Notes: generated from the letters alone by a model not told the origin. Counted from the first letter of the stretch, positions 1 to 64,000 are shown. The stretch: 64,000 bases of DNA from Mucilaginibacter gossypiicola (GCF_900110105.1 NZ_FOCL01000007.1:62001-126000); one strand, 5' to 3'. Program-made: numbers and translations.

Positions 1-1743
1 GGTTACGGCCCTAACGATGTTCGTGAAGAAGGCGGAACCGGTTCGGTAAGCGAAGGCAATGGCTATTTATATAACAACGCTTTTAACGTTTACTCGACCT
101 ACAAAAAAACACTGGGCGATCATTTTTTTAGCGCCATGGTGGGTTTTAACAGCGAAAACTACAGCTACTCGACTGTTAACGCATCTAAAGATGTGCTGAT
201 CTCATCTTCATTACCTTACTTATCGCTTACCAGCGGGACGGCTACGGCAAGCGGCGACTACTCGGCCTATGCAACCAATAGCGTGTTTTCAAGGCTGAAC
301 TACACTTTTAAAAACAGGTATATTCTGGAGGCTACCGGGCGTTATGATGGCTCGTCGCGTTTTCCGGTTACCAAAAGATGGGGCTTTTTCCCGTCAGCGT
401 CTGCAGCGTGGATAGTAAGCGGCGAAAATTTCTTTAAACCATTGGCGCCAACGGTATCAACGTTTAAACTACGCTCATCATACGGTGACCTCGGCAATCA
501 GAACGTGGGCGATTTTGGCTATATCCAATCGCTGGCTACCGGTACATCAGGCTACCTAATTGGCGGTGCCGGTCAAAACCAGATCGTTACCGGTGCACCA
601 GGTTTGAATGTTGACCCACAGACCTACACCTGGGAGAGGGTATCTACCCGCAATTTTGGTACTGATATCGGCTTGCTGAACGATAAGCTATCGCTTACTT
701 TTGATTACTACATCCGCGATACTAAAGGCATGTTAACAGCAGGCCAGGAACTTCCGGCGGTATTGGGTACGGGTGTGCCGCGCCAGAACGCTGCCGATTT
801 GCGTACCAAGGGCTGGGAATTTTCGATATCATATCGTGACAGGTTTGAGCTGGGCTCAAAGCCGTTTAATTTCGATGCTAAAATATTTATTGCCGACTCA
901 AGATCGAAAATTACCAAATTTAAAAACGACCAGGGACTGTTTTCCAGCTATCGTGTAGGTCAGGATATCGGTGAGATCTGGGGCCTTGAAAACGACGGCT
1001 TATTCCGCAGTAAGGACGAAATAGCCAAACTTGATGAATCAGCCATTGTTCCATGGGGGGCTTTATCTATTGTAGAAGGCTGGCCTAAGTACAAGGACCT
1101 TGACGGAAACGGAAAGATAGAAACCGGCTTGAGCGCTAAAAATCCTAAAGATTTAAAGGTCATCGGTAACAGTACAGATCGCTACACCGTTGGTGCCAAT
1201 ATCAATATGGACTGGCGTGGTATCGACCTGGCTATATTCCTGCAGGGTGTTTTGAAAAGAGATTTCTACCCGCACCATTACTTGTTCTGGGGGCCATTTC
1301 AACAGCCCTATGCCAACGTATATCCATGGAACCTGAACTACTACCGCGGCACTGCAGATTCGCCGGAGCAAAGGGCTAAACACTCGGCATCATACATTGC
1401 TGCCGGCCTTGCCGATGCTAATACCAATTCAGAATATCCGGTATTGCAATCATGGCTGGCGGATGCCAACTACGGCAGCGGTTTGGATATTCCGCAAACC
1501 AAATACCTGCTAAATGGTGCTTACCTGCGTATCAAAAACGTATCTGTAGGTTATACCATCCCAGCCAAATGGACTAAAAAGATCGGTATCAGCCGTCTGC
1601 GCTTTTACGCTACCGGCGAGAACCTGTATGAGTTTTCGGCCATTAAAAAATATATCGATCCGGAAGCTGTTAACCAGGGCCCAAGTGCATGGGCATATCC
1701 ATACCAACGCAGGTATGCTTTGGGTTTAAACCTGGATTTTTAA
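1..1743 (+). CDS. SusC-family TonB-dependent outer-membrane transporter, C-terminal part (5' end outside window)
   Basis: The reading frame is open from base 1, so this is the 3' end of a larger gene; about 580 residues of beta-barrel are visible. Diagnostic stretches are the barrel motif EATGRYDGSSRFP followed by WGFFPSASAAW, the late YKDLDGNGKIE segment, and a C-terminal strand ending in an aromatic residue (GLNLDF), typical of outer-membrane barrels. SusC proteins import oligosaccharides or other ligands in complex with a SusD lid lipoprotein, and a susD follows after 37 bp. The two phosphoester-hydrolase genes further downstream suggest a phosphorylated ligand; this is inference. The N-terminal plug and any STN signalling domain cannot be seen. 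Confidence 0.95.
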   Translation, partial: GYGPNDVREEGGTGSVSEGNGYLYNNAFNVYSTYKKTLGDHFFSAMVGFNSENYSYSTVNASKDVLISSSLPYLSLTSGTATASGDYSAYATNSVFSRLNYTFKNRYILEATGRYDGSSRFPVTKRWGFFPSASAAWIVSGENFFKPLAPTVSTFKLRSSYGDLGNQNVGDFGYIQSLATGTSGYLIGGAGQNQIVTGAPGLNVDPQTYTWERVSTRNFGTDIGLLNDKLSLTFDYYIRDTKGMLTAGQELPAVLGTGVPRQNAADLRTKGWEFSISYRDRFELGSKPFNFDAKIFIADSRSKITKFKNDQGLFSSYRVGQDIGEIWGLENDGLFRSKDEIAKLDESAIVPWGALSIVEGWPKYKDLDGNGKIETGLSAKNPKDLKVIGNSTDRYTVGANINMDWRGIDLAIFLQGVLKRDFYPHHYLFWGPFQQPYANVYPWNLNYYRGTADSPEQRAKHSASYIAAGLADANTNSEYPVLQSWLADANYGSGLDIPQTKYLLNGAYLRIKNVSVGYTIPAKWTKKIGISRLRFYATGENLYEFSAIKKYIDPEAVNQGPSAWAYPYQRRYALGLNLDF

Positions 1744-1780
1744 CAACCTGATGTTTCATTACATTTCAAATTAAAGTAAA

Positions 1781-3571
1781 ATGAAAAAGTATCTATATAT
1801 ATTAATTATCGCGGCGGTAAGTACGCTCGCTGCCTGTAAAAAGGGTGGGCTTGACCGTTTTCCGCAAACGTCTGTATCGCCCAACCTGTTCTTTAATAAT
1901 GAGCAGGACCTTGCCTTATATGTAAACGGTTTGTTATCTCAGCCAGATAGGGGTACTTATCTTAACGACCAGAGTTCGGATAACGTGGCTACTACTGCCG
2001 CCGTTGAAGTGAAGAATATTATGGTTGGAAGTGCTAATTCACAAAATATCACTACCGGCTGGGATTGGACAAGATTACGTAACATCAATTACTTTCTTGA
2101 AAATTATCAAAAAGCGCAGGTAACTCAAGCCATTAAAAATCATTATGCCGGTTTGGCCCGCTATTACCGGGCAGGGTTTTACCTGGATAAAATAAAGCGT
2201 TTTTCGGATGTGCCCTGGTATTCCGGTACTTTAGAGCCTTCAAGCAAGGACTTGTACAAAGGCCGCGATCCACGTAAGCTGGTTGCTGATAGCATTATGG
2301 CCGATCTTGATTTCGCTTATAAAAACGTAAGAGAAAGCGTGCCAACCGGTACGCCTGGCAAATGGGCTGTAGCTACATTATACGCCCGTGCTGCGCTGTA
2401 CGAAGGTACGTACCGTAAATATCATGAGGAAGTTGGGCTGAAAGAATCAGCCAACACTTTCCTGGAGACTGCTGCAAAAATTGCCGGTGAGATCATCGCC
2501 AGCGGCAAGTTTAGCATTTATAACACCGGAAAGCCAGATCAGGATTACGGAGCTTTATTTTCGAGCCAGGACCTTACCGGCAATAGCGAAGTGATCCTGA
2601 CCAATATTTTTGATTTAACCAAAGGCAAAGGCCAAAATGTTAACTCAACCGTATTTGGTGATTACGAGCAGGCGCCTGCTAAAGATCTGATCCAAACTTA
2701 CCTGATGAAAGACGGGAGCCGTTTTACAGATGTAGCCAATTACGCGCAAATGGGTTTTGTTGAAGAGTTTAAAAACCGCGATCCACGCCTGGCGCAAACC
2801 ATGGTTTACCCGGGTTGGGTAAGGGTACCTGATGCAACGCCTTACATACAGCGTTTAAATAAAAACTTTACAGGTTACCACCAGCTAAAAGGTTATGTAA
2901 ACAGTACCGATAATAACACCTTAAACGGTGTTGATTTCCCGGTATACCGTTATGCCGAGATCTTGCTTACCTACGCCGAAGCATTGGCCGAGTTGGGTAC
3001 GCTAACCCAAGGCCAATTAGATCAATCGGTTAATTTATTAAGGAGAAGGGCTGGTTTGCCCGATCTTAACCTTGCCGTGGCCAATGCAAATCCCGATCCT
3101 GTTTTGAAGCTCCAATATCCTAATGTAACATACAACGTAGGTGTTATTCTCGAGATCAGGCGCGAACGCAGGGTGGAGTTTGCTTTCGAAAATATGAGAT
3201 ATGATGACCTGATGCGCTGGAAATTAGGTAAGTTGCTTGCCAAAAGCCCGGAAGGTATGTGCTTTAAAGGTTTAGGTAAATATGATTTAACCGGAGATGG
3301 TGTGGAGGATATTATATTGATCGATCGCACTGCTACCATTCCTGCCGAAGATCAGAAAGAAAAAAACTCGTTGGGTGTTAAACTGGTATACTATCGCGCC
3401 GGAACTATTGGTACCGATGCAACCGTTTATCTGAAAAACGGGAACAGCGGTGGTAATATCGTAACCGAAAATGTGGTAAGGACTTTTGAAGATCCGAAAT
3501 TTTACTACCGCCCCATCCCGCAACAGCAAGTTGTATTGAACCCTAATTTGAAACAGATTTTTGGCTGGTAA
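1781..3571 (+). CDS. SusD/RagB-family ligand-binding outer-membrane lipoprotein
   Basis: 596 residues. The leader is a lipoprotein signal peptide with lipobox LAAC (Cys19) followed by Lys-Lys. The usual SusD landmarks are present: an early FFNNEQDL helix, the RYYRAGFYLDKIKRFSDVPW segment of the TPR-like core, and the C-terminal pattern YRYAEILLTYAEAL followed by INxLRRRAGLP-like and RRERRVEFAFE-like sequences. SusD proteins sit on the cell surface as the lid of the SusC transporter. The start 37 bp after the susC stop, and the 7-bp gap to the downstream phosphoesterase, indicate one operon. The ligand is not readable from sequence. Confidence 0.96.
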   Translation: MKKYLYILIIAAVSTLAACKKGGLDRFPQTSVSPNLFFNNEQDLALYVNGLLSQPDRGTYLNDQSSDNVATTAAVEVKNIMVGSANSQNITTGWDWTRLRNINYFLENYQKAQVTQAIKNHYAGLARYYRAGFYLDKIKRFSDVPWYSGTLEPSSKDLYKGRDPRKLVADSIMADLDFAYKNVRESVPTGTPGKWAVATLYARAALYEGTYRKYHEEVGLKESANTFLETAAKIAGEIIASGKFSIYNTGKPDQDYGALFSSQDLTGNSEVILTNIFDLTKGKGQNVNSTVFGDYEQAPAKDLIQTYLMKDGSRFTDVANYAQMGFVEEFKNRDPRLAQTMVYPGWVRVPDATPYIQRLNKNFTGYHQLKGYVNSTDNNTLNGVDFPVYRYAEILLTYAEALAELGTLTQGQLDQSVNLLRRRAGLPDLNLAVANANPDPVLKLQYPNVTYNVGVILEIRRERRVEFAFENMRYDDLMRWKLGKLLAKSPEGMCFKGLGKYDLTGDGVEDIILIDRTATIPAEDQKEKNSLGVKLVYYRAGTIGTDATVYLKNGNSGGNIVTENVVRTFEDPKFYYRPIPQQQVVLNPNLKQIFGW

Positions 3572-3578
3572 CATCACT

Positions 3579-4499
3579 ATGGAAATAAAAAGAAGAGCAT
3601 TATTAAAGGCGGCTGCAGGTATAGCCGCGGGTATGGCGGCAACGGGCGCCATGCCCGTCATGGCCTTATCTGCCGGCAAAAAAGGCGGCAAAGGGAAACC
3701 TGTATTAACCGTGGCGCATATTACCGATGTGCATATCAGGGCGGGTGATAACGCCCCCGACAGGTTTAAGAGTTGTTTAAAGCAGATCATTAGCAAACAC
3801 AAACCCGATTTATTTTTAAACGGCGGCGACTCGATCAACGATGCCTCGTATGATAACGTGGTACGCGAACAGGTTACCGAACAATGGAGCATCTGGGATG
3901 ATTGTATACAACTGTTAAGCAAATACGAAGTATACAGTTGCATAGGTAACCATGACCCCTGGTGGAAAGCCCCTACAAAAACGGATGAAATGTTTGGCAA
4001 AGATTACGTAGTAAAACGCCTCAGGATCCCAAACCGTTATTACAGTGTTAGTAAAAAGAACTGGCATTTCATTATCCTGGATGGTAATAACAGCAATATT
4101 TCGCTGGATGCAGAGCAGTTTACCTGGTTGCAGCAGGAACTGGAAAAACTACCGGCGGGTACGCCAACACTGCTAATGTCGCACTATCCCATTCTGGGCA
4201 CTACGCAGGTGTTGGTAGGCGGCGGCCATTCAGATTGCAAAAAGCTGAAAGACCTGTTTTATAAACATAAAGATAAAGTAAGGATCTGCCTGAGCGGCCA
4301 CAACCACCTGTCGGACCATACGGTTTACAATGATGTATTATATTGCTGCAATGGCGCCATGAGTGGATTCTGGTGGGGAAAAGGCGATGCCGAGTCGGCC
4401 GGGCCAGGCTATTACCTGGAAACTCCGCCCGGATATGCCATCCTGAAGCTTTATGCCGACGGCAGCGTGGAGAACGAGTACTATCCGCATACCTTTTAA
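3579..4499 (+). CDS. Tat-exported calcineurin-like metallophosphoesterase
   Basis: 306 residues from the ATG at 3579, just 7 bp after the susD stop; an upstream in-frame TTG lies inside susD and is less likely. The N-terminus KRRALLKAAAGIAAGMAA is a twin-arginine-like leader, implying export after folding with metals bound. All five blocks of the calcineurin-like superfamily are visible: DVH (in ITDVHI), GGDS, GNHD, SHYP and GHNH. The fold hydrolyses phosphomono- or diesters with a dinuclear metal centre. Its position between susD and an alkaline-phosphatase-like gene suggests it strips phosphate from a ligand imported by this locus; the actual substrate is unknown. Confidence 0.93.
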   Translation: MEIKRRALLKAAAGIAAGMAATGAMPVMALSAGKKGGKGKPVLTVAHITDVHIRAGDNAPDRFKSCLKQIISKHKPDLFLNGGDSINDASYDNVVREQVTEQWSIWDDCIQLLSKYEVYSCIGNHDPWWKAPTKTDEMFGKDYVVKRLRIPNRYYSVSKKNWHFIILDGNNSNISLDAEQFTWLQQELEKLPAGTPTLLMSHYPILGTTQVLVGGGHSDCKKLKDLFYKHKDKVRICLSGHNHLSDHTVYNDVLYCCNGAMSGFWWGKGDAESAGPGYYLETPPGYAILKLYADGSVENEYYPHTF

Positions 4500-4509
4500 C
4501 GATAAAACA

Positions 4510-5751
4510 ATGAGATTAAAATCAATTATTTGTATTGCTGCCTGCCTTTCTTTGTCAGCAATTGGTTTCGCACAGCAAAGGCAAAAAAAGGTAGTTTATG
4601 TTATTGCTGATGGGGTCCCTGCCGATGTAATGGAGCGTGTGGAACTGCCAAATCTTAAAAAGATCATCGACGCCGGTTCATATCTGCGTATTCACGTAGG
4701 TGGTGACAAGGGTACTTATAATGAAACGCCAACCATATCGGCAGTAGGGTATAACAGTTTGTTAACCGGCACCTGGGTAAATAAACACAACGTGCCCGAT
4801 AATGATATCACGGCGCCTAATTATAACTACAAGCATATTTTTGAGGTTTTTAAGACTCAATACCCCAATAAAAAAACCGGAATCTTCTCAAGCTGGACTG
4901 ATAACCGTACCAAATTACTGGGTGATGGCCTGGCCGCAACCGGCAACTTTAAACCCGATTATGCTTTTGATGGTTATGAGCTGGATACAGTTAGGTTTAA
5001 GCATGATAAAAAATCGGATTACATGCACCTGATTGATGAGGAAGTTGTAAAACAGGCAGCTAATACCATCCAAACAAAGGCACCCGACCTGTCATGGGTA
5101 TATTTGGAATATACTGACGATATGGGCCACCGCTATGGCGATAGTCCGGAGTTTTACAAAGCTGTTAGCATGTTGGATATTCAGATGGGTAAACTTTGGG
5201 ATGCCATTACTTATCGTCAGAAAAACTATAAAGAAGACTGGCTGATTGTGATCACAACCGATCATGGTCGTGACGAAAGAACAGGCAAAGGCCACGGCGG
5301 CCAGTCGGAGAGGCAACGATCAACGTGGATGGTGAGCAACTACAAAAATCTGAATACTTACGCACAGTATTTTGATGTGAGTATAGTGGACATTATGCCT
5401 TCAATAGCCCGCTACCTGGATGTGAAATTGCCTGAAAGTGTTAAACAGGAAATTGATGGTACGCCTTTTATAGGTCCGGTATCGGTAACTGCCCTTAAGG
5501 TTAATTATATTCAGGATCACCTGGATATCAGCTGGAGGGCCCTCGAAAAAACAGGTAAGGTAAAAGTATGGCTGGCCACCACCAATAATTTTAAAACAAG
5601 CGGAAAAGATGAATATCATTTGCTGGGTGAGGTTGACCTAACACAGCAACATTATTTTGCGGATTTAAAAGACTACCCTTCCGAATTTTATAAAATTATT
5701 GTTGAAGGGGCAGATAATAGTGTGAACAAGTGGGTTAATTTAAAGAAATAA
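4510..5751 (+). CDS. alkaline-phosphatase superfamily phosphodiesterase/phosphatase (NPP-like), secreted
   Basis: 413 residues from the ATG at 4510, which gives a clean Sec signal peptide ending in IGFAQ; the longer in-frame start overlaps the previous gene. Metal-site motifs of the nucleotide pyrophosphatase/phosphodiesterase branch are visible: VIADGVP (Asp34), a Thr/Ser stretch ETPTIS (residues 72-77) at the nucleophile position, YTDDMGHRYG, and TTDHGRD followed by GHGG. The last 90 residues look like an appended beta domain. The gene starts 10 bp after the metallophosphoesterase and is the last gene of the operon. It probably acts in the periplasm on phosphoesters or phosphodiesters. Phosphatase versus diesterase cannot be settled from sequence. 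Confidence 0.88.
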   Translation: MRLKSIICIAACLSLSAIGFAQQRQKKVVYVIADGVPADVMERVELPNLKKIIDAGSYLRIHVGGDKGTYNETPTISAVGYNSLLTGTWVNKHNVPDNDITAPNYNYKHIFEVFKTQYPNKKTGIFSSWTDNRTKLLGDGLAATGNFKPDYAFDGYELDTVRFKHDKKSDYMHLIDEEVVKQAANTIQTKAPDLSWVYLEYTDDMGHRYGDSPEFYKAVSMLDIQMGKLWDAITYRQKNYKEDWLIVITTDHGRDERTGKGHGGQSERQRSTWMVSNYKNLNTYAQYFDVSIVDIMPSIARYLDVKLPESVKQEIDGTPFIGPVSVTALKVNYIQDHLDISWRALEKTGKVKVWLATTNNFKTSGKDEYHLLGEVDLTQQHYFADLKDYPSEFYKIIVEGADNSVNKWVNLKK

Positions 5752-5861
5752 CCCCAATCAAGGATATTTTTGATGAGTGATCCGGCTTGTTGTACCTGCA
5801 ACCGCGATACACCGCACGATTTGCTAATTTCATTCATCGGCGAAAACCAGATCTGCGCCGG

Positions 5862-5893
5862 CCGGGAGCCTTGGTAATTACTCCAGCTCCCGG
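5862..5893. terminator. hairpin downstream of the phosphatase operon
   Basis: Perfect 8-bp inverted repeat CCGGGAGC / GCTCCCGG with a 16-nt loop, 110 bp after the phosphodiesterase stop. There is no T run, so it is only a possible terminator or mRNA 3' stabiliser. Nothing else is evident in 5752-6032 apart from the promoter-like element listed separately. Confidence 0.4.
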
Positions 5894-5999
5894 TATCTTC
5901 CTTAGGTTAAGCGAAAAACAAGCGCATACCGGCGTTACGATTTTATTTTGATATTGAACATCCCCGTATTTGGGTATATTACTGAAAACCTTGGCGATT

Positions 6000-6007
6000 T
6001 ATCTTTG
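6000..6007 (+). promoter_or_regulatory. candidate Bacteroidota -7 promoter element
   Basis: TATCTTTG matches the Bacteroidota -7 consensus TAnnTTTG and lies 25 bp ahead of the short-chain dehydrogenase start. A matching -33 TTTG occurs at 5969-5972, but the 27-nt spacing is longer than usual, so support is partial. Confidence 0.35.
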
Positions 6008-6032
6008 AAGCATTTTTTAATTACAGTAAATT

Positions 6033-6932
6033 ATGTGGATTACAAGTGATATACCCGACCAGTCAGGAAAAACAGTAATAATTACAGGAGCCAATACGGG
6101 CATTGGATTTGAAGCAGCAAAAGCGCTTTATAACCGGGGCGCTTATGTTATAATGGCCTGCCGAAATATAGATAAGGCTCAGGCGGCGTTAAGCGAAATA
6201 AAAACAGGGTCCGGCCCGGGCGAAGTTGAGTTGGCGTTTCTTGATTTGGCATCTCTCAAATCGGTAAGTGAATTTGCGTCCACTATAAAAAATAGGGTAT
6301 CAAATATCGACGTGCTGATTAATAATGCGGGCGTAATGACACCACCAAAGGGTTTTACAGCAGAGGGATTTGAGTCGCAATTTGGGATTAATCATCTCGG
6401 GCACTTCGCGCTTACCGGTCATCTTTACCCCCTTATCAGAAAGACGCCAGGGGCGCGAATAATAACGGTAACGAGTTTGGCTTATCTGTATGGAGACATA
6501 AACTTTCATAACCTGAAGTGCGAAAATCCATATGACGCTTTCAGGGAATACTGCCAGAGTAAACTTGCCAATATTAGCTTTGCGTTAGAATTGCAACGCA
6601 GGATATTAAAAAAAGGGGATAAGGTATATTCAATTGCCGCGCATCCGGGAGTAACTAAAACAAGCATCGGACGCCATATGAGCGACTCAGAGCTTGAGGC
6701 TGCATCTCAGCGTTTTGGGGAATTTATGGAGGCTTCACAAGGTGTGTTACCGATACTTTACGCTGCTGTAGCATCCGGAGTAAAAGAAGGTGGTTTTTAT
6801 GGTCCCGATGCGGATGGAGGCCTCAGGGGGTATCCTTCTCCTGCCGCAGTTCAGGAAAACGCCGTCAACCAATCAACAGCCACCGAATTGTGGAACATAA
6901 GTCAGGAAGCTGCAAACATTATATTTCCATAA
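6033..6932 (+). CDS. short-chain dehydrogenase/reductase (retinol-dehydrogenase-like)
   Basis: 299 residues. It has a classical SDR Rossmann fold: cofactor motif TGANTGIG at about residues 17-24, the NNAG motif in INNAGVMTPP, a catalytic Ser in VTSLAYLYG, and the Tyr173/Lys177 pair in YCQSK. Arg in ACRN after the second beta strand suggests NADP(H) preference. Length and layout resemble the retinol dehydrogenase/WW-domain oxidoreductase-like branch, which reduces or oxidises small hydrophobic carbonyls; the true substrate is unknown. It stands alone, convergent with the DUF418 gene, and has no signal peptide (cytoplasmic). Confidence 0.9.
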   Translation: MWITSDIPDQSGKTVIITGANTGIGFEAAKALYNRGAYVIMACRNIDKAQAALSEIKTGSGPGEVELAFLDLASLKSVSEFASTIKNRVSNIDVLINNAGVMTPPKGFTAEGFESQFGINHLGHFALTGHLYPLIRKTPGARIITVTSLAYLYGDINFHNLKCENPYDAFREYCQSKLANISFALELQRRILKKGDKVYSIAAHPGVTKTSIGRHMSDSELEAASQRFGEFMEASQGVLPILYAAVASGVKEGGFYGPDADGGLRGYPSPAAVQENAVNQSTATELWNISQEAANIIFP

Positions 6933-6948
6933 AACCATTTGCACGACA

Positions 6949-6987
6949 AGAACGCAGCACAGCCTATCTAAGCGGTGTCTGCGTTCT
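6949..6987. terminator. terminator hairpin between convergent genes
   Basis: Perfect 9-bp stem AGAACGCAG / CTGCGTTCT, 17 bp after the dehydrogenase stop and followed by a weak T-rich stretch. It can serve the plus-strand dehydrogenase and possibly the convergent minus-strand DUF418 gene. Confidence 0.6.
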
Positions 6988-7037
6988 GTTATTATCAATT
7001 AAAAGCACGACCAATATGCCTGGATTTTCAGAAGTTT

Positions 7038-8375
7038 TTATCGTCTTTTAAAAGGTTGAGTTTTCAAATAAGTAAGACTGCGCCATGCCCATTCAAACGG
7101 GCCATAAGTAAAGTACCGTAACCAAATTGCGCTCAAAATTATTTGAAAAATCCAAATCAATAATGCTGCTTCTATCAGTTCATATCGTTGTAGTTTTCCA
7201 TAAAAACCGAAGCCGAAAAATATTATTGAGGTTATAATGGATTGCATCAGATAATTGGTTAATGCCATTTGTCCTACGTTTGCAAATACTTTGAAAATGT
7301 TACGCAGACTGGTTAGTCTGTATAAAAGTATCAGCGCACTTAAATACGCAGCTACTTGTAATAGTCGTTTCGCCTGATAGAATACCACAGGAGAGGCACT
7401 TTCAGTGATTTTTACAAAGTCAAATTTGTTATTGTAGATGTTCATAAGGTCATAATAATTCATTACAAGAGTGATGATCAGGCCGCCTGACGCAACAACG
7501 ATGTAAATCCATGTCTTGCTTTCTCCCGTTATAAATCCCGATCTGTAAAATGCCATGCCTGTAAAAAAGAGCAACGCTATGTCCCACCAGTGATTATAAA
7601 AGAAGGTACTTTCAAAATCAATATTTTGATCATATATGATCTTGAGCAGGCCCGAAAGATTGGCGCTTTGAACAGCGGTGGATGCCTCTTTGCCGATAAC
7701 TACCATGCCAGGGTTGCTGTTTTCTGTTTTAAATTTTTGAAACGCTGTTAGGTCCGAATTTTGTTCAGGGGTCAAAGCGTGCCTGTGTATATTTAGTTCT
7801 TCAGCTTGTTTCCCCTTTTCGATGACGAGCCTGGTATCATTTTGCTGAGAACTTTCACGGTAGATCCCAAAAAGCAGCAGTATTGTTATTGGGATCATTA
7901 ACCGGGACGCCGACATCCGTCGGAACGGAAAAAGCGTTAGCCCGATTAACGCGTAGTCATAAAGTATATCTCCGGGCCAAAGAAAAACGAATGCATTTAA
8001 AAGCCCCAGTGCTAAGAGCCATAACATACGTCTGTAAAAAATGTCCGCAGCTTTTAGGCCTATCCCGCGCTGTTCCAGCCGGTCCAGCAATAATAATGAA
8101 CCGACTCCGAATAATATACAAAACATCCCCCTCATAACACCTTCAAAAAGGCCCATACCAAATAACCACGCAAAGAAATTACTTCCTGTTTGTGATTGCC
8201 CGGCGTTCATGTTCATGTAAAATATTCCGGGTTGTCCCTGCTCCATAATGTTCATTACCAGGATCCCCAGCACCGCTATTCCGCGCATTGCGTCCAGTAA
8301 TATAATCCTCTTATTTTGGGCAACAGGGTTAGCCGTTTTTTCTTGCTGATCCGTATTTATGATAACTTTATCCAT
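7038..8375 (-). CDS. DUF418-family polytopic membrane protein (YeiB-like)
   Basis: 445 residues with about ten predicted transmembrane segments. The N-terminal signature LLDAMRGIAVLGILVMN is typical of the YeiB/DUF418 and acyltransferase-3-related membrane proteins. The C-terminal block GPFEWAWRSLTY is the DUF418 hallmark. The loop at residues 175-235 is polar and extended. The biochemical function of the family is not established, and membrane-linked acyl transfer is only an analogy. It is flanked by a convergent dehydrogenase and a same-strand periplasmic gene 138 bp upstream, and is probably its own transcription unit. Confidence 0.9.
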   Translation of the reverse strand: MDKVIINTDQQEKTANPVAQNKRIILLDAMRGIAVLGILVMNIMEQGQPGIFYMNMNAGQSQTGSNFFAWLFGMGLFEGVMRGMFCILFGVGSLLLLDRLEQRGIGLKAADIFYRRMLWLLALGLLNAFVFLWPGDILYDYALIGLTLFPFRRMSASRLMIPITILLLFGIYRESSQQNDTRLVIEKGKQAEELNIHRHALTPEQNSDLTAFQKFKTENSNPGMVVIGKEASTAVQSANLSGLLKIIYDQNIDFESTFFYNHWWDIALLFFTGMAFYRSGFITGESKTWIYIVVASGGLIITLVMNYYDLMNIYNNKFDFVKITESASPVVFYQAKRLLQVAAYLSALILLYRLTSLRNIFKVFANVGQMALTNYLMQSIITSIIFFGFGFYGKLQRYELIEAALLIWIFQIILSAIWLRYFTYGPFEWAWRSLTYLKTQPFKRR

Positions 8376-8513
8376 TGTATACTAATTGTTTGCTTTGTAC
8401 TGTATGAGATAGTAACGAACTATATAAGACCGCAGGGAAGCCCAGTTATAATGCGTAAAACCATATTTAGACGGTGCCACCTTCTTCGGTCGCCGTCAGC
8501 ATAAGTTTTATGT

Positions 8514-8963
8514 TTAGCCGCCGATTTTAAGTTCGAAATTGACTGAATCTGGGGGGAGGCACATTTTATCATTGTTTGCCATGTAGCTCAGCTTACCTCT
8601 GATAATGATGTTGGCCTTTGTGGTGATTATTTTTTGAATAAATATGGCCCTCCGTTTAAAGTACCGGATGTTCATTCCGAACGCGTCACTGTATATTGAA
8701 TCACGAGCTGATTCGCTGACGGCACCCGAAAGACGATAATATTTGGATGGCTTGAAAGTGACCTGTGTTTTTATCGGACCGCCATCCGCAATGTTCAGGC
8801 TATATATTTGCCAACCGGTGTCGATCCGCGCTTCCATGCAGATTTCGGTTTCTACGCGGCTGATCTTTTTTGAGTAAACCCGGAATTTTACCGGATTCAG
8901 GTCTTGTGCTTTGGCATTGACACAGAAAAATATAGCTATTAATATAAAATGTAATTTTTTCAT
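8514..8963 (-). CDS. DsbD N-terminal-domain-like periplasmic protein with one cysteine missing
   Basis: 149 residues with signal peptide MKKLHFILIAIFFCVNAKAQ. The mature part resembles the immunoglobulin-like N-terminal domain of thiol:disulfide interchange protein DsbD (the DsbC/DsbD_N family): DTGWQIYSLN, GGPIKTQVTF, and the final block YMANNDKMCLPP followed by a beta strand. In Bacteroidota homologues the last block normally reads C-x4-C-LPP. Here the first Cys is Asn130 and only Cys135 remains, so thiol exchange by the usual pair is not possible. A 36-residue secreted ORF lies 9 bp upstream on the same strand. It may be a binding or assembly module rather than a redox partner. Confidence 0.75.
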   Translation of the reverse strand: MKKLHFILIAIFFCVNAKAQDLNPVKFRVYSKKISRVETEICMEARIDTGWQIYSLNIADGGPIKTQVTFKPSKYYRLSGAVSESARDSIYSDAFGMNIRYFKRRAIFIQKIITTKANIIIRGKLSYMANNDKMCLPPDSVNFELKIGG

Positions 8964-8972
8964 GTTTTGATT

Positions 8973-9083
8973 TTATGCTTTAGAAAGATGGATTGTTTGG
9001 CATGTGCTTCGCGGGTTTTGCGCCTTGGCTTCTGACAGGGTGATAATTACCAAAAGCAGCAAAATCGAATGCCTTCTTTTCAT
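8973..9083 (-). CDS. small secreted peptide ORF (36 aa), function unknown
   Basis: A short reading frame from ATG at 9083 to TAA at 8973. It encodes a convincing Sec leader, MKRRHSILLLLVIITLSEAK then AQ, followed by only 14 mature residues (NPRSTCQTIHLSKA) with one Cys. The stop lies 9 bp before the DsbD-N-like gene, so the two are probably co-transcribed. It could be a real micropeptide, a translational leader, or the residue of a truncated secreted gene. No family is recognisable. Confidence 0.45.
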   Translation of the reverse strand: MKRRHSILLLLVIITLSEAKAQNPRSTCQTIHLSKA

Positions 9084-9483
9084 GATGCAAAACTCTTAAT
9101 CAGATTTTTCTGGGACAATAACCGATTGTGGGGGTAATTGAGGCGGTTGACAAAGCTAATGGCAGCTGGAACCAGGGCCATCGTCCGGTTATTGGACGAT
9201 AGATGACCCTATTTAGAATATCTTCACTGGAGGGTGCAGATCAGTTGGAAATTTTGATATAAAAAATCATGTCGGGCAGTCTGCCCCGAATTTATTTAGG
9301 GAACGAAGTAATCCCGTAGCTATACAGATTCGATACGCATTGGCTACGAGATTGCCACCTTACGCCCGCAATGACTGAATAGCCCGGAATTTGCGGATCT
9401 CAGGGAGATCAAGATTCGTTAAGGTCGGCGGAATTCATTTTATAAGTTCACCGGTATAGAAAACATGATCAAAAAGAACGTTG
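9084..9483. other. 400-bp intergenic region with a dispersed repeat and a small hairpin
   Basis: It holds a 7-bp hairpin (ATCGTCC/GGACGAT, 9180-9200) upstream of the small secreted ORF, a GC-rich GGGCA/TGCCC hairpin near 9274-9287, and the dispersed palindromic repeat at 9299-9375. I saw no coding signal. Confidence 0.6.
9299..9375 (-). repeat. dispersed imperfect-palindromic repeat, family 1, copy A
   Basis: Read on the minus strand it begins GTCATTGCGGGCGTAAGG and continues TGGCAATCTCGTAGCCAATG. It matches the element at 38573-38657 over nearly its whole length, with about a dozen differences and one short gap. The element folds on itself through CAATCTCgTAGC / GCTA-GGGAT-like arms. It resembles a non-autonomous palindromic element scattered in intergenic DNA. 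Confidence 0.8.
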
Positions 9484-10176
9484 CTAACTATTAAAGTTGT
9501 CTATAATTGGCAAGAGGTCCATGAGCTGATTGATGATATGATCCGGCTTTGCCACGAGCAGTTGTTCCATCGTATGGGCTCCGGTAGTTATACCGATGGT
9601 CAGGCCGCAGCCTGCATTTTTTCCCTCTCCGATATCAATGGCCGAATCACCCACTTTCACTACCGCCGTTGAATCTGAAATACCAAATTTGTTCATTGCC
9701 AGATAGATCATGTCCGGATTTGGCCGGTTTCTGCTCACGTCAGAATCGGTGACAAGCGCGTCGAAATCAACTCCTTCATGCCATCTTATTTTTTTAATGA
9801 TCGACCGGGCGGTTACACCGTCGTACCCGGTATTTAATACCGTTAATATGCCACGCTCTTTCAAAGCGCTGAAAAGCGCCAAAGCGCCATTTTGAGGTTG
9901 AATATCAGCTGTGCTGTATGCTGCTGCCAGATCTGTGATGAAGTTTGCATATATCTGTTCTGTGAGCGCCTCATCTTCCATATTGGCATAGCTTTTCAGT
10001 ACCGACCGGATAGCCTGCTTTTTTTCCATACCGGCACCTTCTGCCAATACCTGGTCAAGATCGACATCAACCCCGGCTTCATTGATGGCTTTCCGAAGCG
10101 TTTTGTAAACTACGTTATCTTCGTTTACCGTTGTTCCTGCCATGTCGAAAACAACCATCTTAATCTTACTTTTCAT
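9484..10176 (-). CDS. phosphonatase-like HAD-superfamily hydrolase
   Basis: 230 residues from the ATG at 10176; an upstream in-frame start at 10224 would add 16 residues before the conserved fold and is less likely. HAD motif I is VVFDMAGTTV (Asp11 nucleophile, with the DxAGTT form seen in phosphonatases). Motif II is NTGYD, motif III lies around RNRPNPDM and motif IV is GDSAIDIGEG. The helical cap follows motif I. The sequence fits the 'phosphonatase-like' group, whose members share the fold of phosphonoacetaldehyde hydrolase. Whether a Schiff-base lysine is present (a KK occurs in GMEKKQAI) cannot be decided. It has no phosphonate genes beside it. Cytoplasmic. Confidence 0.85.
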   Translation of the reverse strand: MKSKIKMVVFDMAGTTVNEDNVVYKTLRKAINEAGVDVDLDQVLAEGAGMEKKQAIRSVLKSYANMEDEALTEQIYANFITDLAAAYSTADIQPQNGALALFSALKERGILTVLNTGYDGVTARSIIKKIRWHEGVDFDALVTDSDVSRNRPNPDMIYLAMNKFGISDSTAVVKVGDSAIDIGEGKNAGCGLTIGITTGAHTMEQLLVAKPDHIINQLMDLLPIIDNFNS

Positions 10177-10668
10177 TACAAAATATATTAGCTCAGTGTT
10201 GCACAAAATTCGTTCATCACACATTGGTTAGTTTTTAAAGCATTTGCTGTTTAGCTTCGGTGCTTCCAGAAGTGTTTGATGATAAACGTTTAGCAAAACT
10301 AAACAAAGTTTAATTTAAATGAGCCTGTTTTGTGTTAAGCTTGCATTAATAAATCAGGATGTGGTAAGTATCAGGATGTGGTAAGAATAAGACAGCTCTT
10401 GATTTCATAAAGAAACCCAACAGGAAAATACCCGCTGGGTTACCAGGCCCTGACCGCAGCGCCCGTTACTTGAAAATTGGCTTATAAAATATCTTTCCGG
10501 TCTGTGAACATGACGATGACTTCGACCGGTTAAATCAAAAAAAAGAAATTTTTATGTCACTCCGGGGGCTTTTGACCACTCTTACTTGTAAATTCCACCC
10601 CACGAAGGGCGACATAAATTTATTTTACAGACCTCTCTTTAAATATTTGGACGATGCGCGGGGCAAGG
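10177..10668. other. intergenic region, about 490 bp, no gene seen
   Basis: It contains a 17-bp tandem duplication (10354-10387) and an AACCCA...TGGGTT hairpin-like stretch near 10416-10440. I found no convincing coding region, RNA gene or mobile element. Confidence 0.5.
10354..10387. repeat. 17-bp tandem duplication
   Basis: The unit TCAGGATGTGGTAAGta occurs twice in direct succession (10354-10370 and 10371-10387), with one difference at the second last base. It is probably a replication-slippage duplication; a regulatory role is possible but unsupported. Confidence 0.7.
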
Positions 10669-11265
10669 TTATTTGCCGGCTCCGGGAGCCGGTATAAATG
10701 CCGGAACAATGTTCTTATAGGGTGAAAGTGATTTCAAATAATGAAAAATAGCTTTAACATCTCGGTCTTGAAGTGCAACGAAATTTTGCCATGGCATAGG
10801 CGGCATCAATGTCCTTGAGCCATCGAGCCCCTTAAACTTTCCATGTGTGAGCGCGTTTTTAAACTGTGCTTCTGTCCAGGTGCCGATACCTGTATCATCT
10901 GGTCTGAGGTTAGCTGCAAAGCTGGTGCCCCAGGGACCCATGGCTGCCGTTGCGTCACCGGTAAAAACTACATATCCTTTTTTTACCAGGTCGGCGGGGT
11001 ATTCCGGAACTGGTTTGTTGGCCGGAAAGCCGGAAAGCATGCTAAGGGAATCAATCGCCGGCCCGTGCGGTGTCATATATTTGGGCGAATGGCAATCATT
11101 ACATCCCATTGTGGTAACCAGGTACTCACCGCGCTTAACAAGCATAGTACCTGAAATGGTGTCGGCTTGTACACTACTTTGTTCTTTTGCCCTGCCCCCG
11201 CAGGATACAAGCGAATAAACAAGTAACATTAACGCCGGGGTGAAGACCAATACTTTTTTGTTCAT
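10669..11265 (-). CDS. c-type cytochrome lipoprotein
   Basis: 198 residues. The signal peptide ends in lipobox LVSC (Cys22), so the protein is predicted to be membrane-anchored. One haem-binding CxxCH motif (CNDCH, residues 55-59) is present, and a distal Met ligand is likely in TLMPPMPW. The LVKRGEYLVTTMGCNDCHSP opening is typical of the class I cytochromes attached to dehydrogenases. It is probably an electron carrier in the periplasm. No dehydrogenase lies directly beside it; the PQQ-type sugar dehydrogenase at 38882 is a possible but distant partner. Confidence 0.92.
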   Translation of the reverse strand: MNKKVLVFTPALMLLVYSLVSCGGRAKEQSSVQADTISGTMLVKRGEYLVTTMGCNDCHSPKYMTPHGPAIDSLSMLSGFPANKPVPEYPADLVKKGYVVFTGDATAAMGPWGTSFAANLRPDDTGIGTWTEAQFKNALTHGKFKGLDGSRTLMPPMPWQNFVALQDRDVKAIFHYLKSLSPYKNIVPAFIPAPGAGK

Positions 11266-11394
11266 GATAGCAGATCAGTGTTATAAATACTGATGCAAAG
11301 TAACCCTGAATGAATTTTTTAAACAATCCCCTAATTGAGTGACTCCGTCACCTGCTTCGGTTATCCGCTCAGTAACAAAAACGATTGAATTTTC

Positions 11395-12549
11395 TTATTC
11401 TGATTCGCTGGGGCCAAGCAGCTGCACCATTTGATCCAGTGCGTTAGAGCCGTGCATCCATTCCATCATATCAAGCGAAACCCGGGCTTCTGCGGCGGCT
11501 CTTTCACGCATTAGTGCTTCGTAAACAGCAATGGCACTTTGGATATCAATATATTGATCTCCGCACAAACAATCGCTTAATTCAAGGGCATCAAGCATTG
11601 CCAGGTTCACGCCTTCGCCCGATGGCGGCATGATATGCGCTGCATCGCCCAGCAGTGTAATATCGGGCTGTGCCTCCCAGGTTTGTTCAAAGGGAATACA
11701 ATACTGAGGGCGTATCAGCAGCGGATGACCGGCTTTTTCAAATAGCTGCAGCCAGATAGGCCCCCACTCAGGAAATTCTTTTCTGAACCAGGTAATCACC
11801 TGCGCCCCGGCCGGAAGATCAATTCCGTTTTCGTTGGTTTTTAAACTAAGATAAAAATCCAGGCTGCCATCACCTTTGGCCGATACATGGATATATTTCC
11901 CGCCGGCAAAAGCATAGATCTTTCCTCCTGCAAGTAGCCGGTGTATATCTGGCACATCGGTCTCTGCGTTATCTACGTTGCCCTGAACAATGGTCACGCC
12001 GGAGTAGCTGGCTTTATAACCGGTCACAAACGGACGGGTTTTGGAATTAGCGCCATCTGCGCCTATCACGATATCGGCAACGGCTGTGGTGCCATTATTA
12101 AATTCAAGTTTCCAGGCACCGTTTTGTCGTGACAATCCAGTTAAGTGACTATCCCAAATCACCGTGCCGGACCTAAGCGAGTTTAATAAAAGCGTCCGGA
12201 GAGAGCTGCGATCTATTTCCGGCCGCGTATAAATACTATCAAGATCTTCTTCGTCAGTCTGCCCGTCATGCTCATCGTAAAGGATCCTGGCTTGCGCGTC
12301 TACCACACGCCCTTTATCTGCGCCAGGCCGGTAAGCAAGCCGGAATGCGTCCATCAAACCTGCTGCCTTGATGGCTTTTAATCCTGATTCATAATGCAAG
12401 TCAAGTGTAGCTCCTTGCACCCTTACTTCTGGGTTAACGTCTCTTTCATAAACCTTTACATCTGCATTATTTAGTTGCAGAAGCCTGGCCAGCGTTAAAC
12501 CGCCCGGACCACCGCCAATGATGGCTATTTTTTTATTCGCTGCTAACAT
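11395..12549 (-). CDS. FAD-dependent monooxygenase related to Tet(X)
   Basis: 384 residues from the ATG at 12549; longer in-frame starts overlap the divergent AraC gene. It has FAD motif GGGPGGLTLARLL (residues 12 on), a Glu35-Arg36 pair after the second strand, the GATLDLH segment, and GDAAHIMPP (second FAD motif). The order and wording of these motifs follow Tet(X), the tetracycline 11a-hydroxylating flavoprotein. Several substrate-site positions differ, however: the Tet(X) His in GALHFG is Asp here (GSLDFY), and the MPPFAGQGVN loop is one residue shorter and lacks Phe (MPPSGEGVN). Tetracycline activity is therefore not implied; another aromatic substrate is possible. The divergent AraC regulator is the likely controller. 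Confidence 0.88.
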   Translation of the reverse strand: MLAANKKIAIIGGGPGGLTLARLLQLNNADVKVYERDVNPEVRVQGATLDLHYESGLKAIKAAGLMDAFRLAYRPGADKGRVVDAQARILYDEHDGQTDEEDLDSIYTRPEIDRSSLRTLLLNSLRSGTVIWDSHLTGLSRQNGAWKLEFNNGTTAVADIVIGADGANSKTRPFVTGYKASYSGVTIVQGNVDNAETDVPDIHRLLAGGKIYAFAGGKYIHVSAKGDGSLDFYLSLKTNENGIDLPAGAQVITWFRKEFPEWGPIWLQLFEKAGHPLLIRPQYCIPFEQTWEAQPDITLLGDAAHIMPPSGEGVNLAMLDALELSDCLCGDQYIDIQSAIAVYEALMRERAAAEARVSLDMMEWMHGSNALDQMVQLLGPSESE

Positions 12550-12581
12550 AGTTGCAAAATTGATATTATATTTATGGATAA

Positions 12582-12600
12582 AATAGCCTTGATTGCTATT
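12582..12600. promoter_or_regulatory. candidate operator between monooxygenase and AraC genes
   Basis: An inverted repeat AATAGC-N7-GCTATT lies in the 64-bp gap between the two divergent start codons. Its position suits binding by the AraC protein to control both genes; this is inference from placement only. Confidence 0.35.
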
Positions 12601-12613
12601 AAAATAGTCGTAA

Positions 12614-13588
12614 ATGAAAATAACTATCAGAGATAAAGGCGCAGGCATTGTACAGGAATTTGCCAAAGCGATAGGTGCAGAGGTCAAAGGTCGGTATACC
12701 TATATCCCGGAAAGTAAGGGCGGGGGCTATATTACTGGATTTTCCTGGGGGAGCGATATGCGGATGATGATCAGGAATTATCATCTTAACGAGGACCTAA
12801 TAATTGAACGAACAAATGATCTGGTGCAAGGGCAGGAGGATATGGTCTTTTTGCTAAGCGGGGTCCTGCCACTGGCTCAAAAGGAACTTTCGGCCGAAAA
12901 TGCATATGTATTGATCTGTAAACACGCCGTATCGTCTTTAATGGATATGCCGTCACATACCTTGTTTGGCAGTATCACAATTGCTGTTTCCATGGAGTAT
13001 CTGCGCAAAATATTCGGTCACCTTGAGCATCCCATAGCAGCAAGTGTTTTACATGCCGGCGAACATTTTGTGCTCGAAACAACTATATCTGCAGGGATGA
13101 TTACAGCGGCCGCCGACTTATTGAATATCCCTGTGCCCGAAGTACTGGAAAGCCAGTACAGTAAATTGAAATGCGAGGAATTACTGCATCATATCTTTGC
13201 GCTTTTAATACAGCGGGAGGCTGTGCCGTTAACCAATATCCATATTAAAGATATCAAAGCCGTTTATAGAGTAAAGGCCCAATTGCAAAATTTGTCTGGC
13301 AATCCGCCTGATGTTGCTGGCCTTGCAGCGGCGGCGGGAATGAGCGCACCCAAACTACGCAAACTTTTCAGGCAAACTTTCGGGAAAGGGGTTTTTGAAT
13401 ATTATCAGTCTGCCCGGATGCAGGAAGCGGCCCGGTTGCTGCGGGAAAAGCACCTGGCAGTCTCTGAGGTAGGGTATCAGCTGGGCTTTACCAATTTGAG
13501 CTACTTTTCCAGGATATTTGAGCAATACATCGGTATGAAACCCAAGAAATATGCCGTGACTTTCCAGTTGAACGCCAGTACGCGATAA
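12614..13588 (+). CDS. AraC-family transcriptional regulator
   Basis: 324 residues. The N-terminal 220 residues form an effector or dimerisation region of unrecognised type. The C-terminal 100 residues are a double helix-turn-helix domain: LAAAAGMSAPKLRKLFRQTF for the first HTH, then SEVGYQLGFTNLSYFSRIFE and GMKPKKYA, the classical AraC ending. The gene is divergent from the Tet(X)-like monooxygenase with 64 bp between starts, so it probably activates that gene in response to a small molecule. It lacks a signal peptide or transmembrane segment, so it acts in the cytoplasm. Confidence 0.93.
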   Translation: MKITIRDKGAGIVQEFAKAIGAEVKGRYTYIPESKGGGYITGFSWGSDMRMMIRNYHLNEDLIIERTNDLVQGQEDMVFLLSGVLPLAQKELSAENAYVLICKHAVSSLMDMPSHTLFGSITIAVSMEYLRKIFGHLEHPIAASVLHAGEHFVLETTISAGMITAAADLLNIPVPEVLESQYSKLKCEELLHHIFALLIQREAVPLTNIHIKDIKAVYRVKAQLQNLSGNPPDVAGLAAAAGMSAPKLRKLFRQTFGKGVFEYYQSARMQEAARLLREKHLAVSEVGYQLGFTNLSYFSRIFEQYIGMKPKKYAVTFQLNASTR

Positions 13589-13790
13589 AAATTGGTTCTT
13601 TCAGGGAAGGCACCTGCTTTTTAAAGCAACTTGCCCTGTTTCGCAGTTGACAATTTTTGCATTAAAGGCAAGGCTAATGCAAGCGGTTAGCAGCCAGTAA
13701 TCACAGGTCATTTAACTATCATATGGCTACGTATATAGAAAGTAAAAATAGTTACTTTTAGCCTTCAAAATATACCAGGAGTAATACCGG

Positions 13791-15419
13791 ATGACCAGAC
13801 TTATCAAGCTTCTTTTTACAATCTGTACAATTTTCTTTTTTAACCAGGTCATTGCGCAGCCGGGAACCGACAGCTTGCTGAAGAAGTTAAATAATGAATT
13901 GGCTAATCAGGATATCTATGTCCAAAAGAAACATAGTGATATTGATAAGCTGAATAAGCAATTGATAAGTGCGCACGCTCAAAGGGAAAAATATACTTTA
14001 TATGATTCTCTTTATGATCAGTATAAGTCTTTCAGTTATGATTCTGCTTATAATTATGCCAAAAAGTTGCAGGTATCATCACGTATCCTGAACGATCCTT
14101 TTTTGATTGCCTCTGCAAAAATGAAGCTGGCTTTTACGCTTCTTTCTTCAGGGCTGTTTAAAGAAACGCTTGAGGAATTAAATGGTATAGATTTAAGCAC
14201 GTTTCCTGTAAAAACGAAAGCGGAGTATTATTTCCTGAAGGCCCGGACTTACTTTGATTTGGCAGATTATGATAGAAACGCAGATTATACCGCCAAATAC
14301 AACCCGGTTGGCATCGGCTGTATTGATTCGGCCCTTGCATTCAGCGTTCCGGGTTCTCCTGGCTACCTGGAATTGAACGGGTTAAAAAACCTGAGGCTTG
14401 GACGCTATGATGATAGCAAAAATACTTATATCGCCTTATTGAAGTCACCCGGGCTAACGCCTCATAATTTTGCTGTTAACGCTTGTTGCCTGAGTTATAT
14501 TTACCAGGTAAAGGGCAATGAAGAACTATCAATGCAGTTGCTGATCAAAGCTGCTATTGCTGATATTCAATCCGCAACCAAAGAAACAGTGGCCAGCTAT
14601 AACCTGGCTAATTTATTGTACAAAAAAGGGGATATCAATAACGCCTATATTTATATCAAACAGGCAATGGATGAAGCCACTTTCTACGGGGCTTTGCAAC
14701 GCCAGGTAAAGATAAGCAGCATTCTGCCCATCATCGAGGCCGAACATATCAACCAGATAGAGCATCAAAAGAGATTACTCACTACTTACGCCGCTATCAT
14801 AACACTTTTGGTTATTGCAGTAGTGGCATTTGCAGTAATTGTATTTAAACAGCTTAAGAAATTGCGCATTGCAGATAATATTATTAAAGCTGCCAATGTA
14901 GCCTTGCAGGAAAACAATAAAGTGCTGGAAGAACTAAATGTTAATTTAAGTACCGCTAACAAGATCAAGAACGAGTACATCGGTTATTATTTTAATATCA
15001 ACTCTATTTACATCGAAAAACTCGAAAGTTTTCAAAAATCATTAGATAAGAAGCTCACCAGCAAGCGCTATGAAGATGCCTTGACAGCAGTCAGAAATCT
15101 GAATCTTGAAAAGGAGAGGCAGCAGCTGTTTCATACTTTCGACAATGTTTTTTTGAGGCTTTTTCCCGACTTCATCAGTAAATTCAATGCACTGTTTAAT
15201 AACGGTGAAGAAATTGCAATTGCCGATGGTCAGTTGCTTGGTACAGAGCATCGCATTTTTGCCCTCATCAGGATGGGAATTCACGATAATGACCGTATTG
15301 CCAAACTACTGGGATATTCAGTAAATACCATTTATTCCTATAAAAACCGTATCAAGAATAAATCATTCGTTCCTAACGACGAATTCGAAGAGCACATCAT
15401 GGCCATCGAAGCGGTTTAA
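13791..15419 (+). CDS. SusR-like membrane-spanning regulator (DUF6377 type) of the starch locus
   Basis: 542 residues. Layout: signal peptide (to about residue 22, ending IAQP), a TPR-like periplasmic sensor (about 30-315), one transmembrane helix (about 325-350, LLVIAVVAFAVIVF), a coiled coil (about 355-400), then a cytoplasmic part ending in a LuxR-like helix-turn-helix (EHRIFALIRMGIHDNDRIAKLLGYSVNTIYSYKNR). This is the architecture of SusR, which activates the Bacteroides starch utilisation system in response to maltose or longer oligomers. It lies 210 bp upstream of susC of an alpha-glucan locus, on the same strand, which supports the same role. Ligand specificity is inferred. Confidence 0.82.
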   Translation: MTRLIKLLFTICTIFFFNQVIAQPGTDSLLKKLNNELANQDIYVQKKHSDIDKLNKQLISAHAQREKYTLYDSLYDQYKSFSYDSAYNYAKKLQVSSRILNDPFLIASAKMKLAFTLLSSGLFKETLEELNGIDLSTFPVKTKAEYYFLKARTYFDLADYDRNADYTAKYNPVGIGCIDSALAFSVPGSPGYLELNGLKNLRLGRYDDSKNTYIALLKSPGLTPHNFAVNACCLSYIYQVKGNEELSMQLLIKAAIADIQSATKETVASYNLANLLYKKGDINNAYIYIKQAMDEATFYGALQRQVKISSILPIIEAEHINQIEHQKRLLTTYAAIITLLVIAVVAFAVIVFKQLKKLRIADNIIKAANVALQENNKVLEELNVNLSTANKIKNEYIGYYFNINSIYIEKLESFQKSLDKKLTSKRYEDALTAVRNLNLEKERQQLFHTFDNVFLRLFPDFISKFNALFNNGEEIAIADGQLLGTEHRIFALIRMGIHDNDRIAKLLGYSVNTIYSYKNRIKNKSFVPNDEFEEHIMAIEAV

Positions 15420-15629
15420 AGCTATTTCTTTCAAATTTCAAATCTATATTGGCGTGTTGTGGTTTGGTTGTAACTGTCTTATAGTTAGGTTTTTGTAGTT
15501 TTAAAATCTTTATATTTTCTATATCGGCCTCTCCGGCTATTGTCTTTAGCGCTTCGGCTCATTTTCTTTGAATCGTATTTGGCAGCAAGCCCTGATACGA
15601 AGTTAAACCCAATTTAAACCAATAATTTA

Positions 15630-18584
15630 ATGAAAAAGATTTACTTCTTGAGGTGTAATCTTATGCTGTTTCTTGTCTGTTTATGCAACTGGGCAATTGC
15701 CCAGTCTGGCACAATAGCAGGGCGTGTAATTGATGAAACCAACCAGCCCATACCGGGCGCAACTGTTCATGTTAAGGGGATAAGCCAGGCCACCGTTACC
15801 GATGCCAAAGGGCTGTTTAAAATTTCCGCAGGCGGGTCGGCTGCTATTGTCGTGGTGAGTTATGTTGGATACGATCCGCTGGAGAAAACAATTAATGCCG
15901 GTGAAACTGTAACCCTGCAATTAGTGCCTAATCAAAAAACATTGTCGGAGGTGGTAGTAGTGGGTTACGGAACAACCAAAAAGAAGGACCTTACAGGCTC
16001 CGTATCAACTATCGGCGCTAAAGACCTTAACCCCGGTACCGTTACTAACCCCCTGCAACAAATGGCCGGTAAGGCAGCAGGCGTAAACATCGTTCAGGTT
16101 GGCAGTGAACCAGGAGTTGCCCCCACAGTGCGGATTCGTGGTATCACGTCGCTTCAAGGCGGGAATGACCCGCTGGTGGTTGTTGACGGCATACAGGGCA
16201 ATATGGATCTGCTCAACCAGGTTCCGCCGACAGAAATAGCATCGGTAGATATTTTGAAGGATGCCTCTGCTACTGCGATATATGGCTCGCGCGGAGCGCC
16301 CGGAGTAATAATTATTACCACAAAAAAATCTGGTACCGGAAAGACAGCTGTGGAGTTCAACGAAAATGCTTCTGTGGATGTAATTCCCAAGAAGCTCCAG
16401 GTATTAAACGCTGCTCAGTGGACGCAGGAAGCCAACGCCTTAGGCGTAGATGTATCTGCAAATCATGGATCGAATACAGATTGGTTTGACCTGCTTACCC
16501 GCAACGGGATAACGCAAAACCATAACCTGGCTTTTGGCGGAGGCGCAAATGAGTTCAACTACCGCGCTTCAATAACTGCCATTGATCAAACCGGTATCGT
16601 TGCCAATTCAAACTACAAAAATTACATAGCGAGGATTACCGCAACTCAAAAGGCACTGGACGATAAGCTTACGCTCACCATGAACGTTAACAACGGAATT
16701 AACGAAGCTGCGTATGAGCCTAACGGCATTGGTAATGCTGCTTTTAGCTCTAACCTCATTACCCAGGCTGATATCGCCCGGCCAAGCGATCCGGTATTTA
16801 ATACCGACGGGAACTATTTCCGAGATGCGAACGTGTTTCAATACACCAATCCGTATGCCGTAAACCAGACTGTCAGGAACGATGTTAAAACCAACAATCT
16901 GTTTGGCAGCTTAATGGCCAATCTGGATATCTATAAAGGGCTTTCGGCAGGCTGGTTTGGCAGCTGGAGAAAGGTTGACGGTAATACAGGTTATTATTTA
17001 CCATCAGTATCAACCGTTCAAACAGCAATAGATAATAACGGGATAGGTAATATCAGCAATTGGCATAACGACGAAAAATTAATGGATATTAATTTAAGTT
17101 ATAAGCATGATTTCGGGAAGAACCATGTGGATGCCACCGCGGTATACGAATGGCAGGCCCAAACCTATAACGGCAGCTTTGTGCAAGGCAGGGGTTTCGT
17201 CAACGATTTGGCTTCTTATAATGCACTGCAACTGGGAGACATTTCAAAGGTTTTACAGGGAGATATTTCATCCTATAAAAATGATCGCCGGCTAATATCC
17301 TTTTTGGGCCGTTTAAATTATTCATTTGCTAACAAATACCTGTTGACAGCAAGCTTCAGGCGTGATGGCTCAACTGTATTTGGCGCAAATAACAAATGGG
17401 CCAATTTTCCTTCGGCTTCACTGGCATGGCGTGTTCTGGAGGAAGATTTCATGAAGAACCAACACCTGTTCAGCAATCTTAAATTGCGTATTGGTTACGG
17501 TATTACCGGTAACCAGCAGGGGATTGGCCCGCAAAACTCAATTGCATTGGTAGGGCAGGCAGGTACAGTATTTTTTGGCGGTACCACTATCCCTAACTAT
17601 GCTGCAACTCAAAATGCCAACCCAAATTTAAGATGGGAAACTATAAAACAGGCCAATGCTGGTTTGGATTTCGGTTTGTTTAATGACGTGCTTACCGGCA
17701 ACGTCGACGTGTATACAGCCAGGACAGATAACTTACTGTTTAACTATACAGTTCCTCTTGAAGGCCCTTTTTTAACTACGAACATACTGGCAAATGTGGG
17801 CAGCCTGCAAAAACGGGGTGTTGAGCTTTCGTTGAATTATAAAGTGATCCACACCGATAAAATGACCTTAACCCTTGCAGGCAACGGATCATATTTGCAA
17901 AGCAAGGTGTTGAGCCTTGGCGGCAATATAGAAGGATACGATATCCCTACAAATTATGTGGCCTGGGGCTCAAATGCCTACCTGGTTGTAGGTAAACCGA
18001 TAGGCACTTATCTTATCCTTAAACACAGTGGGGTTAACGCGCAGGGCGTTGAAACTGTAATTGGCCAGGATGCCAGCGGAAATGTAGACCAGGGACCGCA
18101 AAGTAAATACAGGTATGAGGAAGGCCAATCTTTACCTAAATACACCTACGCATTTACGCCGACTTTTACTTTTAAAAACTTTGATATGTCAATGGTTTGG
18201 CGCGGCTCTGGCGGTAATAAGATTTACAACGGGCTTCGCCGGAATTTAAGCATGCTCGAAAACCTGGGCAAGCAAAACTTACTGACCAGTGCCATCCCAA
18301 CCGGAATACATTCATCTCCATTTGGTTCTGACGAGTGGCTTGAAAGCGGAAACTTTTTAAGATGGGAGAACATGTCTGTAGGTTACCGTTTCAATGTTAC
18401 CAATGTGAAATTTATAAATGCTTTGCGTGTGTCTGTAACGGGCCAAAACCTGGCATTAATAACCAAATATTCGGGTCTCGACCCCGAAGTTGATGCCAGC
18501 GGAGGCAGCTCATCAGGCGGCGACTACGGTATCTATCCGCGCACAAGGACATTTTCGCTGGGTTTAAATGTAATTCTAAAATAA
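15630..18584 (+). CDS. susC: SusC-family TonB-dependent transporter of the alpha-glucan locus
   Basis: 984 residues. A signal peptide (ending AIAQ) is followed directly by a carboxypeptidase-D regulatory-like domain (GTIAGRVIDETNQPIPGATV), the plug with VVVGYGTTKKKDLTGS and SVDILKDASATAIYGSRG, and a 22-strand barrel ending GLNVILK. There is no STN domain, consistent with control by the SusR-like protein instead of a sigma/anti-sigma pair. It imports malto-oligosaccharides together with the SusD encoded 12 bp downstream. The substrate call rests on the GH13, GH31 and SusE genes that follow. Confidence 0.94.
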   Translation: MKKIYFLRCNLMLFLVCLCNWAIAQSGTIAGRVIDETNQPIPGATVHVKGISQATVTDAKGLFKISAGGSAAIVVVSYVGYDPLEKTINAGETVTLQLVPNQKTLSEVVVVGYGTTKKKDLTGSVSTIGAKDLNPGTVTNPLQQMAGKAAGVNIVQVGSEPGVAPTVRIRGITSLQGGNDPLVVVDGIQGNMDLLNQVPPTEIASVDILKDASATAIYGSRGAPGVIIITTKKSGTGKTAVEFNENASVDVIPKKLQVLNAAQWTQEANALGVDVSANHGSNTDWFDLLTRNGITQNHNLAFGGGANEFNYRASITAIDQTGIVANSNYKNYIARITATQKALDDKLTLTMNVNNGINEAAYEPNGIGNAAFSSNLITQADIARPSDPVFNTDGNYFRDANVFQYTNPYAVNQTVRNDVKTNNLFGSLMANLDIYKGLSAGWFGSWRKVDGNTGYYLPSVSTVQTAIDNNGIGNISNWHNDEKLMDINLSYKHDFGKNHVDATAVYEWQAQTYNGSFVQGRGFVNDLASYNALQLGDISKVLQGDISSYKNDRRLISFLGRLNYSFANKYLLTASFRRDGSTVFGANNKWANFPSASLAWRVLEEDFMKNQHLFSNLKLRIGYGITGNQQGIGPQNSIALVGQAGTVFFGGTTIPNYAATQNANPNLRWETIKQANAGLDFGLFNDVLTGNVDVYTARTDNLLFNYTVPLEGPFLTTNILANVGSLQKRGVELSLNYKVIHTDKMTLTLAGNGSYLQSKVLSLGGNIEGYDIPTNYVAWGSNAYLVVGKPIGTYLILKHSGVNAQGVETVIGQDASGNVDQGPQSKYRYEEGQSLPKYTYAFTPTFTFKNFDMSMVWRGSGGNKIYNGLRRNLSMLENLGKQNLLTSAIPTGIHSSPFGSDEWLESGNFLRWENMSVGYRFNVTNVKFINALRVSVTGQNLALITKYSGLDPEVDASGGSSSGGDYGIYPRTRTFSLGLNVILK

Positions 18585-18596
18585 TCAGGACAGATC

Positions 18597-20096
18597 ATGA
18601 AAAAAATATTAATGAGTATTTTCATTATTGGCCTTGCAGCGCAAAGCTGTACCAAGGTTAATGAAAATGTATATGACAAATACCCGGCATCAGAGTTTTA
18701 TTCTACACCGGCCGGCGCTGATGACGCGCTTGCAAACGTTTATGCAAAAATAACCGGTTCATGGGGCAGTAACTATGCCGGGAGGGATAATTGCTGGTAT
18801 GACCTTAACAGCTTTTCCGCTGATGAGCAGGTGATCCCTCACCGCAATACGGGCGACTGGCAGCTTGATTTTGCGCAACTTTATACGCATACGGAATTAC
18901 CTACACTTGGTATCATCAATAACACCTGGAATTGGGCATATTCATGTATTTACAGCGCCAACCTGGCTGTGGCGCAACTCACTTCGGCGAAGGCAGATCC
19001 TGCTAAAATTGCCGAGGCCAGGGTGATGCGTGCATGGCTATATTATTTGCTGATAGATGATTTTGGCGATGTGCCTTTTTATACAGACAATAACACCAAT
19101 CTATCAAAAATAACACAAACACCGCGGTTAACGATCTATAATTTCGTTGTAAATGAGCTGAAAACCAATGTTGATCAGCTTTCTGAAACGCGTGGCGGCG
19201 CTTATTATGGCAGGTTTAACAAGTGGGCCGGTTATATGGCATTGGCGAAGGTATATTTAAACGCCGGCGTATATACCGGTACCCCTCAATGGGAGGCGTG
19301 TCTTGCTGCCTGTAATAAAGTTGCGTCGGGAGGCTTTACCCTGCATCCGGCAACTGCAAATGCCGGCAGCCCGCTGGGAAATACTTATTATGATCTGTTC
19401 GGCAATGTGTGCCCTAATGATGAAACCATATTTGCGTTGTACATCACCGAAAATGTTGTCAGCGGAAATATTTACACCATCAGGAGCTTAAACAGTGCTA
19501 ACGGTACCGCGCTTATTGGTTTCAATGGCTGGAATGGTACAATTATTCCGGGCGACTTTTATGATAAGTATAATGCTGCAGATATCCGCAGAAAACAATT
19601 CCTGGTTGGTCCGCAGGCAGGGGGTGTTACTTATACCGAAACGGTTTCATCGCTGATAGATCCGGGCGCCGCTCCTAATGAAGGTATCAGGGATGTGAAA
19701 TTTTTCCCGGTGCCGCCAGCCGATGCCAGTGGCGAATCAAACGATTTTCCCGTGTACAGGTTTGCCGATGTATTACTCATGCAGGCAGAATGTAACGTTC
19801 GCATGGGGAATGTAGCCGCTGCCGCTCCGTTTTTGAACCAGGTTCGGAACCGGGCCGGTTTGAGCAATATAGCCGCCCCAACGCTTCAGAATATTTATGA
19901 TGAAAGGGGATTTGAGCTAAATATGGAAGGTCATCGCAGGCAGGATATGATCAGGTTTGGTACTTTTTTGCAACCTCACGGCGCAGCGCCCAATATAGTT
20001 CCGGCTTCGCCTTCCTATATGCAGCTGTTTCCAATTCCTACCGCAGCGCTCAATGCAAATACCACATTAAAACAGAACCCGGGCTATCCTAACTAA
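18597..20096 (+). CDS. susD: SusD-family starch-binding lipoprotein
   Basis: 499 residues with lipobox AQSC (Cys18). It shows typical SusD features: YPASEFYSTPAGADDALANVY, the EARVMRAWLYYLLIDDFGDVPF helix pair, the C-terminal FPVYRFADVLLMQAECN, LNQVRNRAGL, and DERGFELNMEGHRRQDMIRFG. It forms the surface lid of the SusC transporter. It begins 12 bp after susC and its stop touches the next gene. The shorter length compared with the other SusDs of this window is in the range of the starch type. Confidence 0.94.
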   Translation: MKKILMSIFIIGLAAQSCTKVNENVYDKYPASEFYSTPAGADDALANVYAKITGSWGSNYAGRDNCWYDLNSFSADEQVIPHRNTGDWQLDFAQLYTHTELPTLGIINNTWNWAYSCIYSANLAVAQLTSAKADPAKIAEARVMRAWLYYLLIDDFGDVPFYTDNNTNLSKITQTPRLTIYNFVVNELKTNVDQLSETRGGAYYGRFNKWAGYMALAKVYLNAGVYTGTPQWEACLAACNKVASGGFTLHPATANAGSPLGNTYYDLFGNVCPNDETIFALYITENVVSGNIYTIRSLNSANGTALIGFNGWNGTIIPGDFYDKYNAADIRRKQFLVGPQAGGVTYTETVSSLIDPGAAPNEGIRDVKFFPVPPADASGESNDFPVYRFADVLLMQAECNVRMGNVAAAAPFLNQVRNRAGLSNIAAPTLQNIYDERGFELNMEGHRRQDMIRFGTFLQPHGAAPNIVPASPSYMQLFPIPTAALNANTTLKQNPGYPN

Positions 20097-20104
20097 TGAT
20101 CACG

Positions 20105-21196
20105 ATGAAAAGATTAACTTATTTAATATTAATGGCCATATCCTGTATGGCCCTCGGGTGTCACAAGGACGCCCAACTGACTACACTGGCGCCTGTTGCT
20201 TTTACATCGGCCGTTAATGCGTCTACCAAGCAGGTGATATTATCCGCAGCTACAGATTCAACCCCGGCTGTATTAACCTTGAAGTGGCCCGCGGTAATAT
20301 ATCCGGTAAAGGCACACGTTACTTATACTTTACAAGTTGATAAGCCTGCGGATACTGTTGGGGCAAGCGCATGGGCCAATGCTACAGCTATTTTAATAGG
20401 CAATGATGTGTTAACAAAAGCCTTCAAAGGTGCTGATTTGAATACACTTGCGCTTGCAGTTGGTATTACAGCCAATGACACTGCAAATATGGTATTCAGG
20501 GTGCAGGCTTATCAAGACCGTGCAGTGTATACGCACGGGGTAACTGTATCGGTAAGCCCCTGGAAGCCGGCAGTGGTTTTTTCGCATGGCTGGCCTGTGT
20601 TGTGGATTCCAGGTGATTACCAGGGCTGGTCGCCTGGAACTGCACCTACAGTAGCGGCAGAACAGACCAACATTTACGAAGGTTATATTTACCAGCCGGC
20701 GGGTGGCACTCACCAGTTTAAATTTACAAATGCCCAGGACTGGAACCACATCAACTATGGAGATGCGGGTAACGGTACTTTAACCACCGACGGCAATGCC
20801 GCAGGAATGACCTTACCAGGCGCCGGTTATTATGAGCTGGTATGCAACCCGGTTACCCTAACCTGGAACTATACCCTTACTACCTGGGGAATTATAGGCG
20901 ACGCCACGCCAGGGGGCTGGAACAGCGACACACAAATGTCATACGATCCTATTAAGCAGGTTTGGTCGGTAACCTGTAATATGGTTGCTTCCGGTTCGTT
21001 CAAATTCAGGGCTAATAATGCCTGGAGCATTGATTTTGGTGTAGATGCAAACGGCAAATTAGCATATGCTGATAATCCTGCATACCCTTATAATGGTTCA
21101 CTTGGTAACCTGACTGTGCCATCAAGCGGTAATTATACAATAACGCTTGACCTTCACGATCCGAACAATTACAACTTTACACTTAAGAAAAACTAA
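20105..21196 (+). CDS. susE: SusE/SusF-like surface starch-binding lipoprotein
   Basis: 363 residues from the ATG at 20105 (lipobox MALGC, Cys19). An in-frame ATG at 20096 overlapping the susD stop is an alternative. The N-terminal domain (about 20-150) is SusE-like with an immunoglobulin fold (LTLKWPAVIYPVKAHVTYTLQV). Two tandem C-terminal beta modules follow: the first opens LWIPGDYQGWSP, the second WGIIGDATPGGWNSDT and ends YTITLDLHDPNNYNFTLK. Those Trp-rich openings are what is seen in the starch-binding modules of SusE and SusF. It is probably exposed on the cell surface to hold alpha-glucan near the transporter. Confidence 0.9.
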   Translation: MKRLTYLILMAISCMALGCHKDAQLTTLAPVAFTSAVNASTKQVILSAATDSTPAVLTLKWPAVIYPVKAHVTYTLQVDKPADTVGASAWANATAILIGNDVLTKAFKGADLNTLALAVGITANDTANMVFRVQAYQDRAVYTHGVTVSVSPWKPAVVFSHGWPVLWIPGDYQGWSPGTAPTVAAEQTNIYEGYIYQPAGGTHQFKFTNAQDWNHINYGDAGNGTLTTDGNAAGMTLPGAGYYELVCNPVTLTWNYTLTTWGIIGDATPGGWNSDTQMSYDPIKQVWSVTCNMVASGSFKFRANNAWSIDFGVDANGKLAYADNPAYPYNGSLGNLTVPSSGNYTITLDLHDPNNYNFTLKKN

Positions 21197-21202
21197 TTTA
21201 TT

Positions 21203-21234
21203 AACAGGGCAGCGCGTAAGTGCTGCCTTGTTTT
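21203..21234 (+). terminator. intra-operon terminator or attenuator hairpin
   Basis: An 11-bp stem with one G-T pair (AACAGGGCAGC / GCTGCCTTGTT), an 8-nt loop and a closing TTTT lie 7-38 bp after the susE-like stop. It separates the transport and binding genes from the two enzyme genes, and may lower read-through to them. Confidence 0.7.
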
Positions 21235-21285
21235 ATCAATAATTCTGTGCGGCTATTATTTAAAATGGCTACTGCAGTTGAAATT

Positions 21286-23718
21286 ATGAAATCCATGAGA
21301 TTTACTAAGATAATTTTTGCGCTTGCCTTTCTTTTTAACCGGGCAACTGTAATGGCGCAATCGCCGGTGCTGCCGGTTGGTGACCTGGAAAAGGTGACCA
21401 TAGGAGAGCAAGATATAGTTTTTAAAACTACCAATGCTTATGGGAAAGTGATGGTATACAGCCCGTCAATTATCCGGGTACGATTAGATAAACAAGAACT
21501 GGGCCGGGATTTTTCCTATGCTGTTGTTGGGGGCGTGAAAAAAACAACGACCAATATTATCCAGGATAGCCAGACGGTTACCATAAAAACCGATTCGCTC
21601 AGGGTAATTGTCACCAAACAACCTTATTCTGTTGCGTTTTACACTCCCGATGGTCAATTGATCAGCGAAGATGAAAAAGGTTTAACTACATCGTGGACGG
21701 GGCAAACGGTTACTACTTATAAGAAAATGCAGGATGGTGAGCATTTTATCGGCCTGGGCGAAAAAACAGGTAATCTCGACAGGAAAGGTAACGGGTATAC
21801 CAACTGGAATTCGGATACGTATGCTTACAGTATATCTCAGGATCCCATTTACAGTACAATCCCGTTTTATATCGGTATTCATCATAATTTAAATTATGGC
21901 ATATTCCTGGATAATACCTATCAAAGCGATTTTAACTTTGGCGCCAGCAACAACAGGTTTTCTTCGTTTGGTGCCCGGGGCGGCGAGATGAACTATTATT
22001 TCATTTATCACAAACGTGCAGCTGATATTATCACTTCATACACTTATTTAACCGGCCGGATGCCATTGCCGCCCCTGTGGTCGTTGGGTTATCAGCAAAA
22101 CAGGTATAGTTATTACCCGGAAGCTGAAGTTATGCGGATTGCCCATACCCTGCGTGAAAACCATATACCCGCTGATGGTATCACCCTCGATATCCATTAT
22201 ATGGATCGTTACCAGTTATTTACCTGGAACAAGGAGCGTTTTCCAAACCCGGCCGGTATGAATGCAGAGCTTCAAAAGCTGGGGTTCCGGACCACCGTAA
22301 TTGTTGATCCTGGTATTAAAGTAGAGAAAGGGGCACCGGCTTATGAGGATGGCCTTAGCAAGGACGTTTATATCAAATACCCCGACGGACAACCTTATAC
22401 AGGTGAAGTATGGCCGGGATGGTGCAATTTTCCTGATTTTACCAGCATCAGGGGGCGCGATTGGTGGCATAAACAGGTTGATTTTTTCGCTAGATCGGGC
22501 GTAAGCGGCATATGGAACGATATGAACGAGTTTTCTACCTGGGGGCAAAAAGCACCGGATAACATATTGTTTAATTATGATGGAAAGCCCACCACGCATC
22601 TGGAGGCGCATAATGTTTTTGGCCTGGAAATGGTGCGTTCAAGTTATGAAGGTGCACGCGAACATTTGAAGGAACGGCCGTTTATTTTGTCACGGTCGGG
22701 CTATGCAGGTCTGCAGCGCTACTCGGCAATATGGACCGGCGACAACCGTGCCGAAGATAGTCATATGCTGCAGGGGGTACGTTTGATGACCAGCCTGGGT
22801 TTAAGCGGCGTTTCATTCAGCGGGATGGACGTGGGGGGATTTACAGGTACGCCGTCAACTGCGCTATATACTAAATGGATAACGCTTGGAGCATTCATTC
22901 CTTATTTCAGGAACCACAGTGCAAGTGACAGCCGGCCATCGGAGCCCTGGACCTTTGGAAAGGACGTGTTACAGGTTGCGCAGAACTACATCAGCTTACG
23001 TTATAAGCTAATGCCTTATCTGTATTCTGCTTTCTATGAATCAACTCAAAACGGCTTACCCGTAATGCGTTCTCTGGCGATAGACTATACCTTTGATCCG
23101 AGAATCATGTGGGCAGATTTCCAAAACCAATACCAATTTGGTGATGCCTTTCTGATTGCGCCTTTTGAAAGCAATAAAGATTTCGGTAAAGTTTATTTAC
23201 CCGAAGGTACCTGGTATGACCTGTATACCGGGACAAAGGAAGCGGGTAAACAGGAAAAGATAATACCGTTAAGCAACGACAAATTGCCTGTTTTTGTAAA
23301 AGGGGGAAGCATTATTCCGATGCAGTCGCTTGTTCAATCTACTGCGGAGCAGCCAACGGATACCCTTGCGGTACATATTTATAACGGAGATACGTCCAAT
23401 AGCTTTACTTATTATGAAGATGATGGGAAGAGCTTTGACTATCAAAATGGTGAGTTTTACAAACGATCTATAACCTTTAATCCTAAAAAAAGGTCTGTAA
23501 TATTTACTGCTGCTGAGGGAAAACGGGCATCACACTTTAACCACATCATACTGATCCTGCACGGATTTGACCGGGCTACAGGCTTCCGGTTGGGGAGCAG
23601 CCGGGTCCAACTAAGTGACCGGCAGTTCAATTACATCGGCGGGGGAGAAACGCCTGGATGCCAGGTAAAGTCCGTCACTATTAAAAATGATAGTGGCACC
23701 ATACAATTAAATTATTAA
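21286..23718 (+). CDS. GH31 alpha-glucosidase
   Basis: 810 residues from the ATG at 21286; an upstream in-frame GTG falls inside the terminator hairpin and is unlikely. It has a signal peptide ending VMAQ. The GH31 nucleophile motif is GIWNDMNEFS (Asp412) and the acid/base motif is WTGDNRAEDSH (Asp486). Other signatures are LPPLWSLGYQQNRYSYYP and the long region leading to the (beta/alpha)8 barrel. GH31 retaining alpha-glucosidases remove terminal glucose from malto-oligosaccharides in the periplasm. It takes the place of the GH97 SusB of Bacteroides thetaiotaomicron. The GH13 gene follows after 20 bp. Confidence 0.94.
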   Translation: MKSMRFTKIIFALAFLFNRATVMAQSPVLPVGDLEKVTIGEQDIVFKTTNAYGKVMVYSPSIIRVRLDKQELGRDFSYAVVGGVKKTTTNIIQDSQTVTIKTDSLRVIVTKQPYSVAFYTPDGQLISEDEKGLTTSWTGQTVTTYKKMQDGEHFIGLGEKTGNLDRKGNGYTNWNSDTYAYSISQDPIYSTIPFYIGIHHNLNYGIFLDNTYQSDFNFGASNNRFSSFGARGGEMNYYFIYHKRAADIITSYTYLTGRMPLPPLWSLGYQQNRYSYYPEAEVMRIAHTLRENHIPADGITLDIHYMDRYQLFTWNKERFPNPAGMNAELQKLGFRTTVIVDPGIKVEKGAPAYEDGLSKDVYIKYPDGQPYTGEVWPGWCNFPDFTSIRGRDWWHKQVDFFARSGVSGIWNDMNEFSTWGQKAPDNILFNYDGKPTTHLEAHNVFGLEMVRSSYEGAREHLKERPFILSRSGYAGLQRYSAIWTGDNRAEDSHMLQGVRLMTSLGLSGVSFSGMDVGGFTGTPSTALYTKWITLGAFIPYFRNHSASDSRPSEPWTFGKDVLQVAQNYISLRYKLMPYLYSAFYESTQNGLPVMRSLAIDYTFDPRIMWADFQNQYQFGDAFLIAPFESNKDFGKVYLPEGTWYDLYTGTKEAGKQEKIIPLSNDKLPVFVKGGSIIPMQSLVQSTAEQPTDTLAVHIYNGDTSNSFTYYEDDGKSFDYQNGEFYKRSITFNPKKRSVIFTAAEGKRASHFNHIILILHGFDRATGFRLGSSRVQLSDRQFNYIGGGETPGCQVKSVTIKNDSGTIQLNY

Positions 23719-23738
23719 TTCGAAGAGGAGAAAGCAGA

Positions 23739-25130
23739 ATGAGACTTAGAAACAAATTTAAATGGTACCGTGTGTTACTCATCGCGGTACTGTCCGGCGC
23801 TACCATTGCCGGATGTAGCAAATCTAAAACGGTGCCGCCGGTAGTGCCGCCGCCGGTAACAGATACCGATCCGGTACAATATGGTACACCTTTCGGCGGG
23901 GTGCCCGCAACCAAAGATATCGTAATGTACGAGGTAAATATCAAAACATTTGCGCCTGCAAATTTTGACGGTGTTAAAGCGCGGCTCGATTCTATAAAGG
24001 CCCTGGGCGTAAATGTAATTTGGCTGATGCCTACTTATCCTATCGGGGTAGTTAAGGCAAGCGGCTCCCCTTATGCCGTTAAAGATTATGAAGGCGTTAA
24101 TCCGGAGTTTGGATCGTTGGATGACCTGCGTTCGTTGGTGGCTCGTGCCCATACGCTCGGGATGGCTGTGATTTTAGACTGGGAAGCAAATGATACATCA
24201 TGGGATAATGCCTGGATAACGCAGCATCCATCTTGGTATCAGCAGGATGCAAACGGCAATATCAAGCAGCTTTCAACATACACCGATGTGGCCGCTCTTA
24301 ATTTTAACAGTGTGGATATGCGCGATGCTATGATCAAAGCCATGAAGTATTGGATATTTACGGCTAATGTGGATGGTTATCGTTGTGATTTTGCCGATAA
24401 TGCGCCTTCAGATTTCTGGACTCAGGCAATTGATGCATTGAATAAAATTACAACGCATAAACTCATTTACCTGGCAGAAGGGACCAAGGGCTCCGAGATA
24501 ACAGATGGTTTCCAGTTAGGCTACGCATTTAATTTTTATGGTACTATAAAAAGTGTATTTGCCGGCGGGCAGGTCAATAATTTGTTTACAACCAATGCGG
24601 CCGAGTTAGCATCACTGCCTTCGCCCGGGCTCAAGTTGCGATATATAACCAATCACGATAATGCTTCATCGGATGGAAGTACGATAGCCGAATATGGCGG
24701 CAAGCAAGGAGCACTGGCAGCATTTGTTCTTGCATCATACATGGGCGGTGTTCCTTTAATATACAGCAGTCAGGAAGTGGGCTATCCAAATGCAATCAAT
24801 TTTTTCAACACCGTGCCGGTTGATTATACTGCCAATCCTGATATGGTGGCTGCTTATAAAAAAATACTGGCTTTCAGGGCGGCACATGAGGCTGTAAAAA
24901 CAGGCCTGTTAACACAGTATAATGATACAAATGTTGCTGCATTTGAAAAAGTTTCGGGCACGGATGACGTACTGGTACTGGTTAATACCAGAAACAATGC
25001 AGTGCCCTTCAATATTCCTTTGCCATTGCAAAACACTACCTGGATCGATGGCATATCGGGGGTAACGACTACATTGTCTTCCCAGCTTACACTTCAGGCC
25101 TATAGTTACCTGATACTGAAAAAGAGGTAA
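23739..25130 (+). CDS. GH13 alpha-amylase-family surface lipoprotein (SusG role)
   Basis: 463 residues with lipobox IAGC (Cys26), followed by a Pro-rich linker and the catalytic barrel. The catalytic triad is intact: Asp217 in GYRCDFA (nucleophile), Glu247 in YLAEGT (acid/base) and Asp307 in TNHDN (stabiliser). Conserved region I is unusual, reading LDWEANDTSWDN where the family normally has V/P-A/x-N-H; the His is Asp152 here. A short C-terminal beta domain ends the protein. Placement as the last gene of the starch locus, and its lipoprotein nature, suit a surface endo-amylase like SusG that cuts starch before uptake. Confidence 0.92.
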   Translation: MRLRNKFKWYRVLLIAVLSGATIAGCSKSKTVPPVVPPPVTDTDPVQYGTPFGGVPATKDIVMYEVNIKTFAPANFDGVKARLDSIKALGVNVIWLMPTYPIGVVKASGSPYAVKDYEGVNPEFGSLDDLRSLVARAHTLGMAVILDWEANDTSWDNAWITQHPSWYQQDANGNIKQLSTYTDVAALNFNSVDMRDAMIKAMKYWIFTANVDGYRCDFADNAPSDFWTQAIDALNKITTHKLIYLAEGTKGSEITDGFQLGYAFNFYGTIKSVFAGGQVNNLFTTNAAELASLPSPGLKLRYITNHDNASSDGSTIAEYGGKQGALAAFVLASYMGGVPLIYSSQEVGYPNAINFFNTVPVDYTANPDMVAAYKKILAFRAAHEAVKTGLLTQYNDTNVAAFEKVSGTDDVLVLVNTRNNAVPFNIPLPLQNTTWIDGISGVTTTLSSQLTLQAYSYLILKKR

Positions 25131-25181
25131 TCGCTATTATAGTTAATATCGGTTTTACTATAGTTTCCATCAAAATAAGAG

Positions 25182-25215
25182 GCCGCCATTTGTTATGCAT
25201 TTGACGGCTTTTTTT
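25182..25215 (+). terminator. terminator of the starch locus
   Basis: Stem GCCGCCA / TGACGGC (one mismatch) followed by seven T residues, 52 bp after the GH13 stop. This is a standard rho-independent terminator. Confidence 0.75.
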
Positions 25216-25305
25216 ATGGATATACCCTCCCTTCTTTATAGCCTGCAAGATATTTCCATCTGATGTTGAGCCTCATTAATGTATATATGGTTAAAAAAAA
25301 TGTAC

Positions 25306-25339
25306 AACCTGAAAAGTGTGGGCATTATAGTTTCAGGTT
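25306..25339. promoter_or_regulatory. inverted repeat upstream of the esterase gene
   Basis: AACCTGAAA / TTTCAGGTT, a perfect 9-bp inverted repeat with a 16-nt spacer, 59-92 bp ahead of the sialate-O-acetylesterase-type gene. Its position suggests an operator; no regulator can be named. Confidence 0.35.
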
Positions 25340-25397
25340 ATTTGTAGTACGGTATACAATTTAATAATTGAACACCTCAACCGATTTATCTGTACCT

Positions 25398-27392
25398 ATG
25401 AAATTCTTATTTTTTTTAATTGCCATGGCTTTGGGGCAACTTGTATTTTCTGCAGTACCGCCCGTAAAAAAGCGGCTCACTGTTTCGTCGCTTTTTTCAG
25501 ACCATATGGTGATCCAGCAAAAACAAAAAGCGGCTTTGTGGGGGCAGGCTGCTCCCGGTCAAAAACTAACCATTACTGCTAACTGGGGGCAACGGATATC
25601 TTCAGTTGCCGATGCCGGGGGGAATTGGAAAGCAAAACTTTCAACACCCGCGGCAGGCGGTCCATACATTATTGCCATAAAAACAGCCGACACCTCTATC
25701 ATGATAAAAGATGTACTGATTGGTGAGGTTTGGCTGGCGTCTGGACAGTCAAATATGGATATCCCCGTCAGGGGGTGGCCACCGGGCGACACGATATTAA
25801 ATTCAAAGCAGGAAATAGAAAATGCAAATTATCCGGAGATTAGGTTTTTTAAAGTTCCGTTTGGTATCTCAGTAACTCCACTAAATTCAATCAATGCTAA
25901 ATGGGTTACCACATTGCCCCAAACCGCCGGCGATTTTAGCGCTACTGCCTATTTTTATGCCCGCAGGCTCCGGCAAAAGCTGCATGTGCCCATTGGAATC
26001 ATACAATCCTCAATAGGTGGAACACCTGCCGAGGCCTGGACAAGTAAAGCAAGTCTTGAAAAACTTAACGATTTTAACAGTGTAATAAGTGGTTTTGAAA
26101 CATTTCAGGCTTCTATAGATGATTGGTTTAAAAATGTACCACAGCTAAAAGTCCCTGAAACAGACGAGCAATGGCGTAACATCAGTTTTGACGATCAGGC
26201 AGCGGCGAATTTTGAATTTGATGATTCGCACTGGAGTAGCATTAAACTTCCCGGCCGGATAGATGTGTTAAATTCCCACGAGATAGACGGTGCAGTATGG
26301 GTGAGGGGGGTATTCGTAGTAAGAGATACCTCGGCTAATTATACGCTGAAGATTGGTTTTATAGATGATATGGATGCTATCCATATCAACGGTAAATACG
26401 TTGGTGGTTTTGTTGGCCGGGGCTATGCAAGTACCCCGCGGAATATCATTATCCCAAAGGAACTTTTGAAACAGGGCAATAACGTTATTGCTATCCGGAT
26501 TATTGATATCGGTGGGCAAGGCCTTGTAGGCGGAGACATTGCGATATCTGATAATAAAGGGGGGACTATTAACCTGGCCGGTGATTGGAAATTTCGTTTG
26601 GTTGCCGAGCTTTTGAATGGTAGGTTTTATAGTTACGGTTTGCAGAAAGATATCAGTCGCAGGCCGGATGTTAATAAATTAAACAGTAATTCACCTACAA
26701 CTTTGTTTAATGCGATGATTAATCCGTTGATCCCTTATACGATAAAAGGGGTGATCTGGTACCAGGGAGAATCAAACGTTGGCAGGGCCGAACAGTATAA
26801 AAAACTGTTCCCGCTAATGATTGAGGACTGGAGAACTCAATGGGGAAAGCAGCTGCCCTTTTACTACGTGCAAATAGCGCCGTTTTTGTACCCGGCCGCC
26901 GACCAAAAAGAACAATCGCAAAAGCTTCGCGACGCACAGCGTTATGCTTTAAAGCTACCTAAAACCGGAATGGTAACCACGCTTGATATCGGCTACCTGA
27001 AAACAGCCCATCCGCCGTATAAACAGGAGGTAGGGAAGCGTTTGGCAACATTCGCCCTGAAAAACGAATATGGAGAAAAAATGCTTGTAGCGTCGGGGCC
27101 TTTGTATAAAAAAACAATCATGAAAGGCAACAAGCTGATAGTTGAATTTGAGTCGATAGGCGGCGGGTTGCTTGCATCAAACCAGGGACTTTTTAACTTT
27201 GAAATAGCGGGGGCAGATAAAGCTTACGTTAAGGCAGAAGCAAAAATAGTTAATAACAAAGTGGTGGTTAGCAGTCCATCTATAGCAGTCCCGGTTTATG
27301 TACGGTACGCCTGGAGTGATGGCAGCAGCGCCAGTTTATTTAACAAAGAAGGTTTGCCTGCGGCTACTTTTACAAGTGAAGGCGGGATGTAA
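25398..27392 (+). CDS. sialate-O-acetylesterase-type SGNH carbohydrate esterase
   Basis: 664 residues from the ATG at 25398 (signal peptide ending VFSA); the longer frame begins at a TTG. It has the SGNH block I WLASGQSNM (Ser115 nucleophile), a middle IGGTPAEAW block, VIWYQGESN, and TAHPPYKQEVGKRLA with catalytic His538. A beta-galactosidase-like jelly-roll domain (about residues 260-390, FDDSHWSSIKLPG) is inserted between the esterase blocks, as often seen in the large sialate O-acetylesterase family. It probably removes acetyl groups from plant or animal glycans in the periplasm. It is followed after 22 bp by a beta-propeller gene. Confidence 0.88.
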   Translation: MKFLFFLIAMALGQLVFSAVPPVKKRLTVSSLFSDHMVIQQKQKAALWGQAAPGQKLTITANWGQRISSVADAGGNWKAKLSTPAAGGPYIIAIKTADTSIMIKDVLIGEVWLASGQSNMDIPVRGWPPGDTILNSKQEIENANYPEIRFFKVPFGISVTPLNSINAKWVTTLPQTAGDFSATAYFYARRLRQKLHVPIGIIQSSIGGTPAEAWTSKASLEKLNDFNSVISGFETFQASIDDWFKNVPQLKVPETDEQWRNISFDDQAAANFEFDDSHWSSIKLPGRIDVLNSHEIDGAVWVRGVFVVRDTSANYTLKIGFIDDMDAIHINGKYVGGFVGRGYASTPRNIIIPKELLKQGNNVIAIRIIDIGGQGLVGGDIAISDNKGGTINLAGDWKFRLVAELLNGRFYSYGLQKDISRRPDVNKLNSNSPTTLFNAMINPLIPYTIKGVIWYQGESNVGRAEQYKKLFPLMIEDWRTQWGKQLPFYYVQIAPFLYPAADQKEQSQKLRDAQRYALKLPKTGMVTTLDIGYLKTAHPPYKQEVGKRLATFALKNEYGEKMLVASGPLYKKTIMKGNKLIVEFESIGGGLLASNQGLFNFEIAGADKAYVKAEAKIVNNKVVVSSPSIAVPVYVRYAWSDGSSASLFNKEGLPAATFTSEGGM

Positions 27393-27414
27393 TTTGTTTG
27401 AGCAGTTATCAATT

Positions 27415-28434
27415 ATGAAAAATATGAACAAGAGCAATTCAAGCTTTCGCGGGGTGTTCCGTTTTGGGGTGCTTCTGGCATTGCCGCTATGCAGTGGTAT
27501 CAATGTGGTTATTGCCCAGCAGACACCCGTTGCACCCGAAGTTTTACCCGGGAAGGGCCTTAAACAGTACGACTTTTTTTACGCCGGTGAAGCAAAAGCC
27601 CGCAACATGTACATTATACGCGGCGGGAAAATAACATGGCAGTACATTGACACCACCGGTAAAGGCGAAATAAGCGATGCCATACTCATGAAAAACGGGA
27701 ATGTGTTGTTTGCCCACCAGTTTGGCGTAACCTTAATAAATCGCAATAAAAAAGTGCTATGGTATTATGATGCCCCCGATGGTTTTGAAACGCATACTGC
27801 ACAGCTTATTGGTAAAAACCATGTTTTAATTGTACAAAACGGCAACCCTGCCAAAGTGATGGTGATTAATGTAGGCACTAATAAAATTGAAAAAGAGTTT
27901 ACACTGCCGTTTATAAGCGGCACTCATGGCCAAATAAGACATGCCCGCCTTACACCGGCCGGAACGCTGCTTATAGCCCATATGGATTTGGGCAAAGTTT
28001 GTGAATATGATACTAACGGTAATGAATTATTATCGATTGATGTTCCTGGTGTTTGGTCGGCAGTGTCGTTAAAAAGCGGGAATATACTGGTTGCAAGTAA
28101 TGATAATTTTGTGCGCGAGTATGCACGCGATGGTAAGTTGATATGGAATTGCTCCTTAGCTGATATTGCCGGTTATAAACTAACTAATCCACAATTGGCT
28201 GTGCGGTTGCCTAATGGCAATACTTTAACTAATAATTGGTTTAACCAATGGAGCGGAAAGCTTGATACTAATAATCCACCTGTGCAGGCAATTGAAATTA
28301 CACCCGATAAAAAAGTTGTGTGGGCGCTGCGCTCATGGCAGCCGCCGGTAAACCTGGGGCCGGCTACAACAATCCAATTGCTCAATGATCCTGATGATAG
28401 TACTGAAAACGCACATTTCGGGGAGTTTAAATAG
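27415..28434 (+). CDS. periplasmic beta-propeller (PQQ-enzyme-like repeat) protein
   Basis: 339 residues from the ATG at 27415 with a signal peptide ending VIAQ; the longer frame lies inside the esterase gene and is not credible. The mature part is a series of four-stranded blades containing aromatic/Gly patterns such as GKITWQY, KKVLWYYDAPDGFETH, GKLIWNCSL and KKVVWALRSW. These resemble quinoprotein-type beta-propellers, but no cofactor-binding residues are evident. It is the last gene before a strong terminator and is co-oriented with the esterase. Its function is unknown; carbohydrate binding or hydrolysis is only a guess from context. Confidence 0.7.
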   Translation: MKNMNKSNSSFRGVFRFGVLLALPLCSGINVVIAQQTPVAPEVLPGKGLKQYDFFYAGEAKARNMYIIRGGKITWQYIDTTGKGEISDAILMKNGNVLFAHQFGVTLINRNKKVLWYYDAPDGFETHTAQLIGKNHVLIVQNGNPAKVMVINVGTNKIEKEFTLPFISGTHGQIRHARLTPAGTLLIAHMDLGKVCEYDTNGNELLSIDVPGVWSAVSLKSGNILVASNDNFVREYARDGKLIWNCSLADIAGYKLTNPQLAVRLPNGNTLTNNWFNQWSGKLDTNNPPVQAIEITPDKKVVWALRSWQPPVNLGPATTIQLLNDPDDSTENAHFGEFK

Positions 28435-28444
28435 CGTTTTTAAA

Positions 28445-28500
28445 TAATAGAATAAGTAAGGCGCGTACACTTTTATGTACGCGCCTTACTTATTCTATTA
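28445..28500. terminator. bidirectional terminator, 24-bp perfect stem
   Basis: A perfect 24-bp inverted repeat (28445-28468 and 28477-28500) with an 8-nt loop; the arm core is AAGTAAGGCGCGTAC. It lies exactly between the convergent propeller gene (stop 28434) and GH76 gene (stop 28510), and serves both directions. Confidence 0.92.
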
Positions 28501-28509
28501 CATTAATCC

Positions 28510-30114
28510 TTACTGCAATAGCCAGCGTTGCTGCGCACCCCCATTCCATCCCCATTGTACAAGCTTGTAGCCGTTTACAGATGAGCTTGAATTATCCAAA
28601 GCACCGCTTGTAGCCTGGCTCCAGATTTTATAGGTACCGTCAGATTGCTTGTCAACCCACCAGCGTTGATTGTTAGCCCGGGTTGGCGTCCATTGATCCA
28701 GTTGCAAACCGTTGGTTGTAGCACCGCCCGGAACATCCAGCGCCAGCCAGCTCATTTGACTTACAATATTCCATGAGCTATCCTCATTCTGGGTAAAATT
28801 CCATTTTTGAGTTTGGCCGTGGTTTAAGCCCCATTGCACAACTCCTGCGCCGTTGGTAGCCGTATTGTTGTTATCAACCGCTACACCGTTTTGATTGCTT
28901 ACTACGTAATGCATACCGGCAATTTCGTCGGGTTGTGCGCCGGGGGTATATTGCAGCCATGCCACCGCGCTTGCAAATTTGCTGGTGGTTAAAGTATTAT
29001 CGGTAGGGGTAGCCTGGTCCCAGCCGTTCCAGGTAATGTTATAATCGGTGCGGCGGTTATTCCAAATGGCGTTGGCATTTTGTACCATCCATGCGTAGTA
29101 GGTGCTCCACATGCGATTATCCCTTACAAAGTGGCCCAGCCCGCGCGCAAATTCATCACCCCAGGTGTTAAGGTAACCGGCGTTATTGGTAATGATGCCA
29201 TTGGTGGTCATATTGTTTTTTACGTAATCAATTGATCGTTTGGCATCATTGTAATAATTTACATTCCCGGTTATCTGGTAAAGTAAATTAGCGTAATCAA
29301 CAAAAGTGCCCTGGTTATACACCGCCGATCCTGTATCAACCACATTATTACGATCTATCCCCGCGTAAACCTGCCCGGTATTTGAATTATAAATATGGTT
29401 CCAAACCCAATCGTAGATCTGGATGGCTTTATTCAGGTAGTTTTGATCGTGTGTGCTTTGATAAATGTAGCAAGCCACCTTGCCGAGGCTGTTGTTGGAT
29501 AACGCTTGTTTGTTGATTGGTTCGCCGGCCGGAGTTTTGTCGGGTTGTTGCTCCCATATACCGCCTCCGTTGTATTGCGTATCCCAACCGCGGGCGTAGG
29601 CCATATCAAAACCATATTTGGCCTGCGTTAAAAAGTTGGAGTTATTGGTGATTTGGTAGCCGCGGATAAGCGCCAGCGAAAACCAGCCAATGTCATCGTT
29701 CCATCCGTCCCAGGTCCAGGGTACGGGCGTATTTTGCAGCCAGGTGGTGCATAGGTTGTTAACCAGTGTTTTGTGGGCTGCGCTGCCTGTACGCTCGTAG
29801 GCATCTTCGGCCACCAAAATATCCAGCGAGGCTACCCAGGTGCCATCGGCAGTACCGTCGCTAATGGATTTTTTGTAATACGTTTGCCCTCCGGAGTTTA
29901 CTAAAAAAGCGTTATTGTAGGCATTAAAAGCGAGATCGGCATTGCCGGGATTCACCACATTGTGGGTGCTCAATTTTTGACCGGCCGGTTTTTGATCGGT
30001 GTTAGCCTTTACAAAATCGCTCTTTTTACAGGCCGAAAACGTTAACGCCAAGCCGGCGGCAAGCGGCAAAAAGAAGCGCATGGGTTTGTTGTTTGTTAAG
30101 TGTTTCTTCTTCAT
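28510..30114 (-). CDS. GH76 alpha-1,6-mannanase-like lipoprotein with C-terminal ricin-type lectin domain
   Basis: 534 residues. Lipobox FSAC (Cys29) is followed by Lys-Lys. The (alpha/alpha)6 barrel (about 55-400) contains the adjacent catalytic aspartates of GH76 in WDGWNDDIGWF (Asp140-Asp141) and a later YNQGTFVDYANLLYQ block. Residues about 405-534 form a beta-trefoil of ricin type with three QxW-like repeats (GQTQKWNF, NNQRWWV, GAQQRWLLQ). GH76 enzymes cut the alpha-1,6-mannan backbone of fungal cell walls. The surface lipoprotein form suggests initial attack outside the cell, serving the SusC/SusD encoded upstream on the same strand. Confidence 0.93.
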   Translation of the reverse strand: MKKKHLTNNKPMRFFLPLAAGLALTFSACKKSDFVKANTDQKPAGQKLSTHNVVNPGNADLAFNAYNNAFLVNSGGQTYYKKSISDGTADGTWVASLDILVAEDAYERTGSAAHKTLVNNLCTTWLQNTPVPWTWDGWNDDIGWFSLALIRGYQITNNSNFLTQAKYGFDMAYARGWDTQYNGGGIWEQQPDKTPAGEPINKQALSNNSLGKVACYIYQSTHDQNYLNKAIQIYDWVWNHIYNSNTGQVYAGIDRNNVVDTGSAVYNQGTFVDYANLLYQITGNVNYYNDAKRSIDYVKNNMTTNGIITNNAGYLNTWGDEFARGLGHFVRDNRMWSTYYAWMVQNANAIWNNRRTDYNITWNGWDQATPTDNTLTTSKFASAVAWLQYTPGAQPDEIAGMHYVVSNQNGVAVDNNNTATNGAGVVQWGLNHGQTQKWNFTQNEDSSWNIVSQMSWLALDVPGGATTNGLQLDQWTPTRANNQRWWVDKQSDGTYKIWSQATSGALDNSSSSVNGYKLVQWGWNGGAQQRWLLQ

Positions 30115-30250
30115 GGTTTGTTGTTTTTGTTTATAGATTGATAAATTGATTGGTATGCAGATGAAAGCGGGAGGCGGCTATTATGGCAAAGACATCCCGG
30201 GCCGGCATTTTCCGGCAAAAAATATGTTTTCAGTATAGTGTAGGGCATTA

Positions 30251-30282
30251 ATCAACAGGCGGTTAGTGTGCCGCCTGTTGAT
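30251..30282. other. strong hairpin between DUF1735 and GH76 genes
   Basis: A perfect 12-bp stem ATCAACAGGCGG / CCGCCTGTTGAT with an 8-nt loop, 10 bp after the stop of the DUF1735 gene. There is no T run on the minus strand, so it may act as an mRNA-processing or stabilising element more than as a full terminator. Confidence 0.65.
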
Positions 30283-30291
30283 CGTTATCTA

Positions 30292-31269
30292 TTAGAAAGC
30301 GTTAAATTCGGCCACCTGCGTATAGGAGGCATTGTATGCCGAGTTAACGATCACTTTGATGTACCTGGCGCTTTTAAACCCGTTAGGCAAAAATTGCTTT
30401 TGCAGGTCTTTGTTGTTTAATAAGTTGAATGTGCCGGCATCCGTCCAGGTGGTATTATCGAGACTTACCTGGATATTGACCTCATTGGGCTTACCGCCTC
30501 CATCAGCCTGGCGGCCGACAAATGACACGCCATGGAGGGTTTTAACATCATTCATATCAATGATGATATAATGTGGTGGCCCCGGCGAACCGCCCGACCA
30601 TTGGGTATGCCAGAAAGTTGAGGTATTGCCGTCAAGGGCAAATACGGCCCGCCCGTTGTTGGGGCCTTCTCCATTAGCCTCCTGCGATGAAAAGCCTATG
30701 ATAGCCCAGTTAGCACGATCATAATTTGAATAATCGTTAAAATCGGGCTGGGCTTTAAGGATATAGAAAGTAGTACGTAAAGCTTCGCGCACTTTTACCG
30801 GGTTACCGCTAATACCTACGGGTAAAATATAAGTTTTTAAAGCGTCCATTGCGCCTGTTCCATTGGTTTTTAGACTGATGGTTAAAGGCGTTGTGCTTAC
30901 CTTGCCCTTCGGAATAATCGCCGAATTTGCCGATAACGTATAACTGCCATCGGGCAAAAGCGGGTAGCTGGTTTTATTGGCCACGTTAAAACTATCGGCC
31001 AGTGCTTTATTAACCGCGAAGTTAACGGAGATGTCGCTGCCCGGATATCCCTGACCGCCATAGTTGGCGCCATAAACAAGGGTTTGTGCGCTATCGGTTA
31101 TTTTTAGTGTTTTCACTACCGGGCCATTTACGGCCTCGGGCATGTAAATTTGGTTATAGCTGTCTATCGGCTGGTAAGGTAAAACTACATTATCCTTACA
31201 GCCCGATAAAACGGTGCTTTGAACAAGGGCCACCAGGCCCATGAACTTTAAAATATGTTGAATTTTCAT
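30292..31269 (-). CDS. DUF1735 plus discoidin (F5/8 type C) surface glycan-binding lipoprotein
   Basis: 325 residues; lipobox LSGC (Cys24). Residues about 30-165 form a DUF1735 (BT_3987-like N-terminal) domain, with the pattern VNFAVNKALADSFN followed by a YTL..A.I.KG segment and a LPV-I-G closing strand. Residues about 180-325 are an F5/8 type C (CBM32-like) domain: AVFALDGNTSTFWHTQW, YIIIDMNDVKTLHGVSFVGR, and SARYIKVIV. This domain pair is typical of the surface glycan-binding protein that replaces SusE/F in non-starch loci, including mannan loci. It lies 30 bp downstream of susD. Confidence 0.9.
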   Translation of the reverse strand: MKIQHILKFMGLVALVQSTVLSGCKDNVVLPYQPIDSYNQIYMPEAVNGPVVKTLKITDSAQTLVYGANYGGQGYPGSDISVNFAVNKALADSFNVANKTSYPLLPDGSYTLSANSAIIPKGKVSTTPLTISLKTNGTGAMDALKTYILPVGISGNPVKVREALRTTFYILKAQPDFNDYSNYDRANWAIIGFSSQEANGEGPNNGRAVFALDGNTSTFWHTQWSGGSPGPPHYIIIDMNDVKTLHGVSFVGRQADGGGKPNEVNIQVSLDNTTWTDAGTFNLLNNKDLQKQFLPNGFKSARYIKVIVNSAYNASYTQVAEFNAF

Positions 31270-31299
31270 ACTTCTCTTACTGAATAATTAATCAATTGC

Positions 31300-33090
31300 T
31301 TACCATCCGGGGTTTTGAACAACCAGTTTTGAACGGTCCATATCGTACTGGCTTATCGGGAACCAATAGGAGGCCGGCGATCTGAACAGGTGATTGCTTA
31401 CAACAGTACGTTTATAAAAGTCGTCACCATCCTTGTTCATGTTCATACCGTGTACATCGCCCATTACCTGCGCTGCAATTTTCCAGCGGCGGATATCAAA
31501 CCATCGGATGGATTCGAAAGCCAGCTCAACCCGACGCTCCTGGTGGATACGGGTACGCATATCTGCCTGGCTTGGCGGGATGGGCAGATCGGTAGTGCCA
31601 TATTGCGGCACACCGGCCCGCTCCCTGATCAGGTTTAGGTATTTTACGATATCGGCATCGCCGGGGCTATATTCGTTCAAGGCCTCGGCATAATTTAAAT
31701 AAACCTCGCCCAGTCTAAACAAGGCCAGCGGACGCGCCTGCTGCGCACCATTACCGCCCGAACCCGCGTTGGTTTGCGTACCCACATTTTTACGTACCAG
31801 GTAGCCGGTTTTGGTAAAATCAGTGGGGTGACCGTTTTTGCTGTTAGGCCCGCTCACAAAAAAGCTGATGGGCGCTGCCGATTGCATATTGCCTCCCTGG
31901 AAAACCGCGTTATTATAAGTTACCGAAGCATAAAACCTTGGCTCGCGGTTGATATACATATTATAAACCTGTACGCCATTTACGCTGGTATAACCGGTTT
32001 CGGAATACAATGATGATTCGGTGATCGGTTTGCCATCCTTCATAAAGTAAGCATCAACCTGTTCCTGCGTTACGCCAATGCCATCCCAGCCCCCGGCCTG
32101 GCGCGGCATACAGTGGGTATCCCAGGTAGGCAGGTTGTTTGATTTACGGTTGAAGATCTGTTCCGAATTCCATTGCTGTAAGAAAATACCCTGGTATGAT
32201 TTTACAGGATCACCGCTGCCATCTTTGTATAGTTGATATAACCCTAAATCAATAACAGCTTTAGCTGCATCGGCAGCTTTTTTCCATTTCTGCAAATCAT
32301 AGGTTTGATTGATTAAAGGTTTGCCATCCGATCCTTTAAACGAAGCATAATCGGTATTGCCATTATACAGCGGACTTGCAGCATAAAGTAACATTCTCGC
32401 TTTTACAGCCAATGCCATCCCAATTGTCGCCCGACCGGCCTGCACATCGCTGGCCTGGCCGTTATTAGATGCAACCCTTGGTAATACCGCCGCGGCTTTA
32501 TCCAACTCACTGCTTACATAGTTCACGCAGTCATCATATGAGCTGCGGGGTAACTGCATGGCATCGGCTGTGGCATCGGCAGGGATCTCTTTTTCTCCAA
32601 CCAAAACTACAGGGCCATACTGGCGCATCAGCAGAAAATAAAAATAGGCGCGCAAAAAGCGGGCTTCGGCTTTGTACTGATCAATTAGCTGCTGGCCGTT
32701 CAATGCCAGAATTTCGGCGTTGCCATCAATGTGGTTTAAAAAGTAGGTGGCCGAACGGATGCCGTTGTAATAGTAGTTCCACCTATCGAATATAGCATTG
32801 CTTGGGCCTATGTTACCGATGTTGAGATCGTAAATGGTGTATTTAGACCAGGTTATATCCACCTCGTCGGCATTACCGAGCCATGGGTTTTGGGTCCATT
32901 GTTCGGATAGGTCATCTACGTAACTGTAAATATTAGCGAGGTATTGCTCGGAAGGGCCTTTCTTTTGGAATACCTGTTCGATGGTGATCCTGTCATTAGG
33001 TACCTGGTCCAGATATTTTTTACAGCCGCTGCTAAATAGCAGGGTTACTGTTAGTATTACAGTGCTGCACTTTATGATAGTATTTTTCAT
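31300..33090 (-). CDS. SusD-family lipoprotein of the mannan locus
   Basis: 596 residues from the ATG at 33090 (lipobox SSGC, Cys23). A longer in-frame TTG start is less likely. SusD landmarks are ERFLRAYFYFLLMRQYGPV-like sequence, LALFRLGEVYLNYAEALNEY, YLNLIRERAGVP and HQERRVELAFESIRWFDIRRWK. It forms the substrate-binding lid of the STN-SusC encoded 24 bp upstream. The GH76 gene of the same cluster points to alpha-mannan fragments as ligand. Confidence 0.95.
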   Translation of the reverse strand: MKNTIIKCSTVILTVTLLFSSGCKKYLDQVPNDRITIEQVFQKKGPSEQYLANIYSYVDDLSEQWTQNPWLGNADEVDITWSKYTIYDLNIGNIGPSNAIFDRWNYYYNGIRSATYFLNHIDGNAEILALNGQQLIDQYKAEARFLRAYFYFLLMRQYGPVVLVGEKEIPADATADAMQLPRSSYDDCVNYVSSELDKAAAVLPRVASNNGQASDVQAGRATIGMALAVKARMLLYAASPLYNGNTDYASFKGSDGKPLINQTYDLQKWKKAADAAKAVIDLGLYQLYKDGSGDPVKSYQGIFLQQWNSEQIFNRKSNNLPTWDTHCMPRQAGGWDGIGVTQEQVDAYFMKDGKPITESSLYSETGYTSVNGVQVYNMYINREPRFYASVTYNNAVFQGGNMQSAAPISFFVSGPNSKNGHPTDFTKTGYLVRKNVGTQTNAGSGGNGAQQARPLALFRLGEVYLNYAEALNEYSPGDADIVKYLNLIRERAGVPQYGTTDLPIPPSQADMRTRIHQERRVELAFESIRWFDIRRWKIAAQVMGDVHGMNMNKDGDDFYKRTVVSNHLFRSPASYWFPISQYDMDRSKLVVQNPGW

Positions 33091-33114
33091 AATTAATATA
33101 TATTGTATGATCAA

Positions 33115-36100
33115 TTATTTAAAGGTGCATTTGATGCCCATATTATAAGTTTTTAACAGCGGATATTGCGCCCCACGACCATCGCCAAGCTCTACATCCC
33201 AAAGCTTAAAGCCACTTACCGTCCATAAATTGTAGCCGATAAAATAGATGTTGAAGTTTGACATGCCTACCGAACGCAGCCATTTTGCACCGGCAAAATC
33301 ATAGCTAAGCTGCAGGGTTTGCAGGCGCATAAACGCGCCGTTTTTAACCCACCAGGTGCTGTTGGCGTAGTTCATATTATCATTACCGTAAGTAAGGCGC
33401 GGATAAAACGGACGGGGATTGGTGCTGTTAGGTGTCCACCTGTCGGTAATTTGGGCAAGCAGGTTGCCGCGTTCGCCACCCTGACTAAAGGGCTGCAGGC
33501 CGTCGCCGTTTAAGGATACATCAACATTGCTGATGCCTTTAAACCAGCCTGCTACAGAGAAACCTTTGTAGCTGATGGTAGGGCCAAAACCATAAACAAT
33601 TTCCGGGATGCTGCCGTAACCGATAGGTCCCTGATCAAAATTATCGATCTTGCCGTCGCCGTTCAGGTCTTTGTATTTGATATCGCCTGGCTTGTTTACG
33701 CCGGTTTGGTAAGGGCTGTTGGCCACATCGGCGTCGCTTTGAAACAAGCCAAGATCAGTATAGCCAAACCGCTGGCCAAGCTTACGTCCAATACGTTGCT
33801 GCCAAGGGTATGGCCAGGGGGCGTTGGCATCGTTAATTACTATAGCCCTGTTCCAGGTAAAGTTGCCCCTGAAGGATGCCACCCAGTTGGTGCCAATCCG
33901 TTTGTTGATATCCAATGTAGCGTCGATGCCCCGGTTATGCACTTCGCCAAGGTTGGCATAGGGCAGGGTGCGGATCCCGGTATAGGTTGGCACGTCACCG
34001 CGCTGCCTGAAAATGCCGGTGCGATTTTCCTGGAAAACGTCGGCAGTTAAGGAGATCGCATTATCGAGCATTTTAAACTCAATACCCAGATTTTGCTTTT
34101 TAGCCTTTTCCCAGGTTACGCTTACGGCGTAATCGCCAATATCAAGGCCGTTCAGACTTTGGTCGGTACCGTTTTGACCGTACGAGTAGTTGCCGTTGCC
34201 GCCGCCAACAGTTGAGATATAGGCAAATCTTCGGCCGCCGATATTGCTGTTACCGACAACACCGTATGAGTACCTCAGTTTCAAAAACTGGAAGGTGCTG
34301 GCCAGGGGTTTGAAAAAAGATTCTTCAGAGATCACCCATCCTAAGCCGAATGAAGGGAAAAATCCAAAGCGATGATCAGGCGCAAAAGTTTCAGAACCGT
34401 TATAGCCAAAGTTGGCTTCGGCGAGGTATTTGTTATTGTAGGCATAAGTAACACGACCGGCAAGGCCCATGTAGCGGTAGGGGATGGAGCTGATGAAGTC
34501 ATTGGCAAAGGCATCTTCCCTGTCCGATTGATTGTAAAGGATCAAACCGGTAACCGCGTGTTTCCCGAAGGTATTGTTGTAATTAACAGCTGCTTCGGTA
34601 TAAAACTGGCGCGTACCTCCGTTTGAACGGTTATAACCCAAAAAGCTGGTACCGATGGAGGTTTTATCCAGGAGCAGGTTGCCTTTATCATCCCGACCGG
34701 TAGCGAGGTATCCATCAACCGTTTTTGTGCGGCTTATGGTATGCGTATTGTAGTTATCAAACGAGTACATGGCTGTAGCCGAGAGTCCTTTCAGTATCTT
34801 TCCCAAATCCTGTGTTATCCGGATATTGCTCCACAGCTGGCTCCTGAACTCATTTACATAGCCGCTTTGTGTAAGCAGGTTGTAGGGGTTTAACACATCG
34901 CCGGTACGGATCTGTGAGTGCAGGCCGTTGGAATAAACCGGAGGGATCACAATAGGGGGCATCACATAGGCCGAGCCCCAAATAGCGTCAACCGAACTGC
35001 CGGGGTAGTTACCATTACTGATCCAGCCAGAGGCGCCGAAATCAACCTTGGTGGTTTTGGTAACATTGAGGGTTAAGTTTGAGGTAAAATTATACCTGTC
35101 AAACTTAATGGACGAATTATAGTTAGCCAGCTGATCTGTTTTATATAAACCATTCTCGTTATAATATCCAACAGATAAATAATATTGTGCGCTTTCTGAC
35201 CCGCCGTTGGCGTTGACCCTTGCCCGGCGGTTTTGACCAAATTTGTTAAACAAAACCTTAAACCAATCTACATTAGGATAAAGGTCGGGATCAGCGCCAC
35301 TGGCTGTTTTCTGGATACGATCGTCGCTGTATTTAGGCAGGGGATCATTCGGGTTACTGCTTTTGTAGGCTTCATTAGCCATTTGCATATAGGTAACACC
35401 ATCGGCAAATTTAGGGATGCGGGTAAACTGGGTTACACCCTGATCATACTGCGCGTTAATGGTAGCTTTGCCTGGTTTACCTTTTTTGGTTTGAATGATA
35501 ATAACGCCGTTGGCGCCGCGCACACCATAAACGGCTGTAGCCGAAGCATCTTTCAAAATACTGAAACTGGCTATATCTTCCGGATCTACGTTGGCGAGGT
35601 CCCTTTCAACGCCATCAACCAATACAAGCGGACTGCTGCTGGTAAAGGTAGCGATACCACGAATATAGATCTCCGCGTTATCATATCCCGGCTGCCCGCT
35701 GCGTTGTACGCCGATAACACCGGCTACGCGACCTGCAATCAGATCTGAAAGGTTGGCCACTGGCTGTTTAAGGTCTTCGGCTTTGATGGTACTTATCGCA
35801 CCTATCATGCTAACTTTTTTTTGCTGTCCGTAGGCAACTACTACAACGTCATTTAAGCCGGTAGCTGTTTCCTTCAGCACAACATTGATTTCATGTTTAT
35901 TATTTACCGGTACTTCCTGTGTGGCGAAACCAATAAATGTGAACACCAGCGTACCATTACCGTCGGGTAGTTTTATCGAGTACGAGCCATCTTTACGGGT
36001 TGATGTACTTGCGGGGCCGTCTTTTAGCTTTACAGTTACACCGGGGAGGGGGATGCCTTTCTCGTCTGTAACTTTACCCGTTACCGTTATGGCTAACGTC

Positions 36101-36486
36101 TTACTATCCGGCGCGTTATCGATAGGCCGTTGTTTAATAATGATCATATTCTGGATGATCTCGTAGGTGAGGGGCTGCTGCGAAAAGCACCTGTCGAGCA
36201 CGGCAGATAAAGGTTCGTTCACGGCGTTGATGCTCACGTGTTTTGCCTCTTTCAGCATTTTGTTATCGTAAACAAACTCAACACCGCTTTGCCGGTGCAG
36301 CTGCTTAAAAACATCTAAAAGTGTAACATCTTTTACCTTTAAACTGATGTTTTGCGAATAGGTGGCCGCGCTTACATGGAGTAAGGCAACCAGCAATAAA
36401 ACAAACGTGAGCTTCATTATCAGCAAAATTTTGAACAGGACACGCCGGTCCCAGTTGCATGGGAATGCAATGAAAAATTTATACAT
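33115..36486 (-). CDS. SusC-family TonB-dependent transporter with STN signalling domain (mannan locus)
   Basis: 1123 residues. A long leader with WDRRVLFKILLIMKLTFVLL is followed by an STN (secretin/TonB short N-terminal) domain at about 48-112 (SLKVKDVTLLDVFKQLHRQS), a carboxypeptidase-D-like domain (about 135-215), the plug (VVVAYGQQKKVSMIGAIST, FSILKDASATAVYGVRG) and the barrel. STN domains contact a FecR-type anti-sigma factor to report ligand passage. The FecR gene is 144 bp upstream on the same strand, and an ECF sigma gene diverges from it. This is a trans-envelope switch for the mannan locus. Confidence 0.95.
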   Translation of the reverse strand: MYKFFIAFPCNWDRRVLFKILLIMKLTFVLLLVALLHVSAATYSQNISLKVKDVTLLDVFKQLHRQSGVEFVYDNKMLKEAKHVSINAVNEPLSAVLDRCFSQQPLTYEIIQNMIIIKQRPIDNAPDSKTLAITVTGKVTDEKGIPLPGVTVKLKDGPASTSTRKDGSYSIKLPDGNGTLVFTFIGFATQEVPVNNKHEINVVLKETATGLNDVVVVAYGQQKKVSMIGAISTIKAEDLKQPVANLSDLIAGRVAGVIGVQRSGQPGYDNAEIYIRGIATFTSSSPLVLVDGVERDLANVDPEDIASFSILKDASATAVYGVRGANGVIIIQTKKGKPGKATINAQYDQGVTQFTRIPKFADGVTYMQMANEAYKSSNPNDPLPKYSDDRIQKTASGADPDLYPNVDWFKVLFNKFGQNRRARVNANGGSESAQYYLSVGYYNENGLYKTDQLANYNSSIKFDRYNFTSNLTLNVTKTTKVDFGASGWISNGNYPGSSVDAIWGSAYVMPPIVIPPVYSNGLHSQIRTGDVLNPYNLLTQSGYVNEFRSQLWSNIRITQDLGKILKGLSATAMYSFDNYNTHTISRTKTVDGYLATGRDDKGNLLLDKTSIGTSFLGYNRSNGGTRQFYTEAAVNYNNTFGKHAVTGLILYNQSDREDAFANDFISSIPYRYMGLAGRVTYAYNNKYLAEANFGYNGSETFAPDHRFGFFPSFGLGWVISEESFFKPLASTFQFLKLRYSYGVVGNSNIGGRRFAYISTVGGGNGNYSYGQNGTDQSLNGLDIGDYAVSVTWEKAKKQNLGIEFKMLDNAISLTADVFQENRTGIFRQRGDVPTYTGIRTLPYANLGEVHNRGIDATLDINKRIGTNWVASFRGNFTWNRAIVINDANAPWPYPWQQRIGRKLGQRFGYTDLGLFQSDADVANSPYQTGVNKPGDIKYKDLNGDGKIDNFDQGPIGYGSIPEIVYGFGPTISYKGFSVAGWFKGISNVDVSLNGDGLQPFSQGGERGNLLAQITDRWTPNSTNPRPFYPRLTYGNDNMNYANSTWWVKNGAFMRLQTLQLSYDFAGAKWLRSVGMSNFNIYFIGYNLWTVSGFKLWDVELGDGRGAQYPLLKTYNMGIKCTFK

Positions 36487-36630
36487 TTGGTTAGGGTTAG
36501 TAAATAATTGGTTGTAAGGAAATAATCGGTTGGTAACCCTTATGCCGAAAGGTATTTGACCGGGGGCGCTCCGACCTGCTCCTGGTCTCTTTTTACATAA
36601 GGATTTTGTAATGAGGTTTTTAGGTAGCCG

Positions 36631-37788
36631 TTAATCCATCACTGTGATCCTCCTTTCAGTAATTTTAAAATGAACTGATCCTGTTGCTTCGAGTGCTTTA
36701 AGCACGATATCGATATTTTTATGCCGCGAAATTGTACCTCCGAAACTGTGCTGGTTTGACATACTATTTTTGTTTTCAAATACCACTTCCACATTATACC
36801 AGCGGCTTATTTTTTGCATGGTGCTTTCAATGCTTTCATTATCAAATACAAAAAAACCTTCTTTCCAGGCCACTACGTCGTCGGTATTTACCGTGGCCAC
36901 GGTAAAGCCAGTGTTATTAAATACGCCCTGTTGTCCCGGTACCAGGCGGGTATTATTATGGGCCGATTGTAGCTTTACCGAACCTTCTAAAAGCGTAGTT
37001 TTAACCTCTTTATCTTCGGGATAACCCATTACGTTAAAGTGCGTGCCCAATACCTGTACATTCATTCCGTTAACGGTCACTTTAAAAGGCATTTTTCTGT
37101 TTTTAGCTACTTCAAAATATGCCTCACCGCTTAGCACCACCCGGCGTTCTTTGCCAGCAAATGCTACAGGATATTTGATAGAGGAAGCTGAATTAAGCCA
37201 GACTTTTGTACCGTCGGACAGGATGGTTTGATAGATACCCCCGCGTGGTACAGTCAGCGAATTGCTATCGGGAACGATTGTATTTTTAATGTTATTATTT
37301 GTGTTATTGTTTTTAGTATATGAAAGTATACTGTCGCTTATTTTTTTAATAATAACTCCGGATGTTCCGCCTATTTGCCCGTTTTTTGTGTTGTTAAGGA
37401 TGATAGATTGTCCGTTGGATAAGGTAAGATAAGCCTGGTTTTTACCCGGCAAAATATTATTGACCGATTGGTTATTTCGTGTTTTTTGTTCCCAATAATG
37501 CCATGAAAAAAGCCCTGACGAGAGTAGGAAAACTATGCTGGCGGCGTACTTTAGCCAGGCATTTGACCGCTTTTGGGTAATCTCAATCGGCTTGCTAAAA
37601 TCCAATTCCGACTGCATTTTAGCTATGATTTGGGCTTTGATAACCTCTTCATCGCCAAGTGTATTGTCCCACTCATTGTTCATGAGTTTTATTTCGGAGT
37701 AATGGCTCTCCAAAAGCTGCTTTTCTTCGTCGGTACATTGTCCGGAAAGGAACTTTTCGTAAAGTGAAATAAAATCTTGCTTCGACAT
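36631..37788 (-). CDS. FecR-family anti-sigma factor
   Basis: 385 residues from the ATG at 37788. The cytoplasmic N-terminal region (1-77) binds the sigma factor. One transmembrane helix lies at about 78-98 (YAASIVFLLSSGLFSW). The periplasmic FecR domain (about 165-270) contains VPRGGIYQTILSDGTKVWLNSASSIKYP and GEAYFEVAKNRKMPFKV. The C-terminal DUF4974 module (about 305-385) starts FVFDNESIESTMQKISRWYNVEVVF. It relays the signal from the STN domain of the downstream SusC to the divergently encoded ECF sigma factor. Confidence 0.95.
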   Translation of the reverse strand: MSKQDFISLYEKFLSGQCTDEEKQLLESHYSEIKLMNNEWDNTLGDEEVIKAQIIAKMQSELDFSKPIEITQKRSNAWLKYAASIVFLLSSGLFSWHYWEQKTRNNQSVNNILPGKNQAYLTLSNGQSIILNNTKNGQIGGTSGVIIKKISDSILSYTKNNNTNNNIKNTIVPDSNSLTVPRGGIYQTILSDGTKVWLNSASSIKYPVAFAGKERRVVLSGEAYFEVAKNRKMPFKVTVNGMNVQVLGTHFNVMGYPEDKEVKTTLLEGSVKLQSAHNNTRLVPGQQGVFNNTGFTVATVNTDDVVAWKEGFFVFDNESIESTMQKISRWYNVEVVFENKNSMSNQHSFGGTISRHKNIDIVLKALEATGSVHFKITERRITVMD

Positions 37789-37871
37789 TTGTGGTTTATA
37801 TAAGTATAGTACCCGGTTCATCGAAAAGCTCACATACTTTTTTTGTATTTTTTAGATTTTATTGTGCGGTT

Positions 37872-37900
37872 TTGACATTTTTTTTGATTATTTTTATAAT
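37872..37900 (+). promoter_or_regulatory. sigma70-like promoter of the ECF sigma gene
   Basis: TTGACA (37872-37877), a 17-nt spacer and TATAAT (37895-37900), an exact match to the classical -35/-10 consensus. It ends 10 bp before the sigma-factor start codon. Bacteroidota housekeeping promoters normally have a different consensus, and the AT-rich context makes chance possible. Confidence 0.4.
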
Positions 37901-37910
37901 ACCAGTTATA

Positions 37911-38483
37911 ATGTTAAAATACTCAAAAACAGATCTTGAACTATGGCAATCTGTACGCCACGATGATCAAACAGCATTCGATTTGTTGTTCGATCGTTAC
38001 TGGATTAGCCTGTACAAAACCGCTCATTATTACCTGGACGATGACGAGGTTTGTGCCGAGGCTGTTAATGATGTTTTTGTAAGTATCTGGAACCGGAGAA
38101 AAGAATTGAAAATAACTTCTTTCTCCAATTTTATGCAAACCTCCGTCCGCTTCCAGATCTACAAACGTCGGAAAGCGGTTAAGCTTGAAATTGTTTTTAA
38201 AGAGGATATTGTTATTGAAGGAAGACATGAAAGTAACGAAGGGGAAACCCGGATCAGGCAATCTGAAATTGACAACCTGCTCAGCAATCATTTAGATCAA
38301 TTACCCAAACGTTGTCAGGAAATTTTTGAACTGAGCCGGTTTGATAACCTCTCCAATTCGGAAATTGCAGAGCGCCTCAATATCTCAAAACGCACTGTCG
38401 AAAATCAATTGGCTTTAGCTGTAAAACATCTTAAGGGTTGCTTAAAGCATATTTATCTTTTGGTGTTTTTTTATTTTATGTGA
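37911..38483 (+). CDS. ECF RNA polymerase sigma-70 factor (mannan locus)
   Basis: 190 residues from the ATG at 37911; the longer frame begins with GTG and a hydrophobic run unrelated to sigma factors. Region 2 is visible as FDLLFDRYWISLYKTAHYYL with EAVNDVFVSIWNRR. Region 4 is visible as LPKRCQEIFELSRFDNLSNSEIAERLNISKRTVENQL. It belongs to the Bacteroidota family of sigma factors paired with FecR and STN-SusC. It diverges from fecR with a 122-bp shared control region, whereas such pairs are commonly collinear. It should activate the minus-strand SusC/SusD/GH76 unit and perhaps itself. Confidence 0.94.
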   Translation: MLKYSKTDLELWQSVRHDDQTAFDLLFDRYWISLYKTAHYYLDDDEVCAEAVNDVFVSIWNRRKELKITSFSNFMQTSVRFQIYKRRKAVKLEIVFKEDIVIEGRHESNEGETRIRQSEIDNLLSNHLDQLPKRCQEIFELSRFDNLSNSEIAERLNISKRTVENQLALAVKHLKGCLKHIYLLVFFYFM

Positions 38484-38572
38484 TTACTGGCGCTATCGTT
38501 CTGCTGCTGTTCGCTTAAAGCCCTCAGGTGTCGGGAAAATGAAAATTAAAAAGAAAAACAAATAAAAAACAT

Positions 38573-38657
38573 GTCATTGCGAGCGTAGCGTGGCAATCTC
38601 GTAGCCAATGCATGTTCGATTCGCATAGCTATGAGATCGTTTCGTCGTTCCTCCTCG
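38573..38657 (+). repeat. dispersed imperfect-palindromic repeat, family 1, copy B
   Basis: It starts GTCATTGCGAGCGTAGCG, continues TGGCAATCTCGTAGCCAATG, and ends in TTCGTCGTTCCTCCTCG. It is homologous to the reverse complement of 9299-9375. Internal arms CAATCTCGTAGC and GCTATGAGATCG can pair. Its intergenic location fits a small non-autonomous element. Confidence 0.82.
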
Positions 38658-38728
38658 ACTTGGCTTTTTACATCAACAATCCATAATTTTTTCCCTGCAC
38701 TTGTGGGCTGGAGCCGGGCGGCAGCTTT

Positions 38729-38763
38729 AAAAAAAGCCGTCCGAAGCTTGTGACTTCGGACGG
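38729..38763 (-). terminator. terminator of the GH2/sugar dehydrogenase unit
   Basis: A perfect 10-bp stem CCGTCCGAAG / CTTCGGACGG (38737-38763). Read on the minus strand it is followed by seven T residues. It lies 119 bp downstream of the sugar dehydrogenase stop. Confidence 0.82.
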
Positions 38764-38881
38764 AGAATAGCGATACTGTCGGTTGACGGAGGGTTAGTTT
38801 ATAAACTCAATTGAGCTAAAGTTGAAAACTTTAGCTATGTTTCACCTCGGGTTACGCTACGCTAAACCCGCGGCAGATTTT

Positions 38882-40120
38882 TTAATTCTTCACAATTTTA
38901 TAAATACTACCATTGGCATTTTCCGGCCCCGTATCTGAATTGGTCAATACATAAACTTCGCCAGCCGGATCCTCGCCAAAACCGATGATCTTTAAATTAG
39001 CCGGGATATTTTGAAATGTAATTTTGCCTCGTTGCCATTGGCTACCGCTTTTTTGCAGGTAGAACATTTTGCCTACCCAATCGGCAAATACATACTTGCT
39101 TTTTAAAACAGGTACTTGTTTGCCATTATATACATAACCACCTATTACAGAGATCCCTTCGGTATGGCTATATTCAGCAATAGGCATCGTAATTCCTTTA
39201 ATATCGCAGCCGGTAGCAGGGTTATAACAATGGGTGCCTTCTGTTAGGCGCCAGCCATAATTGGCACCTTTGGTTACAATATCAACCTCTTCCCACAAAT
39301 CCTGCCCAACATCTCCGGCAAATAATTGCCCCGATGCTTTATCGAATGAAAAACGGTAGGGGTTACGGAAACCATAAGCCCATATTTCAGGTCGTGCGTC
39401 TTTTTTTCCAACAAAGGGGTTGGTTTTGGGAACGTTATAGGTTGCGTTTGTATTTACATCAACACGCAAAATCTTACCAAGCAGGTTACCTAAATTCTGT
39501 CCGTTACCTATCTCGCCATGCTTATCGCCCTGGCCTCCGCCATCGCCAAAAGATATATATAAATAACCATCACGGCCAAATTGGATACAGCCACCATCGT
39601 GATTCCCATCGGGTTTATCCTGTTCAAGGATAATACGGCCGCTGTTTGGGTCGATCTCATTTGAGTTAGATGACAGTTTATACTCGGCTATCACATCTTT
39701 GTGGTTGAACTTACCCGTAGTATTAGCGCTATAAAAAACGTAAAACTTTTTATTTGATTTAAACTGCGGGTGCAGACAGATGCCCAACAAACCGCGCTCT
39801 TCATAACCCTTGTTCACTTTCAGCATTTTGCTTCGCAGATCAAGTAAAGGTTCATCAAGCAGTTTACCGTTTTTAACTATCCGGATTTTGCCGGGTTGCT
39901 CGGTTACCCAGATATCACCATTACCGGGAAAGGTGAGTGCCGTTGGCGATTGTAAATTGGAACTGATTGGTTGAACTTTTACGGTAATAAGCGGTGGCTC
40001 GGCTACGTTTTGTTTAGATCCTGGGAAAACATATGATGAGCAAATAATCATCACAGCATTCATGCCCATAATGCTCCAAAGGGTGGTGCCTTTTTTATTG
40101 TTAGCAAATAATTGTTTCAT
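38882..40120 (-). CDS. PQQ-dependent sugar dehydrogenase (glucose/sorbosone dehydrogenase family)
   Basis: 412 residues from the ATG at 40120; a longer frame would overlap the GH2 gene and starts at TTG. The N-terminus has a hydrophobic export segment. The six-bladed propeller shows family hallmarks: LTFPGNGDIWVTEQPGKIRI, ERGLLGICLHPQF, GNHDGGCIQFGRDGYLYISFGDGG, EIWAYGFRNPYRFSFD and GDVGQDLWEEVD. Family enzymes oxidise aldoses to lactones in the periplasm with pyrroloquinoline quinone; PQQ biosynthesis genes are not in this window. It lies 35 bp downstream of a beta-galactosidase-type gene, so it may oxidise the released sugar. Confidence 0.9.
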   Translation of the reverse strand: MKQLFANNKKGTTLWSIMGMNAVMIICSSYVFPGSKQNVAEPPLITVKVQPISSNLQSPTALTFPGNGDIWVTEQPGKIRIVKNGKLLDEPLLDLRSKMLKVNKGYEERGLLGICLHPQFKSNKKFYVFYSANTTGKFNHKDVIAEYKLSSNSNEIDPNSGRIILEQDKPDGNHDGGCIQFGRDGYLYISFGDGGGQGDKHGEIGNGQNLGNLLGKILRVDVNTNATYNVPKTNPFVGKKDARPEIWAYGFRNPYRFSFDKASGQLFAGDVGQDLWEEVDIVTKGANYGWRLTEGTHCYNPATGCDIKGITMPIAEYSHTEGISVIGGYVYNGKQVPVLKSKYVFADWVGKMFYLQKSGSQWQRGKITFQNIPANLKIIGFGEDPAGEVYVLTNSDTGPENANGSIYKIVKN

Positions 40121-40155
40121 AAAGGTTTTGTTGGTTGGTTTAATAATTTTGGTGC

Positions 40156-42912
40156 TTAACGTCCGAAATCGAACCAAAGCGTGCCGCTTACCGGTTCACC
40201 ACTGGCATGATTGGTTTGGCTTTGTGGCCCCATTACTTTAGCCGCCTGAAACTTGGTACCAATTGGGCTTATTGCATTTAAAAACCCGATACTGCCTTCA
40301 GGAAAAGCTGGTTCAACGTTATTGTTTTCGAGGGCGGCCTGTTCCCTTGCCGGGTGCAGCATTTGCAGGTAGATATTTTTATCGGTCGTATAAACTGTAA
40401 AAGGTGATTCTTTATTTTCGATCACAGCCCAGTTAAGCTCGGCATGATATCCTTTAAATTCGGGGTAACCCCAGGTTTGGCCGGTAATGGTATTGTTATA
40501 AGCCTTGTGCCAAACACCAAATTGCTGACCTTTAAGCCTGTTTTTCCAAACACGGTAAGGGCCACGGCCCAGCCACTTCATCCCGGTGATTTTTTCCTCA
40601 GGATAGTTAAATGTGATGCCCATAAAATCGGCATCGCCTTTTTGGGTATATTGATATTCCAGTTTTGCAGGCTGGCCCGGGGTGAAAGTCCATTTTACAT
40701 GGAGGGTAGCGTCGCCATCATAATCGGCTTCAACAATATGCCCGCCTTTAATGGCCTTATTGGTAAACAGCTTTAATGATGTATTTACACCCGCCAAAAT
40801 AGGACCGCCCGATAAGGAAATAGTGCCCGATGGCTTAATTACTTTTTGAATATAGCCGGTAGTTTTATCGAAATAATAAGTGATACCATCACACACAACC
40901 TGGAGTTGCTGATCAGTTTCATTGATTTTTATTGGTGATTTAACAGGGGAAGAGACAATTTTGTTAATAACAGCAGGTGCTTTTAATGCCCAGCTCCAGG
41001 TAAAGATCTCTTTTTTATCAGCTCCATAGGCAGTAAGATACAGCGCATCACTTTTGGCCCACGATGCTGGCAGATTAAAATTGAGCACACCTTTTTCGCC
41101 GGGTTTAAGATCAAACTTTGCCATTGAACCGGCAGCGCTTACAATTGCAGCAGTTGTTTTGGCACTGGCCGGTGGAAATTTAACCAGCTGCCATTTAAAG
41201 GTACATTGGTTAAGATTAGTGAAGCTATACCTGTTTTCAACCGGTATTTTTCCGTTAAAAGTTTTATCAACAGGTTGCGGATCAATATACACCGGCGCCC
41301 AAATCTCTTTAATGGCATAAAAACTGCCTTCTTTTTCGCGGTGCGGGCCTACAATACCATCGGGGGCGTGGTTGCCATCAGCATCATAGGTGTTGTTTTT
41401 ATCGGTACGGATAACTGCTTCATCCAAAAACGCCCATATAAAGCCGCCTGCTCCATGGGGATGTTTCACCATTTGTGCCCAGAAATCATCGAGCGCGGCA
41501 CCTGCACCGCCGTCATACAAACCGTGCATAAACTCGGTAGGGAAAAATACTTCCTGCCCCTTTGCGGCAGCATTAACCATATAATTATAGTCAGGATAAT
41601 GCTTGGTATCGGTACCGTTAAACTTTTCCCAGGGATGGATCACCGTACGCTTTTGCGGATCATACAGGCCATAATCATTATCCAACGCCCTATTAAAGCC
41701 GCCTTCATTACCATTATCCCAAAACAGGATAGCCGGGTGGTTTACATCGCGTAGCACCAGTTCTTTAACCAGTTTATGGCCGGTTTCTGTATCATAATTG
41801 GCTTGCCAGCCGGTGAGCTCATCAAGCACATAAATACCCAGGGAATCGCAAACGTCTAAAAAATCGGCATCGGGAGGGTAGTGCGACATGCGTACCGCGT
41901 TCATGTTCATCTGCTTCATCAGCTTAACATCCATCAATTGAATCTCATGACTCAGCGTACGACCGGTTTCGGGCCAAAAACTATGGCGATCGCTGCCTTT
42001 CATCACGATTTTTGCGCCGTTTACATACAATCCATCATTAACCCTCAGCTCAACCGTGCGGAAACCAAATTTTTGCTTAATGCTATGTATAACGCCCTGC
42101 TTATTTTTGATCGCTACGATAACCTGGTACAGATTAGGGAACTCGGCGCTCCACAATAAGGGCTTATTAAAATTCGATTTTAGTTCGAGAGGCTCGGCAG
42201 TAGTATTCGTTTTTATGCTGAATGGCTGGCCTACTTTTTCACCGTTTAGCTTTTGTACTTGTGCCTCAATGGTTTCATCGCCTTTTAAATTCTGCGGGTA
42301 TACGTCGGCCTGAAAGGAGCCGTCGGCTTTGGCATTTATGGCGAGCCTTTCAATAAAAGTTTCGGGTACAATTTCCAGATACACCGGGCGGTAAATCCCC
42401 CCGAAAACCCAAAAATCGCTGTTGCGGCGTTCAGCATCGTTTACCGATTCATTTGCCGATGTTTTAGCAACAGTAACTTCGAGGAGGTTTTGGGCGTTTG
42501 GTTTTATTAAGCCGGTTATATCATATTTGAAACGATAAAAGCTGCCCTGGTGTACCGGGCCAGCCTGTTTGCCGTTCACCGTTACTTTGGTATCAGTCAT
42601 GGAGCCTTCAAAAACGATGAACACCTTTTTGTTTTGCCAGTTGCCGGCGGTAAATTCATGCTTGTATAAACCCTGCTCGTTAGCCTTAACTTTATCATGT
42701 CCGTAATTGTAGGTGCCGAAGCCTTGTAATTCCCAGTTAGATGGAACCGGGATATTTGTCCACTGACCGCTCTTACGCCCATCGGTACAAAAGAAATCCC
42801 ATTGTACAGTATGGTCTTTATCTGTACCCGAAAGGTATTTAATGATGGTTTGTTGTCCTGATGCTTTGAAGCAAAAAACGATGAACAATAGTTGCAGAAG
42901 TGCTTTTTTCAT
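40156..42912 (-). CDS. GH2 beta-galactosidase-type glycoside hydrolase (918 aa)
   Basis: 918 residues with a signal peptide ending ASGQ. LacZ domain order: jelly-roll sugar-binding domain (WTNIPVPSNWELQGFGTYNYG), immunoglobulin-like domain, TIM barrel with acid/base Glu403 in NGNEGG and nucleophile Glu460 in PTEFMHG, then beta domains ending in a Bgal small-chain-like region (MKWLGRGPYRVWKNRLKG). The loop wording NGNEGG and TEFMHG differs from the LacZ-like paralogue at 43341 and suggests another specificity within GH2. Periplasmic. It forms a probable two-gene unit with the sugar dehydrogenase. Confidence 0.92.
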   Translation of the reverse strand: MKKALLQLLFIVFCFKASGQQTIIKYLSGTDKDHTVQWDFFCTDGRKSGQWTNIPVPSNWELQGFGTYNYGHDKVKANEQGLYKHEFTAGNWQNKKVFIVFEGSMTDTKVTVNGKQAGPVHQGSFYRFKYDITGLIKPNAQNLLEVTVAKTSANESVNDAERRNSDFWVFGGIYRPVYLEIVPETFIERLAINAKADGSFQADVYPQNLKGDETIEAQVQKLNGEKVGQPFSIKTNTTAEPLELKSNFNKPLLWSAEFPNLYQVIVAIKNKQGVIHSIKQKFGFRTVELRVNDGLYVNGAKIVMKGSDRHSFWPETGRTLSHEIQLMDVKLMKQMNMNAVRMSHYPPDADFLDVCDSLGIYVLDELTGWQANYDTETGHKLVKELVLRDVNHPAILFWDNGNEGGFNRALDNDYGLYDPQKRTVIHPWEKFNGTDTKHYPDYNYMVNAAAKGQEVFFPTEFMHGLYDGGAGAALDDFWAQMVKHPHGAGGFIWAFLDEAVIRTDKNNTYDADGNHAPDGIVGPHREKEGSFYAIKEIWAPVYIDPQPVDKTFNGKIPVENRYSFTNLNQCTFKWQLVKFPPASAKTTAAIVSAAGSMAKFDLKPGEKGVLNFNLPASWAKSDALYLTAYGADKKEIFTWSWALKAPAVINKIVSSPVKSPIKINETDQQLQVVCDGITYYFDKTTGYIQKVIKPSGTISLSGGPILAGVNTSLKLFTNKAIKGGHIVEADYDGDATLHVKWTFTPGQPAKLEYQYTQKGDADFMGITFNYPEEKITGMKWLGRGPYRVWKNRLKGQQFGVWHKAYNNTITGQTWGYPEFKGYHAELNWAVIENKESPFTVYTTDKNIYLQMLHPAREQAALENNNVEPAFPEGSIGFLNAISPIGTKFQAAKVMGPQSQTNHASGEPVSGTLWFDFGR

Positions 42913-43134
42913 TACTGGTTATTTGTGCCCGTTGCGAAGGCTGGTGGTAAAATGTTAATTGGTTGTACTACAGGAGTATTTAAGTTTGTTAACAAGATTA
43001 CTCAACCTTAAACTGCAAAAAAAGAATATGCCCAATTAAAACTATGCAATCGTTTCCGGAAGGATGATTAGCATTAAAAGCTCATAAACCGTGTTCATTG
43101 CATCATACTTCATATGACGTAATTAAAACGTGGG

Positions 43135-43207
43135 TGTCATGCTGAGCCTGTCGAAGCATGGTGGGTAGGGCCTCTGCGCGCGACCCTTCGACAAGCTCAG
43201 GGTGACA
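43135..43207. repeat. palindromic repeat, family 2
   Basis: The left arm TGTCATGCTGAGCCTGTCG and the right arm, reverse complement TGTCACCCTGAGCTTGTCG, are each 22 bp with three differences and enclose 29 bp. This tract, with CTTCGACAAGCTCAG in it, resembles a repeat commonly scattered between genes in this group of bacteria. It is distinct from family 1. Confidence 0.82.
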
Positions 43208-43297
43208 AGCCGCCCGCCAAATGTTATATTCCCTTCACAGGCTGTGGTTTTTGCTTACTCACTATGGTGTTTTTTTAATAAAATCCTAATCGGGTAA

Positions 43298-43330
43298 AGA
43301 CTTACGAAGTTTTTAAAACTTCGTAAGTCT
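43298..43330 (-). terminator. inverted repeat after the large GH2 gene
   Basis: Arms AGACTTACGAAG / CTTCGTAAGTCT, perfect over 12 bp, with TTTTTAAAA at the centre, 10 bp downstream of the GH2 stop on the minus strand. It is a probable terminator. Confidence 0.7.
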
Positions 43331-43340
43331 GGATAGTAAA

Positions 43341-46300
43341 TTACTTCTTGCCCAACAACTGAATCTGGTAACTAAACGATGTAGGTTTTGCGTAAACCCT
43401 GTATTGCTCTAATGGTTTAGGGCCGCAACCGTTTGATCCGACACCTAAAGTTTCGTGGCTGATGCACAATACGGTGCCTTTGCTTTTAGGCAAATCTATT
43501 TTGTATTCAACATCGGTCATTTCTTCGTCGCTATAAGGTAACGCTGTTACCTGGAATAGTTCATCGGCTTTTTTTACCGCAATGCCCGAACCTTTGGCTG
43601 TAAATATCTTAGCCCAGCGTACATCCTCGTGATTGCCGCAGTCCATCGGCTTTTCGTACGGTGTCATTTGTTGAGCTATTGTGCTGGTGTAATGGCCAAT
43701 ATCAAAGCCGCTTTTCCTGTCGGCATAATTCTCCATCGGCCCGCGACCAAAATATTCAAACTGATTAACGTCCTGTTTCAGGAACAGGCGCACGCCTAAA
43801 CGGCCAAGCACTATTTTATCACTACCATTAAAGCTCACACTGTTATCAACTTTAATATTTCCATTTCCATCAATGGTGTAAACGGCCTGGTGATGAACAG
43901 CAAAATCATGTTTGCCTGTACCGGTTAGGCTTGCTTTTATCTCTACATTGCCGTTGGTAAGTTGGGTGGCTTTTACATCATCGGTTTTCCATGCCAATTC
44001 TTTTATGCCATATTTAACCCAATAATCATCATAAGCCCACATGTCATCCTTGCGGTGAGGCGCGCGCCATAAGTGCAGCATCGGGCCGCCATTATCCTGC
44101 AAAACATTTTCGCCGTCTTTTTCCATTTTGCTGAAAGTACCTCTGGTTATATCAAATTCCAGTGCAAAACCAGCCCCTTTTACTTTGATCTTATTATCCT
44201 CGTTTGATAAGCTTAATTTACCTGTTGCAACCGGTTCTTTGGCCGCAGGTATGGCTATAGGGAGCTCCAACTGCTGGGCAGCCACCTCATATCCTTTTTT
44301 GGCCCACATGTTATCAGCAGCCTGATCAAATGAAACCCTCAGGAAATATTCTGCCCCTGGTTTAGGAGTAACTGTGTACGGGATTTTTACATCCTGTTCT
44401 TCGCCTGGTTTAATTTCTTTTAATGGCAGGTTACCTGAAGATATGATTGAGCCGTTTTCGCTCACCGTCCATTTGGCAGTAAAGCTATTAAGGGTGATGA
44501 ATTGGTAGCGGTTTTTAATGGTAACAATGCCGTTTTTCAGATCTTTAGCATGTATGCTGATCCACTGGTAGGCATGTTTCAACTCAGGGTAGTGTGGTTT
44601 CAATGAACGATCAGAGAACACAACGCCTTTATGGATAAAGTACTGATCGTTAGGGTACTCGCCAAAACCACCGCCGAAAGCAGTTATAGGGTGTTTAGGA
44701 TCACGGTTGTTATAGATTCCCTGATCCTGCCACTCCCAGATAGCGCCGCCTAATAATTGCGGATATTTATCAAACAGATCGTTGTAAATATCTACCGAGC
44801 CCATGGAGTTGAACATGGCGTGCGCGTATTCGCACAGATAAAATGGCTTGGTTAAAGTGTTGTCGTTTGCATGTTTTTCAAGGTTTTCAACATCGGTATA
44901 CATTTCGCTGTCCATATCGGCAGGATTATTTTTACCGATACCGAAACCCTGGTAGTGTGTAGGGCGGGTAGTATCAATATCTTTAATTACTTTCAGGATA
45001 GCCCTGAAGTTTGATCCGCCGCTGCCGCATTCGTTACCTAAACTCCAGATAATAACCGATGGATGATTCTTGAAATTCTCCACGTTGGCAACATTCCTGT
45101 CAATCAGGGCAGCTTTGATCCTTGGTTCTTCATTAAACTCATCCCAGGCACCATGGTTCTCTAAGTTAGCTTCCGCTACAAGGTAAATGCCATACTGGTC
45201 GCACAGTTCATACCAGCGCGGATCATCAGAATAGTGGCAGGTACGCACGTGGTTACAGTTGGCTTGTTTGATGAGTACAATATCCCTGATCATTTGCTCT
45301 TCGGTAACCGCGTGACCATCATTAGGCCAGTTTTCGTGACGGTTTACACCTTTTAGCTTAATTGGTACGCCATTAACCAGGAACAAGCGGCCTTTAATTT
45401 CAGTGCTTCTGAAACCTGTGCGGGATGACAGGGTTTCAACGGTGTTAGCGCCATCATTGATTTTAACTACAGTTGTGTAAAGCTTAGGCGTTTCTGCCGT
45501 CCATTTTTGTGGGTTGTTTACGTGGAAGCTGGTTTCAACAACAACCTCTTCGCCCGGCTTCAGGGCAGGGATAGCCTTTTTTACAGTTGCTCCCGGAACC
45601 GGTACACTGCCATTGTATAAAGCTACATCCAGTACACGGGCTTTAACAGCAGCAGTACCGTAGTTTTTTACCTTGGTTGATACTACTACATCTGCATTTT
45701 TATACTGTTTATCCAGATTGGTTTTAACGAAGTAATCCCTGATATGCTCCTGGGGGCTGCTCCATAAGGTTACGTTTCTGAAAATGCCGCTTAAGCGCCA
45801 CATATCCTGATCTTCCAGGTAACTGCCGGTAGTAAAGCGGTAAACTTCTACAGCCAAAGTGTTTTTACCTGGTTTGATGTATTTGGTAAGGTCAAATTCG
45901 GTAGCATTACGGCTGTTTACGCTGTAACCTACTTTTTTGCCGTTCACCCATATAAAGAAACCGGCATCAACACCATCAAAAGTGATAAAAATGCGGCGTC
46001 CGCTCCATTCGGCAGGCACCATGAAATCACGGCGATAGCTGCCCACGGGGTTTCGCTCTTTATACGCGGTATATTTTTCGGGCGGGGTGCTCATTACCCT
46101 CGGAAAATCTTTCTGAAAGATATAGGTAAAATTGCTGTAATAGGGAGTGCCATAACCTTCAACCTGCCAGTTGGATGGCACTTTAATATCCTTCCATTTA
46201 GATACATCATAATCGGGTTTGTAAAAATTAACCGGACGTTTCTGCGGCCAGTCTACCCAGTTAAATTTCCAAAGCCCGTTCAGGCTGCGGCTAAATGATG

Positions 46301-46544
46301 ACGCATGACGATTGCCGGTTAAGGCCTCCTTTAACGATGCATAAGGCATTAGCGTGGCATGGCTGGCTTCTTTATTGATGCCGATGTTTTCAGGATCTTC
46401 AATTTCTTTGGGAACAGAAGCTGTATCCGTTGCGGATAGCCTGCTTCCGGCAGGAGCCTGGAAACCGAAGCTTACCTGGCAACAGGAAACAAGGCTTAGC
46501 GTTAATAGAACAATAGTTTTTTTAGAGAAAAGGGTTTTACTCAT
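43341..46544 (-). CDS. GH2 beta-galactosidase, LacZ-like (1067 aa)
   Basis: 1067 residues, close to the LacZ standard length. The export leader ends QVSFGFQ; a lipoprotein reading of LVSCC is also possible. All five LacZ domains are visible: sugar-binding (VPSNWQVEGYGTPYYSNF), Ig-like, TIM barrel with HENWPNDGHAVTEEQM, acid/base Glu505 in WSLGNECGSGG, nucleophile Glu572 in YLCEYAHAM, a linker, and a Bgal small-chain domain (FEYFGRGPMENYADRKSG). It hydrolyses beta-galactosides in the periplasm. A 21-bp-period direct repeat 82-119 bp upstream matches one beside the hybrid two-component regulator gene, suggesting shared control. Confidence 0.94.
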   Translation of the reverse strand: MSKTLFSKKTIVLLTLSLVSCCQVSFGFQAPAGSRLSATDTASVPKEIEDPENIGINKEASHATLMPYASLKEALTGNRHASSFSRSLNGLWKFNWVDWPQKRPVNFYKPDYDVSKWKDIKVPSNWQVEGYGTPYYSNFTYIFQKDFPRVMSTPPEKYTAYKERNPVGSYRRDFMVPAEWSGRRIFITFDGVDAGFFIWVNGKKVGYSVNSRNATEFDLTKYIKPGKNTLAVEVYRFTTGSYLEDQDMWRLSGIFRNVTLWSSPQEHIRDYFVKTNLDKQYKNADVVVSTKVKNYGTAAVKARVLDVALYNGSVPVPGATVKKAIPALKPGEEVVVETSFHVNNPQKWTAETPKLYTTVVKINDGANTVETLSSRTGFRSTEIKGRLFLVNGVPIKLKGVNRHENWPNDGHAVTEEQMIRDIVLIKQANCNHVRTCHYSDDPRWYELCDQYGIYLVAEANLENHGAWDEFNEEPRIKAALIDRNVANVENFKNHPSVIIWSLGNECGSGGSNFRAILKVIKDIDTTRPTHYQGFGIGKNNPADMDSEMYTDVENLEKHANDNTLTKPFYLCEYAHAMFNSMGSVDIYNDLFDKYPQLLGGAIWEWQDQGIYNNRDPKHPITAFGGGFGEYPNDQYFIHKGVVFSDRSLKPHYPELKHAYQWISIHAKDLKNGIVTIKNRYQFITLNSFTAKWTVSENGSIISSGNLPLKEIKPGEEQDVKIPYTVTPKPGAEYFLRVSFDQAADNMWAKKGYEVAAQQLELPIAIPAAKEPVATGKLSLSNEDNKIKVKGAGFALEFDITRGTFSKMEKDGENVLQDNGGPMLHLWRAPHRKDDMWAYDDYWVKYGIKELAWKTDDVKATQLTNGNVEIKASLTGTGKHDFAVHHQAVYTIDGNGNIKVDNSVSFNGSDKIVLGRLGVRLFLKQDVNQFEYFGRGPMENYADRKSGFDIGHYTSTIAQQMTPYEKPMDCGNHEDVRWAKIFTAKGSGIAVKKADELFQVTALPYSDEEMTDVEYKIDLPKSKGTVLCISHETLGVGSNGCGPKPLEQYRVYAKPTSFSYQIQLLGKK

Positions 46545-46610
46545 AGATATTTATAATTTGAAATTTTGGGGCGATTGATAATTGTACGTTTCAGATACAA
46601 ATAAATGTAA

Positions 46611-46628
46611 AATTTACAGCTGTAAATT
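46611..46628. promoter_or_regulatory. perfect 18-bp palindrome upstream of LacZ-like GH2
   Basis: AATTTACAGCTGTAAATT is its own reverse complement. It directly abuts the direct-repeat operator and lies 67-84 bp before the start codon. It may be a second regulator site. Confidence 0.45.
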
Positions 46629-46663
46629 GTCATACTGTACATTTTTATTTGCATAATGTACCT
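46626..46663 (-). promoter_or_regulatory. direct-repeat operator candidate upstream of LacZ-like GH2
   Basis: Two units with 21-bp period on the plus strand: ATTGTCATACTGTACATTTT at 46626 and ATTTGCATAATGTAC at 46647. The first unit differs from that at 52183 in only two positions. A 21-bp period places both units on the same face of the helix, as AraC-type response regulators require. Confidence 0.6.
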
Positions 46664-46796
46664 CAAGCACGCTAAAACAACCGATAATGCATTTTTGATT
46701 TATTGGGCGTTGTTTCTAAATAATAGACGTCCGTACAATAAGCATTACATTTTTATTATCTGAAAAGTTCTTTTAGCAGTTGTTTAGCATATCCGG

Positions 46797-46829
46797 AAAA
46801 AAACACGGCCCCGGGTTAACGGGGCCGTG
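46797..46829 (-). terminator. terminator of the SusC/SusD unit at 46857-51787
   Basis: A perfect 10-bp GC-rich stem CACGGCCCCG / CGGGGCCGTG with a 6-nt loop. On the minus strand it is followed by seven T residues, 28 bp after the susD stop. Confidence 0.92.
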
Positions 46830-46856
46830 AACCAATTAATAAACCGGATTATGAAA

Positions 46857-48566
46857 TTAATTATATCCCGGGTTTTGTGTGAGCTTAGGACTTTGGTTTA
46901 TAACACTGAGAGGTATCGGTAACCAGTTCATATGCTCGGAAAAGGAGTTTTTAAATATTGGTACGGGCGTATAAATTAGTTTACCCCCGGCACCTGTGGT
47001 GATCTTCATGCCGTATTCTTGCTCCAATAAAACGGCAGGCCCTTTTGCGGTAATATCCCACCGCCTGATATCGAACCAGCGCTTGTCTTCAAAAACAAAC
47101 TCTATTCGCCGCTCGCGCCTGATAGCCTCGCGCATCTGATCTTTGGTTAAACCCGCAACAAGTGCCGGTAATGCCGAGCCTGCACGTTGCCTAACCTGGT
47201 TCACCGCCGCGTATACAGAAGCATCGGGCCCGGCAGCTTCATTTTGTGCTTCGGCATAACTCAGCAACACCTCGGCATACCTGAAGAATATGTAGTTTGA
47301 AGTACCCTGGGTAGTATTTAAACTCGTTTGGCCCCGAATGGATTCATCAAGCGTTTTTTTACCGTTATAACCGGTGTTTGAAATATCACTTGATGAACTT
47401 AGGTCGATCTCATTGTTGCCGCCGATCCGGGATTTGAAAATATCGCCCTGCCAGGTTGAGCCATCATATACAATAGATTGGTAAAACCTTGGTTCGCGGT
47501 GTACGTAAGGGTTTTGCGGATCATAGCCCGATGAAGGATCGGTTATAGGTTTGCCGTTGTCCATTTCGTATTCATCAATCAGGTTTTGCGTAGGTGCCAG
47601 GTTACCCCATGCTTGCTGCCCGCCATTAACAATAACCGGCCCCAGGATACCCTCGCGTTTGTGGCCCCTGTTTGGTGCTGCATAACCCCTTGCAAAGATG
47701 GTTTCTTTATTCCAGTTGTTGGCTGAGAGAAACTGGCCCGCATAGTCGGGAAATAAGTTATATTGCCCAAGGGTAATAACCTGTTGGTTGGTGGCAGCAG
47801 CTTTTGCCCATTTGGCGGCATCACCGGCTGGATTACTAAGCGGACTTGCCGCAAAAAGCTCTACCCATCCCTTTAAAGTTAAAGCAGCGCCTTTTGTGGC
47901 CCGGCCATTCTCTGAAGTAACCGGTAAGGCTGCAGCCGCGGCATCACAATCTGCTTCAATAAAAGCAAGTGTTTGCTCCGCTGTGCTTCGCGCAGTGAAC
48001 AGATCGTCTCCAGTTCTGTTATCCAGCGGCACAGTAATAATCGGGACACCTCCGTAATTGGTATACAGTAAGGAATAAAAAAATGCCCTGAGATAAGTTA
48101 CTTCGCCTACGCGTTTGGTGTACCATGCATCTGAATATTTTGCCTTGTTTTTGGCTGCTAACTGAAGAAAAATATTGCATTTTCTTATTTTATCATAATT
48201 GCCTAAGCTACTCTGATCGCTTGGGTTTGTTGATCTCCAACGCCATGCTCCGGCGGGGCCATCGATTGAATTGCTGGGGTTCAAAGCATTTGCCCTGATC
48301 ACCGATTGACCGGTTTCCCACGAAGCACCACACGCGCTATTATCAGTGTATTGATCTGATGCCTGTGTTTCATTATTCAGATCGGGTAACTGGCTATATA
48401 TATCATTAACAAAAAGATCGGCATTGGCTTCTGATGCAAATGCTGTTTCATCTGTTAAAAATCCTTTTGGGGGTACATCTAACGCATTTTTTTTACAGGC
48501 GCTTACACTTACAATCAGCAAAGCGAGAAAAATGACGTGTCCCTTTTTTAAATATGTTGATTTCAT
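46857..48566 (-). CDS. SusD-family lipoprotein
   Basis: 569 residues; lipobox VSAC (Cys24). SusD landmarks: LTDETAFASEANADLFVNDIY, the RVGEVTYLRAFFYSLLYTNYGG helix, NYIFFRYAEVLLSYAEAQNE, VNQVRQRAGS and RRERRIEFVFEDKRWFDIRRWD. It is the lid of the SusC encoded 11 bp upstream. The ligand is not known; neighbouring GH2, GH43 and GH92 genes suggest a complex side-chained glycan. Confidence 0.95.
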   Translation of the reverse strand: MKSTYLKKGHVIFLALLIVSVSACKKNALDVPPKGFLTDETAFASEANADLFVNDIYSQLPDLNNETQASDQYTDNSACGASWETGQSVIRANALNPSNSIDGPAGAWRWRSTNPSDQSSLGNYDKIRKCNIFLQLAAKNKAKYSDAWYTKRVGEVTYLRAFFYSLLYTNYGGVPIITVPLDNRTGDDLFTARSTAEQTLAFIEADCDAAAAALPVTSENGRATKGAALTLKGWVELFAASPLSNPAGDAAKWAKAAATNQQVITLGQYNLFPDYAGQFLSANNWNKETIFARGYAAPNRGHKREGILGPVIVNGGQQAWGNLAPTQNLIDEYEMDNGKPITDPSSGYDPQNPYVHREPRFYQSIVYDGSTWQGDIFKSRIGGNNEIDLSSSSDISNTGYNGKKTLDESIRGQTSLNTTQGTSNYIFFRYAEVLLSYAEAQNEAAGPDASVYAAVNQVRQRAGSALPALVAGLTKDQMREAIRRERRIEFVFEDKRWFDIRRWDITAKGPAVLLEQEYGMKITTGAGGKLIYTPVPIFKNSFSEHMNWLPIPLSVINQSPKLTQNPGYN

Positions 48567-48577
48567 CTCGTTATATT

Positions 48578-51500
48578 TTAAAATGTTGCATTAACTCCTA
48601 TTGAAAGCACACGCTGTTGGAAATAATTTTCATTGTTTCCGCTGTTTTCAGGGTCAATAGTTTCTTTTACTGATGGTGTCCAGGTAAACACGTTTTGGCC
48701 GGCAGCATAAACCCTTAACGAACGCATGGCTTTACCAAGCAGCCTGCTTGAAAAAGTATAACCCAATTCAAAGCTTCTTAAGCGTAGATACGAGTTATTC
48801 CTGATCCACCAGCTTGATGATTGCGTGTTATTTGATTTAGGTGTGCCATAAAGACGCGGGTACAAGGCATCTGTATTTGAAGGGGTCCAATGGTCTTTAT
48901 AAGTAAGTTCGGTTGCCGAACCCGATGCCTGGAAAGGCCATACGAAGTAGTTGTTAAGCTGGATGTTACTGTTGCCCGATCCCTGGATTAACAGGTCTAC
49001 ATCAAAGTTTTTATAAGTAAGGCGCGGTTCCAAACCATAAATAATTTCCGGAGTATTCGGGTGACCGATCACGGTTTGGTCGTTGCCATTTATTTTGCCG
49101 TCGCCGTTCAAATCGGCATATCTTAAATCGCCGGGGCGTACATCACCAAACTGCGGAACAGGAATACCCGCTTTTAGCGTCTTTCCGTCAGCCTGAAAAT
49201 CGGCAGGTGTGAAGTAACCCAATGCCTGTAAGCCAAATTGAGTGCCATTAGGCCTGCCGGTACGGCGGGTGTTTGGGTTGGCGTAAGTTCCTGCATCTTC
49301 ATAAACCTTAACCAGTTTGTTGCGTGCAAATGTGAAGGTCCCTTTAATATCCAGGCGTAAATCTTTACTGAAGCTTTTTGAGCTCGTAATGGTTACATCA
49401 ATACCATGGTTTTGCATATTGGCGCCATTTACTAACCCTAAACCAACGCCGTATTCGGGTGGAAGTGATGCCGCAATCTGAGCCAACAGGTTTGAACGTT
49501 TTTCTGAAAAGTAATCAACCTCAAAACCCAATGCGCCATTCCATAAAGTAGCCTCTAAACCAACGTCGATCTTTGTCGCTTTTTCCCAGGTAATATCAGG
49601 GTTCCCCTGCAAGCCTTCGTAAACGCCCTGCGTAGTGGTATTGTTCAAAACAGCCGAACTTGACGAAATTTTGTAAGGACTTAGATATTGATAGGTAAGG
49701 ATATTACCGCCACTTGCCGGATAAGCACCGGATTGGCCCCATGAACCCCTAAGCTTTAGGTTATCGATCCAATCAAAATTATTTTTGATGAATTTCTCTT
49801 CAGAAATACGCCATCCGGCAGAGAATGCCGGGAAGAAGCCCCAACGATGATCAGGCGCAAAAAGGTAACTGCCGTCATACCTGCCCGTTGCTTCGAACAG
49901 GTATTTTTTATCATAGGCATACCCTAAACGGTAAACATAGCCTATCTGCTTTTGCCCGTCGGAATGTCCCGAGTTGGTAGCATCAGAAGGGGCGGGGCCG
50001 CCAAAATCAAGCTCATCGATATCAAGGTTGTAATTGATCTTTTTGGCCGAAAAGGTTTTGTATTTCACCGTGCGGTTTTCAACTACCAATAAGCCGGTGA
50101 TATCGTTTTTACCAAATGAACCTGAGTAATTCAATAATCCCTGTGCAGTTATAGAATGCGTTTGGTTGTAAGTTTCTGAAAAAGTTGGGTACTGGCTACC
50201 TTGTATGCTTTGTACAAAAGTGTATGGTTTTTTATTTTTATCGGCTACGCTGTAAAAGGGGATAGGTGTGCGGTACGAACGTTGAAACGATGTTTGGGTA
50301 TTAAATAACGGCTCCGGCCCACTATCGTAGCTGATAACGCCTTTAATACTTAAACCTTTAACAGGCAGTTTTTGATCGATAGATAGCTGCGACAATAAAG
50401 CCGAGTTTTCGTTAATATCATAACCACTATGGTAAATTTCACCTACCAGTGACTGGCCAATGTAACCGCCCCATAAACCATTGGTGAAATAAACCGGAGT
50501 GTAAGGTGCCGTTCTTTCGGCCTGGTCTAAAATACTTCCTGCGCCGGTACCGGGGTAGTGCCCATCCTCCACATAGCTGTTTACCGAAAAGTTTACTGTA
50601 GTGCTTTTAGTTGCGTTGGCTGTTAGGTTTAACGATCCGTTGTATTTGTTGAGATAAGTGGTGCTCCACATACCATCCTGGTGGGTATATCCAACCGATG
50701 CAAAATACCTGATATCGTCACTACCGCCCGACAGTGTGATGTTATGAGCTGTAATCAGGCGGTTTTTTAGGATAATATCATGCAGCGGATCGCTGTCACC
50801 ATGTACATCCAGATCTGAATGATCCTTATATTTTTGCAGGTCATCATCGGTAGCAAAAGGAACATATTGGGTACCTGCATCAGCTGCGTCATTGGCGTTG
50901 GCCTCGTTACGCATCAGCGCGTACTGGTATGAATTAGTATATTGTGGTATAAAAGTTGGATTTTGAAAACCAACATAACCATTATAAGTTAAGCTGGCTT
51001 TTCCTGAACGGCCCTGTTTGGTGGTTACCAAAATTACACCGTTTGCACCCGCTACACCATAGGGCGCAACTGCAGCCGCGTCTTTTAATACCGTGAAGCT
51101 GGCTATTGTATTAGGGTCCAGGCGACTAAAATCCCGCGGAACTCCATCAACAATGAGCAGGGCCGCCGAACGGTTAAATGACCCCTGTCCCCTGATTTGA
51201 ATGTTGGATGCATCAAAGCCAGGCTCGCCGCTGCCTTGCGTTACAATCAGGCCCGAAGCACGCCCCACCAGGCTGTTTGTTAAATTAACAACCGGTTTTT
51301 GCGCTATTTCGGTAGTGTTAATGGTTGAAACGGCGGCGGTAGATGAGGTTTTTTTCTGAGCACCGTAACCAACAACTATCACCTCGTTGAGGTTTTTTGC
51401 TGCCGGCTGCAGCCTTACATGTAACACGGCCTGGCCGTCAACGGGCACATCAAGCGAGTCGTAACCAAGGTATGTAAACACCAGTACAGCGTTGTCTGCT

Positions 51501-51787
51501 GCCTGTATTGTGAAGTTACCGTTGATATCGGTAACAGTACCGCCTGTAGATCCTTTGATCTTTACGGAAACCCCGGGGATTGTTTGACCTGTTACCCGGT
51601 CAATAACCTGGCCTTTTACAGTGGATGCGTTTTCTTTATTGCCCTTAGCAGCGCCTGCAATTTTATAGGCCGAGCTTTTTACAGGAGCAGCGGAGCTGAA
51701 ACCTGAAACAAATAAGAGGACTATGCCGCCCAGGTAAAACCGGGACTTGCTAATGTTAAGATACTTTTTAAGTAAAGTCTTTTTCAT
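48578..51787 (-). CDS. SusC-family TonB-dependent transporter
   Basis: 1069 residues. There is no STN domain; the leader is followed by a carboxypeptidase-D regulatory-like domain (STVKGQVIDRVTGQTIPGVS, about 55-135), the plug (VIVVGYGAQKKTSSTAAVS, FTVLKDAAAVAPYGVAG) and the barrel. One plug motif, usually ILKDASATAIYG, reads VLKDAAAVAPYG here. The lack of STN agrees with control by the divergent hybrid two-component system instead of a sigma factor. It shares a 649-bp intergenic control region with that regulator. Confidence 0.95.
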   Translation of the reverse strand: MKKTLLKKYLNISKSRFYLGGIVLLFVSGFSSAAPVKSSAYKIAGAAKGNKENASTVKGQVIDRVTGQTIPGVSVKIKGSTGGTVTDINGNFTIQAADNAVLVFTYLGYDSLDVPVDGQAVLHVRLQPAAKNLNEVIVVGYGAQKKTSSTAAVSTINTTEIAQKPVVNLTNSLVGRASGLIVTQGSGEPGFDASNIQIRGQGSFNRSAALLIVDGVPRDFSRLDPNTIASFTVLKDAAAVAPYGVAGANGVILVTTKQGRSGKASLTYNGYVGFQNPTFIPQYTNSYQYALMRNEANANDAADAGTQYVPFATDDDLQKYKDHSDLDVHGDSDPLHDIILKNRLITAHNITLSGGSDDIRYFASVGYTHQDGMWSTTYLNKYNGSLNLTANATKSTTVNFSVNSYVEDGHYPGTGAGSILDQAERTAPYTPVYFTNGLWGGYIGQSLVGEIYHSGYDINENSALLSQLSIDQKLPVKGLSIKGVISYDSGPEPLFNTQTSFQRSYRTPIPFYSVADKNKKPYTFVQSIQGSQYPTFSETYNQTHSITAQGLLNYSGSFGKNDITGLLVVENRTVKYKTFSAKKINYNLDIDELDFGGPAPSDATNSGHSDGQKQIGYVYRLGYAYDKKYLFEATGRYDGSYLFAPDHRWGFFPAFSAGWRISEEKFIKNNFDWIDNLKLRGSWGQSGAYPASGGNILTYQYLSPYKISSSSAVLNNTTTQGVYEGLQGNPDITWEKATKIDVGLEATLWNGALGFEVDYFSEKRSNLLAQIAASLPPEYGVGLGLVNGANMQNHGIDVTITSSKSFSKDLRLDIKGTFTFARNKLVKVYEDAGTYANPNTRRTGRPNGTQFGLQALGYFTPADFQADGKTLKAGIPVPQFGDVRPGDLRYADLNGDGKINGNDQTVIGHPNTPEIIYGLEPRLTYKNFDVDLLIQGSGNSNIQLNNYFVWPFQASGSATELTYKDHWTPSNTDALYPRLYGTPKSNNTQSSSWWIRNNSYLRLRSFELGYTFSSRLLGKAMRSLRVYAAGQNVFTWTPSVKETIDPENSGNNENYFQQRVLSIGVNATF

Positions 51788-52436
51788 AATTAAACTTTTA
51801 GTTGCACATAATGAGAGGTTGATTTGAATTGGTTAAAAGTTGATGTCTGGTTTTTACTTTCATTGGTTTTTTGAGGGTTATTGGATGGTTTAATTGCTGG
51901 TTTAAATAGTGCACTATCAAATCCATGCGTTGCCCACAAACACGTGTTGTGGCTTGCATTGATTTGAATATTTGTTTGTTGCGTTAATTGGTGGCAACAA
52001 ATAACTTGTTTAATCAGGGGCGGGAGGTTACCAAATCATGCATATTTATTGGCAGAAAGTGCATTTATTAATAATCAGATAAAGTAGGGCCGACAGGGGG
52101 ACAGCTGTTTGAAATTGCAAAAAATGAAGATTGGGCGGGTTACGGCAAACGAAAAGTGTCGACAGATAGGTTAAAAAAGCCAATTGTCAAATTGTACATT
52201 TTTATTGTCAAATTGTGCATTTTGAATTGAGGATATTATATTATCCGGTATAGAAAATTCATTTTTGTTATAGCGTAGCGTATAATGTTTAAACCAATGC
52301 TTTAAGCGGGGATTTGTGCATGCTATGGTAAACCAATTTTAAAACTGATATATACTATTTAGAGTAACCGCTATTCACTTAAGCCGGATAAATATTCTTT
52401 GCAGTATTTTTAAATCCAAAACCGATAGCAATATAA
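51788..52436. other. 649-bp divergent control region between susC and the hybrid regulator
   Basis: No gene. It contains a 12-bp palindrome ATAGTGCACTAT (51906-51917), a near-palindrome centred on CACGTG (51934-51952), an inverted repeat TTTGTTGC / GCAACAAA (51975-52001) and the 21-bp-period direct repeat (52183-52224). The length and number of symmetric sites are unusual for a divergent pair. Confidence 0.6.
52183..52224. promoter_or_regulatory. direct-repeat operator candidate of the hybrid two-component system
   Basis: Two adjacent 21-bp units, ATTGTCAAATTGTACATTTT at 52183 and ATTGTCAAATTGTGCATTTT at 52204, that differ at two positions (one of them the last base). It lies 213 bp before the regulator start and 396 bp before the susC start. 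The same arrangement occurs at 46626. Confidence 0.65.
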
Positions 52437-55400
52437 ATGAGCATCAAAAACCTCTTTGGGTTAAATAAAGGCCTAAACGCAAAAGCGCTATATGTCTTTA
52501 TTTTTTTTAACTGTATAGTTACATCTATTGCCTGTGCCCAACCATATCCTTATAAATTCAATTATCTGACGGTGGATGAGGGCTTGTCACACACGGATGC
52601 CAATTATATTGTGCAGGATAAGCAGGGGTATATATGGGTGGCCACCTTTTTTGGCCTTGACCGGTACGACGGTTACTCGGTTAAGAAGTTTTATAACAGC
52701 AATGTTCCACTCAATAATGCCTTTAAAAACAGGCTGATTTCCCTTTATCCTGATGATCAGGACAATATTTGGCTAAGTACTGAGGGCGGCTTGCAGTGTT
52801 TTAATACCCGGCAGGAAAAATATACCGATTTTACTGAAACTACGGGTTCAAGAACAAGTTTTGAAAAGGTAATTAAACCATCCGGCGATTTTCTGTATGT
52901 GTTTACAGGAAGCCAGTTTAAGCTATTCAAGGTTAAGGGAAATAAGATTGAGCCGCAAAAATTAAACATGCCTGCCGGTATCCGCGTTACAGATATTACA
53001 GCTGATAAATCTGGAACCCTTTATTTATCAGGCAATATGGGCATCTGGCTGCTTGATAAAAAACAGGTGCTGCATAAGATTGATATTAAAGGACTTGCTA
53101 CGCAGGAGCTTTCACATGTGTTTATTGACAATGTTGGAAACCTGATGGTTTCGGCTAAAAATGAGTTATTGCTGATAAACGAGCAACGCGGTGTGTTTAC
53201 AGCAGGCAGCCGGTTTGTGTGTACCGGTTATTCAGATATAAAGGGAGTGGTTCGCAGCAGCCGCGGAGATTATTGGATAAATGTACCAAGTGCAGTTCTG
53301 CGGCTCGACAATCAGCTCAGGTTTATCCAGGTGGTAAATGATAAAAGCTCTCCTCATGGCTTAAACTCAAACTCGCTGAGTAAGATCTTTATTGATCGTA
53401 CAGATTGCCTGTGGATCTGCACTTTTGGAGGCGGTGTTAACTATTGTGATTTAAACGAAAAGCTTTTTTACACCCTTCAACATAATCCGGAAATAGCTAA
53501 CTCATTGGCCGGTAATCATATTCGATCCGTATTGGCCAGTGGCGACGATATCTGGATTGGTACCACTGCCAACGGATTGAACCGGTACAATTTAAAAACA
53601 CAGAGATTCACCTATTATAATACCTACAATTCTTCGGTAAGGATAAAAAATGATGCTGTAACTGCTTTAACGTTTGACAATGACCATAACCTATGGATTG
53701 GCAGCTCCAGCGGCATCGATATCCTGAAACCGGACGGGACCCTATGGAAACCGGCCGGATCGGAACTTTTCCCAACTCATGTTGTGGATTGCTTTGCCCG
53801 GGACTATTATGGTAATATTTGGTTCGGCAATCATCAGGATCATTTGGGGGTGATTTTGAAAGATGCACAAAACCGTTACCGGATAAAATATTACGGTGAA
53901 GGTTATTTTATTTTTGCCGATAAAAACCGGCCGCAATTGCTTGTTTCAAGTATCCATGGTTTAAAACGGATGATCATTGACAAGGAGGGGAATATCGTTA
54001 AAAGTTTCTCTTATAACGCGTCATCCTCAAATCCCAACTCGTTAAGTTCAGATTATACTTATCCTATAGATAAACAAAACGACAGTACCTACTGGGTAGG
54101 CACCATTGGCGGCGGTTTGAATAAGTTAGTACTACATGAAAAAAACGATTCATATGCCATCAGCACCTATGCAGGTAGTTATGGGATTTTTAACGATGTT
54201 GAAAGCCTTGAAATAGATCATGCCGGAAATATTTGGATGGGTGGTAACGGTTTGGAATGTTTTAATCCGGCCACCGGTAAACTGATCCGCTATGACAAAA
54301 ACGACGGACTTCAGGGCAACAGTTTTAAAGTGGGCGCATCCTATAAAGGAGACGACGGGCGATTATACTTTGGCGGGATAAAAGGGCTGAATTATTTTTA
54401 TCCCGATCAGATCAAAGCTAATAAAATAACCGCGCGGCCTGTTTTTACCGATATACTGATCAATAATCTGCGGCCGGTTTACACCAACCCCGATTCAACA
54501 AAAAATGCAATCCCGCAGGCTATTGGTTATTGTAATCAGTTAACGCTTAATTACCTGCAAAATAATTTCGTTATTGCATTTTCATCTATGCATTTTGCCA
54601 ATCCTTTAAAATGCAAATACCGCTACAAGCTTAACGGTTTTGATAAGGATTGGAAATATACCGATGGGAAAAATCCCACCGCAGCCTATAGCAACCTCGA
54701 TTATGCCAGTTATAAATTTGTGGTTGAGGCCACTAACAACGATGGTATCTGGAGTGAAAGTAAAGCAGCAATGACTATTACGGTAATTCCGCCATGGTGG
54801 AAATCGGGTTTTGCCAAATTGATTTACTTCATACTGTTTCTGTCGGGCTTAGCGGGTATTTATATTTACCAGGCCAGGTGGTACCGGCTTAAACGGGAAA
54901 TGGAGGTGCGTGCCATTAATGAAAACAAACGTGAAGAAATGCACCAGCAGCGCGAAGAACTTTATCAGCAGCAGTTGATGTTTTTTACCAATGTTTCGCA
55001 TGAGTTCCGTACACCTTTGACGTTAATACTCGGCCCGCTCGAAAGCCTCATTGGGCAAAATAAAAACCCTGCGCTTGATTATTCGTACCAATTGATGTAC
55101 CGGAACGCTAAGCGGTTAATGAACCTGATTAGTGAACTGATGAACTTTAAAAAAGTAGCAGACAGCATCATTAAGCTCCAGGTTCAGCCGCTGCAGATCA
55201 GTCAGTTTTGCAAAGACATAACCTGGGAATTTCAAAATCTTGCCGTTAGTAAAAGCATTATTTTTGAAATTAACGATTATACCGAAGCGCAGATGACAGC
55301 TTCAGATCAAGCCCCGTTCGATGTTCAGGTGCTCGAGAAGATCCTTTTTAACCTGTTAAATAATTCATTTAAATATACTAATGCCGGTGGTCAGGTATCT

Positions 55401-56603
55401 TTCGATGTCTTTTTTGATATAGAACAGTTTAAGCCATCTTTTAATACCGGGTTTGAACTTTTGAATAAGGATCACCGCGCAAAAAAATATGTCTATTTCA
55501 GGGTTGCCGATACCGGGATAGGCATTTCCGGCGATTCTATTACCCGAATTTTTGACCGGTATTACCGGATAAGCAAAAATCATTTGGGATCGGGTGTAGG
55601 TTTAGCGATGGTTAAAAGTCTCACTCAATTGCACAAAGGGGATATTTATGTTTATAGCGAGCGATATAAGGGAACGGAGATTATTATAGGCATACCATGG
55701 GGAGAAGAGAATTACGATGCTGCAGAAAAAGCAGCAGGCGCAGGCGTAGTAGCGCAACTGGAAGTTATTGATAATGCTATGCAGATTCAATTGCCGGACA
55801 TGGAACCTGCTGAAAATCATCTGCCGGAAAAAAATCGCAAACACCTGCTATTAGTTGAAGACAACCCCGAATTGCGCGCATTTTTAAAACACGCGTTTGA
55901 AAAATATTATTTGGTTCACGAAGCCGAAGATGGAAAACAAGGTTTTGAGATTGCTACCGAAAAAATGCCCGACCTGATTATCAGCGACGTAATGATGCCT
56001 GGTATGAATGGAATTGAACTTTGTAAATTGCTTAAAGAGCAGTTTGAAACCAGCCATATCCCTTTTGTGATATTATCGGCAAAAGATACCCTGGATACCA
56101 AAATTGAAGGAATGGAGTCGGGCGCTGATTTTTATTTTGCTAAGCCATTAAGTATAGATCTGTTGCTGCTAACAGTTAGCAATATATTTGAACAGGCCGA
56201 AAAACTGAAACAACGGTATTCCAAAAACTACCTGTCAGAAGCCACAGAACTTGTGCACACGGAAAAGGATAAAGAGTTTTTTCAAAAGCTGATCAACATC
56301 ATTGAAGATAATATACAGGATTTGAACCTTGATGTTGATTTTTTGTGCAGGCATTTGTTCATTAGCCGTACCAAGCTTTATCAAAAAATTAAGGGAATCT
56401 CCGATCAGTCGGTCGGTGAATTTATCCGTACCGTGAGGCTCAAGCGCGCTATCCACATTATGACCCACGAGGATGTGTCAATGAACGAGGTGGCCGATAG
56501 GATAGGTCTTCAAAGCAATTCGAACTTTTCAAGGGCATTTAAAAAAGAGTACGGTAAATCGCCGCTGCAATTCATGCAATCGTTGAGGAAAGCTCAGTCA
56601 TAA
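52437..56603 (+). CDS. hybrid two-component system regulator (HTCS)
   Basis: 1388 residues in the full HTCS order: signal peptide (ending CAQ), periplasmic two-propeller sensor made of Reg_prop repeats (about 40-700; e.g. DKQGYIWVATFFGLDRYDGY, NIWLSTEGGLQCF), Y_Y_Y domain (about 725-785), transmembrane helix (about 792-812), histidine kinase with His855 in FFTNVSHEFRTPLT and ATPase boxes NLLNNSFKYT, VADTGIGIS and GSGVGLAM, receiver domain with Asp1184 in ISDVMMPG, and C-terminal AraC-type HTH (about 1290-1385). It senses an oligosaccharide in the periplasm and activates transcription. It diverges from susC and is followed by GH92. Confidence 0.97.
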   Translation: MSIKNLFGLNKGLNAKALYVFIFFNCIVTSIACAQPYPYKFNYLTVDEGLSHTDANYIVQDKQGYIWVATFFGLDRYDGYSVKKFYNSNVPLNNAFKNRLISLYPDDQDNIWLSTEGGLQCFNTRQEKYTDFTETTGSRTSFEKVIKPSGDFLYVFTGSQFKLFKVKGNKIEPQKLNMPAGIRVTDITADKSGTLYLSGNMGIWLLDKKQVLHKIDIKGLATQELSHVFIDNVGNLMVSAKNELLLINEQRGVFTAGSRFVCTGYSDIKGVVRSSRGDYWINVPSAVLRLDNQLRFIQVVNDKSSPHGLNSNSLSKIFIDRTDCLWICTFGGGVNYCDLNEKLFYTLQHNPEIANSLAGNHIRSVLASGDDIWIGTTANGLNRYNLKTQRFTYYNTYNSSVRIKNDAVTALTFDNDHNLWIGSSSGIDILKPDGTLWKPAGSELFPTHVVDCFARDYYGNIWFGNHQDHLGVILKDAQNRYRIKYYGEGYFIFADKNRPQLLVSSIHGLKRMIIDKEGNIVKSFSYNASSSNPNSLSSDYTYPIDKQNDSTYWVGTIGGGLNKLVLHEKNDSYAISTYAGSYGIFNDVESLEIDHAGNIWMGGNGLECFNPATGKLIRYDKNDGLQGNSFKVGASYKGDDGRLYFGGIKGLNYFYPDQIKANKITARPVFTDILINNLRPVYTNPDSTKNAIPQAIGYCNQLTLNYLQNNFVIAFSSMHFANPLKCKYRYKLNGFDKDWKYTDGKNPTAAYSNLDYASYKFVVEATNNDGIWSESKAAMTITVIPPWWKSGFAKLIYFILFLSGLAGIYIYQARWYRLKREMEVRAINENKREEMHQQREELYQQQLMFFTNVSHEFRTPLTLILGPLESLIGQNKNPALDYSYQLMYRNAKRLMNLISELMNFKKVADSIIKLQVQPLQISQFCKDITWEFQNLAVSKSIIFEINDYTEAQMTASDQAPFDVQVLEKILFNLLNNSFKYTNAGGQVSFDVFFDIEQFKPSFNTGFELLNKDHRAKKYVYFRVADTGIGISGDSITRIFDRYYRISKNHLGSGVGLAMVKSLTQLHKGDIYVYSERYKGTEIIIGIPWGEENYDAAEKAAGAGVVAQLEVIDNAMQIQLPDMEPAENHLPEKNRKHLLLVEDNPELRAFLKHAFEKYYLVHEAEDGKQGFEIATEKMPDLIISDVMMPGMNGIELCKLLKEQFETSHIPFVILSAKDTLDTKIEGMESGADFYFAKPLSIDLLLLTVSNIFEQAEKLKQRYSKNYLSEATELVHTEKDKEFFQKLINIIEDNIQDLNLDVDFLCRHLFISRTKLYQKIKGISDQSVGEFIRTVRLKRAIHIMTHEDVSMNEVADRIGLQSNSNFSRAFKKEYGKSPLQFMQSLRKAQS

Positions 56604-56708
56604 CGGGTGTCAATTATTAAAAAGGAACATATTGTCAATAAAATTGTATGATTAGCATTGCGCTGAATCAATTTAGCAGGTAACTTGCAGTGCTAACAAA
56701 ACCTATCA

Positions 56709-58865
56709 ATGAATAAACCAATTAAAATCCTGATCAGCTTAACATTATTGATTTTTTTTACGGTGAACGCGGCAAATGCGCAAACCCAACCGTTGTACAC
56801 TAAGTATGTAAACACTTTCATAGGTACCGCGCCGCTCAATGATCCTAAGATTCTGGGTTATGAGCTACCTAAAGGATGGCGGTCGTGGGCAGGGCTTACC
56901 TTTCCGGGCAGTTCGTTGCCAAATGCTATGGTGCAATTAAGTCCCATTACAGCTTATGGTTCAGGGGCAGGCTACCAATACGAAGACACGGTAATTTATG
57001 GCTTTACCCATACCAATAAAGGTCACTGGAATCTGTGTAATATTCCTATTCTGCCGGTATCTAATCCGCAGGGAAACAAATTCGGTTCAAAATTTTCGCA
57101 TAAAAAAGAAAGCTCGGCACCTGGCTTTTATCAGGTATATCTTGACGATTACCAGGTAAATGTGAGCCTGACCTCGACCCTAAGAAGCGGCTACCATAAA
57201 TATGAATTTAAAAATAACACCAACCGGCAAATACTTTTTGACCTGGGCAAAGCCAATAGCAGGGTATCAACCTGGCGTATAGAACAGGTGGCCCCGAACG
57301 CCGTACAAGGTTTTCAGGGCGGCGAAAACGTTTATTTTTATGCTGAACTAAACACCCAAATAAACAAATTAGAAAAAACAGACGACGGGCTGCGCAGCGG
57401 ACATGCGATGTTGTATTTAGCCGACGGAGGTACAGCCCCTGTTGAACTTAAAATTGGGCTTTCGTTTGTAAGCGAGAAAAACGCTAAGGAGAACCTGGAG
57501 AAAGAGATCGGTAATAGAAGCTTCGATATGATCCGTAGCGAGGCATCGCAAACCTGGGAAAAATTATTATCAACCATACAGGTTAAAGGTGGTACGGAAA
57601 AACAAAAACGCATGTTTTATTCCTGTTTGTACCGTTCGTTTTTGTGGCCGGCTTTGCGCAGCGATGTGAACGGCGAATTTACCGATGCCAAAAGAAATGT
57701 TGTGAAAACGGGGGCAAGGTACTATACCGAACCATCGTTATGGGATACTTATCGCAATAAAGATGTGCTGCTGGGCTTAATTACGCCCGATGTAACGCTT
57801 GATGTTATTAAATCATTAAAAGATGTTGGTGATAAAACCGGCTTTATTCCTACGTTTTTCCACGGTGATCATGGGGCTTCGTCTATAGCAGGGGCCTACC
57901 TGAGGGGGATCGATAATTTTGATGTTGAAGGTACTTATAAATTGCTTTTAAGAAACGCCAACGTTGAAGGTGGCCCGCGTCCATATATCACCGAGTATAT
58001 TCAGAAAGGATATATCTCTGATCCCGATATCGCCAAACCCGAGGTAGAAACCAAAGCCAAAGCTGGTGTTTCAAAAACATTGGAATACTCGTATGATGAT
58101 TATTCGGTAGCGCAGATAGCCAAAAAATTAGGCGATACCGCCAATTACCGCATTTTAATGGCGCGTTCAAAAAACTATAAAAACATGTTTGATCCCTCTA
58201 CCCGCTTTATGAGGGGCAGACTGGAAAACGGTGAATGGATTAAGAATTTTGATCCTCAGCATCCATATTACGAATACATGTACCGCGAAGCTAATGCCTG
58301 GCAGGTATCCTTTTTTGCACCACATGATATGCCGGGGCTGATTAAGCTTTATGGCGGGCCGAAAGGCTTTGAATCAAAGCTCGATTCGTTATTTACGCTG
58401 CCCTGGAACCCTAATTATATTGCCCGTAATGTGGAAACAATGATAGGCCAATACTGCCAGGGTAACCAACCCGATCATGAAGCTCCGTTTGCCTATATTT
58501 TTATTAATAAACCGGCAAAATCACAAAAGATAATCGATTATATTTTAAATAACCTGTATGGTATTGGTAATGAGGGTCTGGAACTCAGTGGGATGGATGA
58601 TGCCGGCGAGATGTCGTCATGGTACGTTTTCAGCGCTTTGGGTTTGTATCCGTTTTCGGCAACCGATCCAAAATACATTGTTACAGCCCCGTTGTTTGAT
58701 GAAGTGAAATGGACAACCAGTAACGGCAAAACATTAACCATCAGTAAGCCCGGAAAAGGCAGGGGCGTTACCTCAGTTCGGGTAAACGGAAAAATAAATA
58801 ATGGCTATTTTGTATCTCACGATTTGTTTAAAACAGGTGGTAAAATAACTGTTGTTACTAATTAA
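56709..58865 (+). CDS. GH92-family glycosidase with Gln at the catalytic-acid position
   Basis: 718 residues with a signal peptide ending ANAQ. The family opening is YVNTFIGTA followed by PGSSLPNAMVQLSP; the middle has the SLWDTYRNKDVLLGL block. The C-terminal (alpha/alpha)6 barrel contains SGMDDAGEMSSWYVFSALGLYPF with the base-type aspartates 630/631. GH92 enzymes are Ca-dependent inverting exo-alpha-mannosidases. The usual GNEPxH motif, whose Glu is the general acid, reads GNQPDH here (Gln587). Such a change is known to me from a GH92 that cleaves mannosyl-phosphate diester links, where protonation of the leaving group is not needed. It starts 105 bp after the HTCS gene. Confidence 0.92.
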   Translation: MNKPIKILISLTLLIFFTVNAANAQTQPLYTKYVNTFIGTAPLNDPKILGYELPKGWRSWAGLTFPGSSLPNAMVQLSPITAYGSGAGYQYEDTVIYGFTHTNKGHWNLCNIPILPVSNPQGNKFGSKFSHKKESSAPGFYQVYLDDYQVNVSLTSTLRSGYHKYEFKNNTNRQILFDLGKANSRVSTWRIEQVAPNAVQGFQGGENVYFYAELNTQINKLEKTDDGLRSGHAMLYLADGGTAPVELKIGLSFVSEKNAKENLEKEIGNRSFDMIRSEASQTWEKLLSTIQVKGGTEKQKRMFYSCLYRSFLWPALRSDVNGEFTDAKRNVVKTGARYYTEPSLWDTYRNKDVLLGLITPDVTLDVIKSLKDVGDKTGFIPTFFHGDHGASSIAGAYLRGIDNFDVEGTYKLLLRNANVEGGPRPYITEYIQKGYISDPDIAKPEVETKAKAGVSKTLEYSYDDYSVAQIAKKLGDTANYRILMARSKNYKNMFDPSTRFMRGRLENGEWIKNFDPQHPYYEYMYREANAWQVSFFAPHDMPGLIKLYGGPKGFESKLDSLFTLPWNPNYIARNVETMIGQYCQGNQPDHEAPFAYIFINKPAKSQKIIDYILNNLYGIGNEGLELSGMDDAGEMSSWYVFSALGLYPFSATDPKYIVTAPLFDEVKWTTSNGKTLTISKPGKGRGVTSVRVNGKINNGYFVSHDLFKTGGKITVVTN

Positions 58866-58886
58866 TAATATCGTTTTAATTATGTA

Positions 58887-58926
58887 AAAGAGGCCGCATT
58901 ATTAAAAAATGCGGCCTCTTTATTTT
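58887..58926. terminator. bidirectional terminator between GH92 and GH43
   Basis: A perfect 13-bp stem AAAGAGGCCGCAT / ATGCGGCCTCTTT followed by further T residues, 21 bp after the GH92 stop and ahead of the convergent GH43 stop. Confidence 0.9.
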
Positions 58927-59015
58927 GCCATAAAAAAGAAAAGAAGGCGACGTTAATTAAGCTCCGGATTGCCAATCACCACCAATATGTCAGCACGTAA
59001 TTTGAATGTGATGTG

Positions 59016-60518
59016 TTATTTATTTACAATATCAAAACTGCTGAATTGAGCGCTTTCAGTTGCTTTTCCTTTAAAAAACAAGCCTATTCGCTGTGCGCGG
59101 TCCCATTGCGGTAAAGCGTCTACCGGGATATTTTTACCGGCATACATTTCTTTCCAATCCTGATCTTTTACACTATAATAGGCTTTGCATGTTCTGTCTG
59201 GTGCCATGCTTAGTTTTAATTTTACAGGCGTATCAGAAGTTAATGCTACAGAGTCAATCACATTAAAGCGCCCATCCTTAACTACCCATAATTTAACCTG
59301 TTTGCCCGAAGTACCTACCCCCAAAGCGGCGTTGGCATCGCCATAAAATGCCAGGCCTTTAATAGCTTCATTACTATCGGATACAGTTGTAGTCATGTCG
59401 AAGTTATCAGATACGGGGCGTACGCCATATATAATACCGGCATTATTTTTTTCGGATACCGTCCCCGATAAACTTAACTTTCCATTACCTTGTTTTACAA
59501 CAGGAGTGGAGTTATGATAATCATATTGCCAATAGGGTGCGGGCTTATTTGTGGTAAAATTATCATGTATATTAGGAAGAGGGCGGGAGATAGCTACCAT
59601 TTTCATGGCAGGCCAACTATTATTTTTCGACCACGTAAGTGTTGATAACATACCTTCGCGTCCGGTGAGTGTTTCGCTGCGTTCATTGTAGGCATGACAC
59701 AGATAATAGTATTGGCCTGCTGCGTTTTTTACAAACGTTCCATGACCACTGCATTTCCAGCCCGGCGCGGGTTTTAGTAATTCTTCGCTTTCATTTTTTT
59801 CGTATGGGCCGGCAAAACTGGTAGCTCTTGCTACTTTAATATGGTAGCTGCAACGTATACCACAGCAACCTCCGGCCGAATAAAACAGGTAATAATATTT
59901 ACCGTGTTTTAATATACTTTGTCCTTCCATGCCTTTGCCCTTGTCATCTTTAAGGAGGGAGAACATTTCTCCTTCGGCTTTCAAGCCATCTGCAGATAGT
60001 TTACAAGCCAGGAGCTCGATAGGGCGATTGTCCAGGCCATAAGCTTTAAACGAAATATACAACTGGCCATTGTCATTATAAACAAAGGGGTCGATAGCTT
60101 CTTTTCCGTGATCTATGATAATTCCGCGGTCTACAAAGCCATGATCAGGGTAATTTGAGGTTGCTACGCCAATGCAGGATACACGATCTGATTTTCGTCT
60201 GGCGGTGTAGTATATGTAGTAGGTTTTATTGATGTGATAATATTCAGGCGCCCAAAATGATCCCGCTGTCCACTCGGGTGCTTTGTCAAAAACATACCCC
60301 ACCTGTTTCCAGTCTTTCAGGTTGGTTGAATGATAAACTGGGTAATGAGGTGCCCATTCAGATGATGTTCCGGCTGCATAATAACCTTTGGAGGTTGCTA
60401 TCACCGTAGGGTCCGGAAAATCGCCGGCTATTACAGAGGTAGTAGTTTGGGCGGCGCATTGGTTTACCATACCCCATAGAAGCATGCAGGTTAAAAAGCG
60501 AAAGGTTATTAATTTCAT
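59016..60518 (-). CDS. GH43-family glycoside hydrolase with C-terminal beta-sandwich domain
   Basis: 500 residues from the ATG at 60518 (signal peptide ending CAAQ); the longer frame begins with TTG. The five-bladed propeller (about 28-320) shows the GH43 triad: base in GDFPDPTVI (Asp36), the pKa-modulating Asp in EAIDPFVYND, and the acid Glu in KGMEGQSILKHGKYYY. Residues about 330-500 form a second beta-sandwich (Laminin-G-like or GH43_C2-like). GH43 enzymes remove arabinose, xylose or galactose side chains. It is convergent with GH92 and follows another GH43-like gene on the same strand after a terminator. Confidence 0.9.
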   Translation of the reverse strand: MKLITFRFLTCMLLWGMVNQCAAQTTTSVIAGDFPDPTVIATSKGYYAAGTSSEWAPHYPVYHSTNLKDWKQVGYVFDKAPEWTAGSFWAPEYYHINKTYYIYYTARRKSDRVSCIGVATSNYPDHGFVDRGIIIDHGKEAIDPFVYNDNGQLYISFKAYGLDNRPIELLACKLSADGLKAEGEMFSLLKDDKGKGMEGQSILKHGKYYYLFYSAGGCCGIRCSYHIKVARATSFAGPYEKNESEELLKPAPGWKCSGHGTFVKNAAGQYYYLCHAYNERSETLTGREGMLSTLTWSKNNSWPAMKMVAISRPLPNIHDNFTTNKPAPYWQYDYHNSTPVVKQGNGKLSLSGTVSEKNNAGIIYGVRPVSDNFDMTTTVSDSNEAIKGLAFYGDANAALGVGTSGKQVKLWVVKDGRFNVIDSVALTSDTPVKLKLSMAPDRTCKAYYSVKDQDWKEMYAGKNIPVDALPQWDRAQRIGLFFKGKATESAQFSSFDIVNK

Positions 60519-60613
60519 TATAAATGGTTTTTGGAACGGCAATATCGTTATTATCCGCTATTAAAGTACTGCTAAACCGATTTTTGTTTTCCGGTAGCGA
60601 AATGTCTGATTAC

Positions 60614-60645
60614 AAAAAAGGGCGGCCTGCTGGCCGCCCTTTTTA
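60614..60645. terminator. terminator between the two GH43-type genes
   Basis: Stem AAAAAGGGCGGCC / GGCCGCCCTTTTT, 13 bp perfect with a 4-nt loop, 18 bp after the stop of the GH43-like gene. T runs on both strands allow termination in either direction. The downstream GH43 therefore probably has its own promoter. Confidence 0.93.
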
Positions 60646-60662
60646 CGTGGTATCAATCAAAA

Positions 60663-61646
60663 TTATTTTATTAAATATGGCCCGTCTGTTTTCCAGCCTA
60701 TGGGCAGGTTTGACAGGTACCAGGTGTGCCCGTTATCATTATTGCCCTGGTAAAATAGCCAGGTTTTGCCATCAGTATCCTGAAAAATGCCGGGGTGCCC
60801 CGATTCGCTGCTGTTCCATTCGCCCGGCTTGCCATTTTTGAGGAAGGGCTGGTTAGACAGGCGATTCCAGTTAATGCCGTCGGTACTTACAGCAACGCCA
60901 ATTTGCTGCGGTGCATTATTATAGCTACCGGCATAAAACATATACAGTTTTTTGTTATGGGTGATGATACTCGCCCCTTCAACGCACATGCCTTCCCATG
61001 GCAATTGCGGATAGAGGATAGATTTGTCGGCTGCTTGCTTCCAACTGCTTCGGTCAAAGCTGCTTTTAGCGCTGGTTACGGCTACCCCTTGCTGCTGTAT
61101 GCGTCCGCTTGAATCGCGGGTGGCAAAGTATAAAAAGTATTGGTTGTTAAACAGGTGTACTTCTGCATCTATGGCCCGGCCATTAGTCCATCGGCCGGTT
61201 GGGCGAAATACAGGGTTTGACGCATCCCGGGTAAAATGTAAGCCATCGGTTGATGTGGCATGACAGATGGCATCTTTAGGCCCGTTACCATACGTTTGAT
61301 AAAATAGGTGTATAGTATCGTTTCGGATGATAGCTCCCGGTGCGCACAATCCCTGTTTTTCATAAGCGGCTTCAGGCGCTATTTCGCCAATACGTTTCCA
61401 GTTAAAAAGGTCGTTGCTTGTTGCAATACCTATTTGCCAGCCCTGCATACCGTCACCATCATTTTTTACCGGCATATGAACAGAGTAATACATCAGGTAA
61501 CGACCTTTAAACTTAATCACCATTGGGTCTTTTGAAAACGGGCGACCGAGGGCTGTGGTATCACCGAACATCATTTTAGGTTGTTGAGCTAATGCCGGTG
61601 CAATACCCAATATCAATACAAAAAGCAGGTTTATAATTGGTTTCAT
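60663..61646 (-). CDS. GH43-like five-bladed-propeller glycosidase
   Basis: 327 residues with a signal peptide ending ALAQ. It is a single propeller domain of the GH43/GH32/GH117-type superfamily: FSKDPMVIKFKGRYLMYYS (base Asp position), GRAIDAEVHLFNNQYFLYFA, and EGASIITHNKKLYMFYAGS with the acid Glu. The loop wording is unlike the neighbouring 500-residue GH43, so the exact family and substrate remain open. Periplasmic or secreted. It has its own terminator. Confidence 0.82.
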   Translation of the reverse strand: MKPIINLLFVLILGIAPALAQQPKMMFGDTTALGRPFSKDPMVIKFKGRYLMYYSVHMPVKNDGDGMQGWQIGIATSNDLFNWKRIGEIAPEAAYEKQGLCAPGAIIRNDTIHLFYQTYGNGPKDAICHATSTDGLHFTRDASNPVFRPTGRWTNGRAIDAEVHLFNNQYFLYFATRDSSGRIQQQGVAVTSAKSSFDRSSWKQAADKSILYPQLPWEGMCVEGASIITHNKKLYMFYAGSYNNAPQQIGVAVSTDGINWNRLSNQPFLKNGKPGEWNSSESGHPGIFQDTDGKTWLFYQGNNDNGHTWYLSNLPIGWKTDGPYLIK

Positions 61647-61815
61647 ACCGCAAATTTAATCGCCGTGGCTATTGTTAGGTAATACGTAGTTGCCGGTTAT
61701 GCTAATAGTTGCGCTTTAGGGGCATTCACAGCTCAATTTTGATACTGGCTTTTCAAATAATGACACGAAGTGTTTATCCTTCGAAAAGCAGGCACGTGCT
61801 TATCGTGAGCAAATA

Positions 61816-62412
61816 TTAATTACCATCCCGCAGTTGTTCATTAACTGCCTGAAGGTGTTTTATGGTTTGGTTCATCATGCTTTGCATCTTCTTAGACTCC
61901 CGGTTTTTTGAATAATACCAGGCAACTGCAAGGCAAATGAAAATGACTGAACAAAATATCGCCTTCAAAACACTCTGGTCCCTTAAAAACTGCAGCAAGT
62001 ACAACAACATGCCAATAATCAACAGGCCGAAGTAGATATGTACCAGCACGCGGTCTAAAAACTCATTCTTCCGCTTAATGCGTATTAACTGGTTAAGAAA
62101 CTCTTTATTGCTCATTCCAGCATCACTTTTGAAAAGCATGGGTAACAGCTGGTTCGAAACAACAAGGTAAATGACCATAGCCATTATCATGAGCCATGCA
62201 CCTATAGTGGTTGTTAGTTGCCTGTTATTAATATTCAATCCGACTACCAACATAATTCCTGTGGACATTAACAGCACCAGGCTTTGAACAATTAGCCTGA
62301 TGCGCGCCGCTTTTCTCATGTTGCCGGCTTTTTTAAACAGTTCCTTTACATCCGGAACTTCGTTCGATCCGCCTTTATTCCACAAGGTTTTTAGATCATT
62401 ATCATTCTTCAT
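61816..62412 (-). CDS. four-helix inner-membrane protein coupled to an ECF sigma factor
   Basis: 198 residues. A short cytoplasmic N-terminal part (1-38) is followed by four predicted transmembrane helices (about 39-59, 68-88, 122-143, 147-167) and a charged C-terminal tail. No family recognised. Its ATG lies inside the 3' end of the sigma-factor gene (11-bp overlap), so translation is coupled. By position it may be a membrane anti-sigma factor or a co-regulated membrane protein, but it lacks recognisable FecR or zinc-binding anti-sigma motifs. Confidence 0.8.
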   Translation of the reverse strand: MKNDNDLKTLWNKGGSNEVPDVKELFKKAGNMRKAARIRLIVQSLVLLMSTGIMLVVGLNINNRQLTTTIGAWLMIMAMVIYLVVSNQLLPMLFKSDAGMSNKEFLNQLIRIKRKNEFLDRVLVHIYFGLLIIGMLLYLLQFLRDQSVLKAIFCSVIFICLAVAWYYSKNRESKKMQSMMNQTIKHLQAVNEQLRDGN

Positions 62413-62872
62413 AGTTTTCGAATTTTTGGGCCAGTTTTTCTTTAATACGGTGAACCTTTACCCTGATATTTGTTGGACTGAGCCCAATGATTTTTGCAAT
62501 ATCGGCCTGTTTCACATCTTCGAGTTCAAGAGAAATGATCAGGCGATCGGTTTCCGGGAGTTCGCCGATACATTTATATAAGAACCGTACCTGGGGTTCC
62601 CGGTCAGGTTCAATATGGTCTAAAAGGTGTTCAGGCATCTCGGCGCGCGGCATGCGATTGATAACTGTAATCTGTCGTAAACAATTGTTTGTTGCTATGC
62701 GAAATATCCAGGTACCAATGGCCGCTTCGTGCCTGAATTTTGGAAGTTGCTGCCAAATGCTTAAAAAAGTATCCTGCGTTAGGTCTTTCGCCAGATCATG
62801 GTTATTAACGAATCCCATGCAGATTCGGTAAACTTTATTCCAATAAGCTTTATAAATATCCTCGAATACCAT
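62402..62872 (-). CDS. ECF RNA polymerase sigma-70 factor
   Basis: 156 residues, a compact ECF sigma. Region 2: NKVYRICMGFVNNHDLAKDLTQDTFLSIWQQL with FRHEAAIGTWIFRIATNNCL. Region 4: LPETDRLIISLELEDVKQADIAKIIGLSPTNIRVKVHRIKEKL. It differs from the SusC-linked sigma at 37911 by the shorter N-terminus and is not next to fecR or susC. It is translationally coupled to the four-helix membrane protein. The regulon is unknown. Confidence 0.95.
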   Translation of the reverse strand: MVFEDIYKAYWNKVYRICMGFVNNHDLAKDLTQDTFLSIWQQLPKFRHEAAIGTWIFRIATNNCLRQITVINRMPRAEMPEHLLDHIEPDREPQVRFLYKCIGELPETDRLIISLELEDVKQADIAKIIGLSPTNIRVKVHRIKEKLAQKFENYEE

Positions 62873-63020
62873 TTGCTATTAGATACCACCCACGCAATAA
62901 TGCTACACCCGGATTTTAAATTTATTTTATCGGAATTGGGAGGCGTATTTATTATTTCAGGTTTAAACAGAAAGAAATTAATGACAGGCAGCCCGAAACA
63001 ATAACATCAAATGCAGTATT

Positions 63021-64000
63021 CTAAATAATACTGATGAGGGCACAGCCTCTTTTCATAGGCACGTTTAATTCCAGGGTTTTGGTATATGCTGTGTTTTTGA
63101 GTGGCTTCCATTTAGTTTCGCCGGGGTATAATACTTTTATTTGAAGTTTTTTCTTGTTTAGTTCAGCAAACGGCAACCTGACAATAACTGGTACTTTGCT
63201 TGTGCTCCCGCCTAACACTATCGGTATAATCACTTTGCCATTTCCTTTAAAGGCGTTAGCTTTTGCCGGTCCGTCAATTACTTGCACTATATGGGGGATA
63301 AGAAGCCACTCTCGTCCTTTTATTGCCGATAGCAGAGGCCCGTAATCTGTGTAATATTTTTCGGCCCAAGCATCCGGCTGTATACAATGGTCATTGCCAG
63401 GATATGGAGCTGTGAGGAAAGCACCAAGGTATAAATGCCGCTGAAAATAGGCATCTGGATCGGGCATTAGGTTCTCCTTGGATGCAGTCCACGCTATAAT
63501 CGGTTTAAAAAATGCCATTTGCGCGCACAGGTTTAAGCTGGAGGCCATGTAGCCAAACTCGTCATAAATTCCGTCGATATGTGCCATCAGATCTATCCGC
63601 CGGTCAAGTGGGTTACAAAAAATAACTTTGTGTGCATTATGCATTATCCGGCTTAAGGGATCCATCAAATTTTTCCAGGATATAAGCAATGATTGTGTTT
63701 TCTGCCGGTCTACCATGCTGATGTGGTCGTCGCCATTGGCGTTGTAAAATCGCATCCAATCAAGCCTGTCAATACATATGCCCGATGAGGCAGGAATATT
63801 TTTTATATGCAGCGAAGCCTGGTTTAGTAAAAATGATTTATATACCGAATCTGCCGGATCAAGTACTATGCAATCCTCCCAGTTCGAAAACAATGGCCGG
63901 TCATCCCAATCGGGCAGTAAACCTGCTGGCTTCAAAAAAGCTTTTTTTAGTTTGGTGTAAACAAAGTTATTGGGGTTTTTCCAAAGCGAATCATCGGCAA
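63021..64000 (-). CDS. unrecognised, probably glycan-related protein, C-terminal part (5' end outside window)
   Basis: The frame is open to the window edge, so this is the 3' part of a larger gene; about 326 residues are visible. It has barrel-like segments rich in Asp, Trp and Tyr: IPASSGICIDRLDWMRFYNANGDD, KVIFCNPLDRRIDLMAHIDGIYDEFGY, WAEKYYTDYGPLL and REWLLIPHIVQV. The C-terminal 90 residues are a beta domain (VPVIVRLPF, ALISII). These patterns recall TIM-barrel glycoside hydrolases with a C-terminal beta-sandwich, but I cannot assign a family. An Asp-rich second segment could hold the nucleophile. Confidence 0.65.
   Translation of the reverse strand, partial: ADDSLWKNPNNFVYTKLKKAFLKPAGLLPDWDDRPLFSNWEDCIVLDPADSVYKSFLLNQASLHIKNIPASSGICIDRLDWMRFYNANGDDHISMVDRQKTQSLLISWKNLMDPLSRIMHNAHKVIFCNPLDRRIDLMAHIDGIYDEFGYMASSLNLCAQMAFFKPIIAWTASKENLMPDPDAYFQRHLYLGAFLTAPYPGNDHCIQPDAWAEKYYTDYGPLLSAIKGREWLLIPHIVQVIDGPAKANAFKGNGKVIIPIVLGGSTSKVPVIVRLPFAELNKKKLQIKVLYPGETKWKPLKNTAYTKTLELNVPMKRGCALISII

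Follow-up and report, generated by a model that had tools for sequence, protein, structure and literature searches.

Tandem 21-bp repeats predicted to be operators of a hybrid two-component system mark a polysaccharide utilization locus of Mucilaginibacter gossypiicola and enclose a susCD presence/absence junction

We analysed a 64,000-nucleotide stretch of Mucilaginibacter gossypiicola DNA (hereafter referred to as the window; all positions are counted from its first letter) and found that a tandem repeat with a 21-bp period is, as far as its sequence allows prediction, almost certainly the DNA element recognised by the sugar-sensing hybrid two-component system (HTCS) encoded beside it. We propose with high confidence that copies of the repeat are operators through which the HTCS would drive a GH2 gene, susCD, a distant acetylesterase gene and probably a GH92 gene, and that a crossover between two of the copies, sites A and B, would remove susCD.

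The HTCS gene (52437-56603, plus strand) encodes a single polypeptide of 1388 amino acids, in which Pfam identified a sensor region (Reg_prop propeller and Y_Y_Y) followed by HisKA, HATPase_c, Response_reg (receiver) and AraC-type HTH_18 domains, the DNA-binding part comprising residues ~1270-1388. Pfam also assigned susC (48578-51787, minus strand), susD (46857-48566, minus strand), the LacZ-like GH2 gene (43341-46544, minus strand), the SASA-family acetylesterase gene (25398-27392, plus strand) and the GH92 gene (56709-58865, plus strand). With a susC/susD pair, glycoside hydrolases and a regulator, the region is a polysaccharide utilization locus (PUL). The window additionally contains a separate starch-type Sus cluster at 13791-25130, featuring a DUF6377 protein, SusC/D/E-like proteins, GH31 and an alpha-amylase, and, at 28510-38483, a second susCD pair (33115-36486 and 31300-33114) accompanied by FecR (36631-37833), an F5/8-type domain protein and a GH76 with a ricin-type lectin. 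A GH76 with a lectin is also present in the HTCS PUL of the congener G115 (L225 10239-11849), a recurrence hinting at an alpha-mannan-like substrate.

An initial sequence-only reading had reported two copies of the repeat, and direct reading confirmed both. Site A (46626-46667; ATTGTCATACTGTACATTTTT ATTTGCATAATGTACCTCAAG) and site B (52183-52224; ATTGTCAAATTGTACATTTTT ATTGTCAAATTGTGCATTTTG) lie on the plus strand with the same 21-bp period, and their first units, as had been noted, differ at 2 of 21 positions; the second unit is weaker in site A, with 11 of 14 scored positions matched as compared with 14 of 14. The perfect units of site B, at 52183 and 52204, give the 21-bp period without its being assumed; sites A to E and those of related genomes were otherwise searched for with the period fixed. 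Site A reads towards the minus-strand GH2 gene and lies 82-119 bp ahead of its ATG (46544), in agreement with the earlier reading, and it is retained in the congeners G084, G067 and G075. The description of the GH2 promoter as "distant" was an overstatement, since GH2 shares the strand of susCD and is the gene that follows it, at a distance of 5.5 kb; it is the acetylesterase gene at 25398 that is remote.

The repeat is specific to this locus. With up to 3 mismatches allowed, the window contains 6 matches to the 21-base unit where 0.20 would be expected, a count of 6 being reached in none of 100 shuffles. Genome-wide counts, obtained by pattern searches, gave only three matches to the 24-base unit with up to 2 mismatches in 8.2 Mb, all of them units of sites A and B, and none to the reversed control. 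Scattering at random positions of the genome, which the sequence-only reading had named as the observation that would speak against it, was thus not what we found. We also used a PWM built from 20 sites of other genomes, the window being excluded; on Markov sequence totalling 8.3 Mb it gave a maximum score of 17.5. Sites A and B scored 41.7 and 50.3, respectively, the latter being the top-scoring tandem copy, and the matrix revealed three copies that had been missed. Site C (52027-52068, plus strand; 41.8) lies 240 bp from the susC ATG, 156 bp closer to susC than site B. Site E (25275-25316, minus strand; 27.5), 27 kb away, precedes the ATG of the esterase gene (25398) by 82 bp, a distance equal to that between site A and GH2. 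Site D (56619-56660, minus strand; 15.8), 49 bp ahead of the GH92 ATG, is weak and scores below the null maximum; the GH92 genes of G125 (24.9) and G074 (28.6) have stronger counterparts in the same place. The proposed regulon of susCD and GH2 is supported but was drawn too narrowly: the esterase gene and, probably, the GH92 gene at 56709 are predicted to belong to it as well.

We next consider conservation, for which HTCS ortholog loci were taken from congeners. All 16 congeners whose HTCS ortholog is at least 60% identical carry, ahead of the HTCS gene, a dimer with the 21-bp period and the shared consensus, the divergent neighbour being susC, GH2 or GH92. When two mismatches were allowed, the dimer pattern was present in 17 of 17 HTCS-bearing genomes, M. 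gossypiicola included, mostly in the PUL only and in up to 7 copies (G114); in G093 the pattern matched solely elsewhere, and the HTCS-adjacent site was found by the matrix (score 25.0). Just 2 of the 17 congeners without a close HTCS ortholog, defined here by no HTCS match at E <= 1e-250, carry one weak two-mismatch match each. Matches were weak (15-25) or lacking for orthologs below ~58% identity, and weaker matches adjoin more distant HTCS orthologs, including those of Puia (29.6) and Algoriphagus (21.9). In most of the genomes measured, 76-85 bp separate the operator from the GH2 ATG (G151, 98 bp; G093, 159 bp). The esterase orthologs of G114, within its PUL, and of G075, on a contig other than that of the HTCS, carry the same element in the same place.

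Several further observations were made in the course of these comparisons. The PULs of G114 (L159, L226) and G115 (L225) are larger, and several of their modules (GH92, susCD, GH76, GH2 and esterase) each have their own operator copy. When the DNA ahead of nine further HTCS genes in the M. gossypiicola genome was examined for 21-bp periodicity, one gave p ~0.014 and the others lay near chance, single sequences offering low power. Conserved dimer-like matches outside the HTCS PUL were seen at L223 3117-3158 (G157), L224 3276-3317 (G077) and G019:C27:9277-9313, with PWM scores of 30-33 where scored; at these, the usual position of the promoter box described below is empty. The G157 match sits between an NrtR/AraR-type regulator gene and GH97.

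The operators stand in a fixed relation to a promoter box. The sequence TT(A/C)TTTG is found downstream, with respect to the gene, at 29 of 40 non-redundant sites, at an offset of 21 bp (23 times) or 22 bp (6 times), with no occurrence at other offsets up to 80 bp; the opposite side gave 1 match, and the background was 0.0003 per position. The exact box is missing at 11 of the 40 sites. Sites A, C and E follow this rule, being succeeded by TTATTTG boxes of GH2 (46598-46604, minus strand; 21 bp past the site), susC (51998-52004, minus strand; 22 bp) and the esterase gene (25338-25344, plus strand; 21 bp), respectively. Units and promoter box thus follow one another at 21-bp steps, and the operators are directional. 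The box shares its TTTG core with the -7 box of the housekeeping (sigma-A) promoters of Bacteroidota, TAnnTTTG (PMC9723704), here at a fixed place past an operator, but differs in that the TA is mostly missing: the exact TAnnTTTG was not found downstream of the operator sites, where the box present is TT(A/C)TTTG. A missing TA is what an activator-dependent promoter would be expected to show.

Site B breaks the rule. No TT(A/C)TTTG follows it in the window genome (G000), G084, G067 or G024; the box does follow the site at the B position in G075, G114, G115 and G028. Because the box rule fits site C, and site B has no box towards susC, we assign the role of the conserved susC operator to C and reject B as a candidate for it; the view that the copy in the susC/HTCS gap at B serves susC was not borne out. 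Site B is then either an HTCS-facing site or a leftover. We put slightly below even the chance that it is used for autoregulation of the HTCS and persists for this reason without a promoter towards susC. Such a use would agree with its position, which in almost all strongly matching orthologs is at 135-221 bp from the HTCS start, and with the conservation of the stretch from B to the HTCS start in G000, G153, G084, G125 and G067; it is harder to reconcile with the orientation rule, which points B away from the HTCS gene, and with the several genomes in which the same site appears to drive the divergent gene.

The same repeats contain the boundary of a segment that is present or absent among close relatives. 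In the sister species G153, which has a single-contig genome and an HTCS 96% identical to that of the window, the HTCS gene adjoins GH2 and susCD is absent. The segment found in the window but not in G153 extends from 46650 to 52206 (5,557 bp), and its left and right ends are marked by TGTACATTTTTATT at 46636-46649 inside site A and by the identical TGTACATTTTTATT at 52193-52206 inside site B, both on the plus strand. The junction is clean: the single site of G153 (L150 7512-7553) begins as A and ends as B, the switch falling within the 14 bases common to the two, and the informative positions of G153 agree with the A parent at 15 of 16 to the left and with the B parent at 27 of 29 to the right. 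The flanks are collinear, window positions 30008-46649 and 52179-58927 aligning at ~88-92% identity with more divergent patches in two GH2 genes. A search for the susC ortholog elsewhere in G153 yielded only a 68% paralog. A similar chimeric site is present in G125.

From the A/B chimera in G153 we conclude that the loss (or gain) of susCD took place through a crossover within the operator, one complete operator being left. As direct repeats that are nearly identical and share one orientation, A and B could recombine so as to remove susCD exactly and keep a complete operator ahead of GH2, as is the case in G153. Since each operon has a near-identical, co-oriented 42-bp operator, PULs could be shuffled with their regulation kept. 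Whether HTCS operators serve as recombination joints of PULs in this wider sense, with crossovers removing or inserting susCD or enzyme modules while an intact operator and promoter stay, seems to us evenly balanced.

As for the direction of the change, we consider it probable that susCD was lost. The HTCS tree places G067 (susCD present) first, followed by G125 (absent), G084 (present) and then G000 (the window genome; present) together with G153 (absent), an order for which two losses are the simplest account, and the divergence of susC is in line with that of its flanks. The converse, that the window lineage acquired susCD when it was inserted into a single HTCS/GH2 operator, leaving B as a promoterless insertion scar, is unlikely but has points in its favour: HTCS-site-GH2 arrangements without susCD exist in several clades, a promoter box towards susC is missing at B in G000, G084 and G067, and the trees of GH2 and susD conflict in part with that of the HTCS. 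Against it, G067 and G084 bracket G125 and G153 on the HTCS tree, such that two losses suffice; the divergence of susC from G084 is close to that of the HTCS; and the order C-susCD-(...)-A-GH2 is common to the distant G114 and G115. In patches of the GH2 and GH2b genes (40156-46544), the window resembles G125 or G084 more closely than it does the sister G153, suggesting exchange between species. As the trees of the GH2 gene and the HTCS disagree, the polarity of the susCD change is obscured by exchange between relatives, and exchange at GH2 and GH2b leaves room for a gain; the gene trees gave no clear polarity.

Returning to control by the HTCS, we envisage that the sensor would bind its sugar and the receiver domain would be phosphorylated, upon which two AraC-type DNA-binding domains, arranged head to tail on the same DNA face, would occupy the two units 21 bp apart. 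Of these, the one nearer the promoter would take the place of the -33 region, 21-22 bp ahead of the -7 type TT(A/C)TTTG box. From this placement at a fixed distance from the box, we infer that the HTCS recruits RNA polymerase, which would occur at GH2 (site A), susCD (site C), the distant acetylesterase gene (site E) and probably GH92 (site D). The remaining copy, site B, would be kept for HTCS autoregulation or be a leftover. The proposal of one HTCS regulon over susCD and GH2 is supported by the co-occurrence of the site with the HTCS ortholog, by its fixed orientation and spacing relative to promoters and by its match to the published HTCS rule.

PULs may hold several regulators, and another AraC-type or unrelated PUL regulator could in principle bind the repeats in place of this HTCS. 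We regard this as very improbable, as an operator copy always lies ~100-290 bp from the HTCS start whatever the other neighbour (GH2, susC or GH92), the element is absent or nearly so where the HTCS is absent, and its spacing equals that published for HTCSs. A dispersed or mobile repeat, or a chance similarity, might be suspected from the A+T-richness of the elements and their position flanking a present/absent segment, but can be dismissed, given the lack of further copies in 8.2 Mb, the outcome of the shuffles (0 of 100), the fixed promoter spacing and the composition of the absent segment, susC and susD alone without a recombinase or transposase.

The susCD junction inside the operator is the less expected and most interesting part of these results. 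It points to a simple way for PULs to shed or exchange modules while their regulation stays in place; a literature search for PUL-module deletion between direct repeats found nothing directly relevant, which does not prove absence. The sharp geometry of unit, unit and box, in turn, lets HTCS regulons, distant members included, be read from sequence.

The operators themselves fit an already known kind of control, the HTCS direct-repeat operator of Bacteroides, and extend its 21-bp rule to another genus. For Bacteroides, Ravcheev et al. (2013, PMC3878776) predicted HTCS motifs to be direct repeats with a mean spacing of 21 bp, the regulons consisting of a few distant operons besides the cognate PUL. 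The operators of HTCS_Man, HTCS_Rgu and HTCS_Hep (PMC3878776) resemble those described here in having two conserved sites in a ~21-bp direct repeat, in their placement ahead of the susCD and enzyme genes of the cognate PUL as well as of a few distant genes, and in the AraC-type HTH of their regulators; here, too, a ~21-bp direct repeat is upstream of susCD and enzyme genes, is conserved among orthologs and co-occurs with the HTCS. The published spacing and the conserved dimer together support the earlier suggestion of a tandem-dimer operator on a 21-bp period, as a prediction. In EMSA, the receiver-DBD of BT4124 and BT4663 of Bacteroides binds the susC promoters of their own susCD operons, and the isolated receiver-DBD inhibits itself (PMC11253607); these regulators likewise are HTCSs with a receiver and an AraC DBD, and binding, shown for them, is predicted here. 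Unlike the Bacteroides operators, those of Mucilaginibacter, a genus of the Sphingobacteriaceae, have their own consensus, the comparison being one of spacing and context, and it is in them that the distance of 21-22 bp to the -7 type box was measured and a susCD presence/absence junction was seen inside the operator.
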